Assembly (NCBI RefSeq): GCF_005233835.1
Contig: NZ_SZQA01000025.1
Span: 1 to 64,000, forward strand
DNA from: Herbidospora galbida
GTDB lineage: Bacteria; Actinomycetota; Actinomycetes; Streptosporangiales; Streptosporangiaceae
Direction: 5' to 3'
DNA length: 64,000 nt
How positions within the stretch are numbered: the stretch's first letter is position 1; each line of letters begins with the position of its first letter. Below the pieces are notes generated by a model that saw only the letters and a list, made by a program, of their open reading frames with translations, had not been told where the DNA came from and did no database searches. Both the position numbers and the translations under genes were made by a program. Shown here one piece after another: positions 1 to 64,000 of this stretch.

Positions 1-713
1 AGCCCCGGCCGGCCCGCCGCCACCAGCGCGGCCTGGCCGACCGCCTGCGCCACCAGCCGCCGGTCGCCCACCTCGGCCGCCGCCCGCTCGTCGGCCGCCC
101 GCTCCACCAGGAAGCCGACCTGGGCGCTCACCCAGCGCAGCGCCGGATGCGCGGCTCCGGCCAGTTCCGCGAGCCGCACCAGGCGGTGGTGCGCGCCGTC
201 GAGATGGGCGCGTTCGTGGGCCAGCAGGGCGGCGTACTGCCGGTCGGTCAGCGCGGCGCGCATGCCGCTGGTGACCACCACCCAGCCCGGCCGGCCGGGG
301 ACCGCGAAGGCCGTCACGGCGGGGTCGTCGACCAGCAGGACGTCACCGTGGGGACGCGGGAACAGCCGCCCGGCGCGCAGGTCACGGCGGTGCCGCCGGT
401 GCGTCCACGCCACCGCGGCGACCACCGCCGCCAGCAGCGGCGCCGACCCCCACGACACCCACGGCACCTCGGCGACGTCGGCCCGGACGACGCGCTCGGA
501 CCACCCCATCAGGTGGGCCACCGACGGGACCTCGGCGAGCGCGTGGAGGGCGAACACCAGCAGGTTCGCCGTCCCGGCCACCGCGACCGCCACGGCCGAC
601 CAGGCCAGCACCCGCGCGGCCAGCGCCGGGGCGAGCCGGCCCGCCACGAGCGCGGCGACGAGCACCGCCAGCGGCGGCACGACCACCACCGAGACCACGA
701 AGTGATCGAACAT
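1..713 (-). CDS. M56/M48-type membrane metallopeptidase (BlaR1-like), partial
   Basis: Predicted membrane-embedded zinc peptidase of the M56 (BlaR1/MecR1) type, running off the left edge of the window. The visible 237 residues start at an ATG preceded by GGAGG. They contain hydrophobic segments at about residues 6-25, 33-60 and 88-103, then the zinc motif HERAH at 166-170 and a downstream ERAADERAA stretch (about 204-212) that supplies the usual third ligand. It is divergent from a BlaI-family repressor gene 65 bp away. In known systems the peptidase inactivates BlaI, so a sensor/repressor pair is likely. No sensor domain can be judged because the C-terminus is missing. Confident for the family; the inducing signal is unknown. 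Confidence 0.85.
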   Translation of the reverse strand, partial: MFDHFVVSVVVVPPLAVLVAALVAGRLAPALAARVLAWSAVAVAVAGTANLLVFALHALAEVPSVAHLMGWSERVVRADVAEVPWVSWGSAPLLAAVVAAVAWTHRRHRRDLRAGRLFPRPHGDVLLVDDPAVTAFAVPGRPGWVVVTSGMRAALTDRQYAALLAHERAHLDGAHHRLVRLAELAGAAHPALRWVSAQVGFLVERAADERAAAEVGDRRLVAQAVGQAALVAAGRPG

Positions 714-778
714 CCGGGCACCTCCCGGCCATCAGCCTGCCACGAGATCCGGAACGTCCCGATATAGGGTGTGCCCCG

Positions 779-1165
779 ATGAACACGGACCCCGGTGACC
801 GCGACGGGCGCCGCCCGCCCGGCGGGCTGGAGGCCGCGATCCTGACGGCCCTGCGCGAGGCGGGCCGCTCGCTCACCCCCGGCCAGGTCAGGGACCTGGT
901 CGCCCCGGACGGCGGCCTGTCCTACAGCGCCGTGGTCACCACCCTGATCCGCCTGCACAAGAAACAGGCCGTGACCCGCCGCCGCGAGGGCCGCTCCCAC
1001 CGCTACGGCGCTCTGGTCGACCCGGCCGACCTGGTCGCCCAGCGGATGACCGCCCTGCTGCAGGCCGAGCCCGACCGCTCGGGCGTGCTCCGGCGCTTCG
1101 TCGACGACCTGGCCGCCGAGGACGAACAACTCCTGCGCCGCCTCCTCGACGACGCCACCGAGTAA
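779..1165 (+). CDS. BlaI/MecI-family transcriptional repressor
   Basis: A 128-residue winged-helix protein of normal BlaI length. The helix-turn-helix spans about residues 20-75, with the recognition region around LTPGQVRDLV and SYSAVVTTLIRLHKKQAV, and an acidic C-terminal dimerisation tail. It is transcribed away from the M56 peptidase, its expected proteolytic partner. No ribosome binding site precedes the ATG. Instead a TATAGGGT element lies about 8 bp upstream, so the mRNA may be leaderless. The usual TACA/TGTA BlaI operator is not obvious in the 65-bp gap. Confidence 0.88.
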   Translation: MNTDPGDRDGRRPPGGLEAAILTALREAGRSLTPGQVRDLVAPDGGLSYSAVVTTLIRLHKKQAVTRRREGRSHRYGALVDPADLVAQRMTALLQAEPDRSGVLRRFVDDLAAEDEQLLRRLLDDATE

Positions 1166-1226
1166 TGAATCGTCTCAGAACCGGCTGCTTGGTGACGGCG
1201 CGGTTCAAGCCGGTCGGCGCCCTGGC

Positions 1227-2141
1227 TCAGCCGAGGGAGTTTCCGGTGACGTCCCACAGCCGCGCCGCGATCTCCATCCGCTCGACGAACCCCTCCTCCG
1301 TGAGGGTCGCGTCGTCGAGGACGAAGTCGAGGAAGACCTCGTCGATCCCCGCGTCGCGGTAGGCCGCCAGGTCGGCCCCGATCTGCTCCCAGGTGCCCTG
1401 GAAGGGCCGCCGCCGGTGCTCGGTGAAGCGGACGTTGGCCCGCACCACCACCTCCGGCTCCGGCCGGCCCGCCTCGCGGGCGCTCGTGAACAGGGTCTCC
1501 CGCAGGGGCAGCAGCATGTCGAGCGGCAACCCGCCCGGCAGCCACCCGTCGGCCAGCCGGCCGGCCCGTTCGACCGCGCGGGGGGCGTACACGCCCAGAT
1601 AGATGCGCGGGGCGGCCGGCTTCGGTTCGAAGGCCGTCTCGGGGACGGTGAAGAACTCCCCCGTGTACGCCGTCGTCCCCGCGCCCCACAACCCCCGGAG
1701 CACCGTGACGAACTCCTCGCTGCGCCGCCCCTGGCCGTCGGGGGTGTTCCCGGCCGCCTCGATCTCGTCGAGCGACCAGCCCTGGCCCAGGCCGGGGCGC
1801 AACCGGCCGCCGCTCAGCGCGTCGAGCGTGGCCAGTTGCTTGGCCAGCACGACCGGGTTGTGCAGCAGCATGCACAGCACGCTCGTGCCCAGGGTGATCC
1901 GCGTGGTCACGGCGGCGGCGAAGGCCAGCGTCGTGAGGGGGTCGTAGGCGATCTTCATGGTCTGCGGAAGGCCGCCGTCGCGCGTCCCCGGATAGCGGCT
2001 GCGCGGCTTGACCGGGTCGAGCAGGCGCTCGCCCGCCCACAGAGAGTGATAGCCGAGCTCCTCGGCCCGCCGGGCTGCCGAGGCGATGAAGCCGGGTGAG
2101 GCGAGGTGTCCGAGAGTCGGCAGTCCGAGTCCTAGTCGCAT
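1227..2141 (-). CDS. LLM-class F420-dependent oxidoreductase
   Basis: A 304-residue luciferase-like monooxygenase-fold (TIM barrel) protein. It starts MRLGLGLPTLG and carries the typical blocks HSLWAGERLL, DPLTTLAFAAAVTTRITLGTSV and RLRPGLGQGWSLDEIEAAG, then a C-terminal segment ending in a predicted barrel closure. In actinobacteria this subfamily mostly binds coenzyme F420 rather than FMN; the substrate cannot be inferred. The ATG is preceded by GGAAGG at good spacing. It is divergent from the membrane phosphatase-like gene, with about 100 bp between them. Confidence 0.85.
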   Translation of the reverse strand: MRLGLGLPTLGHLASPGFIASAARRAEELGYHSLWAGERLLDPVKPRSRYPGTRDGGLPQTMKIAYDPLTTLAFAAAVTTRITLGTSVLCMLLHNPVVLAKQLATLDALSGGRLRPGLGQGWSLDEIEAAGNTPDGQGRRSEEFVTVLRGLWGAGTTAYTGEFFTVPETAFEPKPAAPRIYLGVYAPRAVERAGRLADGWLPGGLPLDMLLPLRETLFTSAREAGRPEPEVVVRANVRFTEHRRRPFQGTWEQIGADLAAYRDAGIDEVFLDFVLDDATLTEEGFVERMEIAARLWDVTGNSLG

Positions 2142-2242
2142 ATCGAGAACCTTCCACGATCACTCGCCGTTGACGCTGGACGCGGCGCACGCCGACCCCC
2201 TACGGTGCCGTGTGCCTGGTGGCGTCGACAGAGGGGGACACC

Positions 2243-4348
2243 GTGCGGCGGTGGGCTGCGGGGATGGTCACGGCCATGCTGGTCGCGATCGTGTGGGGGG
2301 CGCCGGCGGCGGCCCGCGCCGAAGGCCCCGGGCAGGTGGCGCTCATCGGGGTGCCCGGCCTGATGTGGAGCGACGTCACCGAAAGTGACACCCCCAACCT
2401 GTGGCGGCTGGCCGGTGAGAGCGCCGTCGGGTCGCTGTCGGTCAAGGCGGTCGGCACGATCACCTGTCCCTACGACGGATGGCTGACGGTCTCGGCCGGG
2501 GTCAGGTCGGCCGTCGGCCGCCGGTGCGGGCTGCCGCCCCTGCCGGTCGAGGGCACCAACCGGCTCCACGAGTTCGGCTGGTTCGCCTCGGTCGCCGGGG
2601 TGCCCACCGCGGGCTCGGTCGGCACGCTGCCCGGCACGATGGCGGTCGGTCCCGGCGGGGTGCTGGCGCTGTCCGACCGGCAGGGCGCCGTCGGCCGCTA
2701 CCACGCCACGGTCGAGGAGGTCGCCGACTGGTCGGCGCCGGTGATCGCGGTCGACGTCGACACGCTGATCCGGCCCTACGTCGGCGCCGACGGCAAGGTC
2801 TCCCCCGAGCCCGAGGCGGTCGCCGCGGCCGATCGGACGGCGGCGGTCCGGCAGGCCGACGCCCAGGTGGGCGCGGTGCTGGCCCAGCTGCCCGCCACGG
2901 CGACCGTGCTGGTCGCGGGGCTGGCCGACCACGGGTCGGTGCCCCACCTGCGGGTGGCGATGATGCGCGCGCCCGGCACGACCGGCACCAGCCTGCTCGG
3001 CTCGGGCTCGACCCACCGCGACGACATGATCATCCTGCCCGACCTGACCGCGACCCTGTTCAGCGCCGCAGGGCAGGCCGCCGCCATCCCGCCGACCGTC
3101 ATCGGGCAGCCGCTGAAGGCGGGTGCGCCGATCCCGCTCGACGAGGCCGTCGACCGGCTCAGGAACGCCGACACGGCCGGGCAGACGATCCGGAACATGG
3201 GCGGGATCTTCTTCACCACGCTGGCCGTGCTGCAGGTGCTCTTCTACGGGGCGGCGTTCCTGCTGCTGCGCCGCCGGTCGGCACTGGGCCTGGTCAGGGT
3301 GGCCGCCGTCGCGCTGGCCTCGATCCCGGTGTCGACCTACCTGATCAACCTCACGCCCTGGGAGGCCGGCCCCGCCCCGACGCTCACCCTGATCGGCGGG
3401 CTGGTCGCCTGCGACGTCGTGCTCACCGTGCTCGCCCTGCGGGCGGCCCGGCTCACCAAGCCGGAGAACATCCTCGCGCCGCTCATCGTCGTGGCGGGCG
3501 TCACCGCCGCCGCGCTGCTCGGCGACCTTCTCTCCGGTACGCACCTGCAGCTCAACAGCGTCATGGGCTACACGGGCGTGGTCGGGGCCCGCTACTACGG
3601 CCTGGGCAACATCCCGTTCGCGCTGCTGGCCACGGCGGTGCTGCTGGTCGCCACGGCGGTCGCCGACACGCTGGTCCGGCACGGCCGCCGGCCCCTCGCG
3701 GTCGGCCTGATCGCCGCGCTGGGGGTGTTCGCGATGATCCTCGGCGGCTGGCCGGGGGTCGGCAGCGACTTCGGCGGCGTGATCGCGTTCGTGCCCGGCA
3801 TCGCGGTCGCCGCGCTCATCGTCGCGGGGCGGCGGGTGTCGATCTGGAAGCTCGGCCTGTTCTGCGTGGCCGGCGGCGTGATCGTGCTGTCGATCGCCTA
3901 CCTCGACTACCGGCGCCCGCCCGGGTCGCAGACCCACCTCGGGCGGTTCGTCGGGCAGATCTTCGACGGCACGTTCTGGCCGGTCATCGCGCGCAAGCTC
4001 GACGCCATGCTGGGCACCCTGCTCAGCCCCAACCTGATGCCCGTCGTCATCGCCGCCGTGGCGTTCCTGGTGTTCGCGGTGCTGCGGCCGGGCGCGGCGA
4101 CGGCCGGGGTGCTGCCGGTGGCGTTCGAGCGGGCGCCCATGCTGAAGGCGGGCCTGCTCGGCGCGCTGGTCAGCGGCGGCGTCGGCATGCTGGTGAACGA
4201 CTCGGGCGCGGCCGTGCTGTCGATGGCGCTGGCCCTGGCGGTGCCGCTGGTGCTGAGCGCCGGGATCAGGGCCATCCAGCTCGACGGGGCCTCACCCGGC
4301 GACGGCAGCCGTGCGGAGGGCGCGGTAAAGCAGCCGCGCGTCGCCTAG
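2243..4348 (+). CDS. Polytopic membrane protein with alkaline-phosphatase-superfamily ectodomain
   Basis: A 701-residue protein. The GTG at 2243 is chosen because GAGGGGG lies just upstream and a signal peptide follows (RRWAAGM...WGAPAAARA). Residues about 27-315 look like an alkaline phosphatase/phosphoglycerate-mutase fold: a TPNLWRLA segment, an ADHG...PH metal-site-like motif, and the C-terminal LPDLTATLFSAAG block. The position usually occupied by the first metal-binding Asp (VDG) reads VPG, so catalysis is uncertain. About eight membrane helices follow (from roughly residue 325 to 680). Its 3' end overlaps the convergent NurA-like gene by 57 bp. No substrate can be assigned; a cell-envelope role is a guess from topology. 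Confidence 0.75.
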   Translation: MRRWAAGMVTAMLVAIVWGAPAAARAEGPGQVALIGVPGLMWSDVTESDTPNLWRLAGESAVGSLSVKAVGTITCPYDGWLTVSAGVRSAVGRRCGLPPLPVEGTNRLHEFGWFASVAGVPTAGSVGTLPGTMAVGPGGVLALSDRQGAVGRYHATVEEVADWSAPVIAVDVDTLIRPYVGADGKVSPEPEAVAAADRTAAVRQADAQVGAVLAQLPATATVLVAGLADHGSVPHLRVAMMRAPGTTGTSLLGSGSTHRDDMIILPDLTATLFSAAGQAAAIPPTVIGQPLKAGAPIPLDEAVDRLRNADTAGQTIRNMGGIFFTTLAVLQVLFYGAAFLLLRRRSALGLVRVAAVALASIPVSTYLINLTPWEAGPAPTLTLIGGLVACDVVLTVLALRAARLTKPENILAPLIVVAGVTAAALLGDLLSGTHLQLNSVMGYTGVVGARYYGLGNIPFALLATAVLLVATAVADTLVRHGRRPLAVGLIAALGVFAMILGGWPGVGSDFGGVIAFVPGIAVAALIVAGRRVSIWKLGLFCVAGGVIVLSIAYLDYRRPPGSQTHLGRFVGQIFDGTFWPVIARKLDAMLGTLLSPNLMPVVIAAVAFLVFAVLRPGAATAGVLPVAFERAPMLKAGLLGALVSGGVGMLVNDSGAAVLSMALALAVPLVLSAGIRAIQLDGASPGDGSRAEGAVKQPRVA

Positions 4349-5248
4349 CCGGTGGCGCAGCAGCTTCTCCAGCCCGCCGATCGGGACCAGGTTCTGCGGC
4401 GCCCTCGGGTCTTTGTAGTCGACCCCCGCCATCGGCGGCAGCGCGACCGTGACCCGGTCGGCGAGCTCGGCGGCGTCTTCGGCCGACAGGTCGGCGCCCG
4501 CCTCGCAGCGGGCGATCCCGGCCCACGGGGCCGTCGAGATCGTGGGCAGCCGCAGGTACCAGGCGTAGCGGCTCCAGTTCGTGCCCATGAAGAAGACCGG
4601 GGTCCGCTGGCCCGGCTTCAGGTCGGACACCACGGCCGACTGGGCCGGCGGCAGGTAGGACGTGTGGTGGGTCTTCACGTAGCCGACCGCGTTGGGCAGG
4701 TGGGTGCGCCCCCGCAGCGGCCCGTCGACCACCAGCAGCTCGTCGTGCCCGGTCTGCGCGCGGTATCTCAGGGCCAGGTCGACTTCGAGCTCGGTCAGTT
4801 TCTGCTGGAGCGCCAGTGACCCGTCGTCGTCGCCGGTCACCTCGTGGGAGGTGTACGTCACCGGCCCCGCCACCAGGTCGGCCACGCCCTTGGCCGGGCT
4901 GAACACCCCTCTCTTGACCTCGACCGCGACGGGTTCGGCCCCCTCGCCGCACCGCACGATCCCGGCGGCGTAGGAGGCCGCGATGCCGGGCGCGGGCATG
5001 CCGCCCTCGGGGTCGTCGACCCAGACCCGGGCGTCGATCCGGCGCACGCCGTCGGCGATCAGCAGCGTCTCGGGCCGTTTCGTCGTCGCGCCGGGGGTGA
5101 TCGGCCGCCACTGCAGGACGGGGATCTCGACGTCGAGGGTGAGGGCGGCGCTGCTGCCCTCCATCTCGGCCTCGAAGGCCAGGCTCGCGCCGTAGCCGGG
5201 GTCCCAGGGATCGACGCTGAACCCGGGGGCGTGGTACGTGGTGGTCAC
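4292..5248 (-). CDS. nurA: NurA-like 5'-3' nuclease domain protein
   Basis: A 318-residue protein, last gene of the herA-sbcD-sbcC operon. Its GTG start overlaps the sbcC stop by 4 bp. It shows the NurA pattern of an RNase H-like nuclease: an early acidic motif LLIADGVRRIDAR (Asp66), a second LLVVDGPLRG (Asp175), VGYVKTHHTSYLPP shortly after (about 188-201), and a C-terminal block with NLVPIGGLEKLLRHRLG. In archaea NurA works with the HerA translocase and Mre11-Rad50 to resect DNA ends. The same four functions are encoded here in a row, which strongly supports the call. Overall identity to archaeal NurA is likely low, and such proteins are often left as hypothetical in actinobacteria. Confidence 0.75.
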   Translation of the reverse strand: MTTTYHAPGFSVDPWDPGYGASLAFEAEMEGSSAALTLDVEIPVLQWRPITPGATTKRPETLLIADGVRRIDARVWVDDPEGGMPAPGIAASYAAGIVRCGEGAEPVAVEVKRGVFSPAKGVADLVAGPVTYTSHEVTGDDDGSLALQQKLTELEVDLALRYRAQTGHDELLVVDGPLRGRTHLPNAVGYVKTHHTSYLPPAQSAVVSDLKPGQRTPVFFMGTNWSRYAWYLRLPTISTAPWAGIARCEAGADLSAEDAAELADRVTVALPPMAGVDYKDPRAPQNLVPIGGLEKLLRHRLGDARLLYRALRTAAVAG

Positions 5249-7785
5249 CGAACCACCTTTCTGACGTGGGAGCCGGAGGCGTCGCGGGCGACCTCGTACC
5301 GGACCGGAACCCGGTCGGCCAGGGCCGGAACGTGGGTGACGACGCCGATCATGCGTTCGTGGCCGGAGGCGAGCTTCTCGAGGGTCGCGGCCACCGTGTC
5401 GAGCGTGGCGGGGTCGAGGGTGCCGAACCCCTCGTCCAGGAAGATCGAGTCGAGGCTCCGGGCGGCGGCCGCCGCGAGCCCCGCGACCTGGTCGGACAGC
5501 GCCAGCGCGAGGGCGAGGGAGGCCTGGAAGGTCTCTCCGCCCGACAGGGTGCGGGCGCTGCGGCGCAGCCCCGCCTCGGCGTAGTCGACGACCTCGATGT
5601 CGCCCCTGCTGCCGAGCACGAGCTCGTACTGACCGTCGGACAGATCCTTCAGGGTCTCCGAGGCGGCCGCGACGAGCAGTTCGAGCGCCTCGGCGCAGAG
5701 CCAGCGCTCGAACTGGTTGGCCCGCAGCAGCAGAGCCAGCTCGTGGGCGACCCTGGCCTCCCCCTCGTGACCGGCGACGCGCTCGGCCAGGTCGGCGGCG
5801 CGCTCCCGCGCCTCCCTGACCCGGGCGAGCCTCTCGTCGGCCTGCGCGGCGGCGCGGGCGACCTGCTCGGCCATCCGGTCGCCCGCCTTCACCGCGACGC
5901 CGTGCTCGGCGATGCGCTCGGCCAGCACCCGGCGGGCCTCCTGCGCGCTCCCCCGGGCCCTCTCGAACCCGGCTTCGGCGGCCTCGGCCTCCCGCCGACG
6001 GACCTCGGCGGCGCCGTCACGCCAGGCCAGCAGGGCGGTCCAGGCGGCGTGGACGTCACCGGGGTCGAGTGGCGGCGGCCCGAAGGCGGCGACGGTGTCA
6101 CGGGCCGCGTTGAGATCCCGCCAGGCCTGCTCTGCCTTGCGTCGGGCCTCGTCGACCGCGCGGGCGGCCTGTGCGGCGTGGCGGCGGGCCTCCCGGGCGT
6201 CGCGCCGGATGTCTCCCACCTTCCCGGCGGCCCGGTCGATCGCGACAAGGAGCTCCTCGATAGCGGCGACCCTCTCGAGGTCGGGCGGAGCGGCCGTGGC
6301 CAGCTCACGGGCCCGGGCGGTGAGGAGCTCGGCCTTGGCGGCGAGACCGTCGTGCCGGGTGCGGGCCTGCTGCCCCTTCTCCCGAATCGCGGCCAACCGG
6401 CGTTCCGCAGCGGCCAGCTCCTCGGCCGCGGAGACGACATGGCCGTGGGGGCCGCGCGGCTCGGGCCCGCCAGAGCCGGCGGGCACGTCAGCGCCGTGCG
6501 GGTCGGACCCGCCGGCGCGGGCCTGCTGACTCGCGGGCACGTCGGTCGGTCTCGGGCCGATGGGGAGGACGGTGACGAGCTGGTGGCAGACCGGGCAGGG
6601 GTCGCCCGGGGTGAGCGTGCGCGCCAGGTCGGCGGCCGTGTGGGCGATCCTGGTCTTCGTGAGGTGGCGGTCGGCCTCCTCGTAGTCGCGGAAGGCCGCG
6701 GCCAGCGACTCGGCGGCCTCCGCCAGCTGGACGGTGACGGTGTCGGCCTCCTTCCGGGCCGCTTCGGCTTCGGCGGTGCGGCGGGTGCGGTCGGCGAGGT
6801 CGGCGAGCTCTCGCCTCAGGGCGGTCTGGTTGCCCAGGGCCTCCAGGTCGGTCTCCGCCTCTTCCTCCAACGCGTCGAGGCGGGCCTGTTCGAGCACCGC
6901 CGCCTCGGCCCGTTCGGTGGCGCGGCGGGCCGATTCGGCCAGGCCGGGCACCTCACCGGGCAGCGCGAGGGCGCCCAGCTGGGCCAGCGCGCGGAGCACC
7001 GTCACCCGTTCGGCGTCGGCCGTCTTGGCCGCCTCGTCGAGGGCCCGGAGTTCCTCCAGGTCGGCGCCTACCCGCTCCGACAGCGCGCGCAGGGCGGCGG
7101 CGCGCTCGCGGGCGGTCTCCTCGGCCTGCTCGTCGGCGTCGTGCAGGCGGGACAGCTCGCCCCTGGCGAACTCGGCGGCCTGGTTCTGCTTGGTCTCCTC
7201 GGCGACGGCGGCCTTGCGGACCTGCTCGTAGACGTCGGCGTCGAGGAGCTGCACGAGCAGGTCCTGGCGGTCGCTCGGGGTGGCGTGCAGGAACTCGGCG
7301 AAGCGGCCCTGGGGCAGCACCACGCACTGGGTGAAGAACTTGTATTCCAGGCCGGTGACCTGGGCGACCTCGGCGGCGACCTGTTCGCCTTCGGCCACCG
7401 GCCGGGAGGTCGCGGTCAGCTCGACCAGGTCGGAGTCGGCCGGGACCGACGGGTCGAGCAGGTCGAGCCGGGCCTCCTTGGTGCGGACCGTCCCCTTGGC
7501 GTCGCGCAGCAGGGTGCGGACGGCGGCGTAGCGGCGGCCGGAGACCTCGAAGACCAGGGCGACCTTGCCGGAGGCGGCGGAGGGGGCCAGCGCGTAGGCG
7601 ACGACGTTCTCCTTGCCCCACCGGGGCACGCTGCCGTAGAGGGCGAAGCAGATGGCGTCGATGACGGTGCTCTTGCCGGCCCCGGTCGCGCCGACCAGCG
7701 CGAAGTAGTCGACCTCGGCGAAGTCGACGTCGGTGGCGGCCCGGAAGCTGCCGAAGTTCTCCATGTGCAGCCGGAGGGGGCGCAT
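5245..7785 (-). CDS. sbcC: SbcC (Rad50-like) SMC-type ATPase
   Basis: An 846-residue Rad50/SbcC ATPase. Walker A GATGAGKST is at 32-40, then a Q-loop region (FTQCVVLPQGRFAEF, about 151-165). Two coiled-coil arms flank a zinc hook CPVC at 397-400, followed by the signature LSGGE at 747-751 and Walker B with FLDEGFGTLD at about 782. The ATG at 7785 is used because its first base is the last base of the sbcD stop (TGATG), which gives translational coupling. The frame stays open upstream, but that part only shadows sbcD. It is shorter than many SbcC proteins, so the arms are modest. With SbcD it forms the DNA-end-binding nuclease complex. A Gly/Pro/His-rich insertion follows the hook. Confidence 0.95.
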   Translation of the reverse strand: MRPLRLHMENFGSFRAATDVDFAEVDYFALVGATGAGKSTVIDAICFALYGSVPRWGKENVVAYALAPSAASGKVALVFEVSGRRYAAVRTLLRDAKGTVRTKEARLDLLDPSVPADSDLVELTATSRPVAEGEQVAAEVAQVTGLEYKFFTQCVVLPQGRFAEFLHATPSDRQDLLVQLLDADVYEQVRKAAVAEETKQNQAAEFARGELSRLHDADEQAEETARERAAALRALSERVGADLEELRALDEAAKTADAERVTVLRALAQLGALALPGEVPGLAESARRATERAEAAVLEQARLDALEEEAETDLEALGNQTALRRELADLADRTRRTAEAEAARKEADTVTVQLAEAAESLAAAFRDYEEADRHLTKTRIAHTAADLARTLTPGDPCPVCHQLVTVLPIGPRPTDVPASQQARAGGSDPHGADVPAGSGGPEPRGPHGHVVSAAEELAAAERRLAAIREKGQQARTRHDGLAAKAELLTARARELATAAPPDLERVAAIEELLVAIDRAAGKVGDIRRDAREARRHAAQAARAVDEARRKAEQAWRDLNAARDTVAAFGPPPLDPGDVHAAWTALLAWRDGAAEVRRREAEAAEAGFERARGSAQEARRVLAERIAEHGVAVKAGDRMAEQVARAAAQADERLARVREARERAADLAERVAGHEGEARVAHELALLLRANQFERWLCAEALELLVAAASETLKDLSDGQYELVLGSRGDIEVVDYAEAGLRRSARTLSGGETFQASLALALALSDQVAGLAAAAARSLDSIFLDEGFGTLDPATLDTVAATLEKLASGHERMIGVVTHVPALADRVPVRYEVARDASGSHVRKVVR

Positions 7786-8933
7786 CAGCCGGTCACCTCG
7801 TCGTGCAGCCGGTCGAACAGGGCCCCCAGTGCTTCGACGTCCTTGCCCGACGCGGCCAGGTATTCGCGGACCAGGTCGCGCGGGCCCCTCCCCGCGCCGG
7901 TCGCCTGGCGTCTGCGCACGCTCGCGGGCCGGAAGTCGGGATGCAGGTCGACCTGGAGGGCGCCCGGGAGGAGTTCCCTGACCGTGTCGGCCAGCCCCGC
8001 CCGGGGCTTCTCGGCCACGACCACCCGGAGCCAGGCGTCGCCCAGGTCGGCGGCCATCGCCTCCAGCCGGTCGAGACTGCCGGTGACCGTGGTCAGCGTC
8101 TTGGCCTTCTCCAGGGCCACCTCGCGCACCTTCGCCGGTACGCCGGGCTCGACCTCGACGATCAGCACGCCCGGCTGGTTCTTCTCCTCGCCGAAGTCGA
8201 CGGCGATGGGCGAGCCGCTGTACCAGATCGGGCACGCCCCCGGCATCTGCTGCCGCCGGTGGAGGTGGCCCAGCGCGGCGTACTGGGCGGTGGGGGGGAA
8301 CGCGGTCGACTCGAAGTAGTAGGAGAAGATCGTCTGGGCCTGGCGTTCGCCGCCGCCCATCTTCCCGCCGGGGAGGGTGCCGTGGGTGGTCACCAGGTTG
8401 ACGGTGTCGCCGGTGAAGCCGGAGGTCAGCGCCTCGGCCAGGCGGCCGAAGCGGTCGGCGTAGCTGCGGTTGTGCTCGGCGGCGGTCTCGGTGATCAGCT
8501 CGGCGGCCCGCACCACGTGGCGGTGGGACAGGAACGGCAGCACCGCGCACTTCACCGGTTCGCCGGTCCGGGCGGTGAACTCGATCAGCCCGCCCTGGTC
8601 GGGCCGCCGGAACAGCCCTGAGACGTGGATGCCCAGCGCCCCCAGCACCGGCCGGTAGACCTCCAGGAGCTGCGCGTTGTCGTGGTTGCCGGCCAGCACG
8701 ACCACCTCGCGGCCGCCCTCGCGCAACTGCATCAGCGCGTTGACGACCAGGCCCTGCGACTCGGGCGTGGGCGCGGAGGTGTCGAACAGGTCACCGGCGA
8801 CCAGCACCAGGTCGACGTCTTCGCGCCGGGCCACGCCGACCAGCTCCCAGAGCACGGCGCGGTGCTCGTCGTGCCGCCCCCGGCCCTTGAGGACCTTGCC
8901 GACGTGCCAGTCGGCCGTGTGCAGGATCTTCAT
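7785..8933 (-). CDS. sbcD: SbcD (Mre11-like) exonuclease/endonuclease
   Basis: A 382-residue calcineurin-like phosphoesterase with all Mre11/SbcD metal motifs visible: DWHVGK (Asp8, His10), AGDLFD (Asp48), AGNHD (Asn83-His84-Asp85), a TTHGT motif and GHLHRRQ. The C-terminal half is the Rad50-binding and capping region. It lies 30 bp downstream of the HerA-like gene and overlaps sbcC by one base, which fits a stoichiometric complex. The protein processes double-strand ends and hairpins in known systems. Confidence 0.96.
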   Translation of the reverse strand: MKILHTADWHVGKVLKGRGRHDEHRAVLWELVGVARREDVDLVLVAGDLFDTSAPTPESQGLVVNALMQLREGGREVVVLAGNHDNAQLLEVYRPVLGALGIHVSGLFRRPDQGGLIEFTARTGEPVKCAVLPFLSHRHVVRAAELITETAAEHNRSYADRFGRLAEALTSGFTGDTVNLVTTHGTLPGGKMGGGERQAQTIFSYYFESTAFPPTAQYAALGHLHRRQQMPGACPIWYSGSPIAVDFGEEKNQPGVLIVEVEPGVPAKVREVALEKAKTLTTVTGSLDRLEAMAADLGDAWLRVVVAEKPRAGLADTVRELLPGALQVDLHPDFRPASVRRRQATGAGRGPRDLVREYLAASGKDVEALGALFDRLHDEVTG

Positions 8934-8963
8934 CGCGCCCTTCTTCTTGCAGGCAGATTCGCT

Positions 8964-10703
8964 TCAGAACGGGGGAATGTCGTCTTCAGGCGCGGGCAGC
9001 CCCGCGAACGGATCTCTCTGAAGGGCCGGGGACGCGGGGGCCGCGCCGGCCTCCGACGGCCGGGTGGCCCAGGCGGGGAACGGGAAGTTCACGGCCAGCG
9101 GTACGGGGATCTCCGGCTGGACCGCGAACATGGTGCCCGGTTTGGCGATGGTGGCGCGGTCGCGGGCGGTGCCGGTCAGCCAGCCGTATTCCGAGCGGGT
9201 GGCCTCGGCGGGGTCGAGCCGCCCGGCGATGCGGACGGCGCAGTTGGCGACGATGCGCCGCTCCACCTCGGAGGCGGTCTGCTGGGCCCCGATGAGGATG
9301 ACGCCGAGCGAGCGGCCGCGCTCGGCGACGTCGAGCAGGATCTCCTTGATCGGGGAGTCGCCGTCGCGGGGGGCGTACTTGTTGAGCTCGTCCAGGACCA
9401 CGAACAGCAGCGGCCGGGCCGAACCCGACAGCTCCTTGCGGGCGAACTCGCCGCGCAGCACCACGCCCACCACGAACCGCTGGGCGCGTTCGGGCAGGTT
9501 GTGCAGGTCGACGATGGTGACCTGGGCGTCGGAGACGCCGATCGAGTGGGCCCGCCCGGCCGGCAGGTCGCCCCGCACGATCGGGGTGAGCGACCTTATC
9601 GAGCTGCGCAGCCGCCGCAGGAACGCGTTGACCGTGCCCAGCGACGCCGGGAAGCCGGTCCAGGAGGCCCGGCTCGACTCGTCGGCCAGCCGTTCGTCGA
9701 TCAGGTCGACCAGCTGGGGGTAGGTGCGGCACTCGACGTCGTCGACCTTGACCGCGCCCGAGTCGCCCAGCGGCTCGGCCAGCACCTTCAGCTTCGCCGC
9801 CACCTGGCCGATCAGCAGGCTGTACTGCGCCTTCTCGTCGTCGGCGTCGGCGAAGACGTAGCGGAGGAGCTCGGCGTCGCAGAACTCGGCCAGCGTCCAG
9901 TAGAAGGAGCTGACGCCCTTGGTGCGGGCCGTGACGTGGGGCACGCCGTGGACGTCGCCGGGCCTCGGCGGCGCGAACACGTGGACGCTCCTGAACGGCT
10001 GGGCGGGCAGCCCGAGCGTGGCGTAGGCGGCGCGGGCGGTGTCGTCGACGCGGGTGTTGGCGTGGTCGAGGAACAGCAGGTCCTCACCCTTGACGGAGAA
10101 GATCAGCGCCTTGGTGTTGGCCGCCTCGGGCCCCAGCACGCCGGAGTTGAACACCGAATAGAGCAGGAACGTCGCGAACGAGGTCTTGGTCGCCACGCCG
10201 GACACCCCGGAGATCGACACGTGCGCGCCGCGGGTGCCGTCGAGGAAGTCGAAGTTGAGGTAGGCCGGTTCGCCGTCGCGGCCGAGGCCCATGGGCACCC
10301 GGCGCTCCATCACGTCGAAGTAGAGCGCCTGGTCGCGGTCGGCCCCCTTGGCCCGGAACGCCGGCGCCCCCGGCAGCGGCGGCACGAACACCTCGGGCTC
10401 GACCCGGGTGACCCGCACCTCAGCGACCTCGACGACGGCCGCCGGCAGCGACCCCTCGGAGATCAGGAACACGTCGGAGTCGTAGGCGGCCCCCTCGTGC
10501 CGGGCCTCGACGTGGGTGACCACCCCGGCGACCAGCACCGGCCCGTGGCCCGGCACCTCGCGCCGCGTCACCACCACTTCGTCGAGCTGCACGACCTTCC
10601 CCGGCTCCAGGCCGATCCAGAACGACAGGGGCGAGGCCGACTGTGTGCCCAGCACACGGCCGACGGCCTCCCCGGCAGGGGCACCAGCGAACCCATCCGT
10701 CAC
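8964..10703 (-). CDS. herA: HerA-like hexameric DNA translocase ATPase
   Basis: A 579-residue ATPase of the FtsK-HerA superfamily. The first 110 residues resemble the HAS barrel (for example RVLGTQSASPLSFWIG). The P-loop region is at about 166-175 and reads GVSGVATKTS, lacking the usual second glycine of GxxGxGK[ST]. Walker B is LLFVVLDELNKYAP (about 432-445), followed by GVILIGAQQTASEVERRI, which matches the sensor/arginine-finger region of HerA proteins. It starts with GTG and lies 21 bp after the HIT gene and 30 bp before sbcD, so all are probably co-transcribed with the NurA-like gene. The expected role is DNA translocation feeding NurA during end resection. The unusual P-loop leaves ATPase strength open. 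Confidence 0.85.
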   Translation of the reverse strand: MTDGFAGAPAGEAVGRVLGTQSASPLSFWIGLEPGKVVQLDEVVVTRREVPGHGPVLVAGVVTHVEARHEGAAYDSDVFLISEGSLPAAVVEVAEVRVTRVEPEVFVPPLPGAPAFRAKGADRDQALYFDVMERRVPMGLGRDGEPAYLNFDFLDGTRGAHVSISGVSGVATKTSFATFLLYSVFNSGVLGPEAANTKALIFSVKGEDLLFLDHANTRVDDTARAAYATLGLPAQPFRSVHVFAPPRPGDVHGVPHVTARTKGVSSFYWTLAEFCDAELLRYVFADADDEKAQYSLLIGQVAAKLKVLAEPLGDSGAVKVDDVECRTYPQLVDLIDERLADESSRASWTGFPASLGTVNAFLRRLRSSIRSLTPIVRGDLPAGRAHSIGVSDAQVTIVDLHNLPERAQRFVVGVVLRGEFARKELSGSARPLLFVVLDELNKYAPRDGDSPIKEILLDVAERGRSLGVILIGAQQTASEVERRIVANCAVRIAGRLDPAEATRSEYGWLTGTARDRATIAKPGTMFAVQPEIPVPLAVNFPFPAWATRPSEAGAAPASPALQRDPFAGLPAPEDDIPPF

Positions 10704-10724
10704 CCGAGGCAGGGTAGTGCAGCC

Positions 10725-11264
10725 TTACGACGTTTTCTCGGGCCATGCCCGCGCGAGCAACTCGCGGGTGTCTCGGAGCAACTGTGGTAGGACGCGCGTC
10801 TGCCCGACGATCGGCATGAAGTTGGTGTCGCCGCCCCAGCGGGGCACGACGTGCTGGTGGAGATGGGCGGCGATGCCGGCCCCCGCGACGTGCCCGAGGT
10901 TCATCCCGACGTTGAACCCCTGCGCCCCGCTCGCCTCCCGCAGCGTGACGAGCGCCTTCTGGGTGAACTCGGCCAGTTCGGCCGTCTCGGCGGCGTCGAG
11001 GTCGGTGTAGTCGGGCACGTGCCGGTAGGGACAGACCATCAGATGGCCGGAGTTGTACGGATAGAGGTTCAGTACGGCGTACACGACCTCGCCCCGGGCC
11101 ACGATGAGCCCGTCGGCGTCGTCCATCTTCGGGATCTCGCAGAACGGGCACCCGTCACCGGCGCCCGGCCCGGTCGGCTTGTTCTCCCCCTTGATGTACG
11201 CCATCCGGTGCGGCGTCCAGAGCCGTCCGAATGCGTCGGGCACGTCTGTCATGTCGGCCAGCAT
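10725..11264 (-). CDS. HIT-domain protein (Ap4A phosphorylase-like)
   Basis: A 179-residue histidine-triad protein with the active-site motif HLHQHVVPRW, an upstream zinc-type CPFCEIPK segment and NLYPYNSGHLMVCPYRHV. It resembles the actinobacterial HIT protein that phosphorolyses diadenosine tetraphosphate (Rv2613c type), a cytoplasmic nucleotide-cleaning role. The start could be this ATG or the one four codons in (MTDVPDAF); neither has a clear ribosome binding site. In many actinobacteria this gene directly follows thrS. Here thrS is about 7 kb away and the HIT gene instead heads the herA-sbcD-sbcC-nurA run. Confidence 0.9.
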   Translation of the reverse strand: MLADMTDVPDAFGRLWTPHRMAYIKGENKPTGPGAGDGCPFCEIPKMDDADGLIVARGEVVYAVLNLYPYNSGHLMVCPYRHVPDYTDLDAAETAELAEFTQKALVTLREASGAQGFNVGMNLGHVAGAGIAAHLHQHVVPRWGGDTNFMPIVGQTRVLPQLLRDTRELLARAWPEKTS

Positions 11265-11362
11265 AGGGGGGCCGGCTCACGCGACCCCCGCCGACCGGGC
11301 CTAACGCCGGACAAACCCTTCGATCTTCCGGCAGAATCCTGCTGACCTGAGGAGATGATCGT

Positions 11363-11839
11363 GTGACCGACGTCGCGTACGAGCACCAGAACGAGACCCC
11401 CTCCGAGGAAGAAGCCCCCGCCGCCGAGGAGAGCTCCCCCGCTCCCCAGATCTCCGTCGCGGGCCTGAAAGGCAAGATCACCGTCGCCGACGAGGTCGTC
11501 GAGAAGGTGACCGCCCTGGCCGCCATGCAGGTCCCCGGCGTGGCCGACCTGGGCGGCGACCTGGCCCGCGCGTTCGAGTCGGTCCGCGACCGCATCGGGT
11601 TCGGCTCCAAGCGCGCCAACCAGGGCGTGCGGGCCGAGATCCAGGACGGCATGGTCGCCATCGACATCACGATCGTCATCCTCTACGGCCACGTCGTGAT
11701 GGAGGTCGCCGCCGAGGTCCAGTCGAGCGTGGCCACGTCGGTCGCCCAGATGCTCGGCATGGAGGTCGTCGAGGTCAACGTGACAGTCGACGACGTGCGC
11801 CTCCCGGGCGAGGGCAAGGCCGACGAAGCCGCCGCCTGA
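11363..11839 (+). CDS. Asp23/Gls24-family envelope stress response protein
   Basis: A 158-residue protein with an acidic, proline-rich N-terminus (residues 1-30) and one Asp23/Gls24 (DUF322) domain at about 31-145, recognisable by GKITVADEVVEKVTALAAMQVPGV and EVNVTVDDV. The GTG is chosen because GAGGAG lies 6 bp upstream; an earlier in-line GTG hits an immediate stop. Proteins of this family are abundant envelope-associated stress proteins, and the molecular role is unclear. It is divergent from the HIT gene and followed by a strong hairpin. Confidence 0.87.
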   Translation: MTDVAYEHQNETPSEEEAPAAEESSPAPQISVAGLKGKITVADEVVEKVTALAAMQVPGVADLGGDLARAFESVRDRIGFGSKRANQGVRAEIQDGMVAIDITIVILYGHVVMEVAAEVQSSVATSVAQMLGMEVVEVNVTVDDVRLPGEGKADEAAA

Positions 11840-11853
11840 ACGGAACTCACCCC

Positions 11854-11879
11854 GACCGGGCTCCCCGCGGGGCCCGGTC
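11854..11879 (+). terminator. Hairpin terminator after the Asp23-like gene
   Basis: A near-perfect GC-rich inverted repeat (GACCGGGC ... GCCCGGTC with one G-T pair, roughly 11-bp stem) begins 15 bp after the Asp23-like stop codon. There is no U-tract, as is common for actinomycete hairpin terminators. Confidence 0.55.
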
Positions 11880-11921
11880 TCGCGTGTCCGGGGAACCTGG
11901 ACGAGTCTTTTCCGGACACTG

Positions 11922-12098
11922 TCAGTGGTCATGGGCGGTCAGTGAGCGGTAAGGCCGCCTGGCCGGTCCGGAAGTGCGCCAGATCACGGCAGCGAGTACC
12001 CGGACCCGTCGTGCGACGCGGACAGCGACGCCTTCGACGGTCCGTGCGCTGGGTCGCTGCAGGCGGAAACGTGATCCGCCGAGGCTCTCGCGGAACTC
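11922..12098 (-). pseudogene. IS5-type transposase C-terminal remnant
   Basis: Read on the minus strand, 59 in-frame codons give a sequence with the blocks ARTVEGV, RVRVLAAVIW and RSLTAHDH followed by a stop. This mirrors the C-terminus of actinobacterial IS5-family transposases (typically R-T-x-E-G-V, L-A-x-x-I-W-H-N, R-S-L-x-A-Y-D-H). No start, catalytic DDE region or terminal repeat is left, so it is a decayed fragment. A related fragment in the opposite orientation lies at 13321-13402, on the other side of the TetR/SnoaL pair. Confidence 0.7.
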
Positions 12099-12159
12099 GC
12101 ACAGGTGAACGTCACCAAAGCCGGCTCGCGGGGCAGGACGTGCTTCGCGGCCTGTGGCG

Positions 12160-12759
12160 TCAGGCGGGTGGCCAGTTCCGCAACGTTGCGTCGGCCACCT
12201 GTTGCAGGTCCTCGCATGCCGCGCCGCCGGCTGCCTGTACGGCGATGCCGTTCGCGATCGTCATGACATAGCGAGCGATTTTCTCCGGGTCGGCGCTGTC
12301 GGGCAGATCGCCCGTCTGGACGGCCTGCCGGAACCTGTCCCGGAGCAGTGCCTGGCCGTGGGCGCGCCACTCGGCCAGGATGTCGCGGGCGGTCCGTCCG
12401 GTCCCGCCGGCGGCCAGTGCGCCCTGGACGCCCAGGCAGCCGGCGGGGAGTCCGGGCATGGTGCCGGAGCGGGCGGCGCCGGCGAGGAAGGCCGCGGCGA
12501 CCTCGCGGGCAGTGGGTTCCCGCAGCGCTTCGGCGACGTAGGCGCCGGGGCCTTCTTCGTAGCGCCGCAATGCCTTGCGGAAGAGGTCCTCCTTGTTGCC
12601 GTAGGCCGCGTACAGGCTCTTGCGGGAGATGCCCATGGCTTCGGTCAGGTCGGTGAGGCTGGCACCTTCGTAGCCCTGCGCCCAGAAGACCGTCATCGCC
12701 TTCTCGAGCGCCGCCTCGGCGTCGAATGCCCGGGGGCGGCCGATCTGTGACGCGCGCAT
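12160..12759 (-). CDS. TetR/AcrR-family transcriptional regulator
   Basis: A 199-residue TetR protein. The N-terminal helix-turn-helix (residues 8-55) contains [20 protein letters not shown] and [17 protein letters not shown]. The C-terminal ligand/dimerisation region includes the segment [10 protein letters not shown] typical of the AcrR/TetR_C subgroup. It is divergent from a SnoaL-like gene, and two palindromes of the CACCG-N2-CGGTG type lie in the shared promoter region, so it likely represses itself and its neighbour. Confidence 0.9.
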
Positions 12760-12776
12760 GTCGCCATCCTACCGGT

Positions 12777-12828
12777 TTGACACCGTTCGGTGCCGAACTG
12801 GTACTGTCCTGTTCGGCACCGATTGGTG
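12777..12828. promoter_or_regulatory. Double TetR-type operator over a divergent promoter
   Basis: Two related 12-bp palindromes, CACCGTTCGGTG (12781-12792) and CACCGATTGGTG (12817-12828), start 36 bp apart. The sequence also contains a longer inverted repeat, GGTGCCGAAC (12789-12798) with GTTCGGCACC (12811-12820). A TTGACA at 12777-12782 overlaps the first site and may be the -35 element for the SnoaL gene. Arrangement and symmetry fit binding by the adjacent TetR protein (inference). Confidence 0.65.
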
Positions 12829-12880
12829 CGTATATTTCTGCACTTCACCGCTTCTTGCGGCACGAGAGAAGAGAATCGCC

Positions 12881-13273
12881 ATGTCCGAGAGTGATCTGCG
12901 TGACTGGTACATGCGCTACGCCGAGGCGCTCAACGCCCACGAGTTCGACCGCATGGACGAGTTCATCAACGACCAGGTACTGCTCGGCGGTCAGCCCGCC
13001 ACCCGCGAGGACGTCGTCACGGTCCTGAAGGGGATCGCCGACGCCGTCCCGGACATCCGCTGGGACGTCGATGAACTGCTGTTCGACCGGGACGGCATCG
13101 CCGTCCGCGCCATCAACACCGGCACCCCGGCGAAGGAATGGCTCGGCGTCCCGCCCACCGGCGCCTCGTTCGAGATCGTCGAGTACGCCATCTACAAGGT
13201 CCAGGACGGCCGGTTCACCCAGATGACAAACCTGCACGACTCCGCCGAGATGCTCCGGCAGCTGACCGCATGA
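12881..13273 (+). CDS. SnoaL-like / ester-cyclase-fold protein
   Basis: A 130-residue protein of the NTF2-like SnoaL family. It shows [21 protein letters not shown] at the start, a central [19 protein letters not shown] strand region and the G-x-x-P-T-G-x-x-F-E hallmark ([19 protein letters not shown]). The ATG at 12881 is preferred because GAGAAGAG precedes it and the family begins here; an open frame further upstream runs through the operator region. Members act as small-molecule cyclases, isomerases or detoxifying enzymes; the substrate is unknown. Regulated, presumably, by the divergent TetR gene. Confidence 0.85.
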
Positions 13274-13320
13274 CCACCGCCAGCCGTTGTCGACCACCTT
13301 TCGCTGGGTTCGGGGCTCCT

Positions 13321-13402
13321 GCCACTGATCAGCGGCGAAGGATCCGCCTCACCCCCGCCGCGATCCGGCACGACCTCCAGACCGGCCAGGCGGCCTTGAT
13401 CA
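13321..13402 (+). pseudogene. Second IS5-type transposase 3'-end remnant (inverted relative to 11922-12098)
   Basis: The plus strand reads RRRIRLTPAAIRHDLQTGQ then AALIR, which lines up with the C-terminal block L-A-x-x-I-W-H-N-x-x-T-G-x-P of IS5-type transposases. At DNA level, 13357-13397 reversed matches 11951-11990 closely, including an identical 18-base core. The fragment stops at the end of the GH15 gene. It is heavily decayed, with no terminal repeats seen. Confidence 0.5.
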
Positions 13403-15229
13403 GGCCGTGGTTCCTGCTTCCGCCCTGGCGAGATTGACGCCGCTGGCGATGATCCCGATGTGGCTGAACGCCTGCGGGAAGTTGCCGGTGAATGCTCCCG
13501 TGGACGGGTCGATCTGCTCGGGCATCAGCCCGACCGGGCTCGCGCGGGCGCACAGCGACGTGTACAGATCCTCAGCCCGTTCTCGATGGCCCTGCAGGAT
13601 CAGGTTGTCGACCAGCCAGAAGCTGCACAACAGGAAGGCACCCTCGTCGCCGGGCAGGCCGTCGGGGGATTCTTCGTGCAGGTACCGGTAGAGCAGGCCG
13701 TCACCGGCCGACAGACGTTCGGCGATGGCCGCAGTGGTGGCGGCCATGCGTGGATGGCCGGCCGGGATGACCTTGCGCAGCGGCAGCGCGAGCAAGCTGG
13801 CGTCCAGACCGCCGCCGCCGTCGAGGTGCTCGCTCAGGCATTGAGCCTCCTCGTCCCAGGACTGCTCGAGGATGAGCCGGCGCAGCTTCTCGGCGGTGGC
13901 CCGCCAGCCGGTGTTCGGCCCGGACAGGCCGAGCCGCTCGCCGATGGCCGCGGCCCGGTCCAGGGCCACCTGACACATCCCGGCCGAATAGGTGAAGACC
14001 CGGCCTTCGCTGCGTACCTCCCAGATGCCCTGATCCGGCTGCCGCCACGTCTGCGCGGCGGCCTCGGCCAGCTCCGCCAGACCGGACCACAGCGCCGGCT
14101 GGAGTTCGCGGCCGCGGAGCAGCCACTGATCGGCGCAGTCCAGCACCTCGCCGTAGACGTCGTGCTGGCGCTGGTCGGCGGCGCCGTTGCCCCACCGCAC
14201 CGGCGCCGACCGCCGGTAGCCTTCCAGGCCGCCGTCATGGATCTCCTGGGGTACGGGGTCGCCGCGAAGGGTGTACATGATCCGCGGATGGCGGCTCTGC
14301 TCGAAGGCGTCCAGGACCCAGCCGAGGAAGGCGTCGGCCTCCTCCTCGAAGCCCACGCGGCGGAACGCGAACACGGCGTACGCGGCGTCGCGGATCCAGG
14401 TGTAGCGGTAGTCCCAGTTGCGCACCCCGCCGATCGGCGCGGGCAAGGACGAGGTGGGCGCCGCGACCAGCGAGCCGTTGCCCCAGTCGTCGCACAGCTT
14501 CAACGTGATCACCGAGCGCCGGACCAGCGCTTCCTGCGGGCCGCGGTAGCTGCACTTGCGCATCCAGCGCCGCCAGGCCTCGGTGGTCTGCCGCAGCATC
14601 GCCTCGGGGTCGAACCGGTGATGGCGGTGGAGGCGGCCCCAGGACAGCACTAGATCGAGGCGGTCGCCCTCCTGAAGGTCGTGCGCGGTGCGCAGGCCGG
14701 TCAGCGGGCGGCTGGAACGCAGATGTAGCCGCAGGTCGGGCCGCCGGGAGACGAGCACCTCCAGACCGCTGCACAGGGCCCTGGCCTGCCCGCCGCCGCG
14801 CGGCTCCAGCTCCGCCCGCAAGCGCACGGTCCCGGCTTGCACGACCGCGGACCGGATCAGCTCGTCCCGGCCGCCGCCCGCGTCGTCGCTGAGGTCGGCG
14901 CCGGCACGCAGGGCCAGCCCGTCGGTGATCCGGACCAGGCCGGTCGGACCGCGCAGCTCGGTCACCAGCACCGCGGTGTCCGGCTCGTAGAACTGCCGGG
15001 CCTCGCGCAGGTCGTCCACGGTGAGCGTGAAGTGACCGCCGCGTTCGTGATCCAGCAGGCCGCACAGCAGAGGGTCGCTGTCGAAGCGGGGCAGGCACAG
15101 CCATGGGATCGAACCGTCCACGCCGACCAGCGCCGCCGTCGTGCCGTCGCCGATGAGGCCCAGGTCCTCTAGGGGCAGGTAGCCCTCCCGGCGGTGCACC
15201 GGGCGGAAGGGTGGATCGAGATCGAGCAT
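13400..15229 (-). CDS. Glycoside hydrolase family 15 protein (glucoamylase/trehalase-like)
   Basis: A 609-residue GH15-type protein. The N-terminal super-beta-sandwich starts LPLEDLGLIGDGTTAALVG and GSIPWLCLPRFDSDP. The (alpha/alpha)6 barrel shows the family hallmark NWDYRYTWIRDAAYAV and ends with MPEQIDPSTGAFTGNFPQ and SHIGI, where the catalytic base lies. The ATG at 15229 has GGAGGAG 8 bp upstream; the open frame extends further but is non-coding there. No signal peptide is seen, so it probably acts inside the cell on trehalose or an alpha-glucan. A small Cys-rich ORF lies 68 bp upstream on the same strand. Confidence 0.9.
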   Translation of the reverse strand: MLDLDPPFRPVHRREGYLPLEDLGLIGDGTTAALVGVDGSIPWLCLPRFDSDPLLCGLLDHERGGHFTLTVDDLREARQFYEPDTAVLVTELRGPTGLVRITDGLALRAGADLSDDAGGGRDELIRSAVVQAGTVRLRAELEPRGGGQARALCSGLEVLVSRRPDLRLHLRSSRPLTGLRTAHDLQEGDRLDLVLSWGRLHRHHRFDPEAMLRQTTEAWRRWMRKCSYRGPQEALVRRSVITLKLCDDWGNGSLVAAPTSSLPAPIGGVRNWDYRYTWIRDAAYAVFAFRRVGFEEEADAFLGWVLDAFEQSRHPRIMYTLRGDPVPQEIHDGGLEGYRRSAPVRWGNGAADQRQHDVYGEVLDCADQWLLRGRELQPALWSGLAELAEAAAQTWRQPDQGIWEVRSEGRVFTYSAGMCQVALDRAAAIGERLGLSGPNTGWRATAEKLRRLILEQSWDEEAQCLSEHLDGGGGLDASLLALPLRKVIPAGHPRMAATTAAIAERLSAGDGLLYRYLHEESPDGLPGDEGAFLLCSFWLVDNLILQGHRERAEDLYTSLCARASPVGLMPEQIDPSTGAFTGNFPQAFSHIGIIASGVNLARAEAGTTA

Positions 15230-15297
15230 GCCTGGTTCTCCTCCGTACTGACGTCCGCCGGCGGAGGGAAGCTCCGGGCGGGCGGACGTAGCTTCCG

Positions 15298-15465
15298 TCA
15301 CGAGACGGTGATCAGCACCTTCACCATGTCCTCGACCACCATGTCCTCGACGTTCTTGTCCGAGACCTCGAAGCCGCCCTCCATCCCGTCGAGGCGGAAC
15401 GGGTGGGTGGGCATGTGCTTGGACGCGCAGCAGCCGTTCCATGCGCAGCCGGCCGACGCTTTCAT
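15298..15465 (-). CDS. Small Cys-containing protein of unknown function (55 aa)
   Basis: Not recognised with certainty. From the ATG at 15465 nearly every codon ends in G or C, as in real genes of this window, while the upstream extension of the same frame does not. This favours a 55-residue product starting MKASAGC. It has a Cys cluster (Cys-Ala-Trp-Asn-Gly-Cys-Cys), an HMPTHPFRLDG segment, then an acidic stretch with repeated VEDMV and a C-terminal VKVLITVS. The Cys and His residues could bind metal (guess). It is co-directional with and just upstream of the GH15 gene, so they may share a transcript. Confidence 0.5.
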   Translation of the reverse strand: MKASAGCAWNGCCASKHMPTHPFRLDGMEGGFEVSDKNVEDMVVEDMVKVLITVS

Positions 15466-15792
15466 CGCTGCCCCGGTTTGTTCTTCGGCGTGCTTTCGAG
15501 GCGCGCAGACGGCGCCGATCACAGCCACATTCGCCGGTGTCGCCGACGGGACCCCATAGAGCGGCGCCCATGGCGTAGCCCGCTCACGCAGGCGCCGCGG
15601 CCCCCCGAAACGGCGCCACCGGTGACGGGCCTACCCTCCCGGGCTTATGGCTAACACCCGCTATCGCTCTGCGACGTGAGCGATCTCGCTGACGTTCAGT
15701 GCGTCGGCGACCCAGCAGCGGCGAGGCCGGCGGGACATCCATGCCACCGGCCCGTCGACACCATGACGGCCGATGGCGCCGGCCAGTTCAGG
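15466..15792. other. Gene-free stretch upstream of the small Cys protein
   Basis: These 327 bp between the small ORF and the 3' end of the TetR gene show no convincing ORF by codon use, no clear RNA gene and no strong hairpin. The sequence could include decayed material, but nothing can be identified. Confidence 0.4.
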
Positions 15793-16470
15793 TCAGGCTT
15801 TGAGAGATCGCCGACCCTGGGAACTGTCAGCGATCGGGAGGCTGCTCACTGTCAGCGCAGTCGGCGGAGGCAGCGGCCTGTTGGCCGGGCCGGCGCGGAA
15901 CGACTGGAGCAGATAGGCCACCAGGCGCCGGGACGCTGCACCGTCATCCGGCAGGGCGGCCACCAGACCGCAGTGTGCCAACAGGACCACGGCGAGGTCG
16001 GACGGGTGGAAATCGGCCCGCAGCGCGCCCGACGCCTGGGCCCTGCGTACCAGGGTCGCGAAGTCCCGCTCGGCTCGCTGCCAGGACTGCGCCTCTTCCG
16101 ACATGCTTTCCGGGAAGGCTGCGACGAACGCGGCCGGGAATCCACGTTCCTCTCGTTGTAGAGCGCAGACCGTCTCGACCAGCTGCTGGAAACCTTGCCA
16201 CGGGTCAGGGGCGGCCAGAGCCTCGGTGAGCGCCCGCCCGCAGGTCTCCATCTGCTGCGCGAACGCGCCTCTCAACAGGGCGTCCCGGGTCGGGAAATGC
16301 CGGTACAGCGTCGCTACGCCGACCCCGGCCCTTCGGGCCACGGTCGCCATCGGGGCGTCGATCCCGTGCTCCGCAAAGACCGCACGGGCGGCGACGAGGA
16401 CACGCTCCCGGTTGCGCCGGGCATCCGCCCGCACCCCGTCATGGGCTGTGATCCGAGAGGATTCCGCCAT
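15793..16470 (-). CDS. TetR-family transcriptional regulator
   Basis: A 225-residue TetR protein with DNA-binding domain at about residues 15-65 (NRERVLVAARAVFAEHGIDA, VGVATLYRHFPTRDALL). It resembles the subgroup with a C-terminal domain rich in LLAHCGLVAAL. The ATG at 16470 has AGAGAGA just upstream. The frame extends to 16512, but that would run through the operator-like palindrome at 16492-16515, so the shorter start is preferred. It is divergent from an MDR-type quinone/NADPH oxidoreductase, its likely target. Confidence 0.88.
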   Translation of the reverse strand: MAESSRITAHDGVRADARRNRERVLVAARAVFAEHGIDAPMATVARRAGVGVATLYRHFPTRDALLRGAFAQQMETCGRALTEALAAPDPWQGFQQLVETVCALQREERGFPAAFVAAFPESMSEEAQSWQRAERDFATLVRRAQASGALRADFHPSDLAVVLLAHCGLVAALPDDGAASRRLVAYLLQSFRAGPANRPLPPPTALTVSSLPIADSSQGRRSLKA

Positions 16471-16491
16471 CACTGTCTCTCTCTTCCGGTC

Positions 16492-16515
16492 TAAGCGGAC
16501 GATCGCGTCCACTTA
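16492..16515. promoter_or_regulatory. TetR operator between tetR and the MDR oxidoreductase
   Basis: Inverted arms TAAGCGGAC (16492-16500) and GTCCACTTA (16507-16515) match at 8 of 9 positions around a 6-bp centre. This is the classical half-site form (AAGTGGAC) bound by a known group of TetR regulators that control oxidoreductase genes. It lies 22 bp before the tetR start. Confidence 0.7.
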
Positions 16516-16571
16516 AGAGCTTAGGGTCGATGCCAGATCCCCGTACGACCCCCGGCGGCGAAGGCAGAACG

Positions 16572-17537
16572 ATGAACGACCGCATGATGAAGGCAGTGCT
16601 CTACGACCACTACGGCGGCCCCGAGGTGCTTTACACCGGTCTCGTGCCACGCCCCGATCCGTCCCCCGGCGAGGTCCTGGTGAAGGTGCGCGCGTTCAGC
16701 GTCAACGGCGGCGAGCTGGCAGTCCGGGCCGGCCGTCTCCGCCTCCTGACCGGCCGGAAATTCCCCAAGCGCGTCGGCTTGGACTTCACAGGTGAGGTCG
16801 CCGCGCTGGGTGCCGGAGTCCCACACTTCGCGGCCGGTGACCGCGTATGGGGGGTCTTGGGCCGCGCTTCCGGGTTCGGCAGCGCCGCCGAGTACGTGAC
16901 CGTGCCCGCCGAACGGGTCGGCCGGCTCCCCGACGGCCTTGACCTGGTGGGCGCCGCCGCGCTGCCGGTGGCCACCACGGCCATCACCGCGCTGCGGGAC
17001 AAAGCCGGGCTGCGCCCCGGCGAACGACTCCTCGTTCGGGGCGCGGCGGGCGGTGTCGGCAACGCCGCCGTCCAACTCGGACGGGCGTACGGCGCAGAGG
17101 TCACGGCTCTGGCCCGCGCGGCCAACCTCGACTTCGTCCGCGGGCTGGGCGCGCACGAGGCCGTCGACCACCGGACCGTACGGCCAGCGGAACTGGGCCG
17201 CTTCGACGTGGTCCTGGACACCGCGGGGACCGATCTGCGGGCCTTCCGGCGCCTTCTGAATCCCGGAGGCCGCATGGTCGCCATCGCCTTCGAACCGAAA
17301 CGGGCCGCCGCGTCGCTCGGCTACCTCGCGGCCAGCACGGTCCACGGACGCGGCCGGGTGCGCTTCTTCAGCGGCAATCCCAAGCGGGCGGACTTGGACG
17401 ACCTCGCCCGCCATGTGGCCGAGGGCAAGCTGAGTCCTGCGGTGGACACGGTCTTCCCCCTGGAGGAGACGGCGGCGGCACACCAGGCGCTGGAGGCGGG
17501 CGGCGTCCAGGGCAAGTACGTGGTCAGGGTCGCATAG
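16572..17537 (+). CDS. NADP-dependent zinc-free MDR oxidoreductase (quinone-reductase-like)
   Basis: A 321-residue medium-chain dehydrogenase/reductase. The N-terminal GroES-like domain includes VLYDHYGGPEVL, GLDFTGEVAALG and GDRVWGV. The Rossmann domain carries LLVRGAAGGVGNAAVQLGRA for NADPH binding. The zinc-binding Cys residues of alcohol dehydrogenases are absent, so it belongs with quinone oxidoreductase/enoyl reductase members. The ATG at 16572 is used since family homology begins a few codons later and GAAGG lies upstream. Controlled, by context, by the divergent TetR. Confidence 0.9.
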   Translation: MNDRMMKAVLYDHYGGPEVLYTGLVPRPDPSPGEVLVKVRAFSVNGGELAVRAGRLRLLTGRKFPKRVGLDFTGEVAALGAGVPHFAAGDRVWGVLGRASGFGSAAEYVTVPAERVGRLPDGLDLVGAAALPVATTAITALRDKAGLRPGERLLVRGAAGGVGNAAVQLGRAYGAEVTALARAANLDFVRGLGAHEAVDHRTVRPAELGRFDVVLDTAGTDLRAFRRLLNPGGRMVAIAFEPKRAAASLGYLAASTVHGRGRVRFFSGNPKRADLDDLARHVAEGKLSPAVDTVFPLEETAAAHQALEAGGVQGKYVVRVA

Positions 17538-17632
17538 GACGTCTGTGGAGTCGCTGATCAGACACTCGTCGATGGCAGCGACGAGGACGGCCGCAAGGTG
17601 GGCGGTCACCATGCGGCCCCTCGTACCGAACC

Positions 17633-18091
17633 TCAGGTGGGCAGGTCGCCGTCGCCGCCCAGGTTGGCGACCACCCGGCGCAGCACGTTGATGGCCGTCA
17701 CGTAGTCGTCGGGGTCGACGCCGGCGCGGGTCTTCTCCAGGACCGGACCCAGCCGCTCCCACGCCCGCTGCCGCCCGGCCTCTCCTCCCGGGGTCAGGGC
17801 CATCACCCCGTCGTCCTCGGTCAGCCAGCCCCAGCGGACCAGGTCGTCGAAGACCTCGTCGAAGTCGAGGCCGAGGTCCTCCCACGTCGACAGTCGCTCG
17901 GCCAGTTCGGCCCGGGTCCAGCGGCCCGGCGACCCCGCCGCGTGGTTGATCGTCCACCAATGAGGCTGGGTCAGGCCCTCGACCGCCAGCTCGGCGCGGA
18001 TCGCGCCCACCACCCGCCGGTAGGCCTCGCCCGTCCAGGCCCCGAGGGGCTGGCCGTTCAGGACCTCCGGCGGATACTCCTTGATCGTCAT
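17633..18091 (-). CDS. MarR-like winged-helix regulator
   Basis: A 152-residue protein with a winged-helix core (WWTINHAAGSPGRWTRAELAERL, then FDEVFDDLVRWGWLTEDDGVMALTPGG), the layout of an actinobacterial MarR-type regulator. It lies 38 bp downstream of thrS on the same strand. A perfect TTGACGTCAA palindrome sits in that gap, suggesting its own promoter and autoregulation. Ligand and targets are unknown. Moderate confidence in the family. Confidence 0.7.
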   Translation of the reverse strand: MTIKEYPPEVLNGQPLGAWTGEAYRRVVGAIRAELAVEGLTQPHWWTINHAAGSPGRWTRAELAERLSTWEDLGLDFDEVFDDLVRWGWLTEDDGVMALTPGGEAGRQRAWERLGPVLEKTRAGVDPDDYVTAINVLRRVVANLGGDGDLPT

Positions 18092-18119
18092 GACGACGAC
18101 GCTAGGACCTCAAGCCGAC

Positions 18120-18129
18120 TTGACGTCAA
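18120..18129. promoter_or_regulatory. TTGACGTCAA palindrome before the MarR-like gene
   Basis: A perfect 10-bp palindrome lies in the 38-bp thrS-marR gap. Read on the minus strand, TTGACG could also serve as a -35 element. MarR proteins often bind TTG-N4-CAA-type sites, so an autoregulatory operator is plausible. Confidence 0.45.
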
Positions 18130-20094
<1,965 letters not shown>

Positions 20095-20214
20095 GATGGT
20101 TCTCCTCAAACGAACGAGCGTGGATGTCAGGCCGACTCTACCGGGATTGAAGCGAGACGCGGACGGCCGAAGGCCGGCTGTGGCTCGCGTTGTGGATCTA
20201 CCTGAAGACGCGTC

Positions 20215-20808
20215 CTATTTCCCGCGCCGGTCCGGTGCGCCCAGCGCGATCAGCTCGGCCACGGTGCCCGCGAAGACGTCGAGATCGAGCGGGCTGGCGG
20301 CGTACTGCTGGATGGCCCAGCCGGACCACGGCGCGGGCACCCGCGGCTCCCCGATCGGCCGGCCCGGGTCGGCGATCCACAGGGGGTAGTCGGACAGGCC
20401 CTCGCAGTTGCCCTCGGCGGCGAAGTGGAGGTGCGTCCAGACGAACGGGAGCAGCCCGCAGCGGCGGGTGACCTCGGCGCACCAGCGGCGGCCGAACTCG
20501 GCGACCTCGGCGGCGGGCAGCCCGTCGGTGGCCTTGAACTCCAGCGCGGCCAGGTCGCCGGGGGCGAGCCGGACGGTCTCCAGGAAGTGCCTGGCCTGGG
20601 CGCGGGCGTCGCCCAGCGGCCGGGCCACGTGGTAGGCGCCGCGGACGAACCCGGCCCGGCCCATGGCCGTCCAGTTCTCGGCGAAACGGGTGTCGGCGAG
20701 CCGGTCGCTCTCGGTGGCGCGCGCGAAGGCGAACACCGCGTCGGTCTCGGCCTGGGCCGACCAGTCGACGGGGCCCTGCCAGTCGGACACGTCGATGCCG
20801 TGGATCAC
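20215..20808 (-). CDS. GH25 (Chalaropsis-type) lysozyme-like protein
   Basis: A 197-residue GH25 fold protein. It begins GIDVSDWQGPVDWSA, has the middle strand GRAGFVRGAYHVARPL, and near the C-terminus DYPLWIADPGRP and WAIQQYAAS. The usual catalytic D-x-E pair appears as Ala88-Leu89-Glu90 (LAALEFKATDG), so one carboxylate is missing. There is no signal peptide. Both facts argue against a normal secreted muramidase; it may be a degenerate or repurposed member. It lies 120 bp upstream of thrS on the same strand. Confidence 0.78.
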   Translation of the reverse strand: MIHGIDVSDWQGPVDWSAQAETDAVFAFARATESDRLADTRFAENWTAMGRAGFVRGAYHVARPLGDARAQARHFLETVRLAPGDLAALEFKATDGLPAAEVAEFGRRWCAEVTRRCGLLPFVWTHLHFAAEGNCEGLSDYPLWIADPGRPIGEPRVPAPWSGWAIQQYAASPLDLDVFAGTVAELIALGAPDRRGK

Positions 20809-20856
20809 CGCTGAAGGGTAATACCGGCGTCATCGGGTCGCGACCGGTTCCCATAT

Positions 20857-20871
20857 TTGACCGCTCGTTCC
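20857..20871 (-). promoter_or_regulatory. Candidate operator upstream of the TetR gene at 20893
   Basis: Read on the minus strand this site is GGAACGAGCGGTCAA. It matches GTAACGAACAGTCAA (21483-21497), located between the tetR and oxidoreductase genes, at 12 of 15 positions. It also contains TTGACC on the plus strand, a possible -35 for tetR. Confidence 0.4.
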
Positions 20872-20892
20872 ACATAGGCGTACGGTCCTCCC

Positions 20893-21462
20893 ATGGCACG
20901 GGCCAGGGAGTTCGACACCGAGGCCGCCGTCGAGGCGGCCATGTGGGCCTTCCGGCGCACCGGTTTCGAGGGCACCTCGATCCAGGACCTGGTCGAGGCC
21001 ACCGGCGTCGGCCGGGGGTCGCTCTACGCCGCCTTCGGCAGCAAGGAGGGCCTCTACCTGGCGGCGGTCGACCGCTACCGCGACAGGTACGCCCTCCCGC
21101 TGATCGAGGAGCTGCGGCGCGGACTGCCGGTCCGCGACCTGGTCCACGGGATCCTGCTCGACCTCGTCGACGAGATCGCGGCCGACGGCAACCGGCACGC
21201 CTGCCTGATGGTGAGCGCAGCGGTCGAGCGGGCGCCCCACGACCCCGAGGTGCGGGTGCGCATCCGGGCGACCACGGCCTCCCTGGAGGACGCGTTCGCC
21301 GACCTGATCGGCGCCCAGGGCCTCTCGGGCGACCGCGACCCGCGCGACCTGGCCCGCTTCCTGATGACGACCATTCACGGAATGCGCGTCATGGCCGCCA
21401 TCAACCCCGACCGGGCGGCCCTCACGGCGATCGCGGAGGTCGCCCTGGGCTGCCTGGCCTAG
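20893..21462 (+). CDS. TetR-family transcriptional regulator
   Basis: A 189-residue TetR protein with an N-terminal helix-turn-helix (AAMWAFRRTGFEGTSIQDLV, VGRGSLYAAFGSKEGLY) and a TetR_C-type effector domain containing the Cys-bearing segment NRHACLMVSAAVERAP. It is followed 50 bp later by a Gfo/Idh/MocA oxidoreductase, likely co-regulated, and is divergent from the GH25-like gene. No ribosome binding site is visible; translation may be leaderless. Confidence 0.9.
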   Translation: MARAREFDTEAAVEAAMWAFRRTGFEGTSIQDLVEATGVGRGSLYAAFGSKEGLYLAAVDRYRDRYALPLIEELRRGLPVRDLVHGILLDLVDEIAADGNRHACLMVSAAVERAPHDPEVRVRIRATTASLEDAFADLIGAQGLSGDRDPRDLARFLMTTIHGMRVMAAINPDRAALTAIAEVALGCLA

Positions 21463-21482
21463 TTTTTTCACGCCCGAATTCT

Positions 21483-21497
21483 GTAACGAACAGTCAA
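21483..21497 (+). promoter_or_regulatory. Candidate operator before the Gfo/Idh/MocA gene
   Basis: GTAACGAACAGTCAA lies 15 bp before the start codon. Its inverted, slightly changed copy is at 20857-20871 upstream of tetR. It overlaps a partial dyad CTGT-N5-ACAG (21481-21493). Confidence 0.4.
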
Positions 21498-21512
21498 GAA
21501 AAGGAGCCGTCG

Positions 21513-22607
21513 ATGGACACGATCGGCGTCGGCATCATCGGAGCCAGCCCGGACGGCTGGGCCGCGTTCAGCCACGTCCCGGCCCTCAAGGCGCTGCCCT
21601 GCTACGAGCTGCGGGCGGTCGGCACCTCCCGGAGGGCCTCCGCCGACGCGGCGGCGGCCCGGTTCGGGGTCGCGGCGGCCTTCGACGACCACGAGGCGCT
21701 CATCGCCCACCCCGGCGTCGACCTGGTGGTGGTGGCCTCGACGGTGACCCGCCACCACGAGCACGCCGCCGCGGCGCTGGCGGCGGGCAAGATGGTCTAC
21801 TGCGAGTGGCCGCTGGCCGGCCGGCTCGCCGACGCCGAAGACCTGGCCGCGCGGGCGGCGGGCCGGCGTACCGTGATCGGGCTGCAGGCCCGGTACGCCC
21901 CGGCGGTGCGGCACGCCCGCGACCTGGTGGCCGGCGGCTACGTCGGCGAGGTGCTCGGCACCACGCTGATCGGCTCGGGCATGTCGTGGGGCGGCGAGAC
22001 CGACCGCGCCCACGTCCACCTCTTCGACGCCGCCGTCGGCCTGTCCCCGCTGACGGTCTCGGCCGCGCACGCGCTGGAGGCGGTCACCCACGTGCTGGGC
22101 GGCTTCGCCACCGTGTCGGGCCAGCTGACCACGGCGCGGTCGCGGACGCGGGTCACCGACGACGACACCACGATCCCGTTCACCGTCCCCGACCAGGTGT
22201 CGGTCGTGGGACGTCTGGAGAGCGGCGCGGCGGTCTCGCTGTTCTACCGCGGCGGGTGGTCCCGGGGCGAGAACCTGCGCTGGGAGATCAACGGCACCGA
22301 GGGCGACCTGGTGCTGCGCGCGGACGGCCCCAACGGCAACCTCCAGACGCGCGACCTGGTGCTCGAAGGCGGCCGGGGCGACGACGACTCCGTCCACGAG
22401 ATCGCCGTGCCCGGCTCCTACTTCGACCCGGTGCCGCGCACTCTGGAGGGCCCGGCGCAGAACGTCGCCCAGGTCTACGCGGCGCTCGCCCGCGACCTGC
22501 GCGAGGGCACCCGGACCGTGCCCGGCTTCGACCACGCCGTGGAGCGCCACCGTCTCGTGGCCGCTCTGGAACGACAGCAGGTCAGCGGCGCTCCAGCAGC
22601 TCGGTGA
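21513..22607 (+). CDS. Gfo/Idh/MocA-family NAD(P)-dependent oxidoreductase
   Basis: A 364-residue protein. It has an N-terminal Rossmann domain (GVGIIGASPDGWAAFSHVPAL, VDLVVVASTVTRHHEHAAAA, YCEWPLAGRLADAEDLA; the EKP motif reads EWP) and a C-terminal alpha/beta sandwich (SVVGRLESGAAVSLFYRGGW, INGTEGDLVLRADG). The variant is close to Gal80-like members. It probably oxidises or reduces a sugar derivative. ATG has AAGGAG at ideal spacing. The last 26 bp overlap the convergent glycosyltransferase gene. Confidence 0.88.
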   Translation: MDTIGVGIIGASPDGWAAFSHVPALKALPCYELRAVGTSRRASADAAAARFGVAAAFDDHEALIAHPGVDLVVVASTVTRHHEHAAAALAAGKMVYCEWPLAGRLADAEDLAARAAGRRTVIGLQARYAPAVRHARDLVAGGYVGEVLGTTLIGSGMSWGGETDRAHVHLFDAAVGLSPLTVSAAHALEAVTHVLGGFATVSGQLTTARSRTRVTDDDTTIPFTVPDQVSVVGRLESGAAVSLFYRGGWSRGENLRWEINGTEGDLVLRADGPNGNLQTRDLVLEGGRGDDDSVHEIAVPGSYFDPVPRTLEGPAQNVAQVYAALARDLREGTRTVPGFDHAVERHRLVAALERQQVSGAPAAR

Positions 22608-23715
22608 ACAGGGCCTCCCAGCGCGGCATAATCGAGTCGGCCGTGTAGTTCCTGGCCGTCTCCAGCGCCGCCGCGCCGAGCCGCTTGCGCAGCGTGTCGT
22701 CCTCGATGAGGCGGGTGATGCCCTCGGCCAGCGCGGTGACGTCCTTGGGCGGCACCAGCAGGCCGTTGACGTTGTCGACGATCACGTCGCCGGGGCCCGT
22801 CGGGCAGTCGAAGCTGACCACGGCCAGGCCGTGGGCCATGGCCTCCAGCATCACCATCGGCAGGCCCTCGAACCGGGAGCTCAGCACGTAGATGGAGGAG
22901 TCGGCCAGCTCGTCCCAGAGCTTCTCGGTGCGGCCCCGGAACCGGACCCGCTCCGCCTCGGTGATCTTGTTCAGCAGCTTGGGGAGCGAGGAGCCCTCGC
23001 CGTACACGTCGAGGGTCCAGTCCTTGTGCGGGACCTGCTCGAAGGCGGGGATCAGCAGGTCGAAGCCCTTCTGGGCCTTCAACCGGCCGGCCGCGATCAC
23101 CCGGCGGTTCGTCAGCTGCGACTGGCGGCGCCCGGCGATGTGCACGGAGTTGGGCATCAGCCGGGTCTTCACGCCGGGGGCGAGGCGTTCGTACTCGTTC
23201 TTGTCGGTCCGGGTCAGCACGGTGACCAGGTCGAGGCGGCTGTAGTGGCGGGCGATGTCCTGGCGCACCGGCTCCTTGTGGGTGCGCAGGTTCATGTGCT
23301 CCTGGCCGACCCGCACGACGCTCTTGCGGCCGTGCCGGGCGGCGATCAGGTTCAGCGCCGGCCGGGTGGTGACCAGGATGCCGTCGTCGAGGCCGGCCAC
23401 GTATTCGGTGACGGCCTTCTCGACGTGGGCGGTGAACCAGTGGGCGGCGAACTCGCCCTCGGGCACCGCCTTGCCGCGCAGCCGCCGCATCACGCGGTCG
23501 GTGAAGGTGACGGGCTCGATCCCGCCGCGTTCGTCGACGATGGCGGTGATCTTGACGCGCGGGTCGACCTCGAACTGGGGGCGGTCGCGGCGCTGGACGG
23601 TGCTGACGATCTCGACGTCGTGGCCGCGCTGGGCCATCGCGTTGGCCTGGGTGATGACGGTCCGAATTGTTCCACCCATGCCGTACGCGTGGAGGAGCAT
23701 ATAGCGGATCTTCAC
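22582..23715 (-). CDS. GT4-family glycosyltransferase
   Basis: A 377-residue GT-B retaining glycosyltransferase. The N-terminal domain begins MLLHAYGMGGTIRTVITQA. The C-terminal nucleotide-sugar domain contains VIAAGRLKAQKGFDLLIPAF and the EX7E motif in SSRFEGLPMVMLEAMAHG. It starts with a GTG that overlaps the stop of the sulfotransferase gene by 4 bp (GTGA), so the two are translationally coupled. They may together build a sulfated glycan or surface glycoconjugate (inference). Confidence 0.9.
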   Translation of the reverse strand: MKIRYMLLHAYGMGGTIRTVITQANAMAQRGHDVEIVSTVQRRDRPQFEVDPRVKITAIVDERGGIEPVTFTDRVMRRLRGKAVPEGEFAAHWFTAHVEKAVTEYVAGLDDGILVTTRPALNLIAARHGRKSVVRVGQEHMNLRTHKEPVRQDIARHYSRLDLVTVLTRTDKNEYERLAPGVKTRLMPNSVHIAGRRQSQLTNRRVIAAGRLKAQKGFDLLIPAFEQVPHKDWTLDVYGEGSSLPKLLNKITEAERVRFRGRTEKLWDELADSSIYVLSSRFEGLPMVMLEAMAHGLAVVSFDCPTGPGDVIVDNVNGLLVPPKDVTALAEGITRLIEDDTLRKRLGAAALETARNYTADSIMPRWEALFTELLERR

Positions 23716-24620
23716 TTGGACAGGTACCCCCAGCTAACGCTCATCGGGCGGAGCACGTCGGGAATCTCGGACTCGTCGGGCAGGTCGCGCCCCTTCTGGA
23801 CCTCGCCGGAACGGATCTTGTCCTTCCAGTCGCCCAGACCCTTCTGCACGACCGTCTGCGCGGAGCCGTAGCGCAGCATGCCGGGCTCGAAGGGGATGCC
23901 GAGGAAGTCGCAGACCGCGCGGATCTCGCCCTCGGGGTCGGCCGTGAGCTCCTCGTAGTGGATCGTGTGACCCGTGAGGCCCTTGCGGGCGCGCTCGACG
24001 GCCTTCATGTAGCGCAGCGCGTCGGCCGCCGCCCCGGCGAAGTCGCGCTTCTCCGGGTCGGCCTCGTGCCACGACCGCGCGATCGAGACGGGGTGGCGCA
24101 GCAGGAAGACGAACCGGGCGTCGGGCCAGCAGGCCGCCAGGCGCTCGAAGGCGAAGGCGTTGGCCGGGGTCTTGTCGACGATGTGGCTCTTGCCGCTGCG
24201 CAGCAGCTCGCGGTGCAGCACCCGGTCCCACAGCAGGTGCTCAAGGTCGGCCTGGTTGTGACCGAGGGCGTGCATCGCCCGTTCGGCCAGCCCGGTGCCG
24301 AAGCCGACGGTGAGGCGGCGGACGTGCAGTTCGTGCGGGGCGTGCAGCAGCGAGTGGGCGTTCAGGATCGAGCGCAGGAGGGTCGAACCCGACCGCACCG
24401 GCGACATCACGAAGATGGGGGCGCGCAGCAACCGGTCAGTCCGGGCGTCGGCCGGGGGCCGCACCTCCGAGGCGGGCGCGGGGGCGGGCTTGGCCGCCTT
24501 CGCCGCTTTCCCCACCTTGCCGGATTTGGGCGAGTTCGCCGATGCGGACTCGCCCATCTTCGTCAGATGAAACCCGGTGAACTCGCCCAGCGCAACGTTC
24601 ACTCGTTGTTTCCAGTTCAT
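23712..24620 (-). CDS. Sulfotransferase family protein
   Basis: A 302-residue PAPS-dependent sulfotransferase. The 5'-phosphosulfate loop is APIFVMSPVRSGSTLLRSIL (about residues 67-86) and the 3'-phosphate site is RFVFLLRHPVSIARSW (about 168-183). A lysine/alanine/proline-rich linker covers residues 20-60 after a short conserved-looking N-terminus (MNWKQRVNVALGEFTGFHL). It is coupled to the GT4 gene and lies 58 bp after the parvulin-like gene at the end of the mannosidase locus. Confidence 0.88.
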   Translation of the reverse strand: MNWKQRVNVALGEFTGFHLTKMGESASANSPKSGKVGKAAKAAKPAPAPASEVRPPADARTDRLLRAPIFVMSPVRSGSTLLRSILNAHSLLHAPHELHVRRLTVGFGTGLAERAMHALGHNQADLEHLLWDRVLHRELLRSGKSHIVDKTPANAFAFERLAACWPDARFVFLLRHPVSIARSWHEADPEKRDFAGAAADALRYMKAVERARKGLTGHTIHYEELTADPEGEIRAVCDFLGIPFEPGMLRYGSAQTVVQKGLGDWKDKIRSGEVQKGRDLPDESEIPDVLRPMSVSWGYLSK

Positions 24621-24678
24621 GTGTGGACCTTACGGACTTTCCCTGAGAATTACCTGGAACTGCCCGTAGGTTGGCACA

Positions 24679-25395
24679 TCAATGGCGGTGCGTGTGATCA
24701 GGATGACTGATGTCGCCCGGGTGCTCGTAACCGGGCGTCAACACCGCGGCCGCGCAGCGGGCGTCCGCCCAGAGCGCGAACCGCCGCCGCCGGGCGGCGT
24801 CGAGGAGCGTCGCGCGGATGCGCGGCGCCGCCTCGGCCAGGCTCAGATCCCGTCTCGTGTACGCCCCCACGACGAACACCTCGTCGCCGTGTGCCACGTG
24901 ATCGCCCTCGGCCGCCCCGAACACCACCTCGGGCACCAGCTCGGCGCGGGTCACCACGTAGTCGGCCGCGACCCCGTTCCGCCAATGGGTGACGGCGCGG
25001 GCCGGCCCCGGCCGGTAGCGGTCGGGGTTGGCGGCGTAGTAGCGGCGCACGTCCTCCTCGGAGACCGTGACCCCGGCCGTGAGGTCGCGGTAGACGGCCT
25101 GGGCCAGCCGGTCGCCGGTGAGCACGGCGGCCATCACGCTGCCGAGCTCCAGCCGGGCGGTGGCCGACAGCTCCATCGGCGGCCCGGCCCAGGGCGCGAG
25201 CCCCCGGCGCGCGGCCTCGGCGGCGATCACCCGTTCGGCGACCAGGAGCTGCACCACCCAGCGGCGGAGCTGGCGGCCCTCGGTGGTGCCGTCGGCCGGG
25301 AGCAGGTCGCCGCGGGGACCGCGGCGCAGTGCGGCCATCCGGCCGGCGACCTGCTCCAGCGTGACGGGGGCGCCCTCGACGAGAGCGGTGATCAC
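24679..25395 (-). CDS. Parvulin-like (SurA/PpiC-type) protein
   Basis: A 238-residue protein whose first half resembles the chaperone segment of SurA/PrsA-type peptidyl-prolyl isomerases (LRRWVVQLLVAERVIAAEAA, then TVSEEDVRRYYAANPDRYRP). The second half is a degenerate parvulin domain (GDEVFVVGAYTRRDLSLAEA). There is no signal peptide, which is unusual for this group. Its GTG overlaps the stop of the GH38 mannosidase gene, indicating a functional tie to that enzyme. The C-terminus is His-rich. Confidence 0.6.
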   Translation of the reverse strand: MITALVEGAPVTLEQVAGRMAALRRGPRGDLLPADGTTEGRQLRRWVVQLLVAERVIAAEAARRGLAPWAGPPMELSATARLELGSVMAAVLTGDRLAQAVYRDLTAGVTVSEEDVRRYYAANPDRYRPGPARAVTHWRNGVAADYVVTRAELVPEVVFGAAEGDHVAHGDEVFVVGAYTRRDLSLAEAAPRIRATLLDAARRRRFALWADARCAAAVLTPGYEHPGDISHPDHTHRH

Positions 25396-28300
25396 CGGTC
25401 CCCCCTCACCCTGAGCGGCACGGCGGGCGAGTAGCTCACCCGGCCGAACCACATGGCCTTGACCAGCACCCACCAGTCCCCCGGCCGCATGCCGAGCGGC
25501 ACGTCGGCGACCACGTCGAGCACGACCTGCTCGCCCGGCGCGATCTCCAGCGGACGGATGAGCGGCCCGGTGACCCCCCAGGTCCCCCACGGACCCAGCA
25601 CCTGGACCTCCCCCCTGAGGGCGAAGACGGCGCGATTGGTCAACGTGACCGGCAGCAGGGCCGTCCGCCCGGGAGCCGCCTCGAGGCCCTCCTCCGGTAC
25701 GTCCACCGCGAGCAGCGACGCCGGACCGGGGCTGACCGGCCGCCCCGAACCGTCGAGGAACACGACGTCCTCGTGGGTCTGGCCGCCGTGCGCCAGCGTG
25801 ACCGCCACCGGGAAGGGGCCCTCCCCCGCGCCGGGCGGCGGCGTCACCGCGACGTCGAAGGCGGTCCAGCCGCGCGGCGGGAGCCGTACCGGACGATCGG
25901 ACGGCGCGGCGGCCCAGCCGGGCGGCACGACCACGCGGACCTCGCCCTCGGCGGCGGCGTCGACGAGGTCGGAGGCCAGGGAGACCCGGACCCCGCCGGA
26001 GACCGCCCGCGCGTGCACGCTCAACGGCTGGTAGCCGAGCGGCGCCGAACCCCGGTTGTGCAGCCAGTAGCGCGAGAACACCGGCTGCGCGGGTTCGGCG
26101 GCCCGCCCGAGGCGGTCGCCCGGCCCTTCGGGGTCGCGGGCGTCGGTCTTCAGCACGAACGTGGCGATCTCGCTCGGCCCGAGGTCGGCGACCAGTGCGC
26201 CGTCGCGCACCTTGGCCTCGCTCGTCGCGGTCTCCAGCAGGTCGGCCACCGCCGCCTCGACCAGCGGGAACGGTGAGGTCACCCGCAGCGAGACGGGCGT
26301 GCCGTGCGGCTCGTAGAACCGCGCGGCGACCCCGGCGCGCGGATCGGCCGGGACCGACCGGCCGCCCGCCGTCGGGTTCCCGGCCGCCTTGAAGGCGGCC
26401 AGCACGGCCGCTCCGGCGGGTTCGACGGTCACCAGCGACGCGGTCGCGGGCAGGGGGCCCGGATGGGCCGGTTCGACGACCGGGCGCAGCGGGTGGCCGT
26501 AGTCGTGCGCCTTGGCGACGATCCCGGCCGCGCGCCAGTCGCCGCCGCCGGAGGCGATGGCGTAGTCGAAGGTGTGGCTCCAGTGCTGGAGGCCGAAGCC
26601 GGTGCCGTCGGGGGCGGTCCGGCGCGGCGGGTCGATCCACATGCCCGACGGCCAGCCGGTCGACGACCGCATGAGCGACAGGTGCAGCCGCCCCCGGGTG
26701 TCGACGGCGAACCCGGGCACGCCCCGGTTCAGCACGGCGACGGTCCGGCGCTCCTCGGCGTGGTCGGCCGTCTGGTCGACCGTGATCACGTGATCCTCGA
26801 TAACGTTGTCCGGCGACCCGGCGAGCACCACGACCGGGATGTCGAGCGCGCCGCGCAGGTCCGACTCCGGGTGGAAGGCCTGCTCGCGGGTGTGCCGGCC
26901 GGGCAGCCAGACGACCGCCGACCCCTTCTCCGCGAGCTGCCGGTTCAGCTCCTCCGTGTAGGCGGGCCCGGCGGCGCGCAGGGCCTCGGCGGTGAAGGCG
27001 TTCTCCTCCGGCCCGCCGACGGCGAACCGCACGTCGGGCAGGTTGGAGTCGAAGGCCAGCAGGCCGTAGCGGGTGCCGTGGGCGTACGCCGTCGTCGAGG
27101 TGACCCCCGACTGGGCCAGCTTCACCGCCAGGTCGCGCGCGTCGGCGGTGTCCTCCTCGTGCGGCACGACGATCTCGGCGACCGCGATCGGCACGCCGGT
27201 CCCGTTGGCGAAGGCGATCCGGGCCGGGGCGCTCAGCCCGAACCACTGGTAGGCCGGGTTGTCCAGCGTCCACGGATGCTCGGCCGCGTCGACGTCGGGG
27301 TGCGCGAACGGCCGCCCGACGACGGCGTGGCCGACCTCGGAGACCGGCACCGCGCCCGGCACCGCGCACGGCCAGCGGAGCCGCACCAGCTGGTCGGCGC
27401 CATCGAAACCGTCGACGTGGGTGGCGCAGTCCACCCGCGCGAGGCCGTACCACAGAGTGACCGTCTGCGTGTACGTGATGGGACCGAGGGAACCGGTGAC
27501 GGTGATCCGCCGGCCGAGCCGCGACCGCTCGGTCGTCACCGAGCGCGCGGGGAGTGCGGCGCTCCCCGTGGAGACGCCCGTCGGCAGCAGGTGCCACGGG
27601 CCCTCACGGAAGACCGGGTGTTCGTGGTACTCCTCGTACACCACCAGCTCGTTGCCTACCTCGCCGGGCGTGATCAGCTCGTCGCCCGTGGCCAGGTCGA
27701 CCAGGGAGACCACGCCGCCGCCCCGCGCCGGGTCGACGGTGAGCCGGTGGAACTCGTTCTCGATCGTGTACGCGTCCTCCACGGCCCATTCCCCGCCGGC
27801 ACCCGATGCGGCGAGGCGGTAGGAGCGGTAGCCGACCGACGGCACGTCGGCGGCCAGGAAGACGATCTCGGCGCGGGTGTCGTCGGCGTGCTCGACCAGG
27901 CACGGGACCTCGGTCCCGGTCTCGTCGGTCAGCCCGGTGAACGGCGCGGGCACGGTGGCGCGCACGACGTCGGTGCGCGGCCAGGCGTTGGCGTTGTAGA
28001 CGATCACGCTGTCGCTCCGCACCTCGGTCCGCGCGGCCAGCTGCCGCAGCGCCGCCGTGTGCACCTCCGCCGCGAGGTCGTACGCCTCCCGCCACCCCGC
28101 CAGCAGGTCGAGGTAGACCTGGTCGGACTCGGTGCCGGTGATGGCGTCGTGGTGGGCGCCGAACACGAGCTGCCGCCAGGCCTTGTCGAGCGCGGCCTCC
28201 GGATACTCCGCGCCCCCGGCCAGGCAGGCCAGCGCGGCGAACCGCTCGGCGTCGAGCAGTTCGTTCTCGGCCGCCCGCTGGGCCTGCTTGGTGTCGATGT

Positions 28301-29522
28301 ACGACACGTCCTTGCCGGTGTAGATCGGGTTCATGTCCCGGGTCTGCGGCGACAGGCGGCGGCCCTCGGCGGCCAGTTCGGCGGTGACCGCCGAGAAGAA
28401 CTCACGCGGGATCGCGCACCGGAACCGCGGCCAGGCATAGCGGGCGTTCCAGTCGCGGTGGATGTCGGTCAGCCACTTGTTCGGCGGGCTGTAGTCGGTG
28501 CCGACCGGGACCAGCACGTTCCTGGTCGCGGCGACCTTCTTGAGGTCGAGGAACAGCCCGTACACCGACTCCTCGGCCGCCTCCAGGGTCTGCGCGGAGT
28601 CCATCGACCAGCCCGCGCCGTAGTGGGCGGCCATGTAGTGGGTGAGCAGGCCGCGCCCCGACGGGGAGATCCACTCGAACTCGGTGCGGAACTGCATGTC
28701 GGAGGGGTCGCCGTGCGGCGTGTCGTAGGTGCCGACCTCCAGGATCGGCCCCCACTGGTGGAACGGCCCGCGCGCCCACGCCGACGAGGTGAGCCCGACG
28801 TCGGCCATCATGCCGGGGAACTGCGGGTCGTGCCCGAACGCGTCGAGCTGCCAGGCCGTCGCGGGCTCCCCGCCCAGGACGTCGCGCTGGAAGCCGATCC
28901 CGTAGACGGCGTTGCGGATCGTCGTCTCGGCGCCGGTGAGGTTGGTGTTGGGCTCGTTGTAGGTCCCGCCCATGATCTCCAGGCGGCCCTGCCCCACCAG
29001 GTCGAGGATGATCGCGCGCTGCTCCGGGAAGCTGTCCCAGTAGGGCTTGAGGTAGTCGACCTCGGCCAGCACGAACTTGTAGTCGGGGTCCCGGCGGGCC
29101 AGCTCCAGGTGGGCGTCGATCAACTGGAACGCGGTGAACTGGAAGCTCATCCGGATCTCTTGGGCGTCCGGCTGGTCCTCCCACTCGCTGGCGTACCCGG
29201 CCTGGGTGTTCCACCAGACGGGGTCGTAGTGGAAGTGGGAGACGAGGTGGACGGTCCAGCCGGGCTCCGCGACGGTGATCAGGGCGGTCGCGGAGGCGTC
29301 TCCGGCCGACACCTCGACGGTGATCCGGTCCCCCGGGCGGGCGTCGGTCGAGAAGGGGACCTCGTGGGTCCCCGTACCGGAGACACCCCGGAGTTCCCCT
29401 CGCGCCCCGCCCGTGACCTCGATGTCGACGAGGCCGGCGAAGGCCGTGGTGACCCGCAGGATCTGGCGTGGGGCGTCGGCCGGTCCGGCGAACAGCTCGG
29501 TCGCCTCGATCGTCAGATTCAT
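25392..29522 (-). CDS. GH38 alpha-mannosidase with C-terminal NEW3-type domain
   Basis: A 1376-residue enzyme predicted to cleave alpha-mannosides. After an 85-residue N-terminal beta domain comes the zinc motif HFHYDPVWW (His98, Asp100), then the nucleophile region WQLDAFGHDPQF (Asp227), a third metal region HHDAITGTESD, and the large GH38 beta-sandwich. The last 150 residues (from about SPGPASLLAVDVPEEGLEAA) look like an NPCBM-associated NEW3 domain. No signal peptide: it acts inside the cell on imported oligosaccharides. The ATG at 29522 overlaps the stop of the upstream permease gene; the frame is open much further but only shadows that permease. It is the core enzyme of the LacI-controlled operon. 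Confidence 0.92.
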   Translation of the reverse strand: MNLTIEATELFAGPADAPRQILRVTTAFAGLVDIEVTGGARGELRGVSGTGTHEVPFSTDARPGDRITVEVSAGDASATALITVAEPGWTVHLVSHFHYDPVWWNTQAGYASEWEDQPDAQEIRMSFQFTAFQLIDAHLELARRDPDYKFVLAEVDYLKPYWDSFPEQRAIILDLVGQGRLEIMGGTYNEPNTNLTGAETTIRNAVYGIGFQRDVLGGEPATAWQLDAFGHDPQFPGMMADVGLTSSAWARGPFHQWGPILEVGTYDTPHGDPSDMQFRTEFEWISPSGRGLLTHYMAAHYGAGWSMDSAQTLEAAEESVYGLFLDLKKVAATRNVLVPVGTDYSPPNKWLTDIHRDWNARYAWPRFRCAIPREFFSAVTAELAAEGRRLSPQTRDMNPIYTGKDVSYIDTKQAQRAAENELLDAERFAALACLAGGAEYPEAALDKAWRQLVFGAHHDAITGTESDQVYLDLLAGWREAYDLAAEVHTAALRQLAARTEVRSDSVIVYNANAWPRTDVVRATVPAPFTGLTDETGTEVPCLVEHADDTRAEIVFLAADVPSVGYRSYRLAASGAGGEWAVEDAYTIENEFHRLTVDPARGGGVVSLVDLATGDELITPGEVGNELVVYEEYHEHPVFREGPWHLLPTGVSTGSAALPARSVTTERSRLGRRITVTGSLGPITYTQTVTLWYGLARVDCATHVDGFDGADQLVRLRWPCAVPGAVPVSEVGHAVVGRPFAHPDVDAAEHPWTLDNPAYQWFGLSAPARIAFANGTGVPIAVAEIVVPHEEDTADARDLAVKLAQSGVTSTTAYAHGTRYGLLAFDSNLPDVRFAVGGPEENAFTAEALRAAGPAYTEELNRQLAEKGSAVVWLPGRHTREQAFHPESDLRGALDIPVVVLAGSPDNVIEDHVITVDQTADHAEERRTVAVLNRGVPGFAVDTRGRLHLSLMRSSTGWPSGMWIDPPRRTAPDGTGFGLQHWSHTFDYAIASGGGDWRAAGIVAKAHDYGHPLRPVVEPAHPGPLPATASLVTVEPAGAAVLAAFKAAGNPTAGGRSVPADPRAGVAARFYEPHGTPVSLRVTSPFPLVEAAVADLLETATSEAKVRDGALVADLGPSEIATFVLKTDARDPEGPGDRLGRAAEPAQPVFSRYWLHNRGSAPLGYQPLSVHARAVSGGVRVSLASDLVDAAAEGEVRVVVPPGWAAAPSDRPVRLPPRGWTAFDVAVTPPPGAGEGPFPVAVTLAHGGQTHEDVVFLDGSGRPVSPGPASLLAVDVPEEGLEAAPGRTALLPVTLTNRAVFALRGEVQVLGPWGTWGVTGPLIRPLEIAPGEQVVLDVVADVPLGMRPGDWWVLVKAMWFGRVSYSPAVPLRVRGDR

Positions 29523-30331
29523 CCTTTGACCGCTCCGCCGGTAAGGCCCTTCACGAAGTTCTTCTGCAGGGCGAGGTAGAAGATCAGGATCGGCAGCGTC
29601 GCCAGGAACATGAAGGCGAAGACCGATCCGAAGTCCGATTGGTACTGCCCGATGGCCCGGTAGACGCCGACCGTCACGGTCGTGCCGCTGTCGGGGCCGA
29701 GGACGATGAGCGGGGTCAGGAAGTCGTTCCAGATCCACACGCCCAGGAAGATCATCACGCTGGCCGACGCGGGCCGCAGCAGCGGGAAGACCACCTGCCA
29801 GAACACCCGGAACCGGTTCGCGCCGTCGAGCGCCGCGGCCTCTTCGAGCTCCAGCGGGACGCCGCGGACGAACCCCATGAACAGCAGCACCCCGAACGGC
29901 ACGTAGTAGCCGACGTTCACCAGTACGAGCCCCTGCAGGGTCGTCATCAGGTCGAACCACTTCAGCACGGTCGTGATCGGGGCCATGATGACCGGCACCG
30001 GGATCATGAGCCCGCACAGCAGCGTGCCCATGACGACCTTGGCGGCCCAGTGCCGCGAGCGGGCCAGGTAGTGGCCCAGCATCGCCGAGAAGACGGTCAG
30101 CACGGTCACCGACAGGGCGGTGACGGCGATCGAGTTGATCAGGCCGAAGGTGAACAGGTGGTCGGGCCGGTTCAGCACCGCCGCCAGGTTGTCGAAGGTG
30201 GGCGGGAACGGCAGCCCGGCCGGGTCGGCCACCACCGCCGCGCTCGGTTTGAAGATGTTCACCAGCACCAGGTAGAGGGGCAGGAAGAACACCACGCCCA
30301 CGAACGTGGCGACGATCGGCCGCGCGTTCAC
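29519..30331 (-). CDS. Sugar ABC transporter permease (MalG-type)
   Basis: A 270-residue inner-membrane permease with six predicted helices and the cytoplasmic EAA loop EEAAALDGANRFRVFWQVVFP, which docks the ATPase. It starts with a GTG overlapping the stop of the MalF-type gene. No ATPase gene is present in this operon, so a shared multi-sugar ATPase (MsiK-like) encoded elsewhere is expected. Confidence 0.92.
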   Translation of the reverse strand: MNARPIVATFVGVVFFLPLYLVLVNIFKPSAAVVADPAGLPFPPTFDNLAAVLNRPDHLFTFGLINSIAVTALSVTVLTVFSAMLGHYLARSRHWAAKVVMGTLLCGLMIPVPVIMAPITTVLKWFDLMTTLQGLVLVNVGYYVPFGVLLFMGFVRGVPLELEEAAALDGANRFRVFWQVVFPLLRPASASVMIFLGVWIWNDFLTPLIVLGPDSGTTVTVGVYRAIGQYQSDFGSVFAFMFLATLPILIFYLALQKNFVKGLTGGAVKG

Positions 30332-31272
30332 TGGGACACCTCTCTCTTCTGCAGGAACCGCAGCACGACCACCGAGATGAACGCGACGATCGCGAGCATC
30401 ACCGCGGCCAGGGCCGAGGAGTAGCCGATCCGGTTGCTCACGAAGGCCGTCTGCACGACCTGGAAGGCCATGGTCACCGTGGTGCCGTTGCCGGGCCCGC
30501 CGTTGGTGATGACGCGCACCTGGTCGTAGGCCTTGAAGCCGGTGATCAGCAGCATGACCACGTTGATGGTCAGCGCCGGGGCGAGCATCGGCCAGGTAAC
30601 GTTGCGGAAGCGCTGGAGCGCGCTCGCGCCGTCGATCGAGGCGGCCTCGTTGAGCTCGCGGGGCACGCCCTGCAGCCCGGCCAGGTAGACCACGACGCAG
30701 AAGCCGAGCATCTGCCAGGCCATGATCCAGGCGATCGAGTAGATGGCCAGGCCGGGGTCGGACAGCCAGCCGGGCGGCTCGTCGACCCCGAGGCCGCGCA
30801 GGGCCGAGTTGAGCAGGCCGTCGTCGGTGAGGATGGCCTGCCAGATGACGCTGATGACGACCGAGCTGAGCACGACCGGGGTGAAGAACACCCCGCGCAG
30901 CAGCACGTAGAGCTTGGTCGGCCGGTCGAGCAGCATGGCGATCAGCAGGCCGCCGGCGTTGGCCAGCACCGTGATGATGGCCGTGATGATCACCGTGTTG
31001 AGCAGCGCCTGGTGGAACTCGGCGTCGCTCAGCAGGTTGACGTAGTTGCGCAGGCCCACGAATTGGGTGGGCGGGTTGAACGGGTTGAGGTTCGTCAGGC
31101 TGTTGTAGCCGGTCATCCCGATCGGGACGAGCACGAACAGCGTGTACGCCAGCAGTCCGGGCAGGGCGAACAGGGAGAATCTGCCCAGGGCCGGCAGAAA
31201 CCTGCCGTTCCTCCTGGGAGGCCGCGCGGGGCGCGGCGTCACCCGCGTCTCGCGGTGCGTCGTCTGGGTCAT
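30328..31272 (-). CDS. Sugar ABC transporter permease (MalF-type)
   Basis: A 314-residue permease with an Arg/Pro-rich cytosolic N-terminus (residues 1-30), six helices and the EAA loop NEAASIDGASALQRFRNVTWP. It lies between the binding-protein gene (67 bp upstream) and the MalG-type gene (4-bp overlap). Confidence 0.93.
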   Translation of the reverse strand: MTQTTHRETRVTPRPARPPRRNGRFLPALGRFSLFALPGLLAYTLFVLVPIGMTGYNSLTNLNPFNPPTQFVGLRNYVNLLSDAEFHQALLNTVIITAIITVLANAGGLLIAMLLDRPTKLYVLLRGVFFTPVVLSSVVISVIWQAILTDDGLLNSALRGLGVDEPPGWLSDPGLAIYSIAWIMAWQMLGFCVVVYLAGLQGVPRELNEAASIDGASALQRFRNVTWPMLAPALTINVVMLLITGFKAYDQVRVITNGGPGNGTTVTMAFQVVQTAFVSNRIGYSSALAAVMLAIVAFISVVVLRFLQKREVSQ

Positions 31273-31339
31273 GGGGTCACCGTCTGGGCGCGGGGCGCGC
31301 GTCCGCGCGCCCCGCTGAGCCTGGTCTGGAGCATGGGGG

Positions 31340-32638
31340 TTACTGGGTCGCCTTGGCGTACTCGTCGTCGAGGAACTCGGCGAACTGCTGGGCGTTCTTC
31401 TTGCCGGTGATCAGGTCCTGGACGCCGAGGGCGGCCTTGTCGGCCAGGCCCGGGGGCAGCGCGCCGTCGCCGGCCTCCTGCGAGAAGGCGTCGAAGATCG
31501 AGCCCTCCTGCATGCCCTTCTGGTAGATCTCGACGGTCGCGTTGTAGACCGGGCCCATGTCGGCGGGCGGGGTGTAGCCCTTGATCGCCGGGATCGAGCC
31601 GTCGGCCTTCACGAACGCGTCGTTGTTCTCCTTGTCCTCGTCGAAGGCCAGGGCCCACTTCTTGGCCAGCTCGACGTTCTTGGCGGTCGCGCTCACGAGG
31701 GTGCCGCCGCCGGTGAAGGTCGGGGTGACCGGGGAGCCGTCGTCGGTCGGCCACGGGAAGGCGCCGACCTCGAACGACGGCTTGTTGGCGTCGGCCGAGG
31801 TGGCGAACCAGGAGCCCATGGGGTACATGGCGCCCTTGCCGTCGCGGAAGGCCTGCTCGGTGTCGGCGTACGACCTGCTCAGGCCGGCCGGGTCGATGTA
31901 CTCGTTCTTGGCGAGGTCCTCGATCTTCTTGGCGGCGGCCACGAAGTCGGGGTCGGTGAACTTGACCTTGCCCTGGGCCCGCTGGAGCAGCCAGTCGGGC
32001 GTTGTCTTGTAGACGTCGGTGGCGACCGTGCCGGTCAGCGGGTACATGTCCGCCCACGTGTCGGCGCCGCCGCCGCCCACGATGAACGGGGTGGTGCCGC
32101 CGTCCTTCAGCTTCTTGGAGATGTCCAGAAGCTCCTGGTACGTCGTCGGTGTCGCGGTGATGCCCGCTTTGGCGAACATGTCCTTGTTGTAGTAGACAAC
32201 CGGGATGACCTGCGTGTTGTACGGGAGCTGGTAGACCTTGCCCCCGATGGCCCCCGCCTTCGGCGCGATGAAGTTCTTGAGCTCCTCATCCGTGAACGGC
32301 GCCAGCTTCCCCGCCTGGGCGAACCCGGCGGGGTTGACCGACTGCAGGATGTCGGGCAGGTTGCCCGCGGCGTCCAGCTGCTTGGCGTACGCCGTGCGGT
32401 CGATGTTGGGCGTCACGAGCTTCTTGATGGTCACCTCGGGGACCTTCGCCGACGCCCGCGCGATGGCGGCGTCCCAGAAGGCCGCGTTCAGGTTGGGCGT
32501 CTCGAAGACCAGGAAGCTCAGCTCCACCTTGCCGCCGGCCGACGCGCTCGCGCCACCCTCCGCCTGGGGGGTCTCGCCCACGCCACAACCGGCCGCCGCC
32601 AGCACCGCGGCCAGGCCGAATATCAAAGTTCTGCGCAT
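31340..32638 (-). CDS. Sugar ABC transporter substrate-binding lipoprotein
   Basis: A 432-residue extracellular solute-binding protein of family 1. The signal peptide MRRTLIFGLAAVLAAAGC ends in a lipobox Cys, and the mature N-terminus is Gly/Ser/Ala-rich. The ATG at 32638 is preferred over a GTG two codons earlier because GAGGAGG lies 9 bp upstream. First gene of the operon feeding the GH38 enzyme; the ligand is probably a mannose-containing oligosaccharide (inference). Confidence 0.93.
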   Translation of the reverse strand: MRRTLIFGLAAVLAAAGCGVGETPQAEGGASASAGGKVELSFLVFETPNLNAAFWDAAIARASAKVPEVTIKKLVTPNIDRTAYAKQLDAAGNLPDILQSVNPAGFAQAGKLAPFTDEELKNFIAPKAGAIGGKVYQLPYNTQVIPVVYYNKDMFAKAGITATPTTYQELLDISKKLKDGGTTPFIVGGGGADTWADMYPLTGTVATDVYKTTPDWLLQRAQGKVKFTDPDFVAAAKKIEDLAKNEYIDPAGLSRSYADTEQAFRDGKGAMYPMGSWFATSADANKPSFEVGAFPWPTDDGSPVTPTFTGGGTLVSATAKNVELAKKWALAFDEDKENNDAFVKADGSIPAIKGYTPPADMGPVYNATVEIYQKGMQEGSIFDAFSQEAGDGALPPGLADKAALGVQDLITGKKNAQQFAEFLDDEYAKATQ

Positions 32639-32685
32639 CAGCACAGCCCTCCTCGTTGCCGATCCGGCTCCCCGAAGCCGATTGA

Positions 32686-32697
32686 GATAACGTTATC
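32686..32697. promoter_or_regulatory. LacI-type operator GATAACGTTATC
   Basis: A perfect 12-bp palindrome with the central CG common to LacI/GalR operators. It lies 48 bp before the binding-protein start and about 100 bp before the divergent lacI-type gene, so it can control both. Confidence 0.75.
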
Positions 32698-32800
32698 CCG
32701 ATACCGTAGAGTGTTGCGCGGAGGTTTCAAGAGCGAGGCGGGCAACGAATTGGTCACGGGCCGAATGGCGTCAACGGGCGATCATGCGGATGATAGGCGG

Positions 32801-33823
32801 ATGCAGGAGAAGCCGAGGGCGCGGAAGGGCCGCAGGCCGACGATGGTCGACGTCGCCCGCGAGGCGGGCGTGGCGCTGCGGACGGTCAGCCGGGTCGTCA
32901 ACGACGACGCGACCGTCGGGGCCGAACTGGTCGAACGGGTCAGGAGCGCCATCGCGGCCCTCGACTACCGCCCCGACGAACGGGCCCGCCACCTGCGCCT
33001 GGGCGTGACCGGCACCCTCGGGGCGGCCGTCCGGCAGCTGTCCCACGTGAACCCGGTGCTGCGCGCGGTCGAACGCGCCGCCCGCGCCGCCGGCCTCATG
33101 GTCCTCGCCGCCTCCACCGAAGACGACGAGAAGATCGAACGCCACGTCGTCGAGTCGATGTGCCGCCGCCGCTTCGACGGCATCCTGCTCGAACCCATCG
33201 GCGCCGACCACGGCTACCTGGTCCCCGAGCTGGCGGCCGGCCTGTCGCTCGTCGCGGTCGACCGCCCGGTGCTCGGGCTGGAGGTCGACTGCGTCCTGTC
33301 CGACAACGTCGCGGGCATCGAGACCGCCTTCGCCCACCTGGTCGCCCACGGTCACCGCCGGATCGCCTACATCGGCGACGACGAGCGGATCTACACCGCC
33401 CAGGAACGCGCCACCGCCTTCCGCGCCTGCCTGCGCGCCCAGGGCGGCGCCGCCGACGCCATGATCCACACCGGCCCGATACAGCGTGAACGCATCCACC
33501 GGGCCCTGGAGAGCGCGCTGTCGGGCCCCTCCCCCGCGACCGCCGTCATCACCGGGAACGCGACGCTCAGCGTCGAGACGGTCCGCTGGTTCCGCGACCA
33601 CGCCGACGACGTGGCGATCGTCGGCTTCGACGACTCGGAGCTCGCGACGCTGCTGCGCCCCGACCTGACCGTGGTCGCCCAAGACGACGCGGCCATCGGA
33701 GACACGGCCATCACGATGCTCCGCACCCGCATCGCCGAACCGGCGACCCCGGTGCGTAAGGTCACCGTCCCGGTGACGCTGCGGGCCCGGGGCTCGGGCG
33801 AGACGACGCCGAAGCGGCCCTGA
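32801..33823 (+). CDS. LacI-family transcriptional regulator
   Basis: A 340-residue repressor. The N-terminal LacI helix-turn-helix is TMVDVAREAGVALRTVSRVV, with the hinge-type helix around RPDERARHLRLG, followed by a periplasmic-binding-type sugar sensor domain (GILLEPIGADHGYLVPEL, DDVAIVGFDDSELATLL). The start is uncertain: ATG 32801 begins just before the conserved domain, while ATG 32765 is also possible; neither has a well-spaced ribosome binding site. It probably regulates the divergent mannosidase operon through the palindrome at 32686-32697. Confidence 0.9.
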   Translation: MQEKPRARKGRRPTMVDVAREAGVALRTVSRVVNDDATVGAELVERVRSAIAALDYRPDERARHLRLGVTGTLGAAVRQLSHVNPVLRAVERAARAAGLMVLAASTEDDEKIERHVVESMCRRRFDGILLEPIGADHGYLVPELAAGLSLVAVDRPVLGLEVDCVLSDNVAGIETAFAHLVAHGHRRIAYIGDDERIYTAQERATAFRACLRAQGGAADAMIHTGPIQRERIHRALESALSGPSPATAVITGNATLSVETVRWFRDHADDVAIVGFDDSELATLLRPDLTVVAQDDAAIGDTAITMLRTRIAEPATPVRKVTVPVTLRARGSGETTPKRP

Positions 33824-34027
33824 CCCGCCAGGCCACGACCGCACAGGCGAGCACGACAAAGACCAGCTCGTGGGTGGTGCCGTCGGCGCCGGGCACGCGG
33901 CGAGGAAGCGTCGGCGGGCGGAGGGTACTGGGAATCGTCGGACCCACCGGGCTGCCGGAAAACCAGGACGTTCATCGTGTTCGATCGGAACTCCTGCCGA
34001 TGAGATGAGCCGCGCCGGTCCCCCGAC

Positions 34028-34055
34028 TGCCGGGCCCACCATGGCGGGCCCGGCA
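34028..34055 (-). terminator. Perfect hairpin terminator after the BtrH-like gene
   Basis: TGCCGGGCCC (34028-34037) and GGGCCCGGCA (34046-34055) form a perfect 10-bp stem with an 8-base loop, 9 bp past the stop codon of the minus-strand gene at 34064. Confidence 0.7.
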
Positions 34056-34063
34056 CACCTTCC

Positions 34064-35314
34064 CTACTGCGCCGGAAGTGCCGCACGCAGCGCCGCGACG
34101 GCGGCGGTCTCCGCGCGGTGGATGGTCGCCAGTCGCTCACCCAGCGCCGGGAAGAATCCGGGCTCCGGCGGCGTCGCCTCCGCCTTCAGCGCCCACAGTT
34201 CCGCCGCCGCCGACTCCGCGTCGGCCGCTCCGGCGGAACCCTCGGCCACGGCGGCCCGGACGGCCGCGGTGAGTTCGCGCAGCCGCCGGTTCTCCGTCTC
34301 CGGCAGCGCCGTCTCGGCGAAGTCGTGCCACAGGCCGTGGATGCGCCGGAACTCGGCCGCGAGGTCGCGCAGCGGCAGGCCGAGCAGGTCGGCCGCCTCG
34401 TCGAGGCCGTCGGCGAACAGGTCGCGGTGGTTGCCGCCGTCGGTGCCGACCGGCTCGACGGCCTCCCAGATCGACAGCATCGCGCCGGCCAGCCCGCGCC
34501 CATCGGCGAACACCTTCGGCCAGCCCTTGGCCGCCGACCCGTCGACGACGGTCCGGCTCCACTTGCGCCAGGCCGGCAGCGAGAACGAGTCGGACGACCC
34601 GCTGAGGTGCTCGGCGCAGTCGCGGAGCCCTTCCAGCACCGCCTCCTCCAGCCGGAGCGGGCCGGGCGTGAGGGCGTGCAGCATGTTCTTGTACGACCCC
34701 ACCCGCCCCCGGGCCGCGTCGAGCCGGGCCCGGTCGACGCGCAGCGGCGCGAGGTTGCGGTCGTCGACCCAGACCCCGTCGCCGTCCTCCCGGTAGACCA
34801 CGACCGGATGCCCGCCGTGGCCGTCGAGGACGGCCGGGGCGTGCCAGTAGCCGATGTGGTAGAGATCGGGCAGCACCACGCACGCCCGCCCCGCCGCGAG
34901 CTCGGCCGACAGCCGCGCCGACGCGCCCTTGGCCCCGCCGGTGGTGTGGACGTCGAACGGCACCCCGAGCCGGGTCAGCGTGGTGTCCATCCACTTCTGC
35001 GGATACTGCCAGCGGTTGCGGAACCCCAGCACGACGGTGGCCGACTGGTCGCGCTTGAACTCCCAGAGGATGTAGCCCGCGCCGAGCCCTCCTCCGGCGA
35101 GGTAGACGAGCGGCTCGCTGACGGGGAACCCGCCGTTGCGCAGGACGTTGGCCACCGCCGCCGAGGCGGAGTGACGGCCGCCGTGGAGGGTCCAGCCGTG
35201 GTTCGTCTGCGGCCCCGCCGCGCCCGCGACGTGCATGCGGGCGGTGGTGTAGCTCTCGCCCGTCTTGGCCATGCGCGCCCGGATGCGCGCCTTCAGCTGC
35301 TTCTTGCCGGTCAT
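34064..35314 (-). CDS. BtrH N-terminal-domain / DUF4872-like protein
   Basis: A 416-residue protein. The first 30 residues (KKQLKARIRARMAKTGESYT) form a basic segment seen at the start of several actinobacterial proteins. Residues about 35-200 resemble the BtrH N-terminal, C39-peptidase-like fold (LHGGRHSASAAVANVL, VYLAGGGLGAGYILWEF, GGHPVVVYREDGDGVWVDDR). The expected catalytic Cys after the His is Ser here. The remainder is helical (DUF4872-like). BtrH is an acyltransferase in butirosin synthesis, but most relatives have no known role. ATG 35314 is chosen for GGAG 5 bp upstream. Confidence 0.65.
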   Translation of the reverse strand: MTGKKQLKARIRARMAKTGESYTTARMHVAGAAGPQTNHGWTLHGGRHSASAAVANVLRNGGFPVSEPLVYLAGGGLGAGYILWEFKRDQSATVVLGFRNRWQYPQKWMDTTLTRLGVPFDVHTTGGAKGASARLSAELAAGRACVVLPDLYHIGYWHAPAVLDGHGGHPVVVYREDGDGVWVDDRNLAPLRVDRARLDAARGRVGSYKNMLHALTPGPLRLEEAVLEGLRDCAEHLSGSSDSFSLPAWRKWSRTVVDGSAAKGWPKVFADGRGLAGAMLSIWEAVEPVGTDGGNHRDLFADGLDEAADLLGLPLRDLAAEFRRIHGLWHDFAETALPETENRRLRELTAAVRAAVAEGSAGAADAESAAAELWALKAEATPPEPGFFPALGERLATIHRAETAAVAALRAALPAQ

Positions 35315-35503
35315 GACGACTCCATCGCGGCACACGCGAACGCCCGGTCCACGCCCGCGGTGTTCGGTTCGGCCGCATCGGTTGTCGCCGTGTCGGACCA
35401 GCCGCGCTCCAGAGGCGATGAGGTCCCCTTTGCCTCCGCGTGCGACGGGCCGCGTGGAGACCCGCTGAAGGAGGTTGGGCGGTGGAGCCCGCCACCGCCG
35501 AAC

Positions 35504-36130
35504 CTACACCTTCGGGATGTCGACCGCGATCTCGTCGCCCAGCCGGTATCCGGCGGCCAGGTCGAGCCGGTCGCCGCTCCAGAAGCGCCCCGGGTCGTAC
35601 CAGTTGGCCGCCTTGCGGTTGGTCAGCAGGCCCATCGCCTCGTAGGTCACCGCCACCACCTCGGCGCAGTAGGCCGACTCCAGGGCCATGTCGCGCGCGC
35701 GCCGCGAGGGCAGGCGGCCCTTCAGCCACCGCCCGGCCAGCCGTGCCGTGGACGGGAAGGGGGTGCCGTCGAGGCGGGCGATGGTCTTCAGGACGCCGTC
35801 TTCCATCTCGCGCGTCACGTCGGGCTGGAGCTGGCGCAGCCAGCCGCGCTGGCCGTAGCGGTTCGACCACGTCACCACGGCCTCGCGCAGGTCGTGGAGC
35901 TGCACGCCGCGCTGGCGGGTGCCCGTCCACATGTCGACCAGGGACTTGCCGAGCTCGGCGTGCCACATCAGCGGCGGCAGGTCCTCGATCACGACCGACA
36001 TGCCGACGTGGTTCACCGGGCTGTTGGTCGTCATCTGGATCGCCCGGTCGGGCACGGACCGGCCGCGGAAGACCCACACGTCTCCGGTACGGGTCTGGGT
36101 CAGCGCTTCGTCGAGGGTGATGCCGCTCAT
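35504..36130 (-). CDS. Permuted papain-like (YiiX/YaeF-type) amidase fold protein
   Basis: A 208-residue protein with the circularly permuted NlpC/P60 order: an early His in SPVNHVGMSVVI (about residue 41) and a later Cys in ESAYCAEVVAVTYEAMGLL. GDVWVFRGRS at the start matches the fold's first strand. Such proteins hydrolyse or transfer amide or lipid acyl groups. The substrate is unknown. The next gene downstream on the same strand, 190 bp on, is the BtrH-like gene, another papain-related fold. Confidence 0.65.
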   Translation of the reverse strand: MSGITLDEALTQTRTGDVWVFRGRSVPDRAIQMTTNSPVNHVGMSVVIEDLPPLMWHAELGKSLVDMWTGTRQRGVQLHDLREAVVTWSNRYGQRGWLRQLQPDVTREMEDGVLKTIARLDGTPFPSTARLAGRWLKGRLPSRRARDMALESAYCAEVVAVTYEAMGLLTNRKAANWYDPGRFWSGDRLDLAAGYRLGDEIAVDIPKV

Positions 36131-36147
36131 ATCGGTAACCTAAGCAC
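36131..36147. promoter_or_regulatory. Symmetric divergent -10 element for two leaderless genes
   Basis: Only 17 bp separate the divergent start codons of the YiiX-like gene (36130) and the 50-aa gene (36148). The centre reads TAACCTA: TAACCT on the plus strand and TAGGTT on the minus strand are both plausible -10 boxes, each about 6 nt from an ATG. No Shine-Dalgarno sequence fits either side, so both transcripts are probably leaderless. Confidence 0.5.
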
Positions 36148-36300
36148 ATGCGCTGGTGGAAAATCCTGGGCCTGGCCGCCTTCGCCGGGGTCGCGGCGAG
36201 CGGAGTCATCGCGGTGCGCGCCGAGCGCCGCCGCCGGGCCTACACCCCCGAGGAGATCCGCGACCGGCTCCGCGAACGGACGGCCGAGATCTCCTCGTAG
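36148..36300 (+). CDS. Small single-span membrane protein (50 aa)
   Basis: A 50-residue ORF starting MRWWKILGLAAFAGVAASGV, one transmembrane helix followed by a basic RAERRRRAY segment and a charged tail ending in TAEISS. Codon third positions are almost all G or C, supporting real coding. Similar tiny membrane proteins occur in actinobacteria without known function. It ends 10 bp before the convergent speE stop. Confidence 0.7.
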   Translation: MRWWKILGLAAFAGVAASGVIAVRAERRRRAYTPEEIRDRLRERTAEISS

Positions 36301-36309
36301 GGCGCTCTG

Positions 36310-37167
36310 CTAGTTCCGCACCGATCGGGGCGGCACGGTGTTGCCGGTCAGCGCCGCGTCGTCGATCGAGACGGGGCGGTAGGGCAGGCGGGCCAGCCGT
36401 TCGCGCATGAAGCCCACCGGGTCGGCCAGGTCGTCGGCGCGGGCGCTGACGAACGCCCACTCGTGCTCGTCGGAGCCGTAGTAGACGACCGACGGGAACG
36501 CCCGGGTGAAACGGTCCCAGGAGCGGCGCAGCGTGTCGTTGCGCCACATCGTCATGCACCCGGCCTGCGTTGACACCACTCCCCCAGGTGCCAATGCCTT
36601 GCGGCACATCTCCAGGAACGCCGTTCCGTAGAGGCGGTCGTGCTGCGCGTCGCCCTCGGGGCTCTCGTCGGGCAGGTCGACCACGATGACGTCGTAGCCG
36701 GCGGCCGACTCGAGGAAGGCGTAGCCGTCTTCGTAGCGCATCCTGATCGGGCCGGCGCCCCGCTCGGCGGCGGTGAGCTCGGTGACGGTGTAGCCGTAGG
36801 GCAGGTGGTCGGCGCAGATCCGGACCGCCCGCCGGTCGATGTCGACGTGGTCGACGGCCTGGGCGCCCGCCGCGACCAGGATCTGGCAGGCCACCCCCTC
36901 GCTCGACCCGATGACCAGGCAGCGGTCGAGCCGGTCGGCGAGCAGCGCCGGGGGGATGACCAGGGCCTCGTGGTAGACGAGCTGGCTGAACTCGGTCGAC
37001 TGGCGCTCGCCGCCGCAGAACAGGCTCGCGCCCTGCTCTGTGACGGCGACCAGGACGTCTTGGAACGGGGTCGTCTCCTCGTGGAGCACGGCGTCGACCC
37101 GCCACAGGCGGCGCATGCCGCGGGTCGTCGGCTCGTCGATCCACAGGTGACCGTCGTGTTCGATCAA
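36310..37167 (-). CDS. speE: Spermidine synthase-like aminopropyltransferase
   Basis: A 285-residue protein with a small N-terminal beta domain and a Rossmann methyltransferase-like core (CLVIGSSEGVACQILVAAG, DHVDIDRRAVRICADHLPYG, YDVIVVDLPDESPEGDAQHD). It transfers the aminopropyl group of decarboxylated SAM to putrescine in known members. The TTG start at 37167 has GGAGG 7 bp upstream and overlaps the speD stop by 4 bp. Last gene of a three-gene polyamine operon. Confidence 0.85.
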   Translation of the reverse strand: MIEHDGHLWIDEPTTRGMRRLWRVDAVLHEETTPFQDVLVAVTEQGASLFCGGERQSTEFSQLVYHEALVIPPALLADRLDRCLVIGSSEGVACQILVAAGAQAVDHVDIDRRAVRICADHLPYGYTVTELTAAERGAGPIRMRYEDGYAFLESAAGYDVIVVDLPDESPEGDAQHDRLYGTAFLEMCRKALAPGGVVSTQAGCMTMWRNDTLRRSWDRFTRAFPSVVYYGSDEHEWAFVSARADDLADPVGFMRERLARLPYRPVSIDDAALTGNTVPPRSVRN

Positions 37168-37544
37168 AGTGTCGCCTCCACTCGCTGACCGCCTCTGCCG
37201 ATGATCCTCGTCGTCACCCGGCCCGGTGTCAGCTCCGCGGCGAGCACGCTCACGGCCTTGCGGGGGTCGGCGCGGTCGCCGCAGGTGAAGACGTCGACGA
37301 ACGCGGCGCGGTGCTGGGGGTAGGTGTGCAGCGAGGCGTGCGACTCGGCCAGCAGGGTCAGGACGGTGACCCCCTGGGGGACGAACCGGTGGGAGACGAC
37401 CTCCATGACGGTCGCCCCGGCCTCCTTCATGGCCCTGGGCAGCAGGGTGCGCAGGAGTGATTCGTCGTCGAGGAGCGCCGGGTCGGCGTCCTCGAACTCG
37501 ACGATGACGTGGATGCCGCTGAACCGGCCGATCTGCGCGGTCAT
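37164..37544 (-). CDS. speD: S-adenosylmethionine decarboxylase proenzyme
   Basis: A 126-residue class 1B AdoMet decarboxylase. The autocleavage site is AESHASLHTYPQ (Glu67-Ser68, Ser68 becoming the pyruvoyl group), with the catalytic His73 and Cys88 (VDVFTCGD) in place. It supplies decarboxylated SAM to SpeE. It overlaps both neighbours, with a TGATG junction to the decarboxylase and TTGA to speE. Confidence 0.95.
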   Translation of the reverse strand: MTAQIGRFSGIHVIVEFEDADPALLDDESLLRTLLPRAMKEAGATVMEVVSHRFVPQGVTVLTLLAESHASLHTYPQHRAAFVDVFTCGDRADPRKAVSVLAAELTPGRVTTRIIGRGGQRVEATL

Positions 37545-38731
37545 CAGCCCGGCACGCAGAAGGTCGGCAGCGCGGGCAGGCCGTTGACCGCCGCGCAGGA
37601 GTAGCTGGAGGTGTACGCCCCGGCGTCCATGACCTCGATGGGGTCGCCGGGGGCGAGCGAGAGCGGCATGGCGTAGTCGGTGTGCTTGTAGAGCACGTCG
37701 TCGCCGTCGCTGGTCGGCCCGGCCAGCACGACGGGCCCTTCGGGGCCGAACCCGGCGGGGGCGTGGATGCGGTAGGCGATGGTGTCGTTCTCGGTCTCGA
37801 CCAGGCCGTTGTAGCGGCCGACGTCGAGGAACACCCAGCGGCGCGGGTCGGCGGGGACGCCGCCGCGGACCGCCACGACCTCGGCGCGGATCATGCCAGA
37901 CGGGCCGACGAGGGATCGGCCCGGCTCGATGACCAGTCGCGGACGGTCGCGGGGTTCGAAGTGGCGGGCGAGCGACAGGTCGATCGCGCGGGCGAACTCG
38001 TCGGGGGTGGCCGACCGCTCGCGGTAGGAGATCGGGAACCCGCCGCCGATGTCGATGACCGGCAGCCGCACGCCCTCGGGTTCGAGCATCTGGGCGATCT
38101 TCGCGGCGGCGGCGATGCCGGCGTCCCAGGCCGCCAGGTTGCGCTGCTGCGAGCCGACGTGGAACGTGACACCCTGGGGCCGCAGACCGCGGTCGGCGGC
38201 TTCCGCGAGCATCTCTGGTGCCGCCTCCTCGGGGCAGCCGAACTTGGCCCCGAACGGCATCGCGGCGGCCGGCGGGGTCACCTGGATGCGACAGAAGACC
38301 TTCGACCCGGGCGCCTCGACGATGATGTTGCGCAGGTCGCCGGGGTTGTCGAAGGCGAAGGTGCGCACTCCGCGCTCGTAGGCGGCGGCCACGTCGGAGC
38401 GCTTCTTCACCGGGTTGCTGAACGACAGCCGGGACGCGGGCACCCCGCGCGCCAGGCAGAGCTCGATCTCGGCGAGGCTGGCGACGTCGAAGCCGGCGCC
38501 TAACCGGGCGAGCGTGGTGATGACCCCGGGTGCGGCGTTGGCCTTGACCGCGTAGAGGATCTCGGCGCCGATGAACGCGTGGCTCATGGTCCGGTAGGTC
38601 GACTCGAGGGTCGGCAGATCGATGAGCAGGCAGGGACTGGGCGTCTCGTGACGGTCGGCGAAGGCGCGCAACCGCACTGCGGCCCCCTCCATCGCGCCCT
38701 CGACACGTCGAGTGAGAGTCAGGTCTGGCAC
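37544..38731 (-). CDS. Fold-type III PLP decarboxylase (ornithine/lysine decarboxylase-like)
   Basis: A 395-residue alanine-racemase-fold decarboxylase. The PLP lysine is in ILYAVKANAAPGV (Lys63); it also shows VTFHVGSQQ, VIDIGGGFPISY, LVIEPGRSLV and a C-terminal GPTSDGDDVLYK. The catalytic Cys of ornithine decarboxylases (GPTCDS) is Ser341 here. Position at the head of a speD-speE operon makes putrescine or cadaverine formation the expected role. GTG start with a close GGGGGAG. A 32-bp inverted repeat lies 11 bp upstream. Confidence 0.85.
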   Translation of the reverse strand: MPDLTLTRRVEGAMEGAAVRLRAFADRHETPSPCLLIDLPTLESTYRTMSHAFIGAEILYAVKANAAPGVITTLARLGAGFDVASLAEIELCLARGVPASRLSFSNPVKKRSDVAAAYERGVRTFAFDNPGDLRNIIVEAPGSKVFCRIQVTPPAAAMPFGAKFGCPEEAAPEMLAEAADRGLRPQGVTFHVGSQQRNLAAWDAGIAAAAKIAQMLEPEGVRLPVIDIGGGFPISYRERSATPDEFARAIDLSLARHFEPRDRPRLVIEPGRSLVGPSGMIRAEVVAVRGGVPADPRRWVFLDVGRYNGLVETENDTIAYRIHAPAGFGPEGPVVLAGPTSDGDDVLYKHTDYAMPLSLAPGDPIEVMDAGAYTSSYSCAAVNGLPALPTFCVPG

Positions 38732-38741
38732 GGCTCCCCCT

Positions 38742-38773
38742 TACTTTCCGTGGTATATCGCCCACCGAAAGTA
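38742..38773. promoter_or_regulatory. Inverted repeat upstream of the polyamine operon
   Basis: TACTTTCCGTGG (38742-38753) and CCACCGAAAGTA (38762-38773) match at 11 of 12 positions around an 8-bp AT-rich centre, directly upstream of the decarboxylase gene. Likely an operator; the binding protein is unknown. The remaining gap to 38943 is comparatively AT-rich with no gene. Confidence 0.55.
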
Positions 38774-38943
38774 GTCACAGAGGAACCCTGATGACCATAA
38801 CCTGAAGGTGACACGGACCTTACTTAGCCAATTGATAGAGCCCACGGGTTTTAACTGTGTGACGGGAAGGGCAGAAGAGAAGATTCCCGTCCTCCCAAAT
38901 GCCGAAATTTCACCAATCGTGGCACGTTGCTCTCAGCACGTAA

Positions 38944-40653
38944 CTAGAGATCCAGGACGAGGCTCTCCCGCACCGGCACCGAGCAGCAGATGAGGACGTC
39001 GCCCACCGCCGGCGGCTCCAGCGGTTCGGTCCGGTAGCGGACGTCACCGGCCAGCAGCCCGGTCACGCACGTGTGGCACACCCCCGTCCGGCACGACCAC
39101 CGCACCGGCACGTCGCACGCCTCGGCGAGTTCGAGGAGACTGCCGTACTCCTCGCCCCACCGCACGGTCAGCCCGCTGCGCGCGAAGGTGACCTCCGGCC
39201 CGGTCCCCTGCGACGCCGGCGGGTGCGGCCGGACGTGCCTGGCCCCCACCACACCGGGGTTGACAGCCGCCAGCGTCCCGAACAGTTCGGTGTGCACCCG
39301 GCCGGCCGGGAGCCCGGCGCCGGCCAGCGCGTCGGACATGGCGCTCATGAAACCGGTGGGTCCGCATATATAGGCGTCGGTGTCGGCCGGGAGCCCGAGT
39401 TCAGCCAGGCCGGCGGCGGTCGGGCGGCCGATCTCGGCGTGCGGCGGCAGCGGTTCGCCGGCTTTCTGGGCGGTGAGGAACACCTTCTGATGGGCGCCGG
39501 GGATGCGGTCGAGCAGCGCGCGTACCTCGTCGGCGAACACCTGCGTCCTGACAGTACGTGTAACGTGCAGCCACCAGACGCCCCGTTCGGCGCCCGTCTC
39601 GGCCAGCGCGTGGAGCATCGCCAGCACGGGGGTGATGCCGATCCCGGCCGAGATCAACGCGACCGGCGACGAGCCGTCGGCCATGGTGAACTCGCCCCGG
39701 GGCGCGGCCACCTCCAGCGAGTCGCCCTCGGCGACCCGGGAGTGCAGGTATCCACTGACCTCGCCGCCGGGCTCGTGCTTGACCGTGATCCGATAGCCGG
39801 ACGATCCAAGTGACAGCGAGTAGCTGCGGACCGACCCGTCGGGCACCCGTACCGTCAGGTACTGGCCCGGCAGGGCCACGGGCAGGGCCGAGCCGTCGGC
39901 GGGCGCGAGATAGAAGGAGACGGTGTCCTCGGTCTCCCGGCGCACCCGCGTGACGGCCAGCGGCCGGAACCCCGGCCAGGCCGGCTGCGCGACGGTCCGG
40001 GCGGCGAGCAGGTCGCGGAACGAGCCCTGCCAGCCGGGGCTCAGCGCCGGATTGTCCAGCGCCGCCCGCAGCCGCGCGGGGTCGCGCCGGCCGGGGAGGT
40101 AGAGCAGCCCGTCGGCCTCGGTGACCGAGACCTCCCCCGCGCCGACCGACAGCCGCTCGATGTCGTCTCCGGCCTCCACGACGCCCTCGGTGATCACCCG
40201 GAGGTAGAACCCGGGCCGCCGGTGCCCGACGAGCAGCGAGGCCATCTCGGGCACGCCCATCCGCATCCCCACCCGGAAACAGGTGACCCGGGGCTGGGTG
40301 ACCTCGAAGACGGCCGTGCCGATCCGGTAGCGGTCGCCGATGTTCACCTCGTCGTCGGGCAGCCCGTCGACGGTGAAGTTCTCGCCGAACTGGCCGTGGA
40401 CGAAGTCGTCGCGCCCGAAGTGACGGCTCCAGTAGGCGTAGGAGTCGATCTGGTAGACCAGCACGGCGCGCTGCTCGCCGCCGTGCCCCGCGAGGTCACC
40501 CTGCCCGTCGCCGTCGACGTTGAGCCGCCGCACCCGCCGCGGCCCCCGGACGCTGCTCTTCCAGATGCCCGTGTGGACGGTGCGTCCCTCCCAGGGCACG
40601 TCCTTGGGCAGGCCCACGTTCACCGACAGCAGCTTTCCGACAATCTCCCCCAT
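38944..40653 (-). CDS. MOSC domain - ferredoxin reductase - [2Fe-2S] fusion oxidoreductase
   Basis: A 569-residue three-part protein. Residues 1-200 are a YiiM-like MOSC domain (molybdenum cofactor/sulfur carrier) with its Cys in QPRVTCFRVGMRM and a 3-alpha segment. Residues about 230-470 are an FAD/NAD(P) reductase (RSYSLSL, ISAGIGITPVLAML, YICGPTGFMSAM). The C-terminus is a plant-type [2Fe-2S] domain (CRTGVCHTC plus a later ICC). It probably passes electrons from NAD(P)H to a molybdenum-dependent or N-oxide-reducing reaction, as in the YiiM/mARC group (inference). ATG 40653 begins the MOSC homology; the upstream pirin ends at 40673. Confidence 0.88.
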   Translation of the reverse strand: MGEIVGKLLSVNVGLPKDVPWEGRTVHTGIWKSSVRGPRRVRRLNVDGDGQGDLAGHGGEQRAVLVYQIDSYAYWSRHFGRDDFVHGQFGENFTVDGLPDDEVNIGDRYRIGTAVFEVTQPRVTCFRVGMRMGVPEMASLLVGHRRPGFYLRVITEGVVEAGDDIERLSVGAGEVSVTEADGLLYLPGRRDPARLRAALDNPALSPGWQGSFRDLLAARTVAQPAWPGFRPLAVTRVRRETEDTVSFYLAPADGSALPVALPGQYLTVRVPDGSVRSYSLSLGSSGYRITVKHEPGGEVSGYLHSRVAEGDSLEVAAPRGEFTMADGSSPVALISAGIGITPVLAMLHALAETGAERGVWWLHVTRTVRTQVFADEVRALLDRIPGAHQKVFLTAQKAGEPLPPHAEIGRPTAAGLAELGLPADTDAYICGPTGFMSAMSDALAGAGLPAGRVHTELFGTLAAVNPGVVGARHVRPHPPASQGTGPEVTFARSGLTVRWGEEYGSLLELAEACDVPVRWSCRTGVCHTCVTGLLAGDVRYRTEPLEPPAVGDVLICCSVPVRESLVLDL

Positions 40654-40672
40654 ATGGGTGGACCTACCCAGC

Positions 40673-41596
40673 TCAGCGCACACGCCCTCGCGGCTTCAGC
40701 CGCAGAGAGGGCAGCTCGGGGGCGCGCAGGGGGTCGCCGTCGTAGCCGGGCACCGGGCCGAGGGCGCCCTCCCCCCAGGCGCGCCGGAACTCGACGATCT
40801 CGTCGTGGGAGCGTCCGACGAAGTTCCACCACATGACGATCCGCTCCTCGAAGGGCTCGCCACCGAGCAGCAGCAGGCGGGCGTCCCCGCCGAGATCCAC
40901 CGACGAGCGGCCCGCGCCCAGGTAGAGCAGCGGACCCGGCTCCAGCGTCGTCCCGGCGACCTCGGCGGTCCCCGACAGCACGAGCGCCGCGTACTCCCAG
41001 GCGGGCTTGAGCGGCAGCCGCGACGGCGCGGACACCACGATCTCGGCGCCTGCGATGGGCGTGTGCGCGGTGGCGGGCGAGGTGAGCCCGGCCAGCTCCC
41101 CCAGGAGCACGGTCACCGAGCAGCCGGGCTCGGTCAGCTCGGGCAGGTCGGGGTGGTGCTCGAAGGCGGGAGCGGTGTGCCGGGCGCTCTCGGGCAGCGC
41201 GACCCACAGCTGCGCGCCGTGCAGCCGCCCGTACTCGGACTCCTCGGAGTGGGCGATGCCCCGTCCGGCGGTCATCAGGTTGAGCTGGCCCGGCTTGATC
41301 ACCTGCTCGCTGCCGAGCGTGTCGCGGTGCAGCACCTCGCCCTCGACGAGCCAGCTGACCGTCTGCAACCCCGTGTGGGGGTGGGGCGGCACCGTCATCG
41401 CGGCCGGTTCGGGACCGTAGGCGTCGGCGAAACACCACGCCCCGACCATCCGCCGCCCGGCGGTGGGCAGCGTGCGGGTCACCTTCATCCCGCGTGTCCC
41501 GCCCAGCACGACGTCGCGGCCGGGCAGCAGCTCCGGTTCGCCCGCGCCCTCGCCGCCGCAGACGGCCTCCCGGGGGTCGCTTTCGAGGTTGCTCAT
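40673..41596 (-). CDS. Pirin-family bicupin protein
   Basis: A 307-residue pirin. The N-terminal cupin holds the metal site (PPHPHTGLQTVSWLVEGEV, HSEESEYGRLHGAQLWVALP), and a C-terminal cupin follows (GAEIVVSAPSRLPLKPAWEY). Some pirins are quercetinases or redox-responsive regulators. It lies 19 bp upstream of the MOSC/reductase gene on the same strand, so they likely form a two-gene unit. Confidence 0.92.
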   Translation of the reverse strand: MSNLESDPREAVCGGEGAGEPELLPGRDVVLGGTRGMKVTRTLPTAGRRMVGAWCFADAYGPEPAAMTVPPHPHTGLQTVSWLVEGEVLHRDTLGSEQVIKPGQLNLMTAGRGIAHSEESEYGRLHGAQLWVALPESARHTAPAFEHHPDLPELTEPGCSVTVLLGELAGLTSPATAHTPIAGAEIVVSAPSRLPLKPAWEYAALVLSGTAEVAGTTLEPGPLLYLGAGRSSVDLGGDARLLLLGGEPFEERIVMWWNFVGRSHDEIVEFRRAWGEGALGPVPGYDGDPLRAPELPSLRLKPRGRVR

Positions 41597-41637
41597 GTAC
41601 CGGAATCTACGCCGACACCCGTACGGAAGAAGACGAA

Positions 41638-41662
41638 GGCCCCGCTCGCGACGAGCGGGGCC
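41638..41662 (-). terminator. Perfect hairpin terminator after the membrane-protein gene
   Basis: GGCCCCGCTCG (41638-41648) pairs perfectly with CGAGCGGGGCC (41652-41662) around a 3-base loop. On the minus strand it is followed by a T-rich stretch (TTCGTCTTC), 14 bp past the stop codon at 41677. Confidence 0.8.
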
Positions 41663-41676
41663 ATCGGGAAAGGTGA

Positions 41677-42903
41677 TCAGCCGGCGTGGGCGCCGTTCAC
41701 CGACAGGACGCGCTCGGCCGGGATGGCCGGGAACTGGCCGGTGTCGACGATGCCGTGCTCCAGGTAGGCCGCCTCGATCAGCGCGTGGGCCTTGGCCTCG
41801 AGCTTCCAGAGGGAGCGGAACTCCTTGGCCATGTCGATCGGGACGCCGGTCTCGCGGGCGATGTCGACCGCGCGGGGCACGAAGCGCTCCTCGATGGCCT
41901 GGTCCCAGTACGCGCGGGCGGCCTTGATCCACGACGAGCGCTGCATGATGTCGACCGGGGAGGCGGCGGGCTGGCGCTGCTCGTCTTCCTCGTCGGCCGG
42001 GGCCATCAGCGCGCGCACCGCGATGCTCGGCTGCGGGGGCTCGGGCTCCCACGGCACCGGCGGGTGCAGGTCGAGCAGAGCGCTGGTGTTGAACAGCGCG
42101 CCGATCTGCGACAGCAGCGCCTCCTGGCGCTCGGCGTCGTTGGCCAGGCCGGTGTGCTCGACGGCCTGGTCCATGGCGCGGTCGAGGCGGGCCAGCGCGG
42201 CGCGCATGCGGCGCTCGGAGGCGCCGGTCTCGCGCAGGTGGCGGGCGCGCTTGGCGGCCAGGGCCACCCGGGTCAGGCGGCGGTGGGCGTCGACGTCGCT
42301 GGCGGTGCGGTCGCTCGACTCGGCCAGGCCGAGGCGGACCATCGCGCGCTCGGGGGTGAGCCGCCAGTGGATGCGGTGACGGCCGGTGAGGCGGACCCGC
42401 TCGATGGCCATGCCGCGCTCCCAGAGCCAGGCGGCGACCAGCGGGGCGGCCAGGCGGAAGATCGCCTCGGCGACGCTGGCGGCGTCCATCGCCGACAGCA
42501 CGGCCGACAGGCCGGTGAGCACCCAGACGGCCAGGCCGTCGATGCCGGCGGCGTAGTTCTCGCGCATGTTGCGGCGGGCCCGCACGGCGCTCGTGATGAC
42601 GGCGACCTCGATGAACGCGAAGAGCAGCAGCCGCAGCGGGCCGTCGAACCCGAGGACGTCTCCGGCGAACTGCCACATGCCCTGGGCCGACACACCGGTC
42701 GCGATGCTCGCGGCGACGATGGTCAGGATGTCTTCGGTGGGCCGCGGGGCGATGTACTTGGTGAAGACGCGGCCGGCTCCGCGCCAGACGGCGCGCAGGA
42801 CATAGAGCAGGATGACGAGCGCCACCAGGGCGAAGACGGCGATGATCGCCGCGCCGACCGGGTTCGCGGAGACCCAGGCGGAAATCTCTTCGAATTCAGG
42901 CAT
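41677..42903 (-). CDS. Multi-pass membrane protein of unknown function (Spd/DUF2637-like)
   Basis: A 408-residue protein. Hydrophobic helices lie at about 17-40, 55-75, 85-105, 120-145 and 150-170, including the segment ILTIVAASIATGVSAQGMWQ, loosely similar to membrane proteins of actinomycete mobile elements. A long cytosolic, helical, Arg/Ala-rich C-terminal half follows (residues 180-408). Start uncertain: ATG 42903 or ATG 42912. Divergent from the ECF sigma gene. No function can be assigned; no other mobile-element gene is nearby. Confidence 0.6.
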   Translation of the reverse strand: MPEFEEISAWVSANPVGAAIIAVFALVALVILLYVLRAVWRGAGRVFTKYIAPRPTEDILTIVAASIATGVSAQGMWQFAGDVLGFDGPLRLLLFAFIEVAVITSAVRARRNMRENYAAGIDGLAVWVLTGLSAVLSAMDAASVAEAIFRLAAPLVAAWLWERGMAIERVRLTGRHRIHWRLTPERAMVRLGLAESSDRTASDVDAHRRLTRVALAAKRARHLRETGASERRMRAALARLDRAMDQAVEHTGLANDAERQEALLSQIGALFNTSALLDLHPPVPWEPEPPQPSIAVRALMAPADEEDEQRQPAASPVDIMQRSSWIKAARAYWDQAIEERFVPRAVDIARETGVPIDMAKEFRSLWKLEAKAHALIEAAYLEHGIVDTGQFPAIPAERVLSVNGAHAG

Positions 42904-43090
42904 ACGAACCATCAATCTCGACGTCCGACGGTATAACGACGCGATCATTCCAGAATGTCGCGTGCCACGCGCGCGAAACCCCTGTGACAGCGGGGAAATC
43001 GGTGATTCCAGCCTCCTGTGGCGGGGAGGCTTATCGGGTACCGAACCGGCCCGAATCGTTGTTAGATGGCCCTCGGCGGAGGAGGACACC

Positions 43091-43651
43091 ATGGACGTCG
43101 CCGACCTCGTCAAAGGGGCCGCCGGTGGAGACGAGGCGGCCTGGAACGCTCTCGTGGCCCGGTTCACCGGGCTGTTGTGGGCGGTGACCGCCGGGTTCGG
43201 GCTGGGCGACGACGACCGGCGGGACGTCGTACAGGAGGCCTGGTTACGCCTGGCCGAGCGGCTCGACCGGATCGAGCAGCCCGACAAGGTCGGCGGCTGG
43301 CTGGCCACGACCGCCCGGCGCGAGGCGCTGCGGCTGGCCAAGGCGGCGGGCCGGGTGACCCCGGCCGGAGACGACTTCCTCGCCGACGTCCGCTCGCCCG
43401 ACCGCACCCCCGAGCAGGTCCTCCTCGACGCCGAGCAGGCGATGCTCGACGCCGCGCGGGCGACCCGGCTGCTGGCGGCGTTCGAGCAGCTCGGGCAGCG
43501 CTGCCGTGATCTTCTGAGGATCCTGTCGGCCACCCCGCCGCCCAGCTATCTGGAGATCGCGGCCACCCTCGACATGCCGGTCGGCAGCATCGGGCCGACC
43601 CGTGCCCGCTGCCTGAAGACGCTGCGCGCGAAACTCGGTGGCCCCGACTAG
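43091..43651 (+). CDS. ECF-type RNA polymerase sigma factor
   Basis: A 186-residue sigma-70 family protein. Region 2 covers about residues 15-85 (FGLGDDDRRDVVQEAWLRLA, VGGWLATTARREALRL) and region 4 about 125-180 (CRDLLRILSATPPPSYLEIA, then MPVGSIGPTRARCLKTLR). The ATG at 43091 has a strong GGAGGAGG. There is no adjacent anti-sigma gene. The LuxR-type gene follows closely, possibly in one transcript. Confidence 0.92.
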   Translation: MDVADLVKGAAGGDEAAWNALVARFTGLLWAVTAGFGLGDDDRRDVVQEAWLRLAERLDRIEQPDKVGGWLATTARREALRLAKAAGRVTPAGDDFLADVRSPDRTPEQVLLDAEQAMLDAARATRLLAAFEQLGQRCRDLLRILSATPPPSYLEIAATLDMPVGSIGPTRARCLKTLRAKLGGPD

Positions 43652-43694
43652 GTATCAGGACCGGCCGGTCACGCTCCTACCTTCCGTGACAATC

Positions 43695-46115
43695 GTGTCT
43701 GATCTGAGGGCCGCCTTCGTCGGACGTGACCGCGAACGGGCCGCCCTCCACGCGTGCGCCGCCGGGGCCCGTTCGGGCCGCCCGGCGCTGGTCCTGGTCG
43801 ACGGCCCGCCGGGCGTGGGCAAGACCGCACTGGTGCGGAGCGCGCTCGACGGTTTCCGGGTGCTCGCCGCGAGCGGCGATCCCCTCGAAAGCTCCTTTGA
43901 TTACGGCTTCGCCCAGCAGTGGCTCCACGACGACGCCGCCGGCGACCCGACCGATGTCGGCGCCCGCCTGCTGGGCCTGCTCACCGCGTCGCAGGAGCCC
44001 GTGGCCCTGGTGGCCGACGACGCGCAGTGGGCCGACCTCCCCTCGGTGCGGGCGCTGGCGTTCGCGCTGCGCCGCCTGCACACGGGGACCGCGCTGGTCG
44101 TCGTGGTCACCCGCGACGAACCGCCCGACGGGCTGCGGCGGCTGTTCCGGGACGCGACCCGGCTGTCACTGACCGGGCTGAGCGTGGCCGAACTGGGGGA
44201 ACTCGCGGCGCTGGTGTGCCCGGAGCCGATCGGGGCCGCGGCGCTGGCCCGGTTGCGGGCGCACACCGGCGGTCTCCCGCTGCACGCCGAGGCGCTGCTC
44301 CGGCAGACGCCTCCCGACGTGCTGGCCGACCCCATGGGGCGGCTGCCCGCGCCTCGGGGGCATGCGATGGACGTGCAGGACCGGCTGGGACGGCTCGACG
44401 AGAAGACCCGCGCGCTGGTCCGGGCCGCGAGCGTGCTCGGCGGGGAGTGCCCGCTCTGGCAGGCCGAACGGCTCGCGGGCACCCCCGACGCGATCCTGCT
44501 GCTCGACGAGGCGGTGACGGCCGGGCTGCTGGTCCACCGGGTCGGCGGGGAGCTCCTGGTGGGGTTCCCCGATCCGCTGACCGGGGCGGCGGTCTACGAG
44601 GGGCTGCGGCCGTGCGAGCGGGCCCGGCTGCATCTGGACGCCGCCGCGATCTGCCCCGACCCGGTCGACCGGCTGCGGCACCGGATCAGCGCCGTCTCGC
44701 GGGCCGACGACGCGTTCGCCGGGGAGGTGGCCGCTTTCGCACGGGAGCAGGGGGCGTCCGGGAACTGGGACGTGGCGGCCGACCACCTGGAGCGTGCCGC
44801 CCGGCTGACGGCCTCGGCCCGCGAGCGCGGGGTGCTGCGCGCGGAGGCGGTGCACGCGCTGGTCCTCGACGGCCAGCTGTCGCGGGCCGCCGAATCGGCG
44901 CGGGAGCCCAACGCCCATCCGGGCGCGCGGGCGTTCGCGGCGGGGATCGTCGAGGAGGCGTGCGGGGACGGCGCACGGGCCCGGCGCCTGCTCGAACTCG
45001 CCTGGCGCGACCGGGAACCGGCCTTCGAAGGCGCGGTGGCGACCGCACTGGCCCGCCTCTCCTTGGCGGAGGGCCTGCTCTCGGACGGACACCGGTGGGC
45101 GTTCCGGGCATCCGGACCCGGGGCGGGGTTCGTCCAGATGGTGTCCCAGTTCGCCGCCGGTCGCCTGGACAAGGTTCTGGACCTTCGCCTGCCGGATCCC
45201 GCGGTGGCCTCCTTCGGGGAACTCGACCTGCTGACCGGCCGCGCGGCGGTCCGGCTCTGGACGGGCGACGCGGCCGGGGCCCTGGCCGACCTGACGGGTG
45301 TCCCGGGAGAGGTGGCCGAGGCGTTGCGGGCTCTCGCGGAGGTGCGCACGGGAGCCTGGGACGAGGTGCTCTCCCGCACCATGGGCACCTGGACGGCGCC
45401 CTACACGGCGGCGGCCCAGGCCATGGTCCACGCGGCCAGGGGGGCCATCACCACCGCCCGCGCCCTGCTCACGAGGTGGGGGAACGTCGGCACCCCGGCG
45501 AGCGGTCTGGCGTGGACGTTCCTCGCGTCGGCGGCGGCGTTCGCCGACCAGGTCGAAAGCGGGTCCGAGGGCCCCGCGGCGCCGGAGACGTCGCCCGACG
45601 CCGGGCGGGCGATTCCTCCGGGCCTGCTGCCGGTGGACGACGTCTGGGTCGGCGGGCCACGGGTCCGGGCGGGGACGGCGGCCGCGCGCGGGGAGGGCGC
45701 GGCGGCGGTCCGGCTGTTCGAGGAGGCGGTGCGCTCGCCCGATCCGTTCGAGTGGGCGCGGGCCGAGTTCGCCTACGGCTCGTTCCTGCGCAGGTCGGGG
45801 CGGCGTACGGACGCGGCCACCCGGCTGCGGGCCGCCTGCGACGGGTTCCGGGCGCTCGGGGCCGCGCCGTTCCTGGAACGGTCCAAGCAGGAGCTGGCCG
45901 CCTGCGGGCGGTCGAACGACGCGCTGACGGCCCAGGAGAGCACGGTCGCCGGGCTGGTGGTGGCGGGGCTGACCAACAAGGAGATCGCCCGGCGGCTGAT
46001 GCTCAGCGTGAAAACGGTCGAATATCACCTGTCGAACGTGTTCGCGAAGCTGGGGGTGTCCTCCCGGACCGCTCTGGTGGCGCGGCTCGTGCGGGGTCAG
46101 CCCCTGCGGGCGTAG
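43695..46115 (+). CDS. Large ATP-binding LuxR-family regulator (LAL/STAND type)
   Basis: An 806-residue regulator. The N-terminal AAA/STAND ATPase has the P-loop LVDGPPGVGKTALV (about 37-50) and the Walker B-like region ALVADDAQWADLPS, followed by a long helical TPR-like middle and a C-terminal LuxR helix-turn-helix (VAGLTNKEIARRLMLSVKTV). The GTG at 43695 is chosen since codons upstream lose the coding pattern; no good ribosome binding site is seen. Such LAL proteins often activate sugar or secondary-metabolite genes. The last 19 bp overlap the convergent ABC gene. Confidence 0.9.
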   Translation: MSDLRAAFVGRDRERAALHACAAGARSGRPALVLVDGPPGVGKTALVRSALDGFRVLAASGDPLESSFDYGFAQQWLHDDAAGDPTDVGARLLGLLTASQEPVALVADDAQWADLPSVRALAFALRRLHTGTALVVVVTRDEPPDGLRRLFRDATRLSLTGLSVAELGELAALVCPEPIGAAALARLRAHTGGLPLHAEALLRQTPPDVLADPMGRLPAPRGHAMDVQDRLGRLDEKTRALVRAASVLGGECPLWQAERLAGTPDAILLLDEAVTAGLLVHRVGGELLVGFPDPLTGAAVYEGLRPCERARLHLDAAAICPDPVDRLRHRISAVSRADDAFAGEVAAFAREQGASGNWDVAADHLERAARLTASARERGVLRAEAVHALVLDGQLSRAAESAREPNAHPGARAFAAGIVEEACGDGARARRLLELAWRDREPAFEGAVATALARLSLAEGLLSDGHRWAFRASGPGAGFVQMVSQFAAGRLDKVLDLRLPDPAVASFGELDLLTGRAAVRLWTGDAAGALADLTGVPGEVAEALRALAEVRTGAWDEVLSRTMGTWTAPYTAAAQAMVHAARGAITTARALLTRWGNVGTPASGLAWTFLASAAAFADQVESGSEGPAAPETSPDAGRAIPPGLLPVDDVWVGGPRVRAGTAAARGEGAAAVRLFEEAVRSPDPFEWARAEFAYGSFLRRSGRRTDAATRLRAACDGFRALGAAPFLERSKQELAACGRSNDALTAQESTVAGLVVAGLTNKEIARRLMLSVKTVEYHLSNVFAKLGVSSRTALVARLVRGQPLRA

Positions 46116-46894
46116 AAGCGGCCGTCGTGGCGGTCGATCCGCAGCGGGCGGCCGAAGCACTCCGAGAGCAGCTCGCCCGTCAGCGTCTCGTCGACCGGGC
46201 CGCCGGCCAGCACCCGGGCGTCGCGCATCAGCAGCGCGTGGGTGGTGGTCGCGGGGACCTCCTCCAGGTGGTGGGTGACCAGCACGGTCGCCAGGCCGGG
46301 ACGGGCGGCGAGCTCCTCCAGGGCCTCGATCAGGTCTTCGCGGGCGGGCAGGTCGAGGCCGGCGAACGGCTCGTCGAGGAGCAGGATCTCGGGGTCGGCC
46401 ATGAGGGCGCGGGCCACCCGGACGCGGGCCCGCTCGCCCTGGGAGCAGACGACGAAGAGCCGGTCGGCCAGGTCCTTGCAGCCCAGGTCGGCCAGCAGGC
46501 CCTCGGCCTTGGCGTGCTCGGCCGGGCCGTACTGCTCCCAGAGGGGGGCGCTGGTGCCGGTGTGGCCGGTCAGGACGACCGTCTTGGCGGTCGCGCCCTC
46601 CTCCTCCAGCAGGGACTCGTCGACGAGCCGCTGGCTGGCCGCCACCAGGCCGATGTGGCGGCGCAGCTCCCGCAGGTCGACCTTGCCGAGCTGCTTCCCC
46701 AGCACGCGGGCGGTGCCGGAGGTGGGGTGGCGGACGGTCGCGGCGACCGACAGCATCGTGGTCTTCCCGGCGCCGTTGGGGCCGAGCACCACCCAGTGCT
46801 CGCCCTTCCGGACGGTGAGGTCCACGTCGGAGACCAGCGCGCGGCCGACGGCGCGGACGCTCACCCCGTGGAGTTCAAGCGCGGAATCGTTCAT
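46097..46894 (-). CDS. ABC transporter ATP-binding protein (ModF/YlmA-like single subunit)
   Basis: A 265-residue ATPase with Walker A VLGPNGAGKTTML, a variant signature CSQGERARVRVARAL (no LSGGQ), Walker B ILLLDEPFAGLDLPARED and the switch His in VLVTHHLEEVP. It has no permease neighbour. The sequence resembles stand-alone actinobacterial ATPases related to iron or molybdate types. ATG 46894 is the likely start, with another ATG two codons upstream. Confidence 0.85.
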   Translation of the reverse strand: MNDSALELHGVSVRAVGRALVSDVDLTVRKGEHWVVLGPNGAGKTTMLSVAATVRHPTSGTARVLGKQLGKVDLRELRRHIGLVAASQRLVDESLLEEEGATAKTVVLTGHTGTSAPLWEQYGPAEHAKAEGLLADLGCKDLADRLFVVCSQGERARVRVARALMADPEILLLDEPFAGLDLPAREDLIEALEELAARPGLATVLVTHHLEEVPATTTHALLMRDARVLAGGPVDETLTGELLSECFGRPLRIDRHDGRFYARRG

Positions 46895-46916
46895 CCGCAC
46901 AGCATGTCAGGGTGTT

Positions 46917-48926
46917 TCAGGACACCCGGAACCGACCTCCCACGCGGTCGAGGTCGGCGGGGTGGTCGGCGATGTGGATGCGGTCGCCGTGCTTCACCCC
47001 GGCGGGGACCGCCGAGTCGAGGTAGGTGTTGATCCCCTTCACCAGGAAGTCGTCGAGCTCGCCGTCGACCAGCCGCAGCAGCGCCGCGCCGCCCTTGGCG
47101 GTGATCAGCTCGATCGGCCGGCCGTCGAGTTCGACGCAGACGGCCCCCTCGTGGTCGCTCTGGGTCAGCACGGTCAGGTAGGCGACGTCGCGGTCGGGGT
47201 GGACGCGCAGGTAGGCGTCGGCGTGGCCGTGCGTGATCCGGACCCGGGAGGCCACGACGGCGGGGGCCGAGGGGAGGGCGTCGGCGAGGACCGTACAGGG
47301 ACGGAGTTCCTCGTCCAGGGTCGGCGCCGGGCCGTCGACGACGACCGAGCCGCCGGCGGCGAGGTGCGCGGCCAGCAGCGCCTGCACGTGGCGGTGCATG
47401 AACGGCCCGCCCGGTACGGTCACGCTCCCGTGGGCGGCGAGGTCGGCGACGGTGGCGCTCTGGAGTTCGACCAGCGCGTAGTCGACGCCCTCGGCGCGGC
47501 AGCGCTCGTGGTAGGCGCGCAGCGACCGGCCGAGCTGCGGGGCGTCGGAGCCCTCGGGCGAGAAGGCGGCGATCCCGGCGTACGGAAGATAGAGGCCGTA
47601 GGCGCCGGCCCGCTCGGGGCGGGACTCCAGGAACTCGGCGCCGTGCAGCGTCAGGAAGTCGGACATCGACTTCAGGGTGTGGGCCTTCGGGGTGGCCTCG
47701 CCGTTCTCGTCGATCGGGGCGCAGTCGGGGTAGGGCGACTCGTGCACGTCGTCGAGGTCGGCGGTCCAGCCCGAGGTGTTGACGCCGGTGTAGACGTTGT
47801 AACCGGTCGCGCCGGCCGCCAGGGCGAGCAGCGTCTGGTGGTAGGAGGTGGTGCCGTCGGCGTAGGCGGGGTCGTAGAGCTTGGAGAAGCCCCAGTTCTC
47901 CTCCAGGTTCGGGCCCGGGGCGCGCTTGGCGGCCGTCACGTAGCGGGCGTGGGAGTCGCGGTTGGCCGACACGACGCCCATCCAGTTGGTGAAGCCGTAG
48001 TTGATGCCGTCCCAGATCTCGGGTCGTACGCGGGCCAGCCAGTCGTCGAAGGAGTGGTGGTGCTCGGCGGGCGGGTTGAGGTTGACCACGACCGGGACGC
48101 GCGCGGCGACGGCGGCGCTCCAGCGGTGGTAGACCTCGGCCATGTACTCGGCGTGGAAGCGTCCCCAGTCGGCGTAGGACTGCAACTCCTCCGATCGCGC
48201 AGGCCCGGTCCACTCCCTCGGGGGCTCGACGTCCGACCAGTCGGTGATCGCGGTGCCGTGGAGGCGGTCATACTCCTCGACGGTGCCGTACCACTCCTTC
48301 AGCCGGTCGCGGTAGAAGGCCAGCGCCGAGGCGCTGTAGTCATAGGCGCTCAGCGGGAGCGCGCCGCTGGTGTAGATGCCCTCGTTGGCGATCTGCATCA
48401 GGATGATCGGCCCGTTCGGCCAGGTCGCGGGCTCGATGACCTCTTTTCCGGTGGCGTTGAGCCACTGGGTGACCATGCCGTCGAACAGCGGCGCGAGCGG
48501 CGCGGGCAGCGGGTCGCCGAGCCAGTTCGAGGCCTCGCCGGCCGAGTCGAGGACGGCCTCGATCGCCGGGTTGTTCTTCGGGCACACCCAGTCGGGCAGA
48601 CCGCCGTAGTTGGTCTCGGCGTGGATGAACGGCCCGGGTTTGGCGACCACCTGGATCCCGAGGTCGTGGCAGAGCGCCAGGAATCCCACCACGTCACGGT
48701 TGCCCTGGCTCTCCCCCGAGAAGTCAGGCGGCCCGTCCGGGGTCGGCTGGTGGTGCCGCCACGGGAGGTAGCACGTGATCACGCGGATGCCCAGCACGTC
48801 CCGGATCGCGATGAGCCGGTCACGCCACACGGAGGGATCGTCCCGGTAGTAGGGATAGTCGGCCGTTACGAGCACCTGCGGCTCGCCGTCGATGACGGTA
48901 ACCCCGTCGCGGACCTCGATGGCCAC
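46917..48926 (-). CDS. GH35-type beta-galactosidase-like enzyme
   Basis: A 669-residue TIM-barrel glycoside hydrolase with GH35/GH42-like motifs: VLVTADYPYYRDDPSVWRDR, ITCYLPWRHHQP, VVAKPGPFIHAETNYGGLPDW, the acid/base region ILMQIANEGIY, and a later ENWGFSKLYDP that may carry the nucleophile. Beta-sandwich domains follow. The GTG at 48926 is preferred, as AAGGAG lies 5 bp upstream; a GTG two codons earlier overlaps that site. No signal peptide. Divergent from a ROK regulator that likely controls it. Confidence 0.85.
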   Translation of the reverse strand: MAIEVRDGVTVIDGEPQVLVTADYPYYRDDPSVWRDRLIAIRDVLGIRVITCYLPWRHHQPTPDGPPDFSGESQGNRDVVGFLALCHDLGIQVVAKPGPFIHAETNYGGLPDWVCPKNNPAIEAVLDSAGEASNWLGDPLPAPLAPLFDGMVTQWLNATGKEVIEPATWPNGPIILMQIANEGIYTSGALPLSAYDYSASALAFYRDRLKEWYGTVEEYDRLHGTAITDWSDVEPPREWTGPARSEELQSYADWGRFHAEYMAEVYHRWSAAVAARVPVVVNLNPPAEHHHSFDDWLARVRPEIWDGINYGFTNWMGVVSANRDSHARYVTAAKRAPGPNLEENWGFSKLYDPAYADGTTSYHQTLLALAAGATGYNVYTGVNTSGWTADLDDVHESPYPDCAPIDENGEATPKAHTLKSMSDFLTLHGAEFLESRPERAGAYGLYLPYAGIAAFSPEGSDAPQLGRSLRAYHERCRAEGVDYALVELQSATVADLAAHGSVTVPGGPFMHRHVQALLAAHLAAGGSVVVDGPAPTLDEELRPCTVLADALPSAPAVVASRVRITHGHADAYLRVHPDRDVAYLTVLTQSDHEGAVCVELDGRPIELITAKGGAALLRLVDGELDDFLVKGINTYLDSAVPAGVKHGDRIHIADHPADLDRVGGRFRVS

Positions 48927-49010
48927 GCTCACTCCTTCGCTGATACACCCGATTGCTCTAATACATAGTCTATATCTTGAAAAAAGTCACCCACAGATCA
49001 TTGGTAACGC

Positions 49011-49025
49011 TCCGACCACGTCGGA
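49011..49025. promoter_or_regulatory. Palindrome TCCGACCACGTCGGA in the GH35/ROK promoter region
   Basis: A perfect 6-bp inverted repeat around CAC lies in the AT-rich 154-bp divergent gap. A wider inverted pair, AAAAAAGTCA (48980-48989) and TGACTTATTTTT (49026-49037), encloses it. Candidate ROK operator. Confidence 0.5.
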
Positions 49026-49080
49026 TGACTTATTTTTGGCTCTGATCTAACATGGGCCCAGACATGGGGGAAGGAAGATC

Positions 49081-50277
49081 ATGGTGAGGCCCGAGCGACG
49101 TACCGTCCGCGATCTCCGAAGGGGGAACCGGGCGGTCCTGTTGCGCGCCCTCTACTTCGCGGGCCCGACCAGCCGTCACGAGCTGACCGCCCTGACCGGG
49201 CTCAGCGCGGCCACCGTCAGCAACGTGACCGGCGACCTGCTCGCCGACAACATCATCGTCGAGGCCGGGCTGGTCGACAGCGACGGCGGGCGCCCGCGCG
49301 TGCTGCTGCGCGTCAACCCGACCTACGGCTTCGCGATCGGCGTCGACGTCGGCGAGACCCACGTGCGCGTCGAGCTGTTCGACCTCGACATGAACGAACT
49401 GGCCAAGAGCGAGTTCGCGCTGCGCCCCGGCGCCCACGAGGTCGACGTCGTCGTGCGGCACGTGCTGTCGGGGATCGACGCCGTCGTGGCCGACAGCGGG
49501 GTGGCGCCGTCGAAGGTCCTCGGCGTGGGCGTCGGCGTGCCCGGCATCGTCGAACGCGGCCCCGAGGCGATGATCCACGCGCAGACGTTCGGGTGGGACT
49601 CGGTCCCGCTCGGCACCCTGCTGCGCGCCGGCACCCCGTTCCCCCTGCACATCGACAACGGCGCCAAGACGATGGGCCAGGCCGAGATGTGGTTCGGCGC
49701 CGGACGGGGATCACAGCACGCGGTGATCGCGCTGATCGGATCGGGCGTGGGCGCCAGCATCATCGCCGACGGCATGACCTACCGGGGCGCCAACAGCTCC
49801 GCCGGCGAGTGGGGCCACACGAAGATCGCCATCGGCGGCCGCGACTGCCGGTGCGGCGGGCGCGGGTGCCTGGAGGCCTACATCGGCGCCGAGGCCGTGC
49901 TGGAACGTGCCGGAATCGACGTCGACACCTCGACCGAGCAGGCGGCCTTCGCCGAACTCGTGACCTCGGGGTCTCCCGTGGTCGACGAGACGGTCGAGTA
50001 CCTGGGGGCCGGCCTGGCGAACCTGATCAACCTGTTCAACCCGGAGCGGATCGTCGTCGGCGGCTGGGCCGGCCTGCTGCTCGGCCAGCACCTGCTGACC
50101 ACGATCAAGCAGAAGGCCGCCGAGAACTGCCTCACCCAGCCCTATTCGACCGCCTCGATCGTGCTCGGCCGGCTCGGCCCCGACGCCGTGGCCCTGGGCG
50201 CGGCCACCCTCGTCGTGGACGAATTCCTGCTCAGCACCACCTCGTCGTCAGTGTCTCGGGAGCCCGCCGTAAGCTAG
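49081..50277 (+). CDS. ROK-family transcriptional regulator
   Basis: A 398-residue ROK protein with an N-terminal winged helix (GPTSRHELTALTGLSAATVS), then the sugar-kinase-like fold (AIGVDVGETHVRVELFD, ALIGSGVGASIIADG) and the zinc motif in GEWGHTKIAIGGRDCRCGG through RGCLEAY. Strong ribosome binding site GGGGAAGGAAG. It probably represses the divergent GH35 gene and senses a sugar. Confidence 0.93.
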   Translation: MVRPERRTVRDLRRGNRAVLLRALYFAGPTSRHELTALTGLSAATVSNVTGDLLADNIIVEAGLVDSDGGRPRVLLRVNPTYGFAIGVDVGETHVRVELFDLDMNELAKSEFALRPGAHEVDVVVRHVLSGIDAVVADSGVAPSKVLGVGVGVPGIVERGPEAMIHAQTFGWDSVPLGTLLRAGTPFPLHIDNGAKTMGQAEMWFGAGRGSQHAVIALIGSGVGASIIADGMTYRGANSSAGEWGHTKIAIGGRDCRCGGRGCLEAYIGAEAVLERAGIDVDTSTEQAAFAELVTSGSPVVDETVEYLGAGLANLINLFNPERIVVGGWAGLLLGQHLLTTIKQKAAENCLTQPYSTASIVLGRLGPDAVALGAATLVVDEFLLSTTSSSVSREPAVS

Positions 50278-50367
50278 TTCGGCGCGCTGACCTTACGGAT
50301 TTCCGTCGCGTGAGGGAGCGCATACCGCAGAATGGCGTCAAACCCCCCACTGGCCGAGGAGATCACT

Positions 50368-50589
50368 TTGGGCACTTCACGCGACATCCTGGACCTCGCC
50401 CTCAGCGCCCGCGAACTGGCCGACAACCAGCCCGCCGGCACGTTGGAACACGCGGCCGCCACCTCCGTGGCGATCACCTGCGCGACCACGCGAGACGAGG
50501 ACCAGGCCCGATCGGTGCTGGAGGGGGTATCGCCCGAAGAAGTCCGCGCCGCCGCGCTGGAACTCTTCGAACGTCTCGCCCAGCAGTAA
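50368..50589 (+). CDS. Small helical protein of unknown function
   Basis: Not recognised. The TTG start at 50368 is favoured because GAGGAG lies 6 bp upstream; an in-frame ATG at 50332 has no such site. The 73 residues are acidic and mostly helical (RDILDLALSARELADNQPAG, EVRAAALELFERLAQQ). A hairpin follows, so it may be a monocistronic unit. Confidence 0.55.
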   Translation: MGTSRDILDLALSARELADNQPAGTLEHAAATSVAITCATTRDEDQARSVLEGVSPEEVRAAALELFERLAQQ

Positions 50590-50595
50590 GAGGCA

Positions 50596-50635
50596 CGACG
50601 GCTCCGGCCTGTGGGCGCGCCGGAGCTCGGGTCGT
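50596..50635 (+). terminator. Hairpin after the small ORF
   Basis: GCTCCGGC (50601-50608) pairs perfectly with GCCGGAGC (50619-50626), flanked by outer complementary ACGAC (50596-50600) and GTCGT (50631-50635). It starts 7 bp after the stop codon at 50589. Confidence 0.6.
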
Positions 50636-50693
50636 GTACGGCCCGGGGATGCGGACGAGCCCGCCTCCCCCGTGATCGCCAGGCCTCCGGTGG

Positions 50694-52634
50694 TCATTCG
50701 GCCGTGTCGGCCGTCTCCCCTGTGACGACCTCCAGGACCGATTCGCCGTATTTGGCCAGCTTGTTCTCGCCGATGCCGCTGATGGTGGCGAGTTCGGCGA
50801 GGGTCGCGGGCAGGCGGGTGGCGATCTCCTTCAGGGTCGCGTCGTGGAAGACGACGTAGGCGGGGACGCCCTGTTCCTTCGCGGTGGCGCCGCGCCAGGC
50901 GCGCAGGCGTTCGAACAGCGGCTTGGCCTCGGCGGAGAGGTCGGCCGCCTGGGGAGCGGACTTCGCCACGGCGACCCTGGCCTTGCGTTCCGGGTCTTTG
51001 CGCATGCTGATCGGGCGCTGACCCCGTAGGACGTCGGCGCTGGCGTCGGTGAGGATCAGGGTCGGATAGTCGCCGCCCTCGACATCGAGGATGCCCAGGG
51101 CCAGCAGCTGGCGGATGACCGCCCGCCATTCGGCCTCGCGAAGGTCGGTGCCGACGCCGTAGACGCTCAGCGTGTTGTGGCCGTATTGGCGGATCTTCTC
51201 GTTGTCGCGGCCGAGCAGGATGTCGGTGATGTGCGCCGCGCCGAACTTCTGGCGGCGTTCGCGGTGCAGGCGCAGGATCGTCGACAGGACCTTCTGGGCG
51301 GCGACCGTGCCGTCCCAGGACTCGGGCGGGGTCAGGCAGGTGTCGCAGTTGCCGCACGGCCCGGCCTTCTGGCCGAAGTAGTCGAGCAGGCCGACGCGAC
51401 GGCAGCCGACCGACTCGCACAGGGCCAGCATCGCGTCGAGGTGCCGGGACAGCCGCCGCCGGTGGGCGTCGTCGCCCTCGGAGGTGTCGATCATGCGGCG
51501 CTGCTGGACGACGTCCTGTAGCCCGTAGGCCATCCAGGCCGTCGACGGCAGGCCGTCGCGCCCGGCGCGGCCGGTCTCCTGGTAGTAGCCCTCGATCGAC
51601 TTCGGCAGGTCGAGGTGGGCGACGAACCGGACGTCGGGCTTGTCGATCCCCATCCCGAACGCGATCGTCGCCACCATCACCAGCCCCTCCTCCCGGAGGA
51701 ACCGCGACTGGTGGGCCGCCCGTGTGCGGGCGTCGAGCCCGGCGTGGTAGGGCAGCGCCGGGACGCCGTTCTGGGCGAGGAAGGCCGCGACCTGCTCCAC
51801 CGAGTTGCGCGACAGGCAGTAGACGATGCCGGCGTCGCCCTTGTGCTCGTTGCGCAGCAGGTCGAGCAGCTGCTTCTTCGGCTCGTTCTTGGGGACGACC
51901 CGGTATTGGATGTTGGGCCGGTCGAAGCTGGCGACGAAGTGGCGGGCGTCGTCGAGCTTGAGCCGGGTGGCGATCTCGGTGTGGGTGGCCGGGGTGGCCG
52001 TGGCGGTGAGGGCCACCCGGGGCACGTCGGGCCACCGCTCGTGGAGTGCCGACAGGGCCAGGTAGTCGGGCCGGAAGTCGTGCCCCCACTGGGACACGCA
52101 GTGGGCCTCGTCGATCGCGAACAGCGAGATCTTCGCCCGGTCGAGCAGGTTCATCGTCTGCTCCGACCGCAGCCGCTCGGGCGCGAGGTAGAGCAGGTCG
52201 AGCTCACCGGCGACGAACAGCGCCTCGATGGCCTGGCGCTCCCCCATGTCCTGCGTCGAGTTGAGGAACCCGGCCCGCACCCCGAGCGCGGTCAGCGCGT
52301 CGACCTGATCCTGCATGAGCGCGATCAGCGGTGAGATCACCACGCCGACGCCGGGCCGCACGAGGGCGGGGATCTGGTAGCAGAGCGACTTCCCGCCCCC
52401 GGTCGGCATCAGGACCAGCGCGTCACCACCCGCGACGACGTGGTCGATGATCTCCTGCTGGCCGTCACGGAAGGTGTCGTAGCCGAACACCCGGCTCAGC
52501 ACGTCGTGCGGGTCGGTGAACCGGGTCTCGTCGGCCCAGGGGGCCATCTCGAGCCGCGGCTCGTCTTCGTCGTCCCAGTCGGGGGCCTCGGCGTCGGGCC
52601 AGGGGGCGAGTTCGTCGGGGGAAGCCACCCGCAC
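50694..52634 (-). CDS. recQ: ATP-dependent DNA helicase RecQ
   Basis: A 646-residue superfamily 2 helicase. It shows [19 protein letters not shown] (motif I), [18 protein letters not shown] (motif II and aromatic loop), [19 protein letters not shown] (motif III), [13 protein letters not shown] (motif VI) and the zinc-binding Cys set ending CGNCDTC. A winged-helix RQC domain and a C-terminal HRDC domain ([20 protein letters not shown]) follow. It unwinds DNA during recombination repair. An acidic, Trp/Pro-rich N-terminal extension of about 40 residues precedes the helicase. Confidence 0.96.
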
Positions 52635-53004
52635 ACCCTAACGAGCCCGGACGACAATCCCGCCCCTCCTCCCAAGAGCCGTTCGCGCCCGAACCGACGG
52701 ATCATGTCTCCGTCCCGTTGATGGAGGCAATTGTCGCCCTTTGCCGTGATTGGACGGCTGAAAGACCCGGAGTCGCATATTTCACGGGTAGACGGGCGCT
52801 TATTTGAGAAAGTCGCCGAGATCGTCCCCGGAAACCCGCCGTCGCGAGCTCTAGAGGGATGAGCATGATCTCAGCCGGGACCCCCTCAACCGATCACGCT
52901 CCGGTCAGCGAAACCTCTCAGCCTGCCTCGACGTGCGCGAACCCGTCCCGGCTCACCGTGCATGAAGATCTCCTCCCTCGATTCAGAATGACGTTCACCC
53001 GCCC
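52635..53004. other. Long upstream region of the sigma-like gene
   Basis: These 370 bp between divergent recQ and the sigma-like gene are less GC-rich than the surroundings. A weak short ORF (ATG 52865 with AGAGGG upstream) runs to 53041 and ends in TGATG at an internal ATG of the sigma gene. Its codon pattern is intermediate, so it is not called as a gene. Nothing else was identified. Confidence 0.4.
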
Positions 53005-53520
53005 ATGGAAAATGAATTCGCAGACCAGTTGGAGCATGTGATGAACATGCATTTCCGCGCAGTCGGGAGGTACCTCGCCGCAAAGGGATATGACTCGGCG
53101 GTCGTCGACGACGCACGCCAGCACGCTTTCATCCAGTCGTGGGGGAAGATGAAGGCCGGCGACTGGCACACCATCGAAAATCCGGGGGCGTGGCTCAGGA
53201 AGGTGGCACTGCGCCAGGCGTCCCGGTCGCACTCACCGACCCGTCGTCGCGAGCTCCCCCTGACGCCGCACGAGAACGCGCTCGCGACCGACGATCCCGG
53301 CGAAGCGGTGATCGCCGCTCTCATCACCGAGGAGGCGATGCGATCGCTCGACCCGATGAGCAGGATCGTGGCCACCATGGACAGGGACGGATTCACCTCG
53401 CACGAGATCGCGGAACGTCTCAGCATCTCGGAGCAGAAGGTACGCGACCTGAGGAAGAGGTATCTCAAACAGCTCAGACGCTTCTTCCTCAAGCAGTCGG
53501 CCGGGGAGGTGGGCGGATGA
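53005..53520 (+). CDS. Sigma-70-like RNA polymerase sigma factor
   Basis: A 171-residue sigma-like protein. Region 2 reads FRAVGRYLAAKGYDSAVVDD and HAFIQSWGKM, then NPGAWLRKVALRQASRS; region 4 is MDRDGFTSHEIAERLSISEQ and VRDLRKRYLKQLRRFFL. The start could be ATG 53005 (fits the domain) or ATG 53041 (has GGAG upstream). Codons include more A/T third positions than neighbours, which hints at recent arrival. Its stop overlaps the next start (ATGA). Confidence 0.8.
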   Translation: MENEFADQLEHVMNMHFRAVGRYLAAKGYDSAVVDDARQHAFIQSWGKMKAGDWHTIENPGAWLRKVALRQASRSHSPTRRRELPLTPHENALATDDPGEAVIAALITEEAMRSLDPMSRIVATMDRDGFTSHEIAERLSISEQKVRDLRKRYLKQLRRFFLKQSAGEVGG

Positions 53521-54653
53521 GCGGCCAGGAGAACGACGACGGATTCGACGACGGCGAAACCGGCGATCTGGAAGCCCTGTTCGCCGGGCAGCCCGGCTAC
53601 GCGTCGGTCTATCTCGGCATCATGGAGGCCGAGGAACAGGGCCTCATCGGGCCTCCGCTGTCCCATCGCCAGGCGGCGGCCCAGGACTTACGCACCCGAT
53701 GGCTGCACCACCTGATCGAGCTCCGCAGCATGAGGACCCCCGTTCCCGACAGGGTGGCCGAATCGGTCATGGGTTTCGCGCAGCGGCTCCTACGCGCCCT
53801 CAAGCCCGACCTTTTCCATCTCCGCGCCTCGTCCGAGACCTTCGACGTCGGAAGCCATCTGGCCCACTCCCTCGCCAGCAATCTGTCGCTCAATTTCGTC
53901 TCGGATCTCGACCTCGCGTACGAGCTGGGCTGCCGGGACCCCGAGACGATGGACTCCGTGCGGGCGAAGCAACTGGTCGCCGCACTCAGCCGGGCCAGAT
54001 ACGTCACGCTCGACCGAGCCGGGGCGACCCGGCGCAGGGGTCTGACATGGCCCATGGACGAGCCGCCTCCGGCGCACCGCGTCCTGGAGGCGGTACGGAT
54101 GCTGGAGACCGGTGGCGGTCCGTGCTTCCGGGGATCACCGGACGCCCAGGAGCTGGCGGCGACGTGGAGGAGGACCCCCGGCCACTCCCCCGGATTCGGC
54201 GACGCCTCGGAACCGGACGCCGAGGACGACCACGACCGCGAGCGAGCGGTCAGCCTCGGGGAGGACATGACCCGCGCCCTCGCGCTCGCCCGGGAGGTCG
54301 CGATCGCACTGGAGATCGTCGAGGACTGCCACCACAAGGACGCGCACATCGGCCTCCCCCTGTGGCTCCGGAGGCGGCACCTGGACGCCCGCGATCTCGA
54401 CCTGTCGCAGACCGTCGTCGACGACCCCGAGCATCTCGAAGGCCTCATCTGGTCACCCGGAACCCGTCTTCCCCCGGCCGTGGCCGACGACCTCGAAACC
54501 GATTCGATTCACGTCGTGGACGAGACGAGGGTCCGCCACTACCACTCGGACAAGAACCCGGACTGCTCCGCGTCGCAGTGGAGCATGCTCGGAGCTCCGA
54601 GGGTCGACAACATGGTGCTCCTGTTCGCTCTCGCCCCCAGAGCCGCCGGCTAG
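53517..54653 (+). CDS. Unknown protein coupled to the sigma factor
   Basis: Not recognised. 378 residues, acidic N-terminus (QENDDGFDDGETGDLEALFA), predominantly helical, soluble, with no signal peptide, membrane span or clear motif. The C-terminus contains SIHVVDETRVRHYHSDKNPD and ends near VDNMVLLFALAPRAAG. Translational coupling to the sigma gene (4-bp overlap) suggests a partner, for instance a regulator of sigma activity, but no anti-sigma domain is visible. Confidence 0.65.
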   Translation: MSGQENDDGFDDGETGDLEALFAGQPGYASVYLGIMEAEEQGLIGPPLSHRQAAAQDLRTRWLHHLIELRSMRTPVPDRVAESVMGFAQRLLRALKPDLFHLRASSETFDVGSHLAHSLASNLSLNFVSDLDLAYELGCRDPETMDSVRAKQLVAALSRARYVTLDRAGATRRRGLTWPMDEPPPAHRVLEAVRMLETGGGPCFRGSPDAQELAATWRRTPGHSPGFGDASEPDAEDDHDRERAVSLGEDMTRALALAREVAIALEIVEDCHHKDAHIGLPLWLRRRHLDARDLDLSQTVVDDPEHLEGLIWSPGTRLPPAVADDLETDSIHVVDETRVRHYHSDKNPDCSASQWSMLGAPRVDNMVLLFALAPRAAG

Positions 54654-54720
54654 CCGGCGCCCGAGACGCGGTGGGGCCCGCATCCGGCGAGCCCTCCGCG
54701 TGCCGGGACCTCATGGGCGG

Positions 54721-55431
54721 TCAGGGGCGGTTCGCCCGGACCGTGTCGGCGAAGGACACGATGGCGCGCAGTTCCTCCGTGCTCCACGGCAGGCGGGCGC
54801 TGATCTCCTCGCTGTTCTCGTCCCACATCCGCCGGGTGGCGGTCTCGGTGCCGGTGCCCGCCGCATGGAAACCGGCGCCCAGGGCGTCCCATTTCGCGAC
54901 CACGTCGCGGGCCTCGGGCGAGTCGGGGGCGACGTCGTTCCGTACACAGGCGAGCAGCGCTTCGACCAGGGTCCGGAATTCCCCCTTGGCCGATTCGACG
55001 GCCTCGGGGCCGAGGGCCTCGCGGCGGGCGGTGAGGGAGTCCTGCTGTTCGGGGGTGAAGTAGGCGTCGAGCATGGCCGTCATCTCCAGGGCTTTCAGGT
55101 AGTCGTCGGGGTCGTCGTGGTCGAGCAGGCGGGTCAGCTGGGCCCTCAGGGCGTCGAGTTCCGCGGCGCGCTGCGACAGCAGGGCCAGTTGCGCGTGCAG
55201 GAGCGTCTCCATGGCCCCGGGGGCTTCCAGAGACGTGGCGATTTCCTCCAAGGACATGCCAAATGTCCGCAATGACCGGATGCGATAGAGTCGCCGCAGA
55301 TCTTCCGGGCCGTAACGGCGGTGGCCGTTGGGGGTTCGCCCCGTCGGGCGCAGGAGACCGATTTCGTCGTAGTGGCGCAGCGCGCGTACGGTCGTTCTGG
55401 TCGCCTGCGCGAGCTGGCCGATCGTCCACAT
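54721..55431 (-). CDS. MerR-family regulator with TipAS-like domain
   Basis: A 236-residue regulator. The N-terminal MerR helix-turn-helix is TIGQLAQATRTTVRALRHYD, followed by GLLRPTGRTPNGHRRYGPEDL, a coiled-coil linker (about 75-105) and a C-terminal helical TipAS-type antibiotic-sensing domain (YFTPEQQDSLTARREALGPE, WDALGAGFHAAG). TipAS proteins respond to peptide or other drugs in known cases. Divergent from the alcohol dehydrogenase gene, with 49 bp between. Confidence 0.88.
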   Translation of the reverse strand: MWTIGQLAQATRTTVRALRHYDEIGLLRPTGRTPNGHRRYGPEDLRRLYRIRSLRTFGMSLEEIATSLEAPGAMETLLHAQLALLSQRAAELDALRAQLTRLLDHDDPDDYLKALEMTAMLDAYFTPEQQDSLTARREALGPEAVESAKGEFRTLVEALLACVRNDVAPDSPEARDVVAKWDALGAGFHAAGTGTETATRRMWDENSEEISARLPWSTEELRAIVSFADTVRANRP

Positions 55432-55480
55432 GCGGCAACCGTACGACCTGCCGTAACGTCCGATTCAAGGGGAGATTCCC

Positions 55481-56428
55481 ATGTTGGTGGCACGACTCCA
55501 TGGGGCGGCGGATCTGCGGATCCACGAAGAGGCCGATCCGGTGCCCCAGGCCGGGGAGACCGTCGTCAAGGTGACCTCGGTCGGGGTGTGCGGGTCGGAT
55601 CTGCACTGGTTCGGCGAGGGCGGCATCGGCGACGCCCAGCTGACGCAGCCGCTCGTCGTCGGGCACGAGTTCGCGGGGGTGACCCTCGACGGGCGGCGGG
55701 TGGCGGTCGATCCCGCCGTGCCCTGCGAGGAGTGCCCCTCATGCCTGCGCGGCTACCGGAACCTGTGCCCTTACGTGCGGTTCGCCGGGCACGGGCAGAC
55801 CGACGGCGGGCTGCGCGAATATCTGGCCTGGCCGGACGCCTACCTCCACCCGCTGCCCGACTCGGTGTCCGATCTCGAGGGGGCGCTGCTGGAGCCGCTG
55901 GGGGTGGCCATCCACGCGTACGACCTGGGGCATCTCCCCCTCGGCGGGACCGCCGGCGTCGTCGGGTGCGGGCCCATCGGGCTGATGCTGATCCAGTTGC
56001 TGCAGATCGCAGGGGCCTCGATGGTCGCGGCGGTGGAGCCGCTGCCCCACCGGGCCGCCAAGGCGCGGGAGCTGGGGGCCGACACCGACCCCCACGGCGA
56101 CCTCGACGTCGTGTTCGAGGTGGCGGGCACCGACCAGGCCGTCGACACGGCCTTCGAGATGGCGCGGCCGGGCGGGCGGGTCGTGCTGGCGGGCATTCCA
56201 GACGAGGACCGCACCGTCTTCCGGGCCTCGACCGCGCGGCGCAAGGGGCTGACGATCGCGATGGCGCGGCGGATGAACGACGTCTACCCGCGGGCGATCA
56301 ACCTGGTGGCCCAGGGCCGCGTCGACCTGGTCTCGCTGGTGTCGGGGCGGTTCGCGCTCCAGGACGCGGCCAAGGCGTTCGGCGAGGCGCAGTCACGGCA
56401 GGGTCTCAAAATCGTTATCGAGCCCTAA
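55481..56428 (+). CDS. Zinc-dependent polyol/alcohol dehydrogenase (MDR family)
   Basis: A 315-residue dehydrogenase close to sorbitol/L-iditol types. Catalytic zinc ligands are in VGVCGSDLHWFG and VVGHEFAG; structural zinc Cys residues are in PCEECPSCLRGYRNLC; the Rossmann motif is GVVGCGPIGLMLIQLL. It is somewhat short for the family. RBS AAGGGGAG. Upstream of a ribose-type ABC importer, so it may oxidise the imported polyol or sugar. Confidence 0.9.
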   Translation: MLVARLHGAADLRIHEEADPVPQAGETVVKVTSVGVCGSDLHWFGEGGIGDAQLTQPLVVGHEFAGVTLDGRRVAVDPAVPCEECPSCLRGYRNLCPYVRFAGHGQTDGGLREYLAWPDAYLHPLPDSVSDLEGALLEPLGVAIHAYDLGHLPLGGTAGVVGCGPIGLMLIQLLQIAGASMVAAVEPLPHRAAKARELGADTDPHGDLDVVFEVAGTDQAVDTAFEMARPGGRVVLAGIPDEDRTVFRASTARRKGLTIAMARRMNDVYPRAINLVAQGRVDLVSLVSGRFALQDAAKAFGEAQSRQGLKIVIEP

Positions 56429-56453
56429 ATCGCGATTTGGGCCACACCCAAAT
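56427..56453. promoter_or_regulatory. Two adjoining palindromes after the dehydrogenase gene
   Basis: The perfect palindrome AAATCGCGATTT (56427-56438) overlaps the stop codon, and ATTTGGG-CCACA-CCCAAAT (56435-56453) forms a perfect 7-bp stem. They may be a terminator, an operator, or both. Confidence 0.45.
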
Positions 56454-56627
56454 GCGGCTGCCGATAGATCGTTTTGGCCTTGAACTAACCTCCGAATCCA
56501 TGGCCCGTTCCACCCGAAACCGATCGCCCACGTCAGTTTCGATTGTCAACCCACAAAAGTCGGCCCGAACCGCACGCCTCGTGCCGGTGGGCACTCGAAA
56601 GCACCCCTAATTAGGTTATTTACCTGC

Positions 56628-56657
56628 GGACTTTTGCCTTGCGGCCGTCAAAAGTCC
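56628..56657. promoter_or_regulatory. Inverted CAAAAGTCC sites upstream of the ABC operon
   Basis: GGACTTTTG (56628-56636) and CAAAAGTCC (56649-56657) form a perfect 9-bp inverted repeat with a 12-bp spacer, 18 bp before the ATPase start. A third CAAAAGTC lies at 56554-56561. Probable operator of the sugar operon. The rest of the 247-bp gap is unusually AT-rich, with no gene. Confidence 0.6.
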
Positions 56658-56675
56658 CGCTTAACATCCGGCAAT

Positions 56676-58169
56676 ATGGAGGACATAAACCAGAAACGAG
56701 CTGAGTCAGCGCAGGTCATCCTGCGTATGACTGGCATCGGCAAGAGTTTTCTGGGGATCCGCGTCCTACGCGGGATAGACCTGTCGGCGACGGCCGGAGA
56801 GGTGCACGCCGTCGTCGGGGAGAACGGCGCCGGCAAATCCACCTTGATGAAGATCCTCGCCGGGGTGCACCAGCCCGACGAGGGCACCGTCGAGATCGGC
56901 GGTGAGACGCGGTCGTTCGCGCATCCCGTCGAGGCGCAGCGCGCCGGGGTCGCGATCATCTACCAGGAGTTCAACCTGCTGCCCGAGCGCAGCGTGGCCG
57001 ACAACGTCTTCCTCGGCCGCGAGCCCACCCGGCGCGGGCTGGTCGACCGGGCCGCGATGGACGAGGCGACCTCCCGGCTGCTCGACGAACTCGACGAGCA
57101 CTCGTTCGGCCCGCGCGCCCTGGTCAAGGACCTGTCGGTGGCGCAGCAGCAGGTCGTCGAGATCGTCAAGGCCCTCAGCGTGGACGCCCGCATCGTCGTC
57201 ATGGACGAACCCACCGCCGCCCTCGCCGAACACGAGGTCGAGCTGCTCTACCGGCTCATCCGCCGCCTGCAGGGACGCGGGATCGCGGTCCTCTACATCT
57301 CCCACCGGCTCCGCGAGGTGTTCGACCTGGCCGACCGGGTGACGGTTCTCAAGGACGGCGCGCACGTGGCGACCGTACCCGCCAAGGACGTCACCACCGG
57401 CGAGCTGGTGAAGATGATGGTCGGGCGGGAGCTCGACGCCTACTTCCCGGCCAAGGCCGAGGAGTCGGCCATCGGGGAGGTGCGGCTGACCGTACGCGGC
57501 GGCGGGAACGGCAAGCTCGACGGCATCGACCTCGAACTCCGCGCCGGAGAGATCGTCGGCGTCGCGGGTCTCCAGGGGTCGGGGCGGTCGTCCCTGGTCA
57601 AGGCCATCTTCGGGGCCGAGCCGTTCACCCGCGGCGAGATGACGCCGGCCCGGCCCGCCAGCGTCCGCGCCGGCGTCGCCGCCGGGATCGGGCTGGTCAC
57701 CGAAGACCGCAAGGCCGAGGGCCTGGCCCTCAACCAGTCGGTCCGCGACAACGCCCTCCTGGTGGCCCGCGCGATCGGCCACCGCTCGCGCACCACCGTC
57801 TCCGACCTGCTGCGGCGCGTGCAGCTCGCGCCGCCCCGCCAGGAGACCGAGGTCAAGTACCTGTCCGGGGGCAACCAGCAGAAGGTCGTGCTGGCCAAGT
57901 GGCTGACCGTCTCCCCCAAGGTGCTGCTGTTCGACGAGCCCACGCGCGGCGTCGACGTGGGGGCCAAGGCCGCCATCCACGACCTCATGCGGGAGCTGGC
58001 CAATGCGGGGACCGCGATCTTGATGATCTCCTCGGAGTTACCCGAGCTCATCGGCATGAGCGATCGCATCGTCGTGCTCCGCGACGGCCGCGTGGCCGGG
58101 CAGCTGCCCGCCGGGTCGTCCGAGGAGGCCGTCATGGCGCTGGCCGCGGCCGACGGGGTCGCCGCGTGA
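56676..58169 (+). CDS. Sugar ABC transporter ATP-binding protein (RbsA-type, double domain)
   Basis: A 497-residue tandem ATPase. The first domain has VVGENGAGKSTLMKILAG, a signature LSVAQQQVVEIVKAL and IVVMDEPTAAL. The second has a degenerate P-loop GLQGSGRSSLVKAI, the signature YLSGGNQQKVVLAKWL and VLLFDEPTRGVDVGAKAAI. It energises the two permeases encoded immediately downstream. ATG 56676 is chosen; the first 17 codons are less GC-rich, and ATG 56727 would be the alternative. Confidence 0.93.
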   Translation: MEDINQKRAESAQVILRMTGIGKSFLGIRVLRGIDLSATAGEVHAVVGENGAGKSTLMKILAGVHQPDEGTVEIGGETRSFAHPVEAQRAGVAIIYQEFNLLPERSVADNVFLGREPTRRGLVDRAAMDEATSRLLDELDEHSFGPRALVKDLSVAQQQVVEIVKALSVDARIVVMDEPTAALAEHEVELLYRLIRRLQGRGIAVLYISHRLREVFDLADRVTVLKDGAHVATVPAKDVTTGELVKMMVGRELDAYFPAKAEESAIGEVRLTVRGGGNGKLDGIDLELRAGEIVGVAGLQGSGRSSLVKAIFGAEPFTRGEMTPARPASVRAGVAAGIGLVTEDRKAEGLALNQSVRDNALLVARAIGHRSRTTVSDLLRRVQLAPPRQETEVKYLSGGNQQKVVLAKWLTVSPKVLLFDEPTRGVDVGAKAAIHDLMRELANAGTAILMISSELPELIGMSDRIVVLRDGRVAGQLPAGSSEEAVMALAAADGVAA

Positions 58170-59119
58170 TCGCCCTGGTCGCCAACCCCACCCGGGCGGT
58201 GTACGCCGCCCTCATCGCCACCCTCGCCATCGGCTGGGCCCTGGTCGCCTTCGACGGCGGCACCTTCACCCTCAACGACCTCGTCGGCATCCAGCAGCGG
58301 TCGGCCGCCCTGGGCATCGTCGCGGTCGGCCAGACGCTGGCCATCCTGGCCGGGTCGCTGGACCTGTCGGTGGCCTACCTGATCAGTCTGGTCTCGCTCA
58401 TCGCGGCCGAGACGATGGCCGGGCAGACGTCCAACATCCTGACCGCCGTCGTCGTCGCGCTCGGCGTGAGCGCGCTGGTCGGACTGGTCAACGGCGTCGT
58501 CATCACCAAGCTGAAGGTGCACGCCTTCATCGCCACCCTCGGGGTCGCCCTCGTGATCCGGGGCGTGCTCGACCACCTCTACGACGGGCCCGCCGGGCGG
58601 GTGCCGGTCGACTTCCAGCAACTCGGGTACGCCCGCATCGGCCCGATCCCGGTCGCGGCGATCCTGTGGGCGGCGGTCGCGGTCGGGGTCTGGTTCCTGC
58701 TGCGGCGCACCCGGTTCGGGCACCGCGTCTACGCCGTCGGCGGCGACGTCGAGGTGGCGCGGCTGTCGGGGGTGCGGACCGACCGGGTGGTGATCGCGGC
58801 GCATGTATTGTGCTCGCTCTGCGCGGGCGTGGCCGGGCTGCTGCTGGCCAGCCGTCTCGGCGCCGGGGCCCCCACGGTCGGCACCGACGGCGGCTACGAC
58901 CTGGAGTCGATCGCCGCGGTGGTGCTCGGCGGCACCGCGCTGGCCGGCGGCCGGGGCGGGGTGGCCGGGACCGTCGGCGGGGTGTTGCTGCTGGCGGTGC
59001 TCGACAGCGTCTTCAACCAGCTCGAAGTGAACTCCTTCTTCAAGGACGTCGTGCGCGGCGTCGTCATCGTCGTCGCGGTCGCCGTCTACGCCCGCCGGAC
59101 CGGCAGGAGGGCGTCGTGA
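58166..59119 (+). CDS. Sugar ABC transporter permease (RbsC-type)
   Basis: A 317-residue permease with 8-10 helices and the family segments VAVGQTLAILAGSLDLSVAY, HAFIATLGVALVIRG and RTRFGHRVYAVGGDVEVARL. GTG start overlapping the ATPase stop (GTGA). Confidence 0.93.
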   Translation: MIALVANPTRAVYAALIATLAIGWALVAFDGGTFTLNDLVGIQQRSAALGIVAVGQTLAILAGSLDLSVAYLISLVSLIAAETMAGQTSNILTAVVVALGVSALVGLVNGVVITKLKVHAFIATLGVALVIRGVLDHLYDGPAGRVPVDFQQLGYARIGPIPVAAILWAAVAVGVWFLLRRTRFGHRVYAVGGDVEVARLSGVRTDRVVIAAHVLCSLCAGVAGLLLASRLGAGAPTVGTDGGYDLESIAAVVLGGTALAGGRGGVAGTVGGVLLLAVLDSVFNQLEVNSFFKDVVRGVVIVVAVAVYARRTGRRAS

Positions 59120-60039
59120 AACGGGCCATCCCGATCTTCGTCGTGCTGGCCGGGCTGCTGGTGGCCATCGCGGTCGCCAACCCGTTCTTCCTCGAACCGG
59201 CCGGATTCCTGGCGTTCCTCAAGCGGGTCGCGCCGCTGGCCATCCTGGCCGCCGGGCAGTACTTCGTGATCGTCTCCGGGGAGTTCGACCTGTCGGTCGG
59301 GTCGCTGGTCACCGTCGAGGTGGTGGTCGCGGCGCGGCTGATCGACGGCGACGAGGCGATGACCTGGCCCGTGCTGATCCTGCTCGTCGTGATCGGGCTG
59401 CTGGTCGGCCTGGTCAACGGGCTGGTCACCACCAAGCTGCGGGTGCCGTCCTTCATCACCACGCTGGGCGCGATGCTCATCCTGTCGGGCGCGGTCTTCC
59501 TGTGGACGGGCGGCGCCCCGCGCGGCGCGCTGTCGCAGGGGTTCCGGGTGTTCGGCCGCGAGGGCGTCTGGGCCGTGGCGATCCTGGTCGTCGTCGTGAT
59601 CGCCGCCGTGCTGCTGATGCGGGCCGACTTCGGGCGGACCCTCGTCGCCGCCGGCGACAACGAGAAGGCCGCGCGGCTGAGCGGGGTCCGGGTCGACCGG
59701 GTGCGGGTCTTCGCGTTCGTGCTCTCGGGCCTGTCGGCCGCGGTCGCCGGGATCCTGCTCGGCGGGTTCGCCGGGGTGTCGGCGCAGGTCGGCCAGAGTC
59801 TTGAGTTCCAGGCGATCACCGCCGTCGTGCTCGGCGGGGTCGTGCTCGGCGGTGGACGCGGTCACGTCGTCGCCGCCATCGCGGGGGCGTTCACCCTCGA
59901 AGCCCTCTTCACCCTGCTCAACCTGCACGGCATCTCCGGCGCGCTGGAATACGCCGTGCAGGGAGTGATCATCATTGCCGCCGTGGCGGTCGGGGGCCTC
60001 CGGCTCCCGTCCCTGCGGTTATCACCTTCGAAAGTGTAA
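59116..60039 (+). CDS. Sugar ABC transporter permease (RbsC-type)
   Basis: A 307-residue second permease of the same family (ILAAGQYFVIVSGEFDLSVG, SFITTLGAMLILSGAVF, DFGRTLVAAGDNEKAARLSG). The GTG start overlaps the preceding stop, with AGGAGGG nearby. Together the two would form a heterodimeric channel. Confidence 0.93.
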   Translation: MKRAIPIFVVLAGLLVAIAVANPFFLEPAGFLAFLKRVAPLAILAAGQYFVIVSGEFDLSVGSLVTVEVVVAARLIDGDEAMTWPVLILLVVIGLLVGLVNGLVTTKLRVPSFITTLGAMLILSGAVFLWTGGAPRGALSQGFRVFGREGVWAVAILVVVVIAAVLLMRADFGRTLVAAGDNEKAARLSGVRVDRVRVFAFVLSGLSAAVAGILLGGFAGVSAQVGQSLEFQAITAVVLGGVVLGGGRGHVVAAIAGAFTLEALFTLLNLHGISGALEYAVQGVIIIAAVAVGGLRLPSLRLSPSKV

Positions 60040-60051
60040 GGAGTGACGTCC

Positions 60052-61263
60052 ATGCGTCGTTTATTGGTGGCGGTCGCCGCCTTGGCCCTGGCCGCCGCGG
60101 GATGCGCCAGTGACCTGCCGCCGACCGGGGCGAGCGCCCAGCCGAGCGCCGCGCCGGCGACGTCGGCGGCCGCTTCCGCGCCGGCCTCGGCCGGGACCGG
60201 CGCGCAGTCGGACTTCTTCGTCCAGGCAGACTACGACGCCCAGCTCGCGATGCGGTCGCAGACGGCCGAGGGGCCGGCCGACAAGCCGTGGGAGCAGGCG
60301 ATCGCGCCGCAGATGGTGGACACGGCCAAGTACAAGAAGGACGGCCCCTACCACCTGTGCTTCTCCAACGCCGCGGTCAACAACCCGTGGCGGCAGGTCG
60401 GCTGGACGACCATGCAGGAGGAGGTGGCCCTGCACAAGGAGATCAAGGAGTTCACCGCTCTCGACGCCGAGGGCAAGGACGACAAGCAGATCTCCGACAT
60501 CGCCGAGCTCCAGGCCAAGGGCTGCGACGCGCTGATCATCTCCCCGAACACGACCGCGACGCTGACCCCGGCCGTCTCGGGCGCCTGCCCCGAGGTCCCG
60601 GTCATCGTCTTCGACCGCGGCGTCGAGACCGACTGCCCGGTCACCTTCATCAAGCCCATCGGCGGCTACGCCTTCGGCGCCGACGGCGCCGAGTTCCTGA
60701 TCGAGAAGGTGCCGGCCGGCGGCAAGATCCTGGCTCTGCGCATCCTCCCGGGCGTCGACGTGCTGGAGACCCGCTGGTCGGCCGCCAAGGTCGCCTTCGA
60801 CAAGTCCCAGCTCCAGGTGGTCGGCGTGGAGTTCACCGACGGCGACGCCGCCAAGACCAAGAGCATCGTGTCCGACTACATCGCCCGGCACGGCAAGATC
60901 GACGGCGTCTGGATGGACGCGGGCGCGACCGCCGTGGCCGCCATCGAGGCGTTCGAGGACGCCGGGGTGCCCGTTCCGGCCTTCGTCGGCGAGGACCAGC
61001 AGGACTTCCTGCAGAAGTGGAAGGACGGCAACCTGACCGCCGTCGCGCCCACCTACCCCACCTACCAGTGGCGGACCCCGATCATCGCGGCGCTGAAGAT
61101 CCTCAAGGGCGAGGAGGTGCCGAAGATGTGGAACCTGCCGCAGCCGAAGATCACCCAGGAGTCCCTCGGCACCTACCTGCAGCCCAACATGCCGCTGCTG
61201 CACTACGCGCTGTGCGGCTGCGAGTCCATGCCCGGCTTCCCCGGGAAGTGGGGCGGGAAGTAG
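60052..61263 (+). CDS. Sugar ABC transporter substrate-binding lipoprotein (type 1 periplasmic fold)
   Basis: A 403-residue lipoprotein. The signal peptide MRRLLVAVAALALAAAGC ends with the lipobox Cys, followed by a Ser/Ala/Pro-rich linker. The binding domain contains NNPWRQVGWTTMQEEVALHK and AKGCDALIISPNTTATLTPA. ATG 60052 has AAGGAG 8 bp upstream. Ligand probably a monosaccharide or polyol. Confidence 0.93.
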   Translation: MRRLLVAVAALALAAAGCASDLPPTGASAQPSAAPATSAAASAPASAGTGAQSDFFVQADYDAQLAMRSQTAEGPADKPWEQAIAPQMVDTAKYKKDGPYHLCFSNAAVNNPWRQVGWTTMQEEVALHKEIKEFTALDAEGKDDKQISDIAELQAKGCDALIISPNTTATLTPAVSGACPEVPVIVFDRGVETDCPVTFIKPIGGYAFGADGAEFLIEKVPAGGKILALRILPGVDVLETRWSAAKVAFDKSQLQVVGVEFTDGDAAKTKSIVSDYIARHGKIDGVWMDAGATAVAAIEAFEDAGVPVPAFVGEDQQDFLQKWKDGNLTAVAPTYPTYQWRTPIIAALKILKGEEVPKMWNLPQPKITQESLGTYLQPNMPLLHYALCGCESMPGFPGKWGGK

Positions 61264-62097
61264 ATGCTCCCCATCGGCGTCAACACCTGGGTCTGGGTGT
61301 CGCCGCTGACCGACGGCGACCTGGCGGCGCTCGCGCCCCGGGTCGCCGGCTGGGGGTTCGACGTGCTCGAACTCCCCGTCGAGAACCCCGGTGACTGGGA
61401 TGCCGGCCGGGCCGCCGACGTGCTGGCCGAGCACGGCCTGCGGGCGTCGGTGGCGCTGGTGATGCCGCCGGGCCGCGAGCTCGTGGCCGCCTCGGCCGAC
61501 GTCGTCCGCGAGACCCAGGACTACCTGCGGCACGTCGTCGACGTCGCCGTCCGGGTGGGCGCTCCGGCGATCGGCGGCCCCGCCTACTCCTCCGTCGGCC
61601 GGACCTGGCTGCTGTCCGCCGAGGAGCGCCGGGCCGCGTACGCGGAACTGCGCGAGAACCTCGCGCCCGTCGTCGACTACGCCGCCGAACGCGGCGTGCG
61701 GGTCGGGGTCGAGGCGCTGAACCGGTACGAGACCAGCCTGGTCAACACGGTCGAGCAGGCCCTTGAGGCCATCCCGGAGCACTGCGGGATCATGCTCGAC
61801 TCGTACCACATGAACATCGAGGAGAAGAGTCCCGCCGAGGCCGTCCGCCTCGCCGGTGAGAGGGTCGCGCACATCCAGGTGTGCGGGACGGACAGGGGGG
61901 CGCCCGGAGACGACCACTTCGACTGGAAATCCTTCATCGACGCGGTGACCGACATCGGATATTCAGGACCGCTCGTGATCGAGTCCTTCACCGCGGAGAA
62001 CCGCACGATAGCCACGGCCGCCTCCATCTGGCGGCCACTCGCCCGGAGCCAGGACGCCCTGGCAACCGACGGGCTCGCGTTCCTCCGGGCTCTCTGA
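61264..62097 (+). CDS. Sugar phosphate isomerase/epimerase (tagatose/psicose 3-epimerase-like)
   Basis: A 277-residue TIM-barrel enzyme. The metal-site glutamates appear in VGVEALNRYETSLVNT and PLVIESFT; LDSYHMNIEEKSP and VAHIQVCGTDRGAPGDDHFD supply the Asp/His residues typical of D-tagatose 3-epimerases. It starts directly after the binding-protein stop, in the same operon, and would epimerise the imported or oxidised ketose. Confidence 0.88.
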   Translation: MLPIGVNTWVWVSPLTDGDLAALAPRVAGWGFDVLELPVENPGDWDAGRAADVLAEHGLRASVALVMPPGRELVAASADVVRETQDYLRHVVDVAVRVGAPAIGGPAYSSVGRTWLLSAEERRAAYAELRENLAPVVDYAAERGVRVGVEALNRYETSLVNTVEQALEAIPEHCGIMLDSYHMNIEEKSPAEAVRLAGERVAHIQVCGTDRGAPGDDHFDWKSFIDAVTDIGYSGPLVIESFTAENRTIATAASIWRPLARSQDALATDGLAFLRAL

Positions 62098-62125
62098 CAC
62101 ATCCCGCACCCTCCCAGGGAGCGCC

Positions 62126-64000
62126 ATGCGTAGGTACCTCATCGCCCTCTTGACCCCGCTTCTCCTGTTGTTAGCGCTACCAGCCCCCGCCGCGGCGGCG
62201 CCCGTCTTCCGGGCGCTGCTGTTCACCGAGACGGCGGGCTACGTGCACGACTCGATCTCCGCGGGCGTCACGATGGTCAACAACATGGCGGCCGCGAACA
62301 ACTTCGAGGTCGTCCAGAGCAACAACTCCAGTTCGTTCACCACCTCCAACCTGGCCACCTTCGACGTGATCATCATGCTGCAGAACTCCGGCATGGTCTG
62401 GGACAACGACTCCCAGCGCCAGGCCCTGCAGAGCTACGTCGAGGGCGGCGGCGGCATCGTCGCCATCCACAACGCCACCGACATGGGGATCGAGTCGACG
62501 TTCCCCTACTGGGACAACCTGATCCAGGCCGGCGCGCACATGCCCGCCCACTCCAACATCGTCCAGGGCACCGCCAAGGTGGCCGACGACGTTCACCCCT
62601 CCACGTCCGGGTTGCCTGACCGCTGGACGCGGACCGAGGAGTGGTACAACTTCGACCGCAGCATCCGGGGCGACGCGCACATCCTGGTGACGGCCGACGA
62701 GACGACCTACTCCCCCGGCGGCAACGCCATGGGACACGACCACCCGATCTCGTGGTGCCGTGAGGTCGGGGCGGCCAAGGTCTGGGCGACGGCCATGGGC
62801 CACACCGCCTCGACCTACAGCGAACCGCTGTTCCAGCAGCACGTGCTGGGCGGCATCCGCTGGGCCGGCGGCGAACTGCCCGGCGGCTGCGGCGGCACCG
62901 TCTGGAACCGGTTCCAGAAGGTGACCCTCGACTCGGCGCCCAACCAGCCGATGCAGCTCGACATCGCGCCCGACAAGACGGTGTTCTACGTCAGCCGGGC
63001 CGGTCAGCTGAAGACGATCAACCCGTCCAACGGCCAGATCGCGACCGCGCACACCCTCAGCGTCTACACCGGCGGCGAGGACGGCCTGGTCGGCCTGGCC
63101 CTCGACCCGAACTTCGCCTCGAACCGCTATCTGTATCTCTACTATTCGCCGACCGGCAGCCAGTCGATCGTGCGGGTGTCGCGGTTCACGTACACCGCCT
63201 CGGCCGCGCCCAGCGCCCTGAGCGACGAGCGCGTCCTGCTCACCATCCCGGCCGAGCGCATCGACGAGCCGGGCCACACGGGCGGTTACCTGACGTTCGG
63301 CCCGAACGGCAACCTGTACATCGGCGTCGGCGACGACGTGAACCCGAACGCCTCGTCCGGCTACGCGCCGATCGACGAGCGCTCGGGCCGCGCCCACTTC
63401 GACGCGCAGCGTACGGCGGCCAACACCAACGACCTGCGCGGCAAGATCCTGCGCATCCACCCGGAGGCCAACGGGACGTACACGATCCCGAGCGGCAACA
63501 TGTTCCCGCAGGGAACCGCGCAGACCCGGCCGGAGATCTACGCCATGGGCTTCCGGAACCCGTTCCGGTTCGCGGTGAACAAGGAGAACGGCTGGATCTC
63601 GATGGCCGACTACGGCCCCGACGCGGGTTCGCCCAACTCCAGCCGGGGCCCGGCGGGCACGGTCGAGTACAACCTGATCAAGTCGCCCGGCTTCTACGGC
63701 TGGCCCTACTGCACCGGCAACAACACCCCGTACAACGACTTCAACTTCGCGACCAACACGTCGGGGTCGCTGTTCAACTGCTCCTCCCCGACCAACACCT
63801 CGCCCAACAACACGGGTCTCCAGACGCTGCCGGCCGCGCGGGCGGCGAACGTCTGGTACACCTACAGCGGCGCGGTCCAGTGGCCCGAAATGGGCAACAG
63901 CGGCGGCGCGGCCCCGATGGGCGGCCCGTTCTACCACTTCGACCCGAACAACACCTCCGAGACCAAGTTCCCGCAGTACTTCGACGACACCCCGTTCTTC
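62126..64000 (+). CDS. ThuA domain - PQQ-type sugar dehydrogenase fusion, secreted (partial)
   Basis: The first 625 residues of a large exported protein running off the right edge. The Sec signal peptide is RRYLIALLTPLLLLLALPAP with an AAA cleavage region. Residues about 27-255 are a ThuA-like glutamine-amidotransferase fold (VFRALLFTETAGYVHDSISA, GGGIVAIHNATD, MGHDHPISWC, THE-type switch changed). From about 275 comes a glucose/sorbosone dehydrogenase beta-propeller (GLVGLALDPNFASNRYLYLY, HTGGYLTFGPNGNLYIGVGD, EIYAMGFRNPFRFAVN). Such fusions usually carry further carbohydrate-binding domains, not visible here. ATG has GGGA upstream. Confidence 0.9.
   Translation, partial: MRRYLIALLTPLLLLLALPAPAAAAPVFRALLFTETAGYVHDSISAGVTMVNNMAAANNFEVVQSNNSSSFTTSNLATFDVIIMLQNSGMVWDNDSQRQALQSYVEGGGGIVAIHNATDMGIESTFPYWDNLIQAGAHMPAHSNIVQGTAKVADDVHPSTSGLPDRWTRTEEWYNFDRSIRGDAHILVTADETTYSPGGNAMGHDHPISWCREVGAAKVWATAMGHTASTYSEPLFQQHVLGGIRWAGGELPGGCGGTVWNRFQKVTLDSAPNQPMQLDIAPDKTVFYVSRAGQLKTINPSNGQIATAHTLSVYTGGEDGLVGLALDPNFASNRYLYLYYSPTGSQSIVRVSRFTYTASAAPSALSDERVLLTIPAERIDEPGHTGGYLTFGPNGNLYIGVGDDVNPNASSGYAPIDERSGRAHFDAQRTAANTNDLRGKILRIHPEANGTYTIPSGNMFPQGTAQTRPEIYAMGFRNPFRFAVNKENGWISMADYGPDAGSPNSSRGPAGTVEYNLIKSPGFYGWPYCTGNNTPYNDFNFATNTSGSLFNCSSPTNTSPNNTGLQTLPAARAANVWYTYSGAVQWPEMGNSGGAAPMGGPFYHFDPNNTSETKFPQYFDDTPFF

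Follow-up and report, generated by a model that had tools for sequence, protein, structure and literature searches.

As far as our literature search reached, a four-gene cluster joining HerA and NurA genes to those for SbcD and SbcC has been described in print for one bacterium, Oceanithermus profundus; its authors took the nurA-hepA-sbcD-sbcC cluster to mean that this organism has recruited SbcCD (PMC5448004). In Deinococcus, nurA-herA reportedly do not form a cluster with the homologues of mre11 and rad50 (PMC8708640), and the contribution of NurA and HerA to radiation resistance is described as small (PMC4663267). There is disagreement over whether HerA-NurA acts with Mre11-Rad50 in resecting broken ends, with a 2026 paper on Thermococcus reported to doubt resection and to suggest an antiviral role (PMC12977600). 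Here we analyse a comparable block in the soil actinomycete Herbidospora galbida, located within a stretch of 64,000 nucleotides (contig NZ_SZQA01000025.1), referred to below as the window. No description of the actinobacterial block was found in the literature searched, although older papers may already cover part of it.

Gene layout and identity of the encoded proteins

The block lies on the minus strand between a HIT-family gene (10725..11264, minus strand, 179 aa; Pfam HIT PF01230, 2.3e-13) and a plus-strand gene of 712 aa without Pfam family (2210..4348), which converges on nurA and forms the right-hand block boundary. It consists of herA (8964..10703, GTG start, 579 aa), sbcD (7785..8933, 382 aa), sbcC (5245..7785, ATG start, 846 aa) and nurA (4292..5248, GTG start, 318 aa), all on the minus strand, so that the five tightly packed genes of the sequence-only reading are indeed all present. 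Gaps of 21 bp and 30 bp separate HIT from herA and herA from sbcD, respectively, whereas sbcD and sbcC have one base in common (TGATG) and sbcC and nurA overlap by four bases (GTGA). The third-position GC of herA and nurA (0.96) is close to that of the flanking HIT and 712-aa genes (0.92 and 0.97, respectively). A scan of the block borders for repeats returned just imperfect GC-rich matches, and a promoter and terminator scan yielded no promoter-like and four terminator-like sites, nothing of which was usable. The neighbours annotated around the block are thrS, HIT, Asp23, a TetR regulator and metabolic genes.

By profile and predicted fold, the window ATPase is a HerA of the Deinococcus type. 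A profile of 25 sequences (the window protein plus those from 24 of 49 HerA-bearing loci) matched Deinococcus HerA in the PDB (7f6d_B, E 4.1e-195, positions 5-558 of 578), and the single-protein model retrieved 7wrw_A in Foldseek (E 1.2e-58, TM 0.83, 46% identity); a Pfam search of the window protein gave no match. Residues K173, T174, D208, D438 and E439 align with the named ATPase residues K175, T176, D220, D487 and E488 of Deinococcus HerA (PMC9960219), the first three being kept in 25/25 rows and the last two in 24/25, the remaining row being gapped. All 25 aligned sequences carry an unusual T-K-T Walker A; a dead ATPase was considered on this ground and dropped, because the motif is shared by Deinococcus HerA, whose K175 mutant is reported to be impaired (PMC9960219). 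The Deinococcus DNA-translocation arginines R495 and R552 correspond by alignment to R446 and R503, which occur in 12 and 13 of the 25 rows, respectively, and are not general in the aligned family. Among the acidic NurA-binding residues D78, E80 and D81 of Deinococcus HerA, one of three is kept (D77, F79 and L80 in the window protein); these positions are reported to align poorly in other bacteria (PMC9960219).

The 318-aa protein scored 17.9 bits with the Pfam NurA model, under the gathering cut-off of 21. This shortfall is a matter of one model, since profile and RNase H-like fold both match NurA. The profile of 29 sequences (the window protein and 28 relatives, from 28 of 55 loci) matched Deinococcus NurA 7f6d_H (E 3.8e-48) and TM1739 (E 9.9e-17) in the PDB, 25 of its 29 members have a Pfam NurA hit at E<=1 (best 2.6e-7), and the single-protein structure model (pLDDT 89.1) retrieved 7f6d_G (E 1.1e-17) and TM1739 (1.4e-13) in Foldseek. 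D66, E155, D175, K192 and H194 are invariant in 29/29 aligned sequences, and D66, E155 and D175 are presumably the catalytic acidic residues of the fold core. The NurA-like acidic motifs noticed in the bare sequence are real, as they include the invariant D66 and D175, and the protein is assigned by profile and modelled fold to NurA, as a predicted nuclease.

The Mre11-like nuclease SbcD exceeded the cut-off of TIGR00619 (172.5 versus 77.65 bits), scored higher with this bacterial sbcd model than with any Mre11 model, and matched SbcD 4lty in the PDB (E 6.5e-28). The Rad50-like ATPase is SbcC-like by domains, since Pfam AAA_23 (1.3e-20) and SbcC_Walker_B (1.3e-10) both pass their cut-offs and a zinc-hook CPVC motif is present at residue 397; its TIGR00618 score of 245.8 bits is under the cut-off of 478.5. 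These SbcC family searches used 5245-7788, which includes one surplus codon at the start.

Linkage, spread and coexistence with other end-processing systems

In the order sample, NurA, HerA and SbcD are encoded together in 42/46 HerA-bearing genomes, a count that covers these three genes and leaves SbcC out, while in the other four genomes the genes lie on separate contigs. Both sbcD and sbcC were also present in 11/11 fetched loci with adjacent nurA-herA, drawn from 45 Actinomycetota genomes with this adjacency. By hand count, with incomplete loci rechecked using profiles, all four genes occur in 42 of 55 named loci; among the 13 without the full set, six had room yet carried no herA or sbcCD nearby. 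The named loci and the genome samples overlap and are not independent, since the HIT stretches of L127 and L130 are identical to those of L011 and L006. Linkage of the block genes recurs far beyond chance, and the naming of HerA, SbcD, SbcC and NurA as one conserved module, with linkage expected in relatives, was borne out by profiles, folds and these counts.

The block is not special to this actinomycete, as first supposed: the same four genes are found repeatedly, in a second order, in other Actinomycetota, Gemmatimonadota and Acidobacteria. Its surroundings differ between genera, and NurA is patchy inside genera (by hand count, 22/25 genomes in g7 and 1/15 in g2). Two genomes carry close SbcCD without HerA or NurA. 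The block seems to travel in one piece, its genes being kept or lost together.

The same Herbidospora genome encodes a second, conventional SbcCD (G000:C94), which rules out that the operon SbcD is its only one; neither HerA nor NurA was found in the 9 kb around it. Block and conventional SbcD fall in separate clades of a quick tree computed without bootstrap and under a long-branch warning, which separates conventional from operon SbcD within the order and says nothing of deep history. The clade of 27 window-order SbcD and two orphans has an SH-aLRT of 85 and is not starred, and 1/21 conventional rows (L117, hand-chosen as such) falls outside the conventional clade. The tree omits the Herbidospora loci L001-L004 and L018, SbcD proteins of <330 aa or with stops, and the G129 locus. 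On this sequence comparison, the block SbcD is a lineage apart from conventional SbcD in this order.

A pair with UvrD helicase and PD-(D/E)XK nuclease domains (G000:C37), for which these domains suggest the name AdnAB, is also encoded in the genome. Similar pairs, counted where two PDDEXK matches share a contig and strand and lie within 6 kb, occur in at least 37 of 50 HerA-bearing genomes hand-picked from 110 (at least 35 when a length of 700 aa is required of both frames). Given such coexistence, the module is not required to make up for missing AdnAB, and the replacement of AdnAB implied by the sequence-only reading is ruled out by the AdnAB-like pairs here and elsewhere, together with the second SbcCD in the same genome.

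Proposed function and competing readings

We put at roughly two in three the probability that the block encodes a bacterial four-protein DNA-end-processing module, auxiliary to AdnAB and conventional SbcCD. By analogy with work on Deinococcus and archaea, HerA and NurA would form a resecting 6:2 complex with Mn-dependent nuclease activity, in which the HerA ring, driven by ATP hydrolysis, would pump duplex DNA into a NurA dimer that would trim the strands fed to it. Their linkage suggests that SbcCD may hand ends to HerA-NurA: SbcD-SbcC (Mre11-Rad50) would open ends that are blocked, bound by protein or folded into hairpins, allowing the ring to load and resection to start. The patchy presence of NurA inside genera counts against the module being an essential repair route. 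Also weighed against the preferred explanation were the coexisting AdnAB-like pairs, the doubts about resection reported for Thermococcus (PMC12977600), the small part in radiation resistance reported for Deinococcus (PMC4663267), the two of three acidic NurA-binding HerA residues that differ, and the six of 55 loci that are incomplete despite room.

The same patchiness, with the differing surroundings of the block, would also fit an anti-phage module in which HerA-NurA destroys foreign duplex DNA, SbcCD opens or senses ends, and host repair is secondary, in line with the antiviral role reportedly proposed for Thermococcus HerA-NurA (PMC12977600). The Foldseek matches of the NurA model also include chain G of the TdpAB complex, those of the HerA model include SIR2-HerA and DUF4297-HerA complexes, and PADLOC models were matched by HerA (mads_8, E 3.6e-9) and SbcC (mads_3, 9.1e-21). 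These defence-system matches are, however, much weaker than those to Deinococcus, the scores with the NCBIfam HerA_antiphage models stay below their cut-offs (16.5 vs 850 bits and 12 vs 800 bits), and the neighbours annotated so far are those listed above; we regard a primarily antiviral function as unlikely.

A chance or merely ancestral neighbourhood, with SbcCD functionally uncoupled from HerA-NurA, is more improbable still. It would accommodate the 13 incomplete loci among 55, including the six with room for the missing genes, the two genomes with SbcCD only, and the reported lack of clustering in Deinococcus (PMC8708640), but the same four genes occur in two different gene orders, stop and start codons overlap, and the block stays together in 42/46 genomes, the other four having it on separate contigs, while its surroundings vary by genus.

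That HIT acts as a fifth member of the module, for instance through nucleotide signalling or a clean-up step linked to repair, is suggested by its position 21 bp from herA on the same strand in Herbidospora and is very improbable, given that one orthologue at E<=1e-30 is found in 100/101 genomes with or without the block and adjoins HerA in only six, that it and the 712-aa gene are neighbours in 8/12 fetched HIT loci lacking the block at that place, and that 92 to 2884 bp separate it from herA in four Acrocarpospora loci. The HIT protein (NF052622, 248 bits, under the cut-off of 290), put forward earlier as an extra partner, is therefore judged a bystander outside the module.

Returning to the end-processing reading, a distinct SbcCD lineage that remains linked to HerA-NurA in changing surroundings provides independent evidence that both machines cooperate. 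More tentatively, and at somewhat less than even odds, HerA, NurA, SbcD and SbcC could be one physical machine in which a dedicated SbcCD loads the pump on ends, carried as a portable module in Actinomycetota, Gemmatimonadota and Acidobacteria and with an evolution of its own, apart from that of the archaeal operon; in that case, the Mre11-Rad50 / HerA-NurA partnership would be under selection well beyond thermophilic archaea. The loci described here extend the distribution of the four genes among bacteria past the one organism found in print, and they offer culturable actinomycetes for testing the cooperation of HerA-NurA with SbcCD.

Comparison with known systems

Within the same cell, the conventional SbcCD belongs to the same enzyme family as that of the block but has its SbcD in a separate clade, and the AdnAB-like pair is likewise of the end-processing helicase-nuclease type but of families unrelated to the block. 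The Oceanithermus cluster resembles the block in being a bacterial set with the SbcD and SbcC genes reported downstream of the HerA gene, and its published gene order resembles that of the Gemmatimonadota loci found here.

The closest relative of solved structure for both HerA and NurA is the NurA-HerA of Deinococcus radiodurans (PDB 7f6d, 7wrw, 7wrx; PMC9960219), which has the same T-K-T Walker A, Walker B, catalytic aspartate and NurA fold. It differs in that sbcD-sbcC stand between herA and nurA in the block, and in the acidic NurA interface, of which the window HerA keeps one position in three.

The archaeal herA-mre11-rad50-nurA operon brings the same four functions together in one cluster, and to this extent the description of the block as archaeal-type holds for its gene set. 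It does not hold for the proteins: the archaeal HerA entries listed are 14-17% identical to the window HerA by structural alignment, against 46% for Deinococcus, and SbcD passes the bacterial sbcd model with a score above every Mre11 model. An archaeal origin of HerA, NurA and SbcD is ruled out by their best PDB profile or fold matches, which are bacterial; as judged from sequence and modelled structure, the block holds bacterial proteins in an archaeal-like gene set.

Composition of the herA-sbcD-sbcC-nurA block

On the window's minus strand, a HIT gene (11264-10725) is followed by herA (10703-8964), sbcD (8933-7785), sbcC (7785-5245) and nurA (5248-4292), with spacings of 21 (HIT/herA), 30 (herA/sbcD), -1 (sbcD/sbcC) and -4 bases (sbcC/nurA), negative values being overlaps. 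The names HerA, SbcD, SbcC and NurA, proposed in the sequence-only reading, proved correct for all four products. The 318-aa NurA scored 17.9 bits, under the Pfam NurA cut-off of 21, and 25 of the 29 aligned NurA sequences matched this family at E<=1 (best 2.6e-7). Searched against the PDB, a profile of these 29 sequences recovered Deinococcus NurA (3.8e-48) and Thermotoga TM1739 (9.9e-17), which are also the top structural matches of the AlphaFold model (pLDDT 89.1), confirming the predicted NurA affiliation. Residues D66, E155, D175, K192 and H194 are unchanged in 29/29 sequences, and the relatives with 96-98% NurA identity are four Herbidospora species, which places the window in this genus or close to it.

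No Pfam match was found for the 579-aa ATPase, HerA, of the window. A profile from the HerA alignment matched Deinococcus HerA at 4.1e-195, and the HerA model (pLDDT 80) aligned with the Deinococcus entry 7wrw with a TM-score of 0.83 and 46% identity, as against 14-17% to the archaeal HerA entries listed in the same comparison, so that the earlier label "archaeal-type" does not hold. The Walker A motif reads T-K-T, the usual form being G-K-S/T, in all 25 aligned sequences and likewise in Deinococcus HerA, for which PMC9960219 reports that K175 and T176 bind phosphate and metal and that mutation of K175 impairs ATPase activity and resection.

The SbcD of the window scored above the cut-off of the bacterial sbcd model; SbcC contains a CPVC motif and SbcC/Rad50 ATPase domains above the Pfam cut-offs, and falls under that of TIGR00618. 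The genome harbors a second SbcD, at C94, with an adjoining SbcC. In a 78-row SbcD tree, built with a quick method and carrying a long-branch warning, 20 of the 21 sequences picked beforehand as conventional SbcD group in a single clade (SH-aLRT 100) whose branch measures 2.7 changes per column, and the SbcD of 27 operons with the window's gene order, together with two orphans, stand apart from it (SH-aLRT 85). Two genomes of genus g16 (G154:C157, locus L095, and G181:C1, locus L096) encode an operon-type SbcD-SbcC without HerA or NurA, whose SbcD is placed beside Streptosporangiales operon SbcD; these pairs are perhaps remnants of the block, or else an earlier stage.

Linkage of the four genes across genomes

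The four genes constitute a real conserved module, wider than the sequence-only reading had supposed. Among 200 genomes of the order, NurA was detected in 47, HerA in 46 and a close SbcD (identity >=50%) in 48; all three co-occur in 46, of which 42 have NurA no more than 6 kb and SbcD no more than 1 kb from HerA, all on one strand, and four have them on separate contigs. In genome G129, NurA and SbcC sit at the end of a contig and HerA is missing. By hand count, all four genes are present within the available DNA at 42 of 55 named NurA loci, a set that overlaps the genome samples, so the counts are not additive. Seven of the 13 incomplete loci run into a contig end (L021, L025, L030, L037, L038, L044 and L048), and at the other six (L031, L035, L047, L049, L051 and L055) the missing genes were not found despite sufficient room; a recheck by profile search agreed. 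At L035 (Candidatus Eisenbacteria, 1-4757), nurA and a divergent SbcD-SbcC pair occupy opposite strands, and the 8.4 kb contig yielded no herA. L020, from an Actinomycetota MAG and counted among the 42, has sbcD, sbcC and nurA in long open frames; its herA looks broken or misassembled, since the HerA match (2549-4340) is spread in pieces over several reading frames.

Where the genes are in view, the window's order characterizes L001-L033, all Actinomycetota by title, and the order nurA-herA-sbcD-sbcC is that of loci from Gemmatimonadota, Acidobacteria and others, including one Euzebyaceae. In the phylum sample of 396 genomes, HerA was found in 110 and NurA in 94, all 94 having both. Of the 33 HerA-bearing genomes in family f21, whose members are remote, 20 also have NurA. 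Outside f21, nurA directly precedes herA in 45 HerA-bearing genomes, the window's order occurs within 6 kb in 19 and wider apart in five, the genes lie on different contigs or strands in five, and HerA is alone in three. Both sbcD and sbcC were also present at all 11 loci fetched out of the 45 nurA-herA genomes, and remote versions of all four genes at the three f21 loci fetched (L091-L093). In the f21 subgroup, HerA frames are longer (mostly 680-850 aa) and NurA frames measure about 380-400 aa, here too with SbcD and SbcC homologues adjoining. The window's own class had matches in this sample only in the window's genome and in G403.

Genomic surroundings and the HIT gene

The HIT gene, earlier considered an additional partner, is a neighbour of the block by position only: its orthologue, with one match per genome at E<=1e-30, is present in 100 of 101 genomes of the order and adjoins HerA in just six (five Herbidospora, one Acrocarpospora). 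The window's genome contains four HIT-domain genes in all. HIT and the threonyl-tRNA synthetase gene, thrS, adjoin in actinobacteria; here thrS (18130-20109) lies 7 kb from HIT. The distance from its 659-aa frame to herA is 7.4 kb, versus 1.7 kb in Herbidospora yilanensis (L001), and therefore an extra stretch is present in the window. Genes for a TetR regulator, a GH15 hydrolase and a dehydrogenase are located between Asp23 and thrS (12160-17537). Farther away, the minus strand encodes a large 1541-aa protein of glycoside hydrolase family 38 (alpha-mannosidase-like) that has additional C-terminal domains (25392-30017) and, about 39 kb from HIT, a RecQ-type helicase with DEAD, RQC and HRDC domains (50694-52634).

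Among 14 HIT loci fetched, L127 and L130, whose HIT region is one and the same DNA as in the Acrocarpospora loci L011 and L006, have the block, as in the window, between HIT and the 712-aa gene that converges on nurA. In eight of the other 12, HIT adjoins the 712-aa gene with no block between, and three of these genomes (G013, G049 and G063) have the block at another site; the remaining four loci did not yield the 712-aa gene. Because the block-free arrangement spreads wider, we infer that the block was inserted here, not lost elsewhere. A comparison of 13 loci revealed flanking genes at like positions common to Herbidospora and Acrocarpospora, to three Actinomadura, and to Microbispora and Planotetraspora; otherwise just 41-49% matches at unlike positions were obtained (Nonomuraea solani, Actinomadura, Thermomonospora), and no flanking gene is common to the two Nonomuraea loci.

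Possible role and known counterparts

The window's genome also contains an AdnAB-like gene pair, named by its domains (UvrD helicase and PDDEXK nuclease in both), and of 50 HerA-bearing genomes selected from the phylum, at least 37 have such a pair. In a hand count over genomes listed by genus, NurA presence is mixed inside genera (g7 22/25, g2 1/15, g21 3/5 and g24 2/9). Given this coexistence and mixed presence, the module looks auxiliary and dispensable.

In Deinococcus, as described in PMC9960219, duplex is driven by the HerA ring into a dimer of NurA; as translocation proceeds, NurA cuts chiefly the 5' strand, so that a 3' tail remains. By analogy, the actinobacterial HerA would most likely feed duplex to NurA with the same outcome, SbcCD would ready blocked ends and, as the linkage suggests, might hand them over to HerA. 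The main rival to this resection role is a role in defence, retained because of the patchy presence of the block, the match of the NurA model to the TdpAB complex and the doubts raised in PMC12977600.

The kind of system is already known, its bacterial precedent being one organism. No description of the actinobacterial block was found in the literature searched, a search that missed some key older work; a passage of a review mentions HerA and NurA in Actinobacteria (PMC8708640), and only a few bacteria have them, according to PMC4663267. Deinococcus differs from the window, where all four genes stand together: its nurA and herA are not clustered with the mre11 and rad50 homologues according to PMC8708640, and their link to sbcCD is left open in PMC4663267. 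In Oceanithermus profundus, according to PMC5448004, sbcD and sbcC lie downstream of the herA homologue, as they do in the window.
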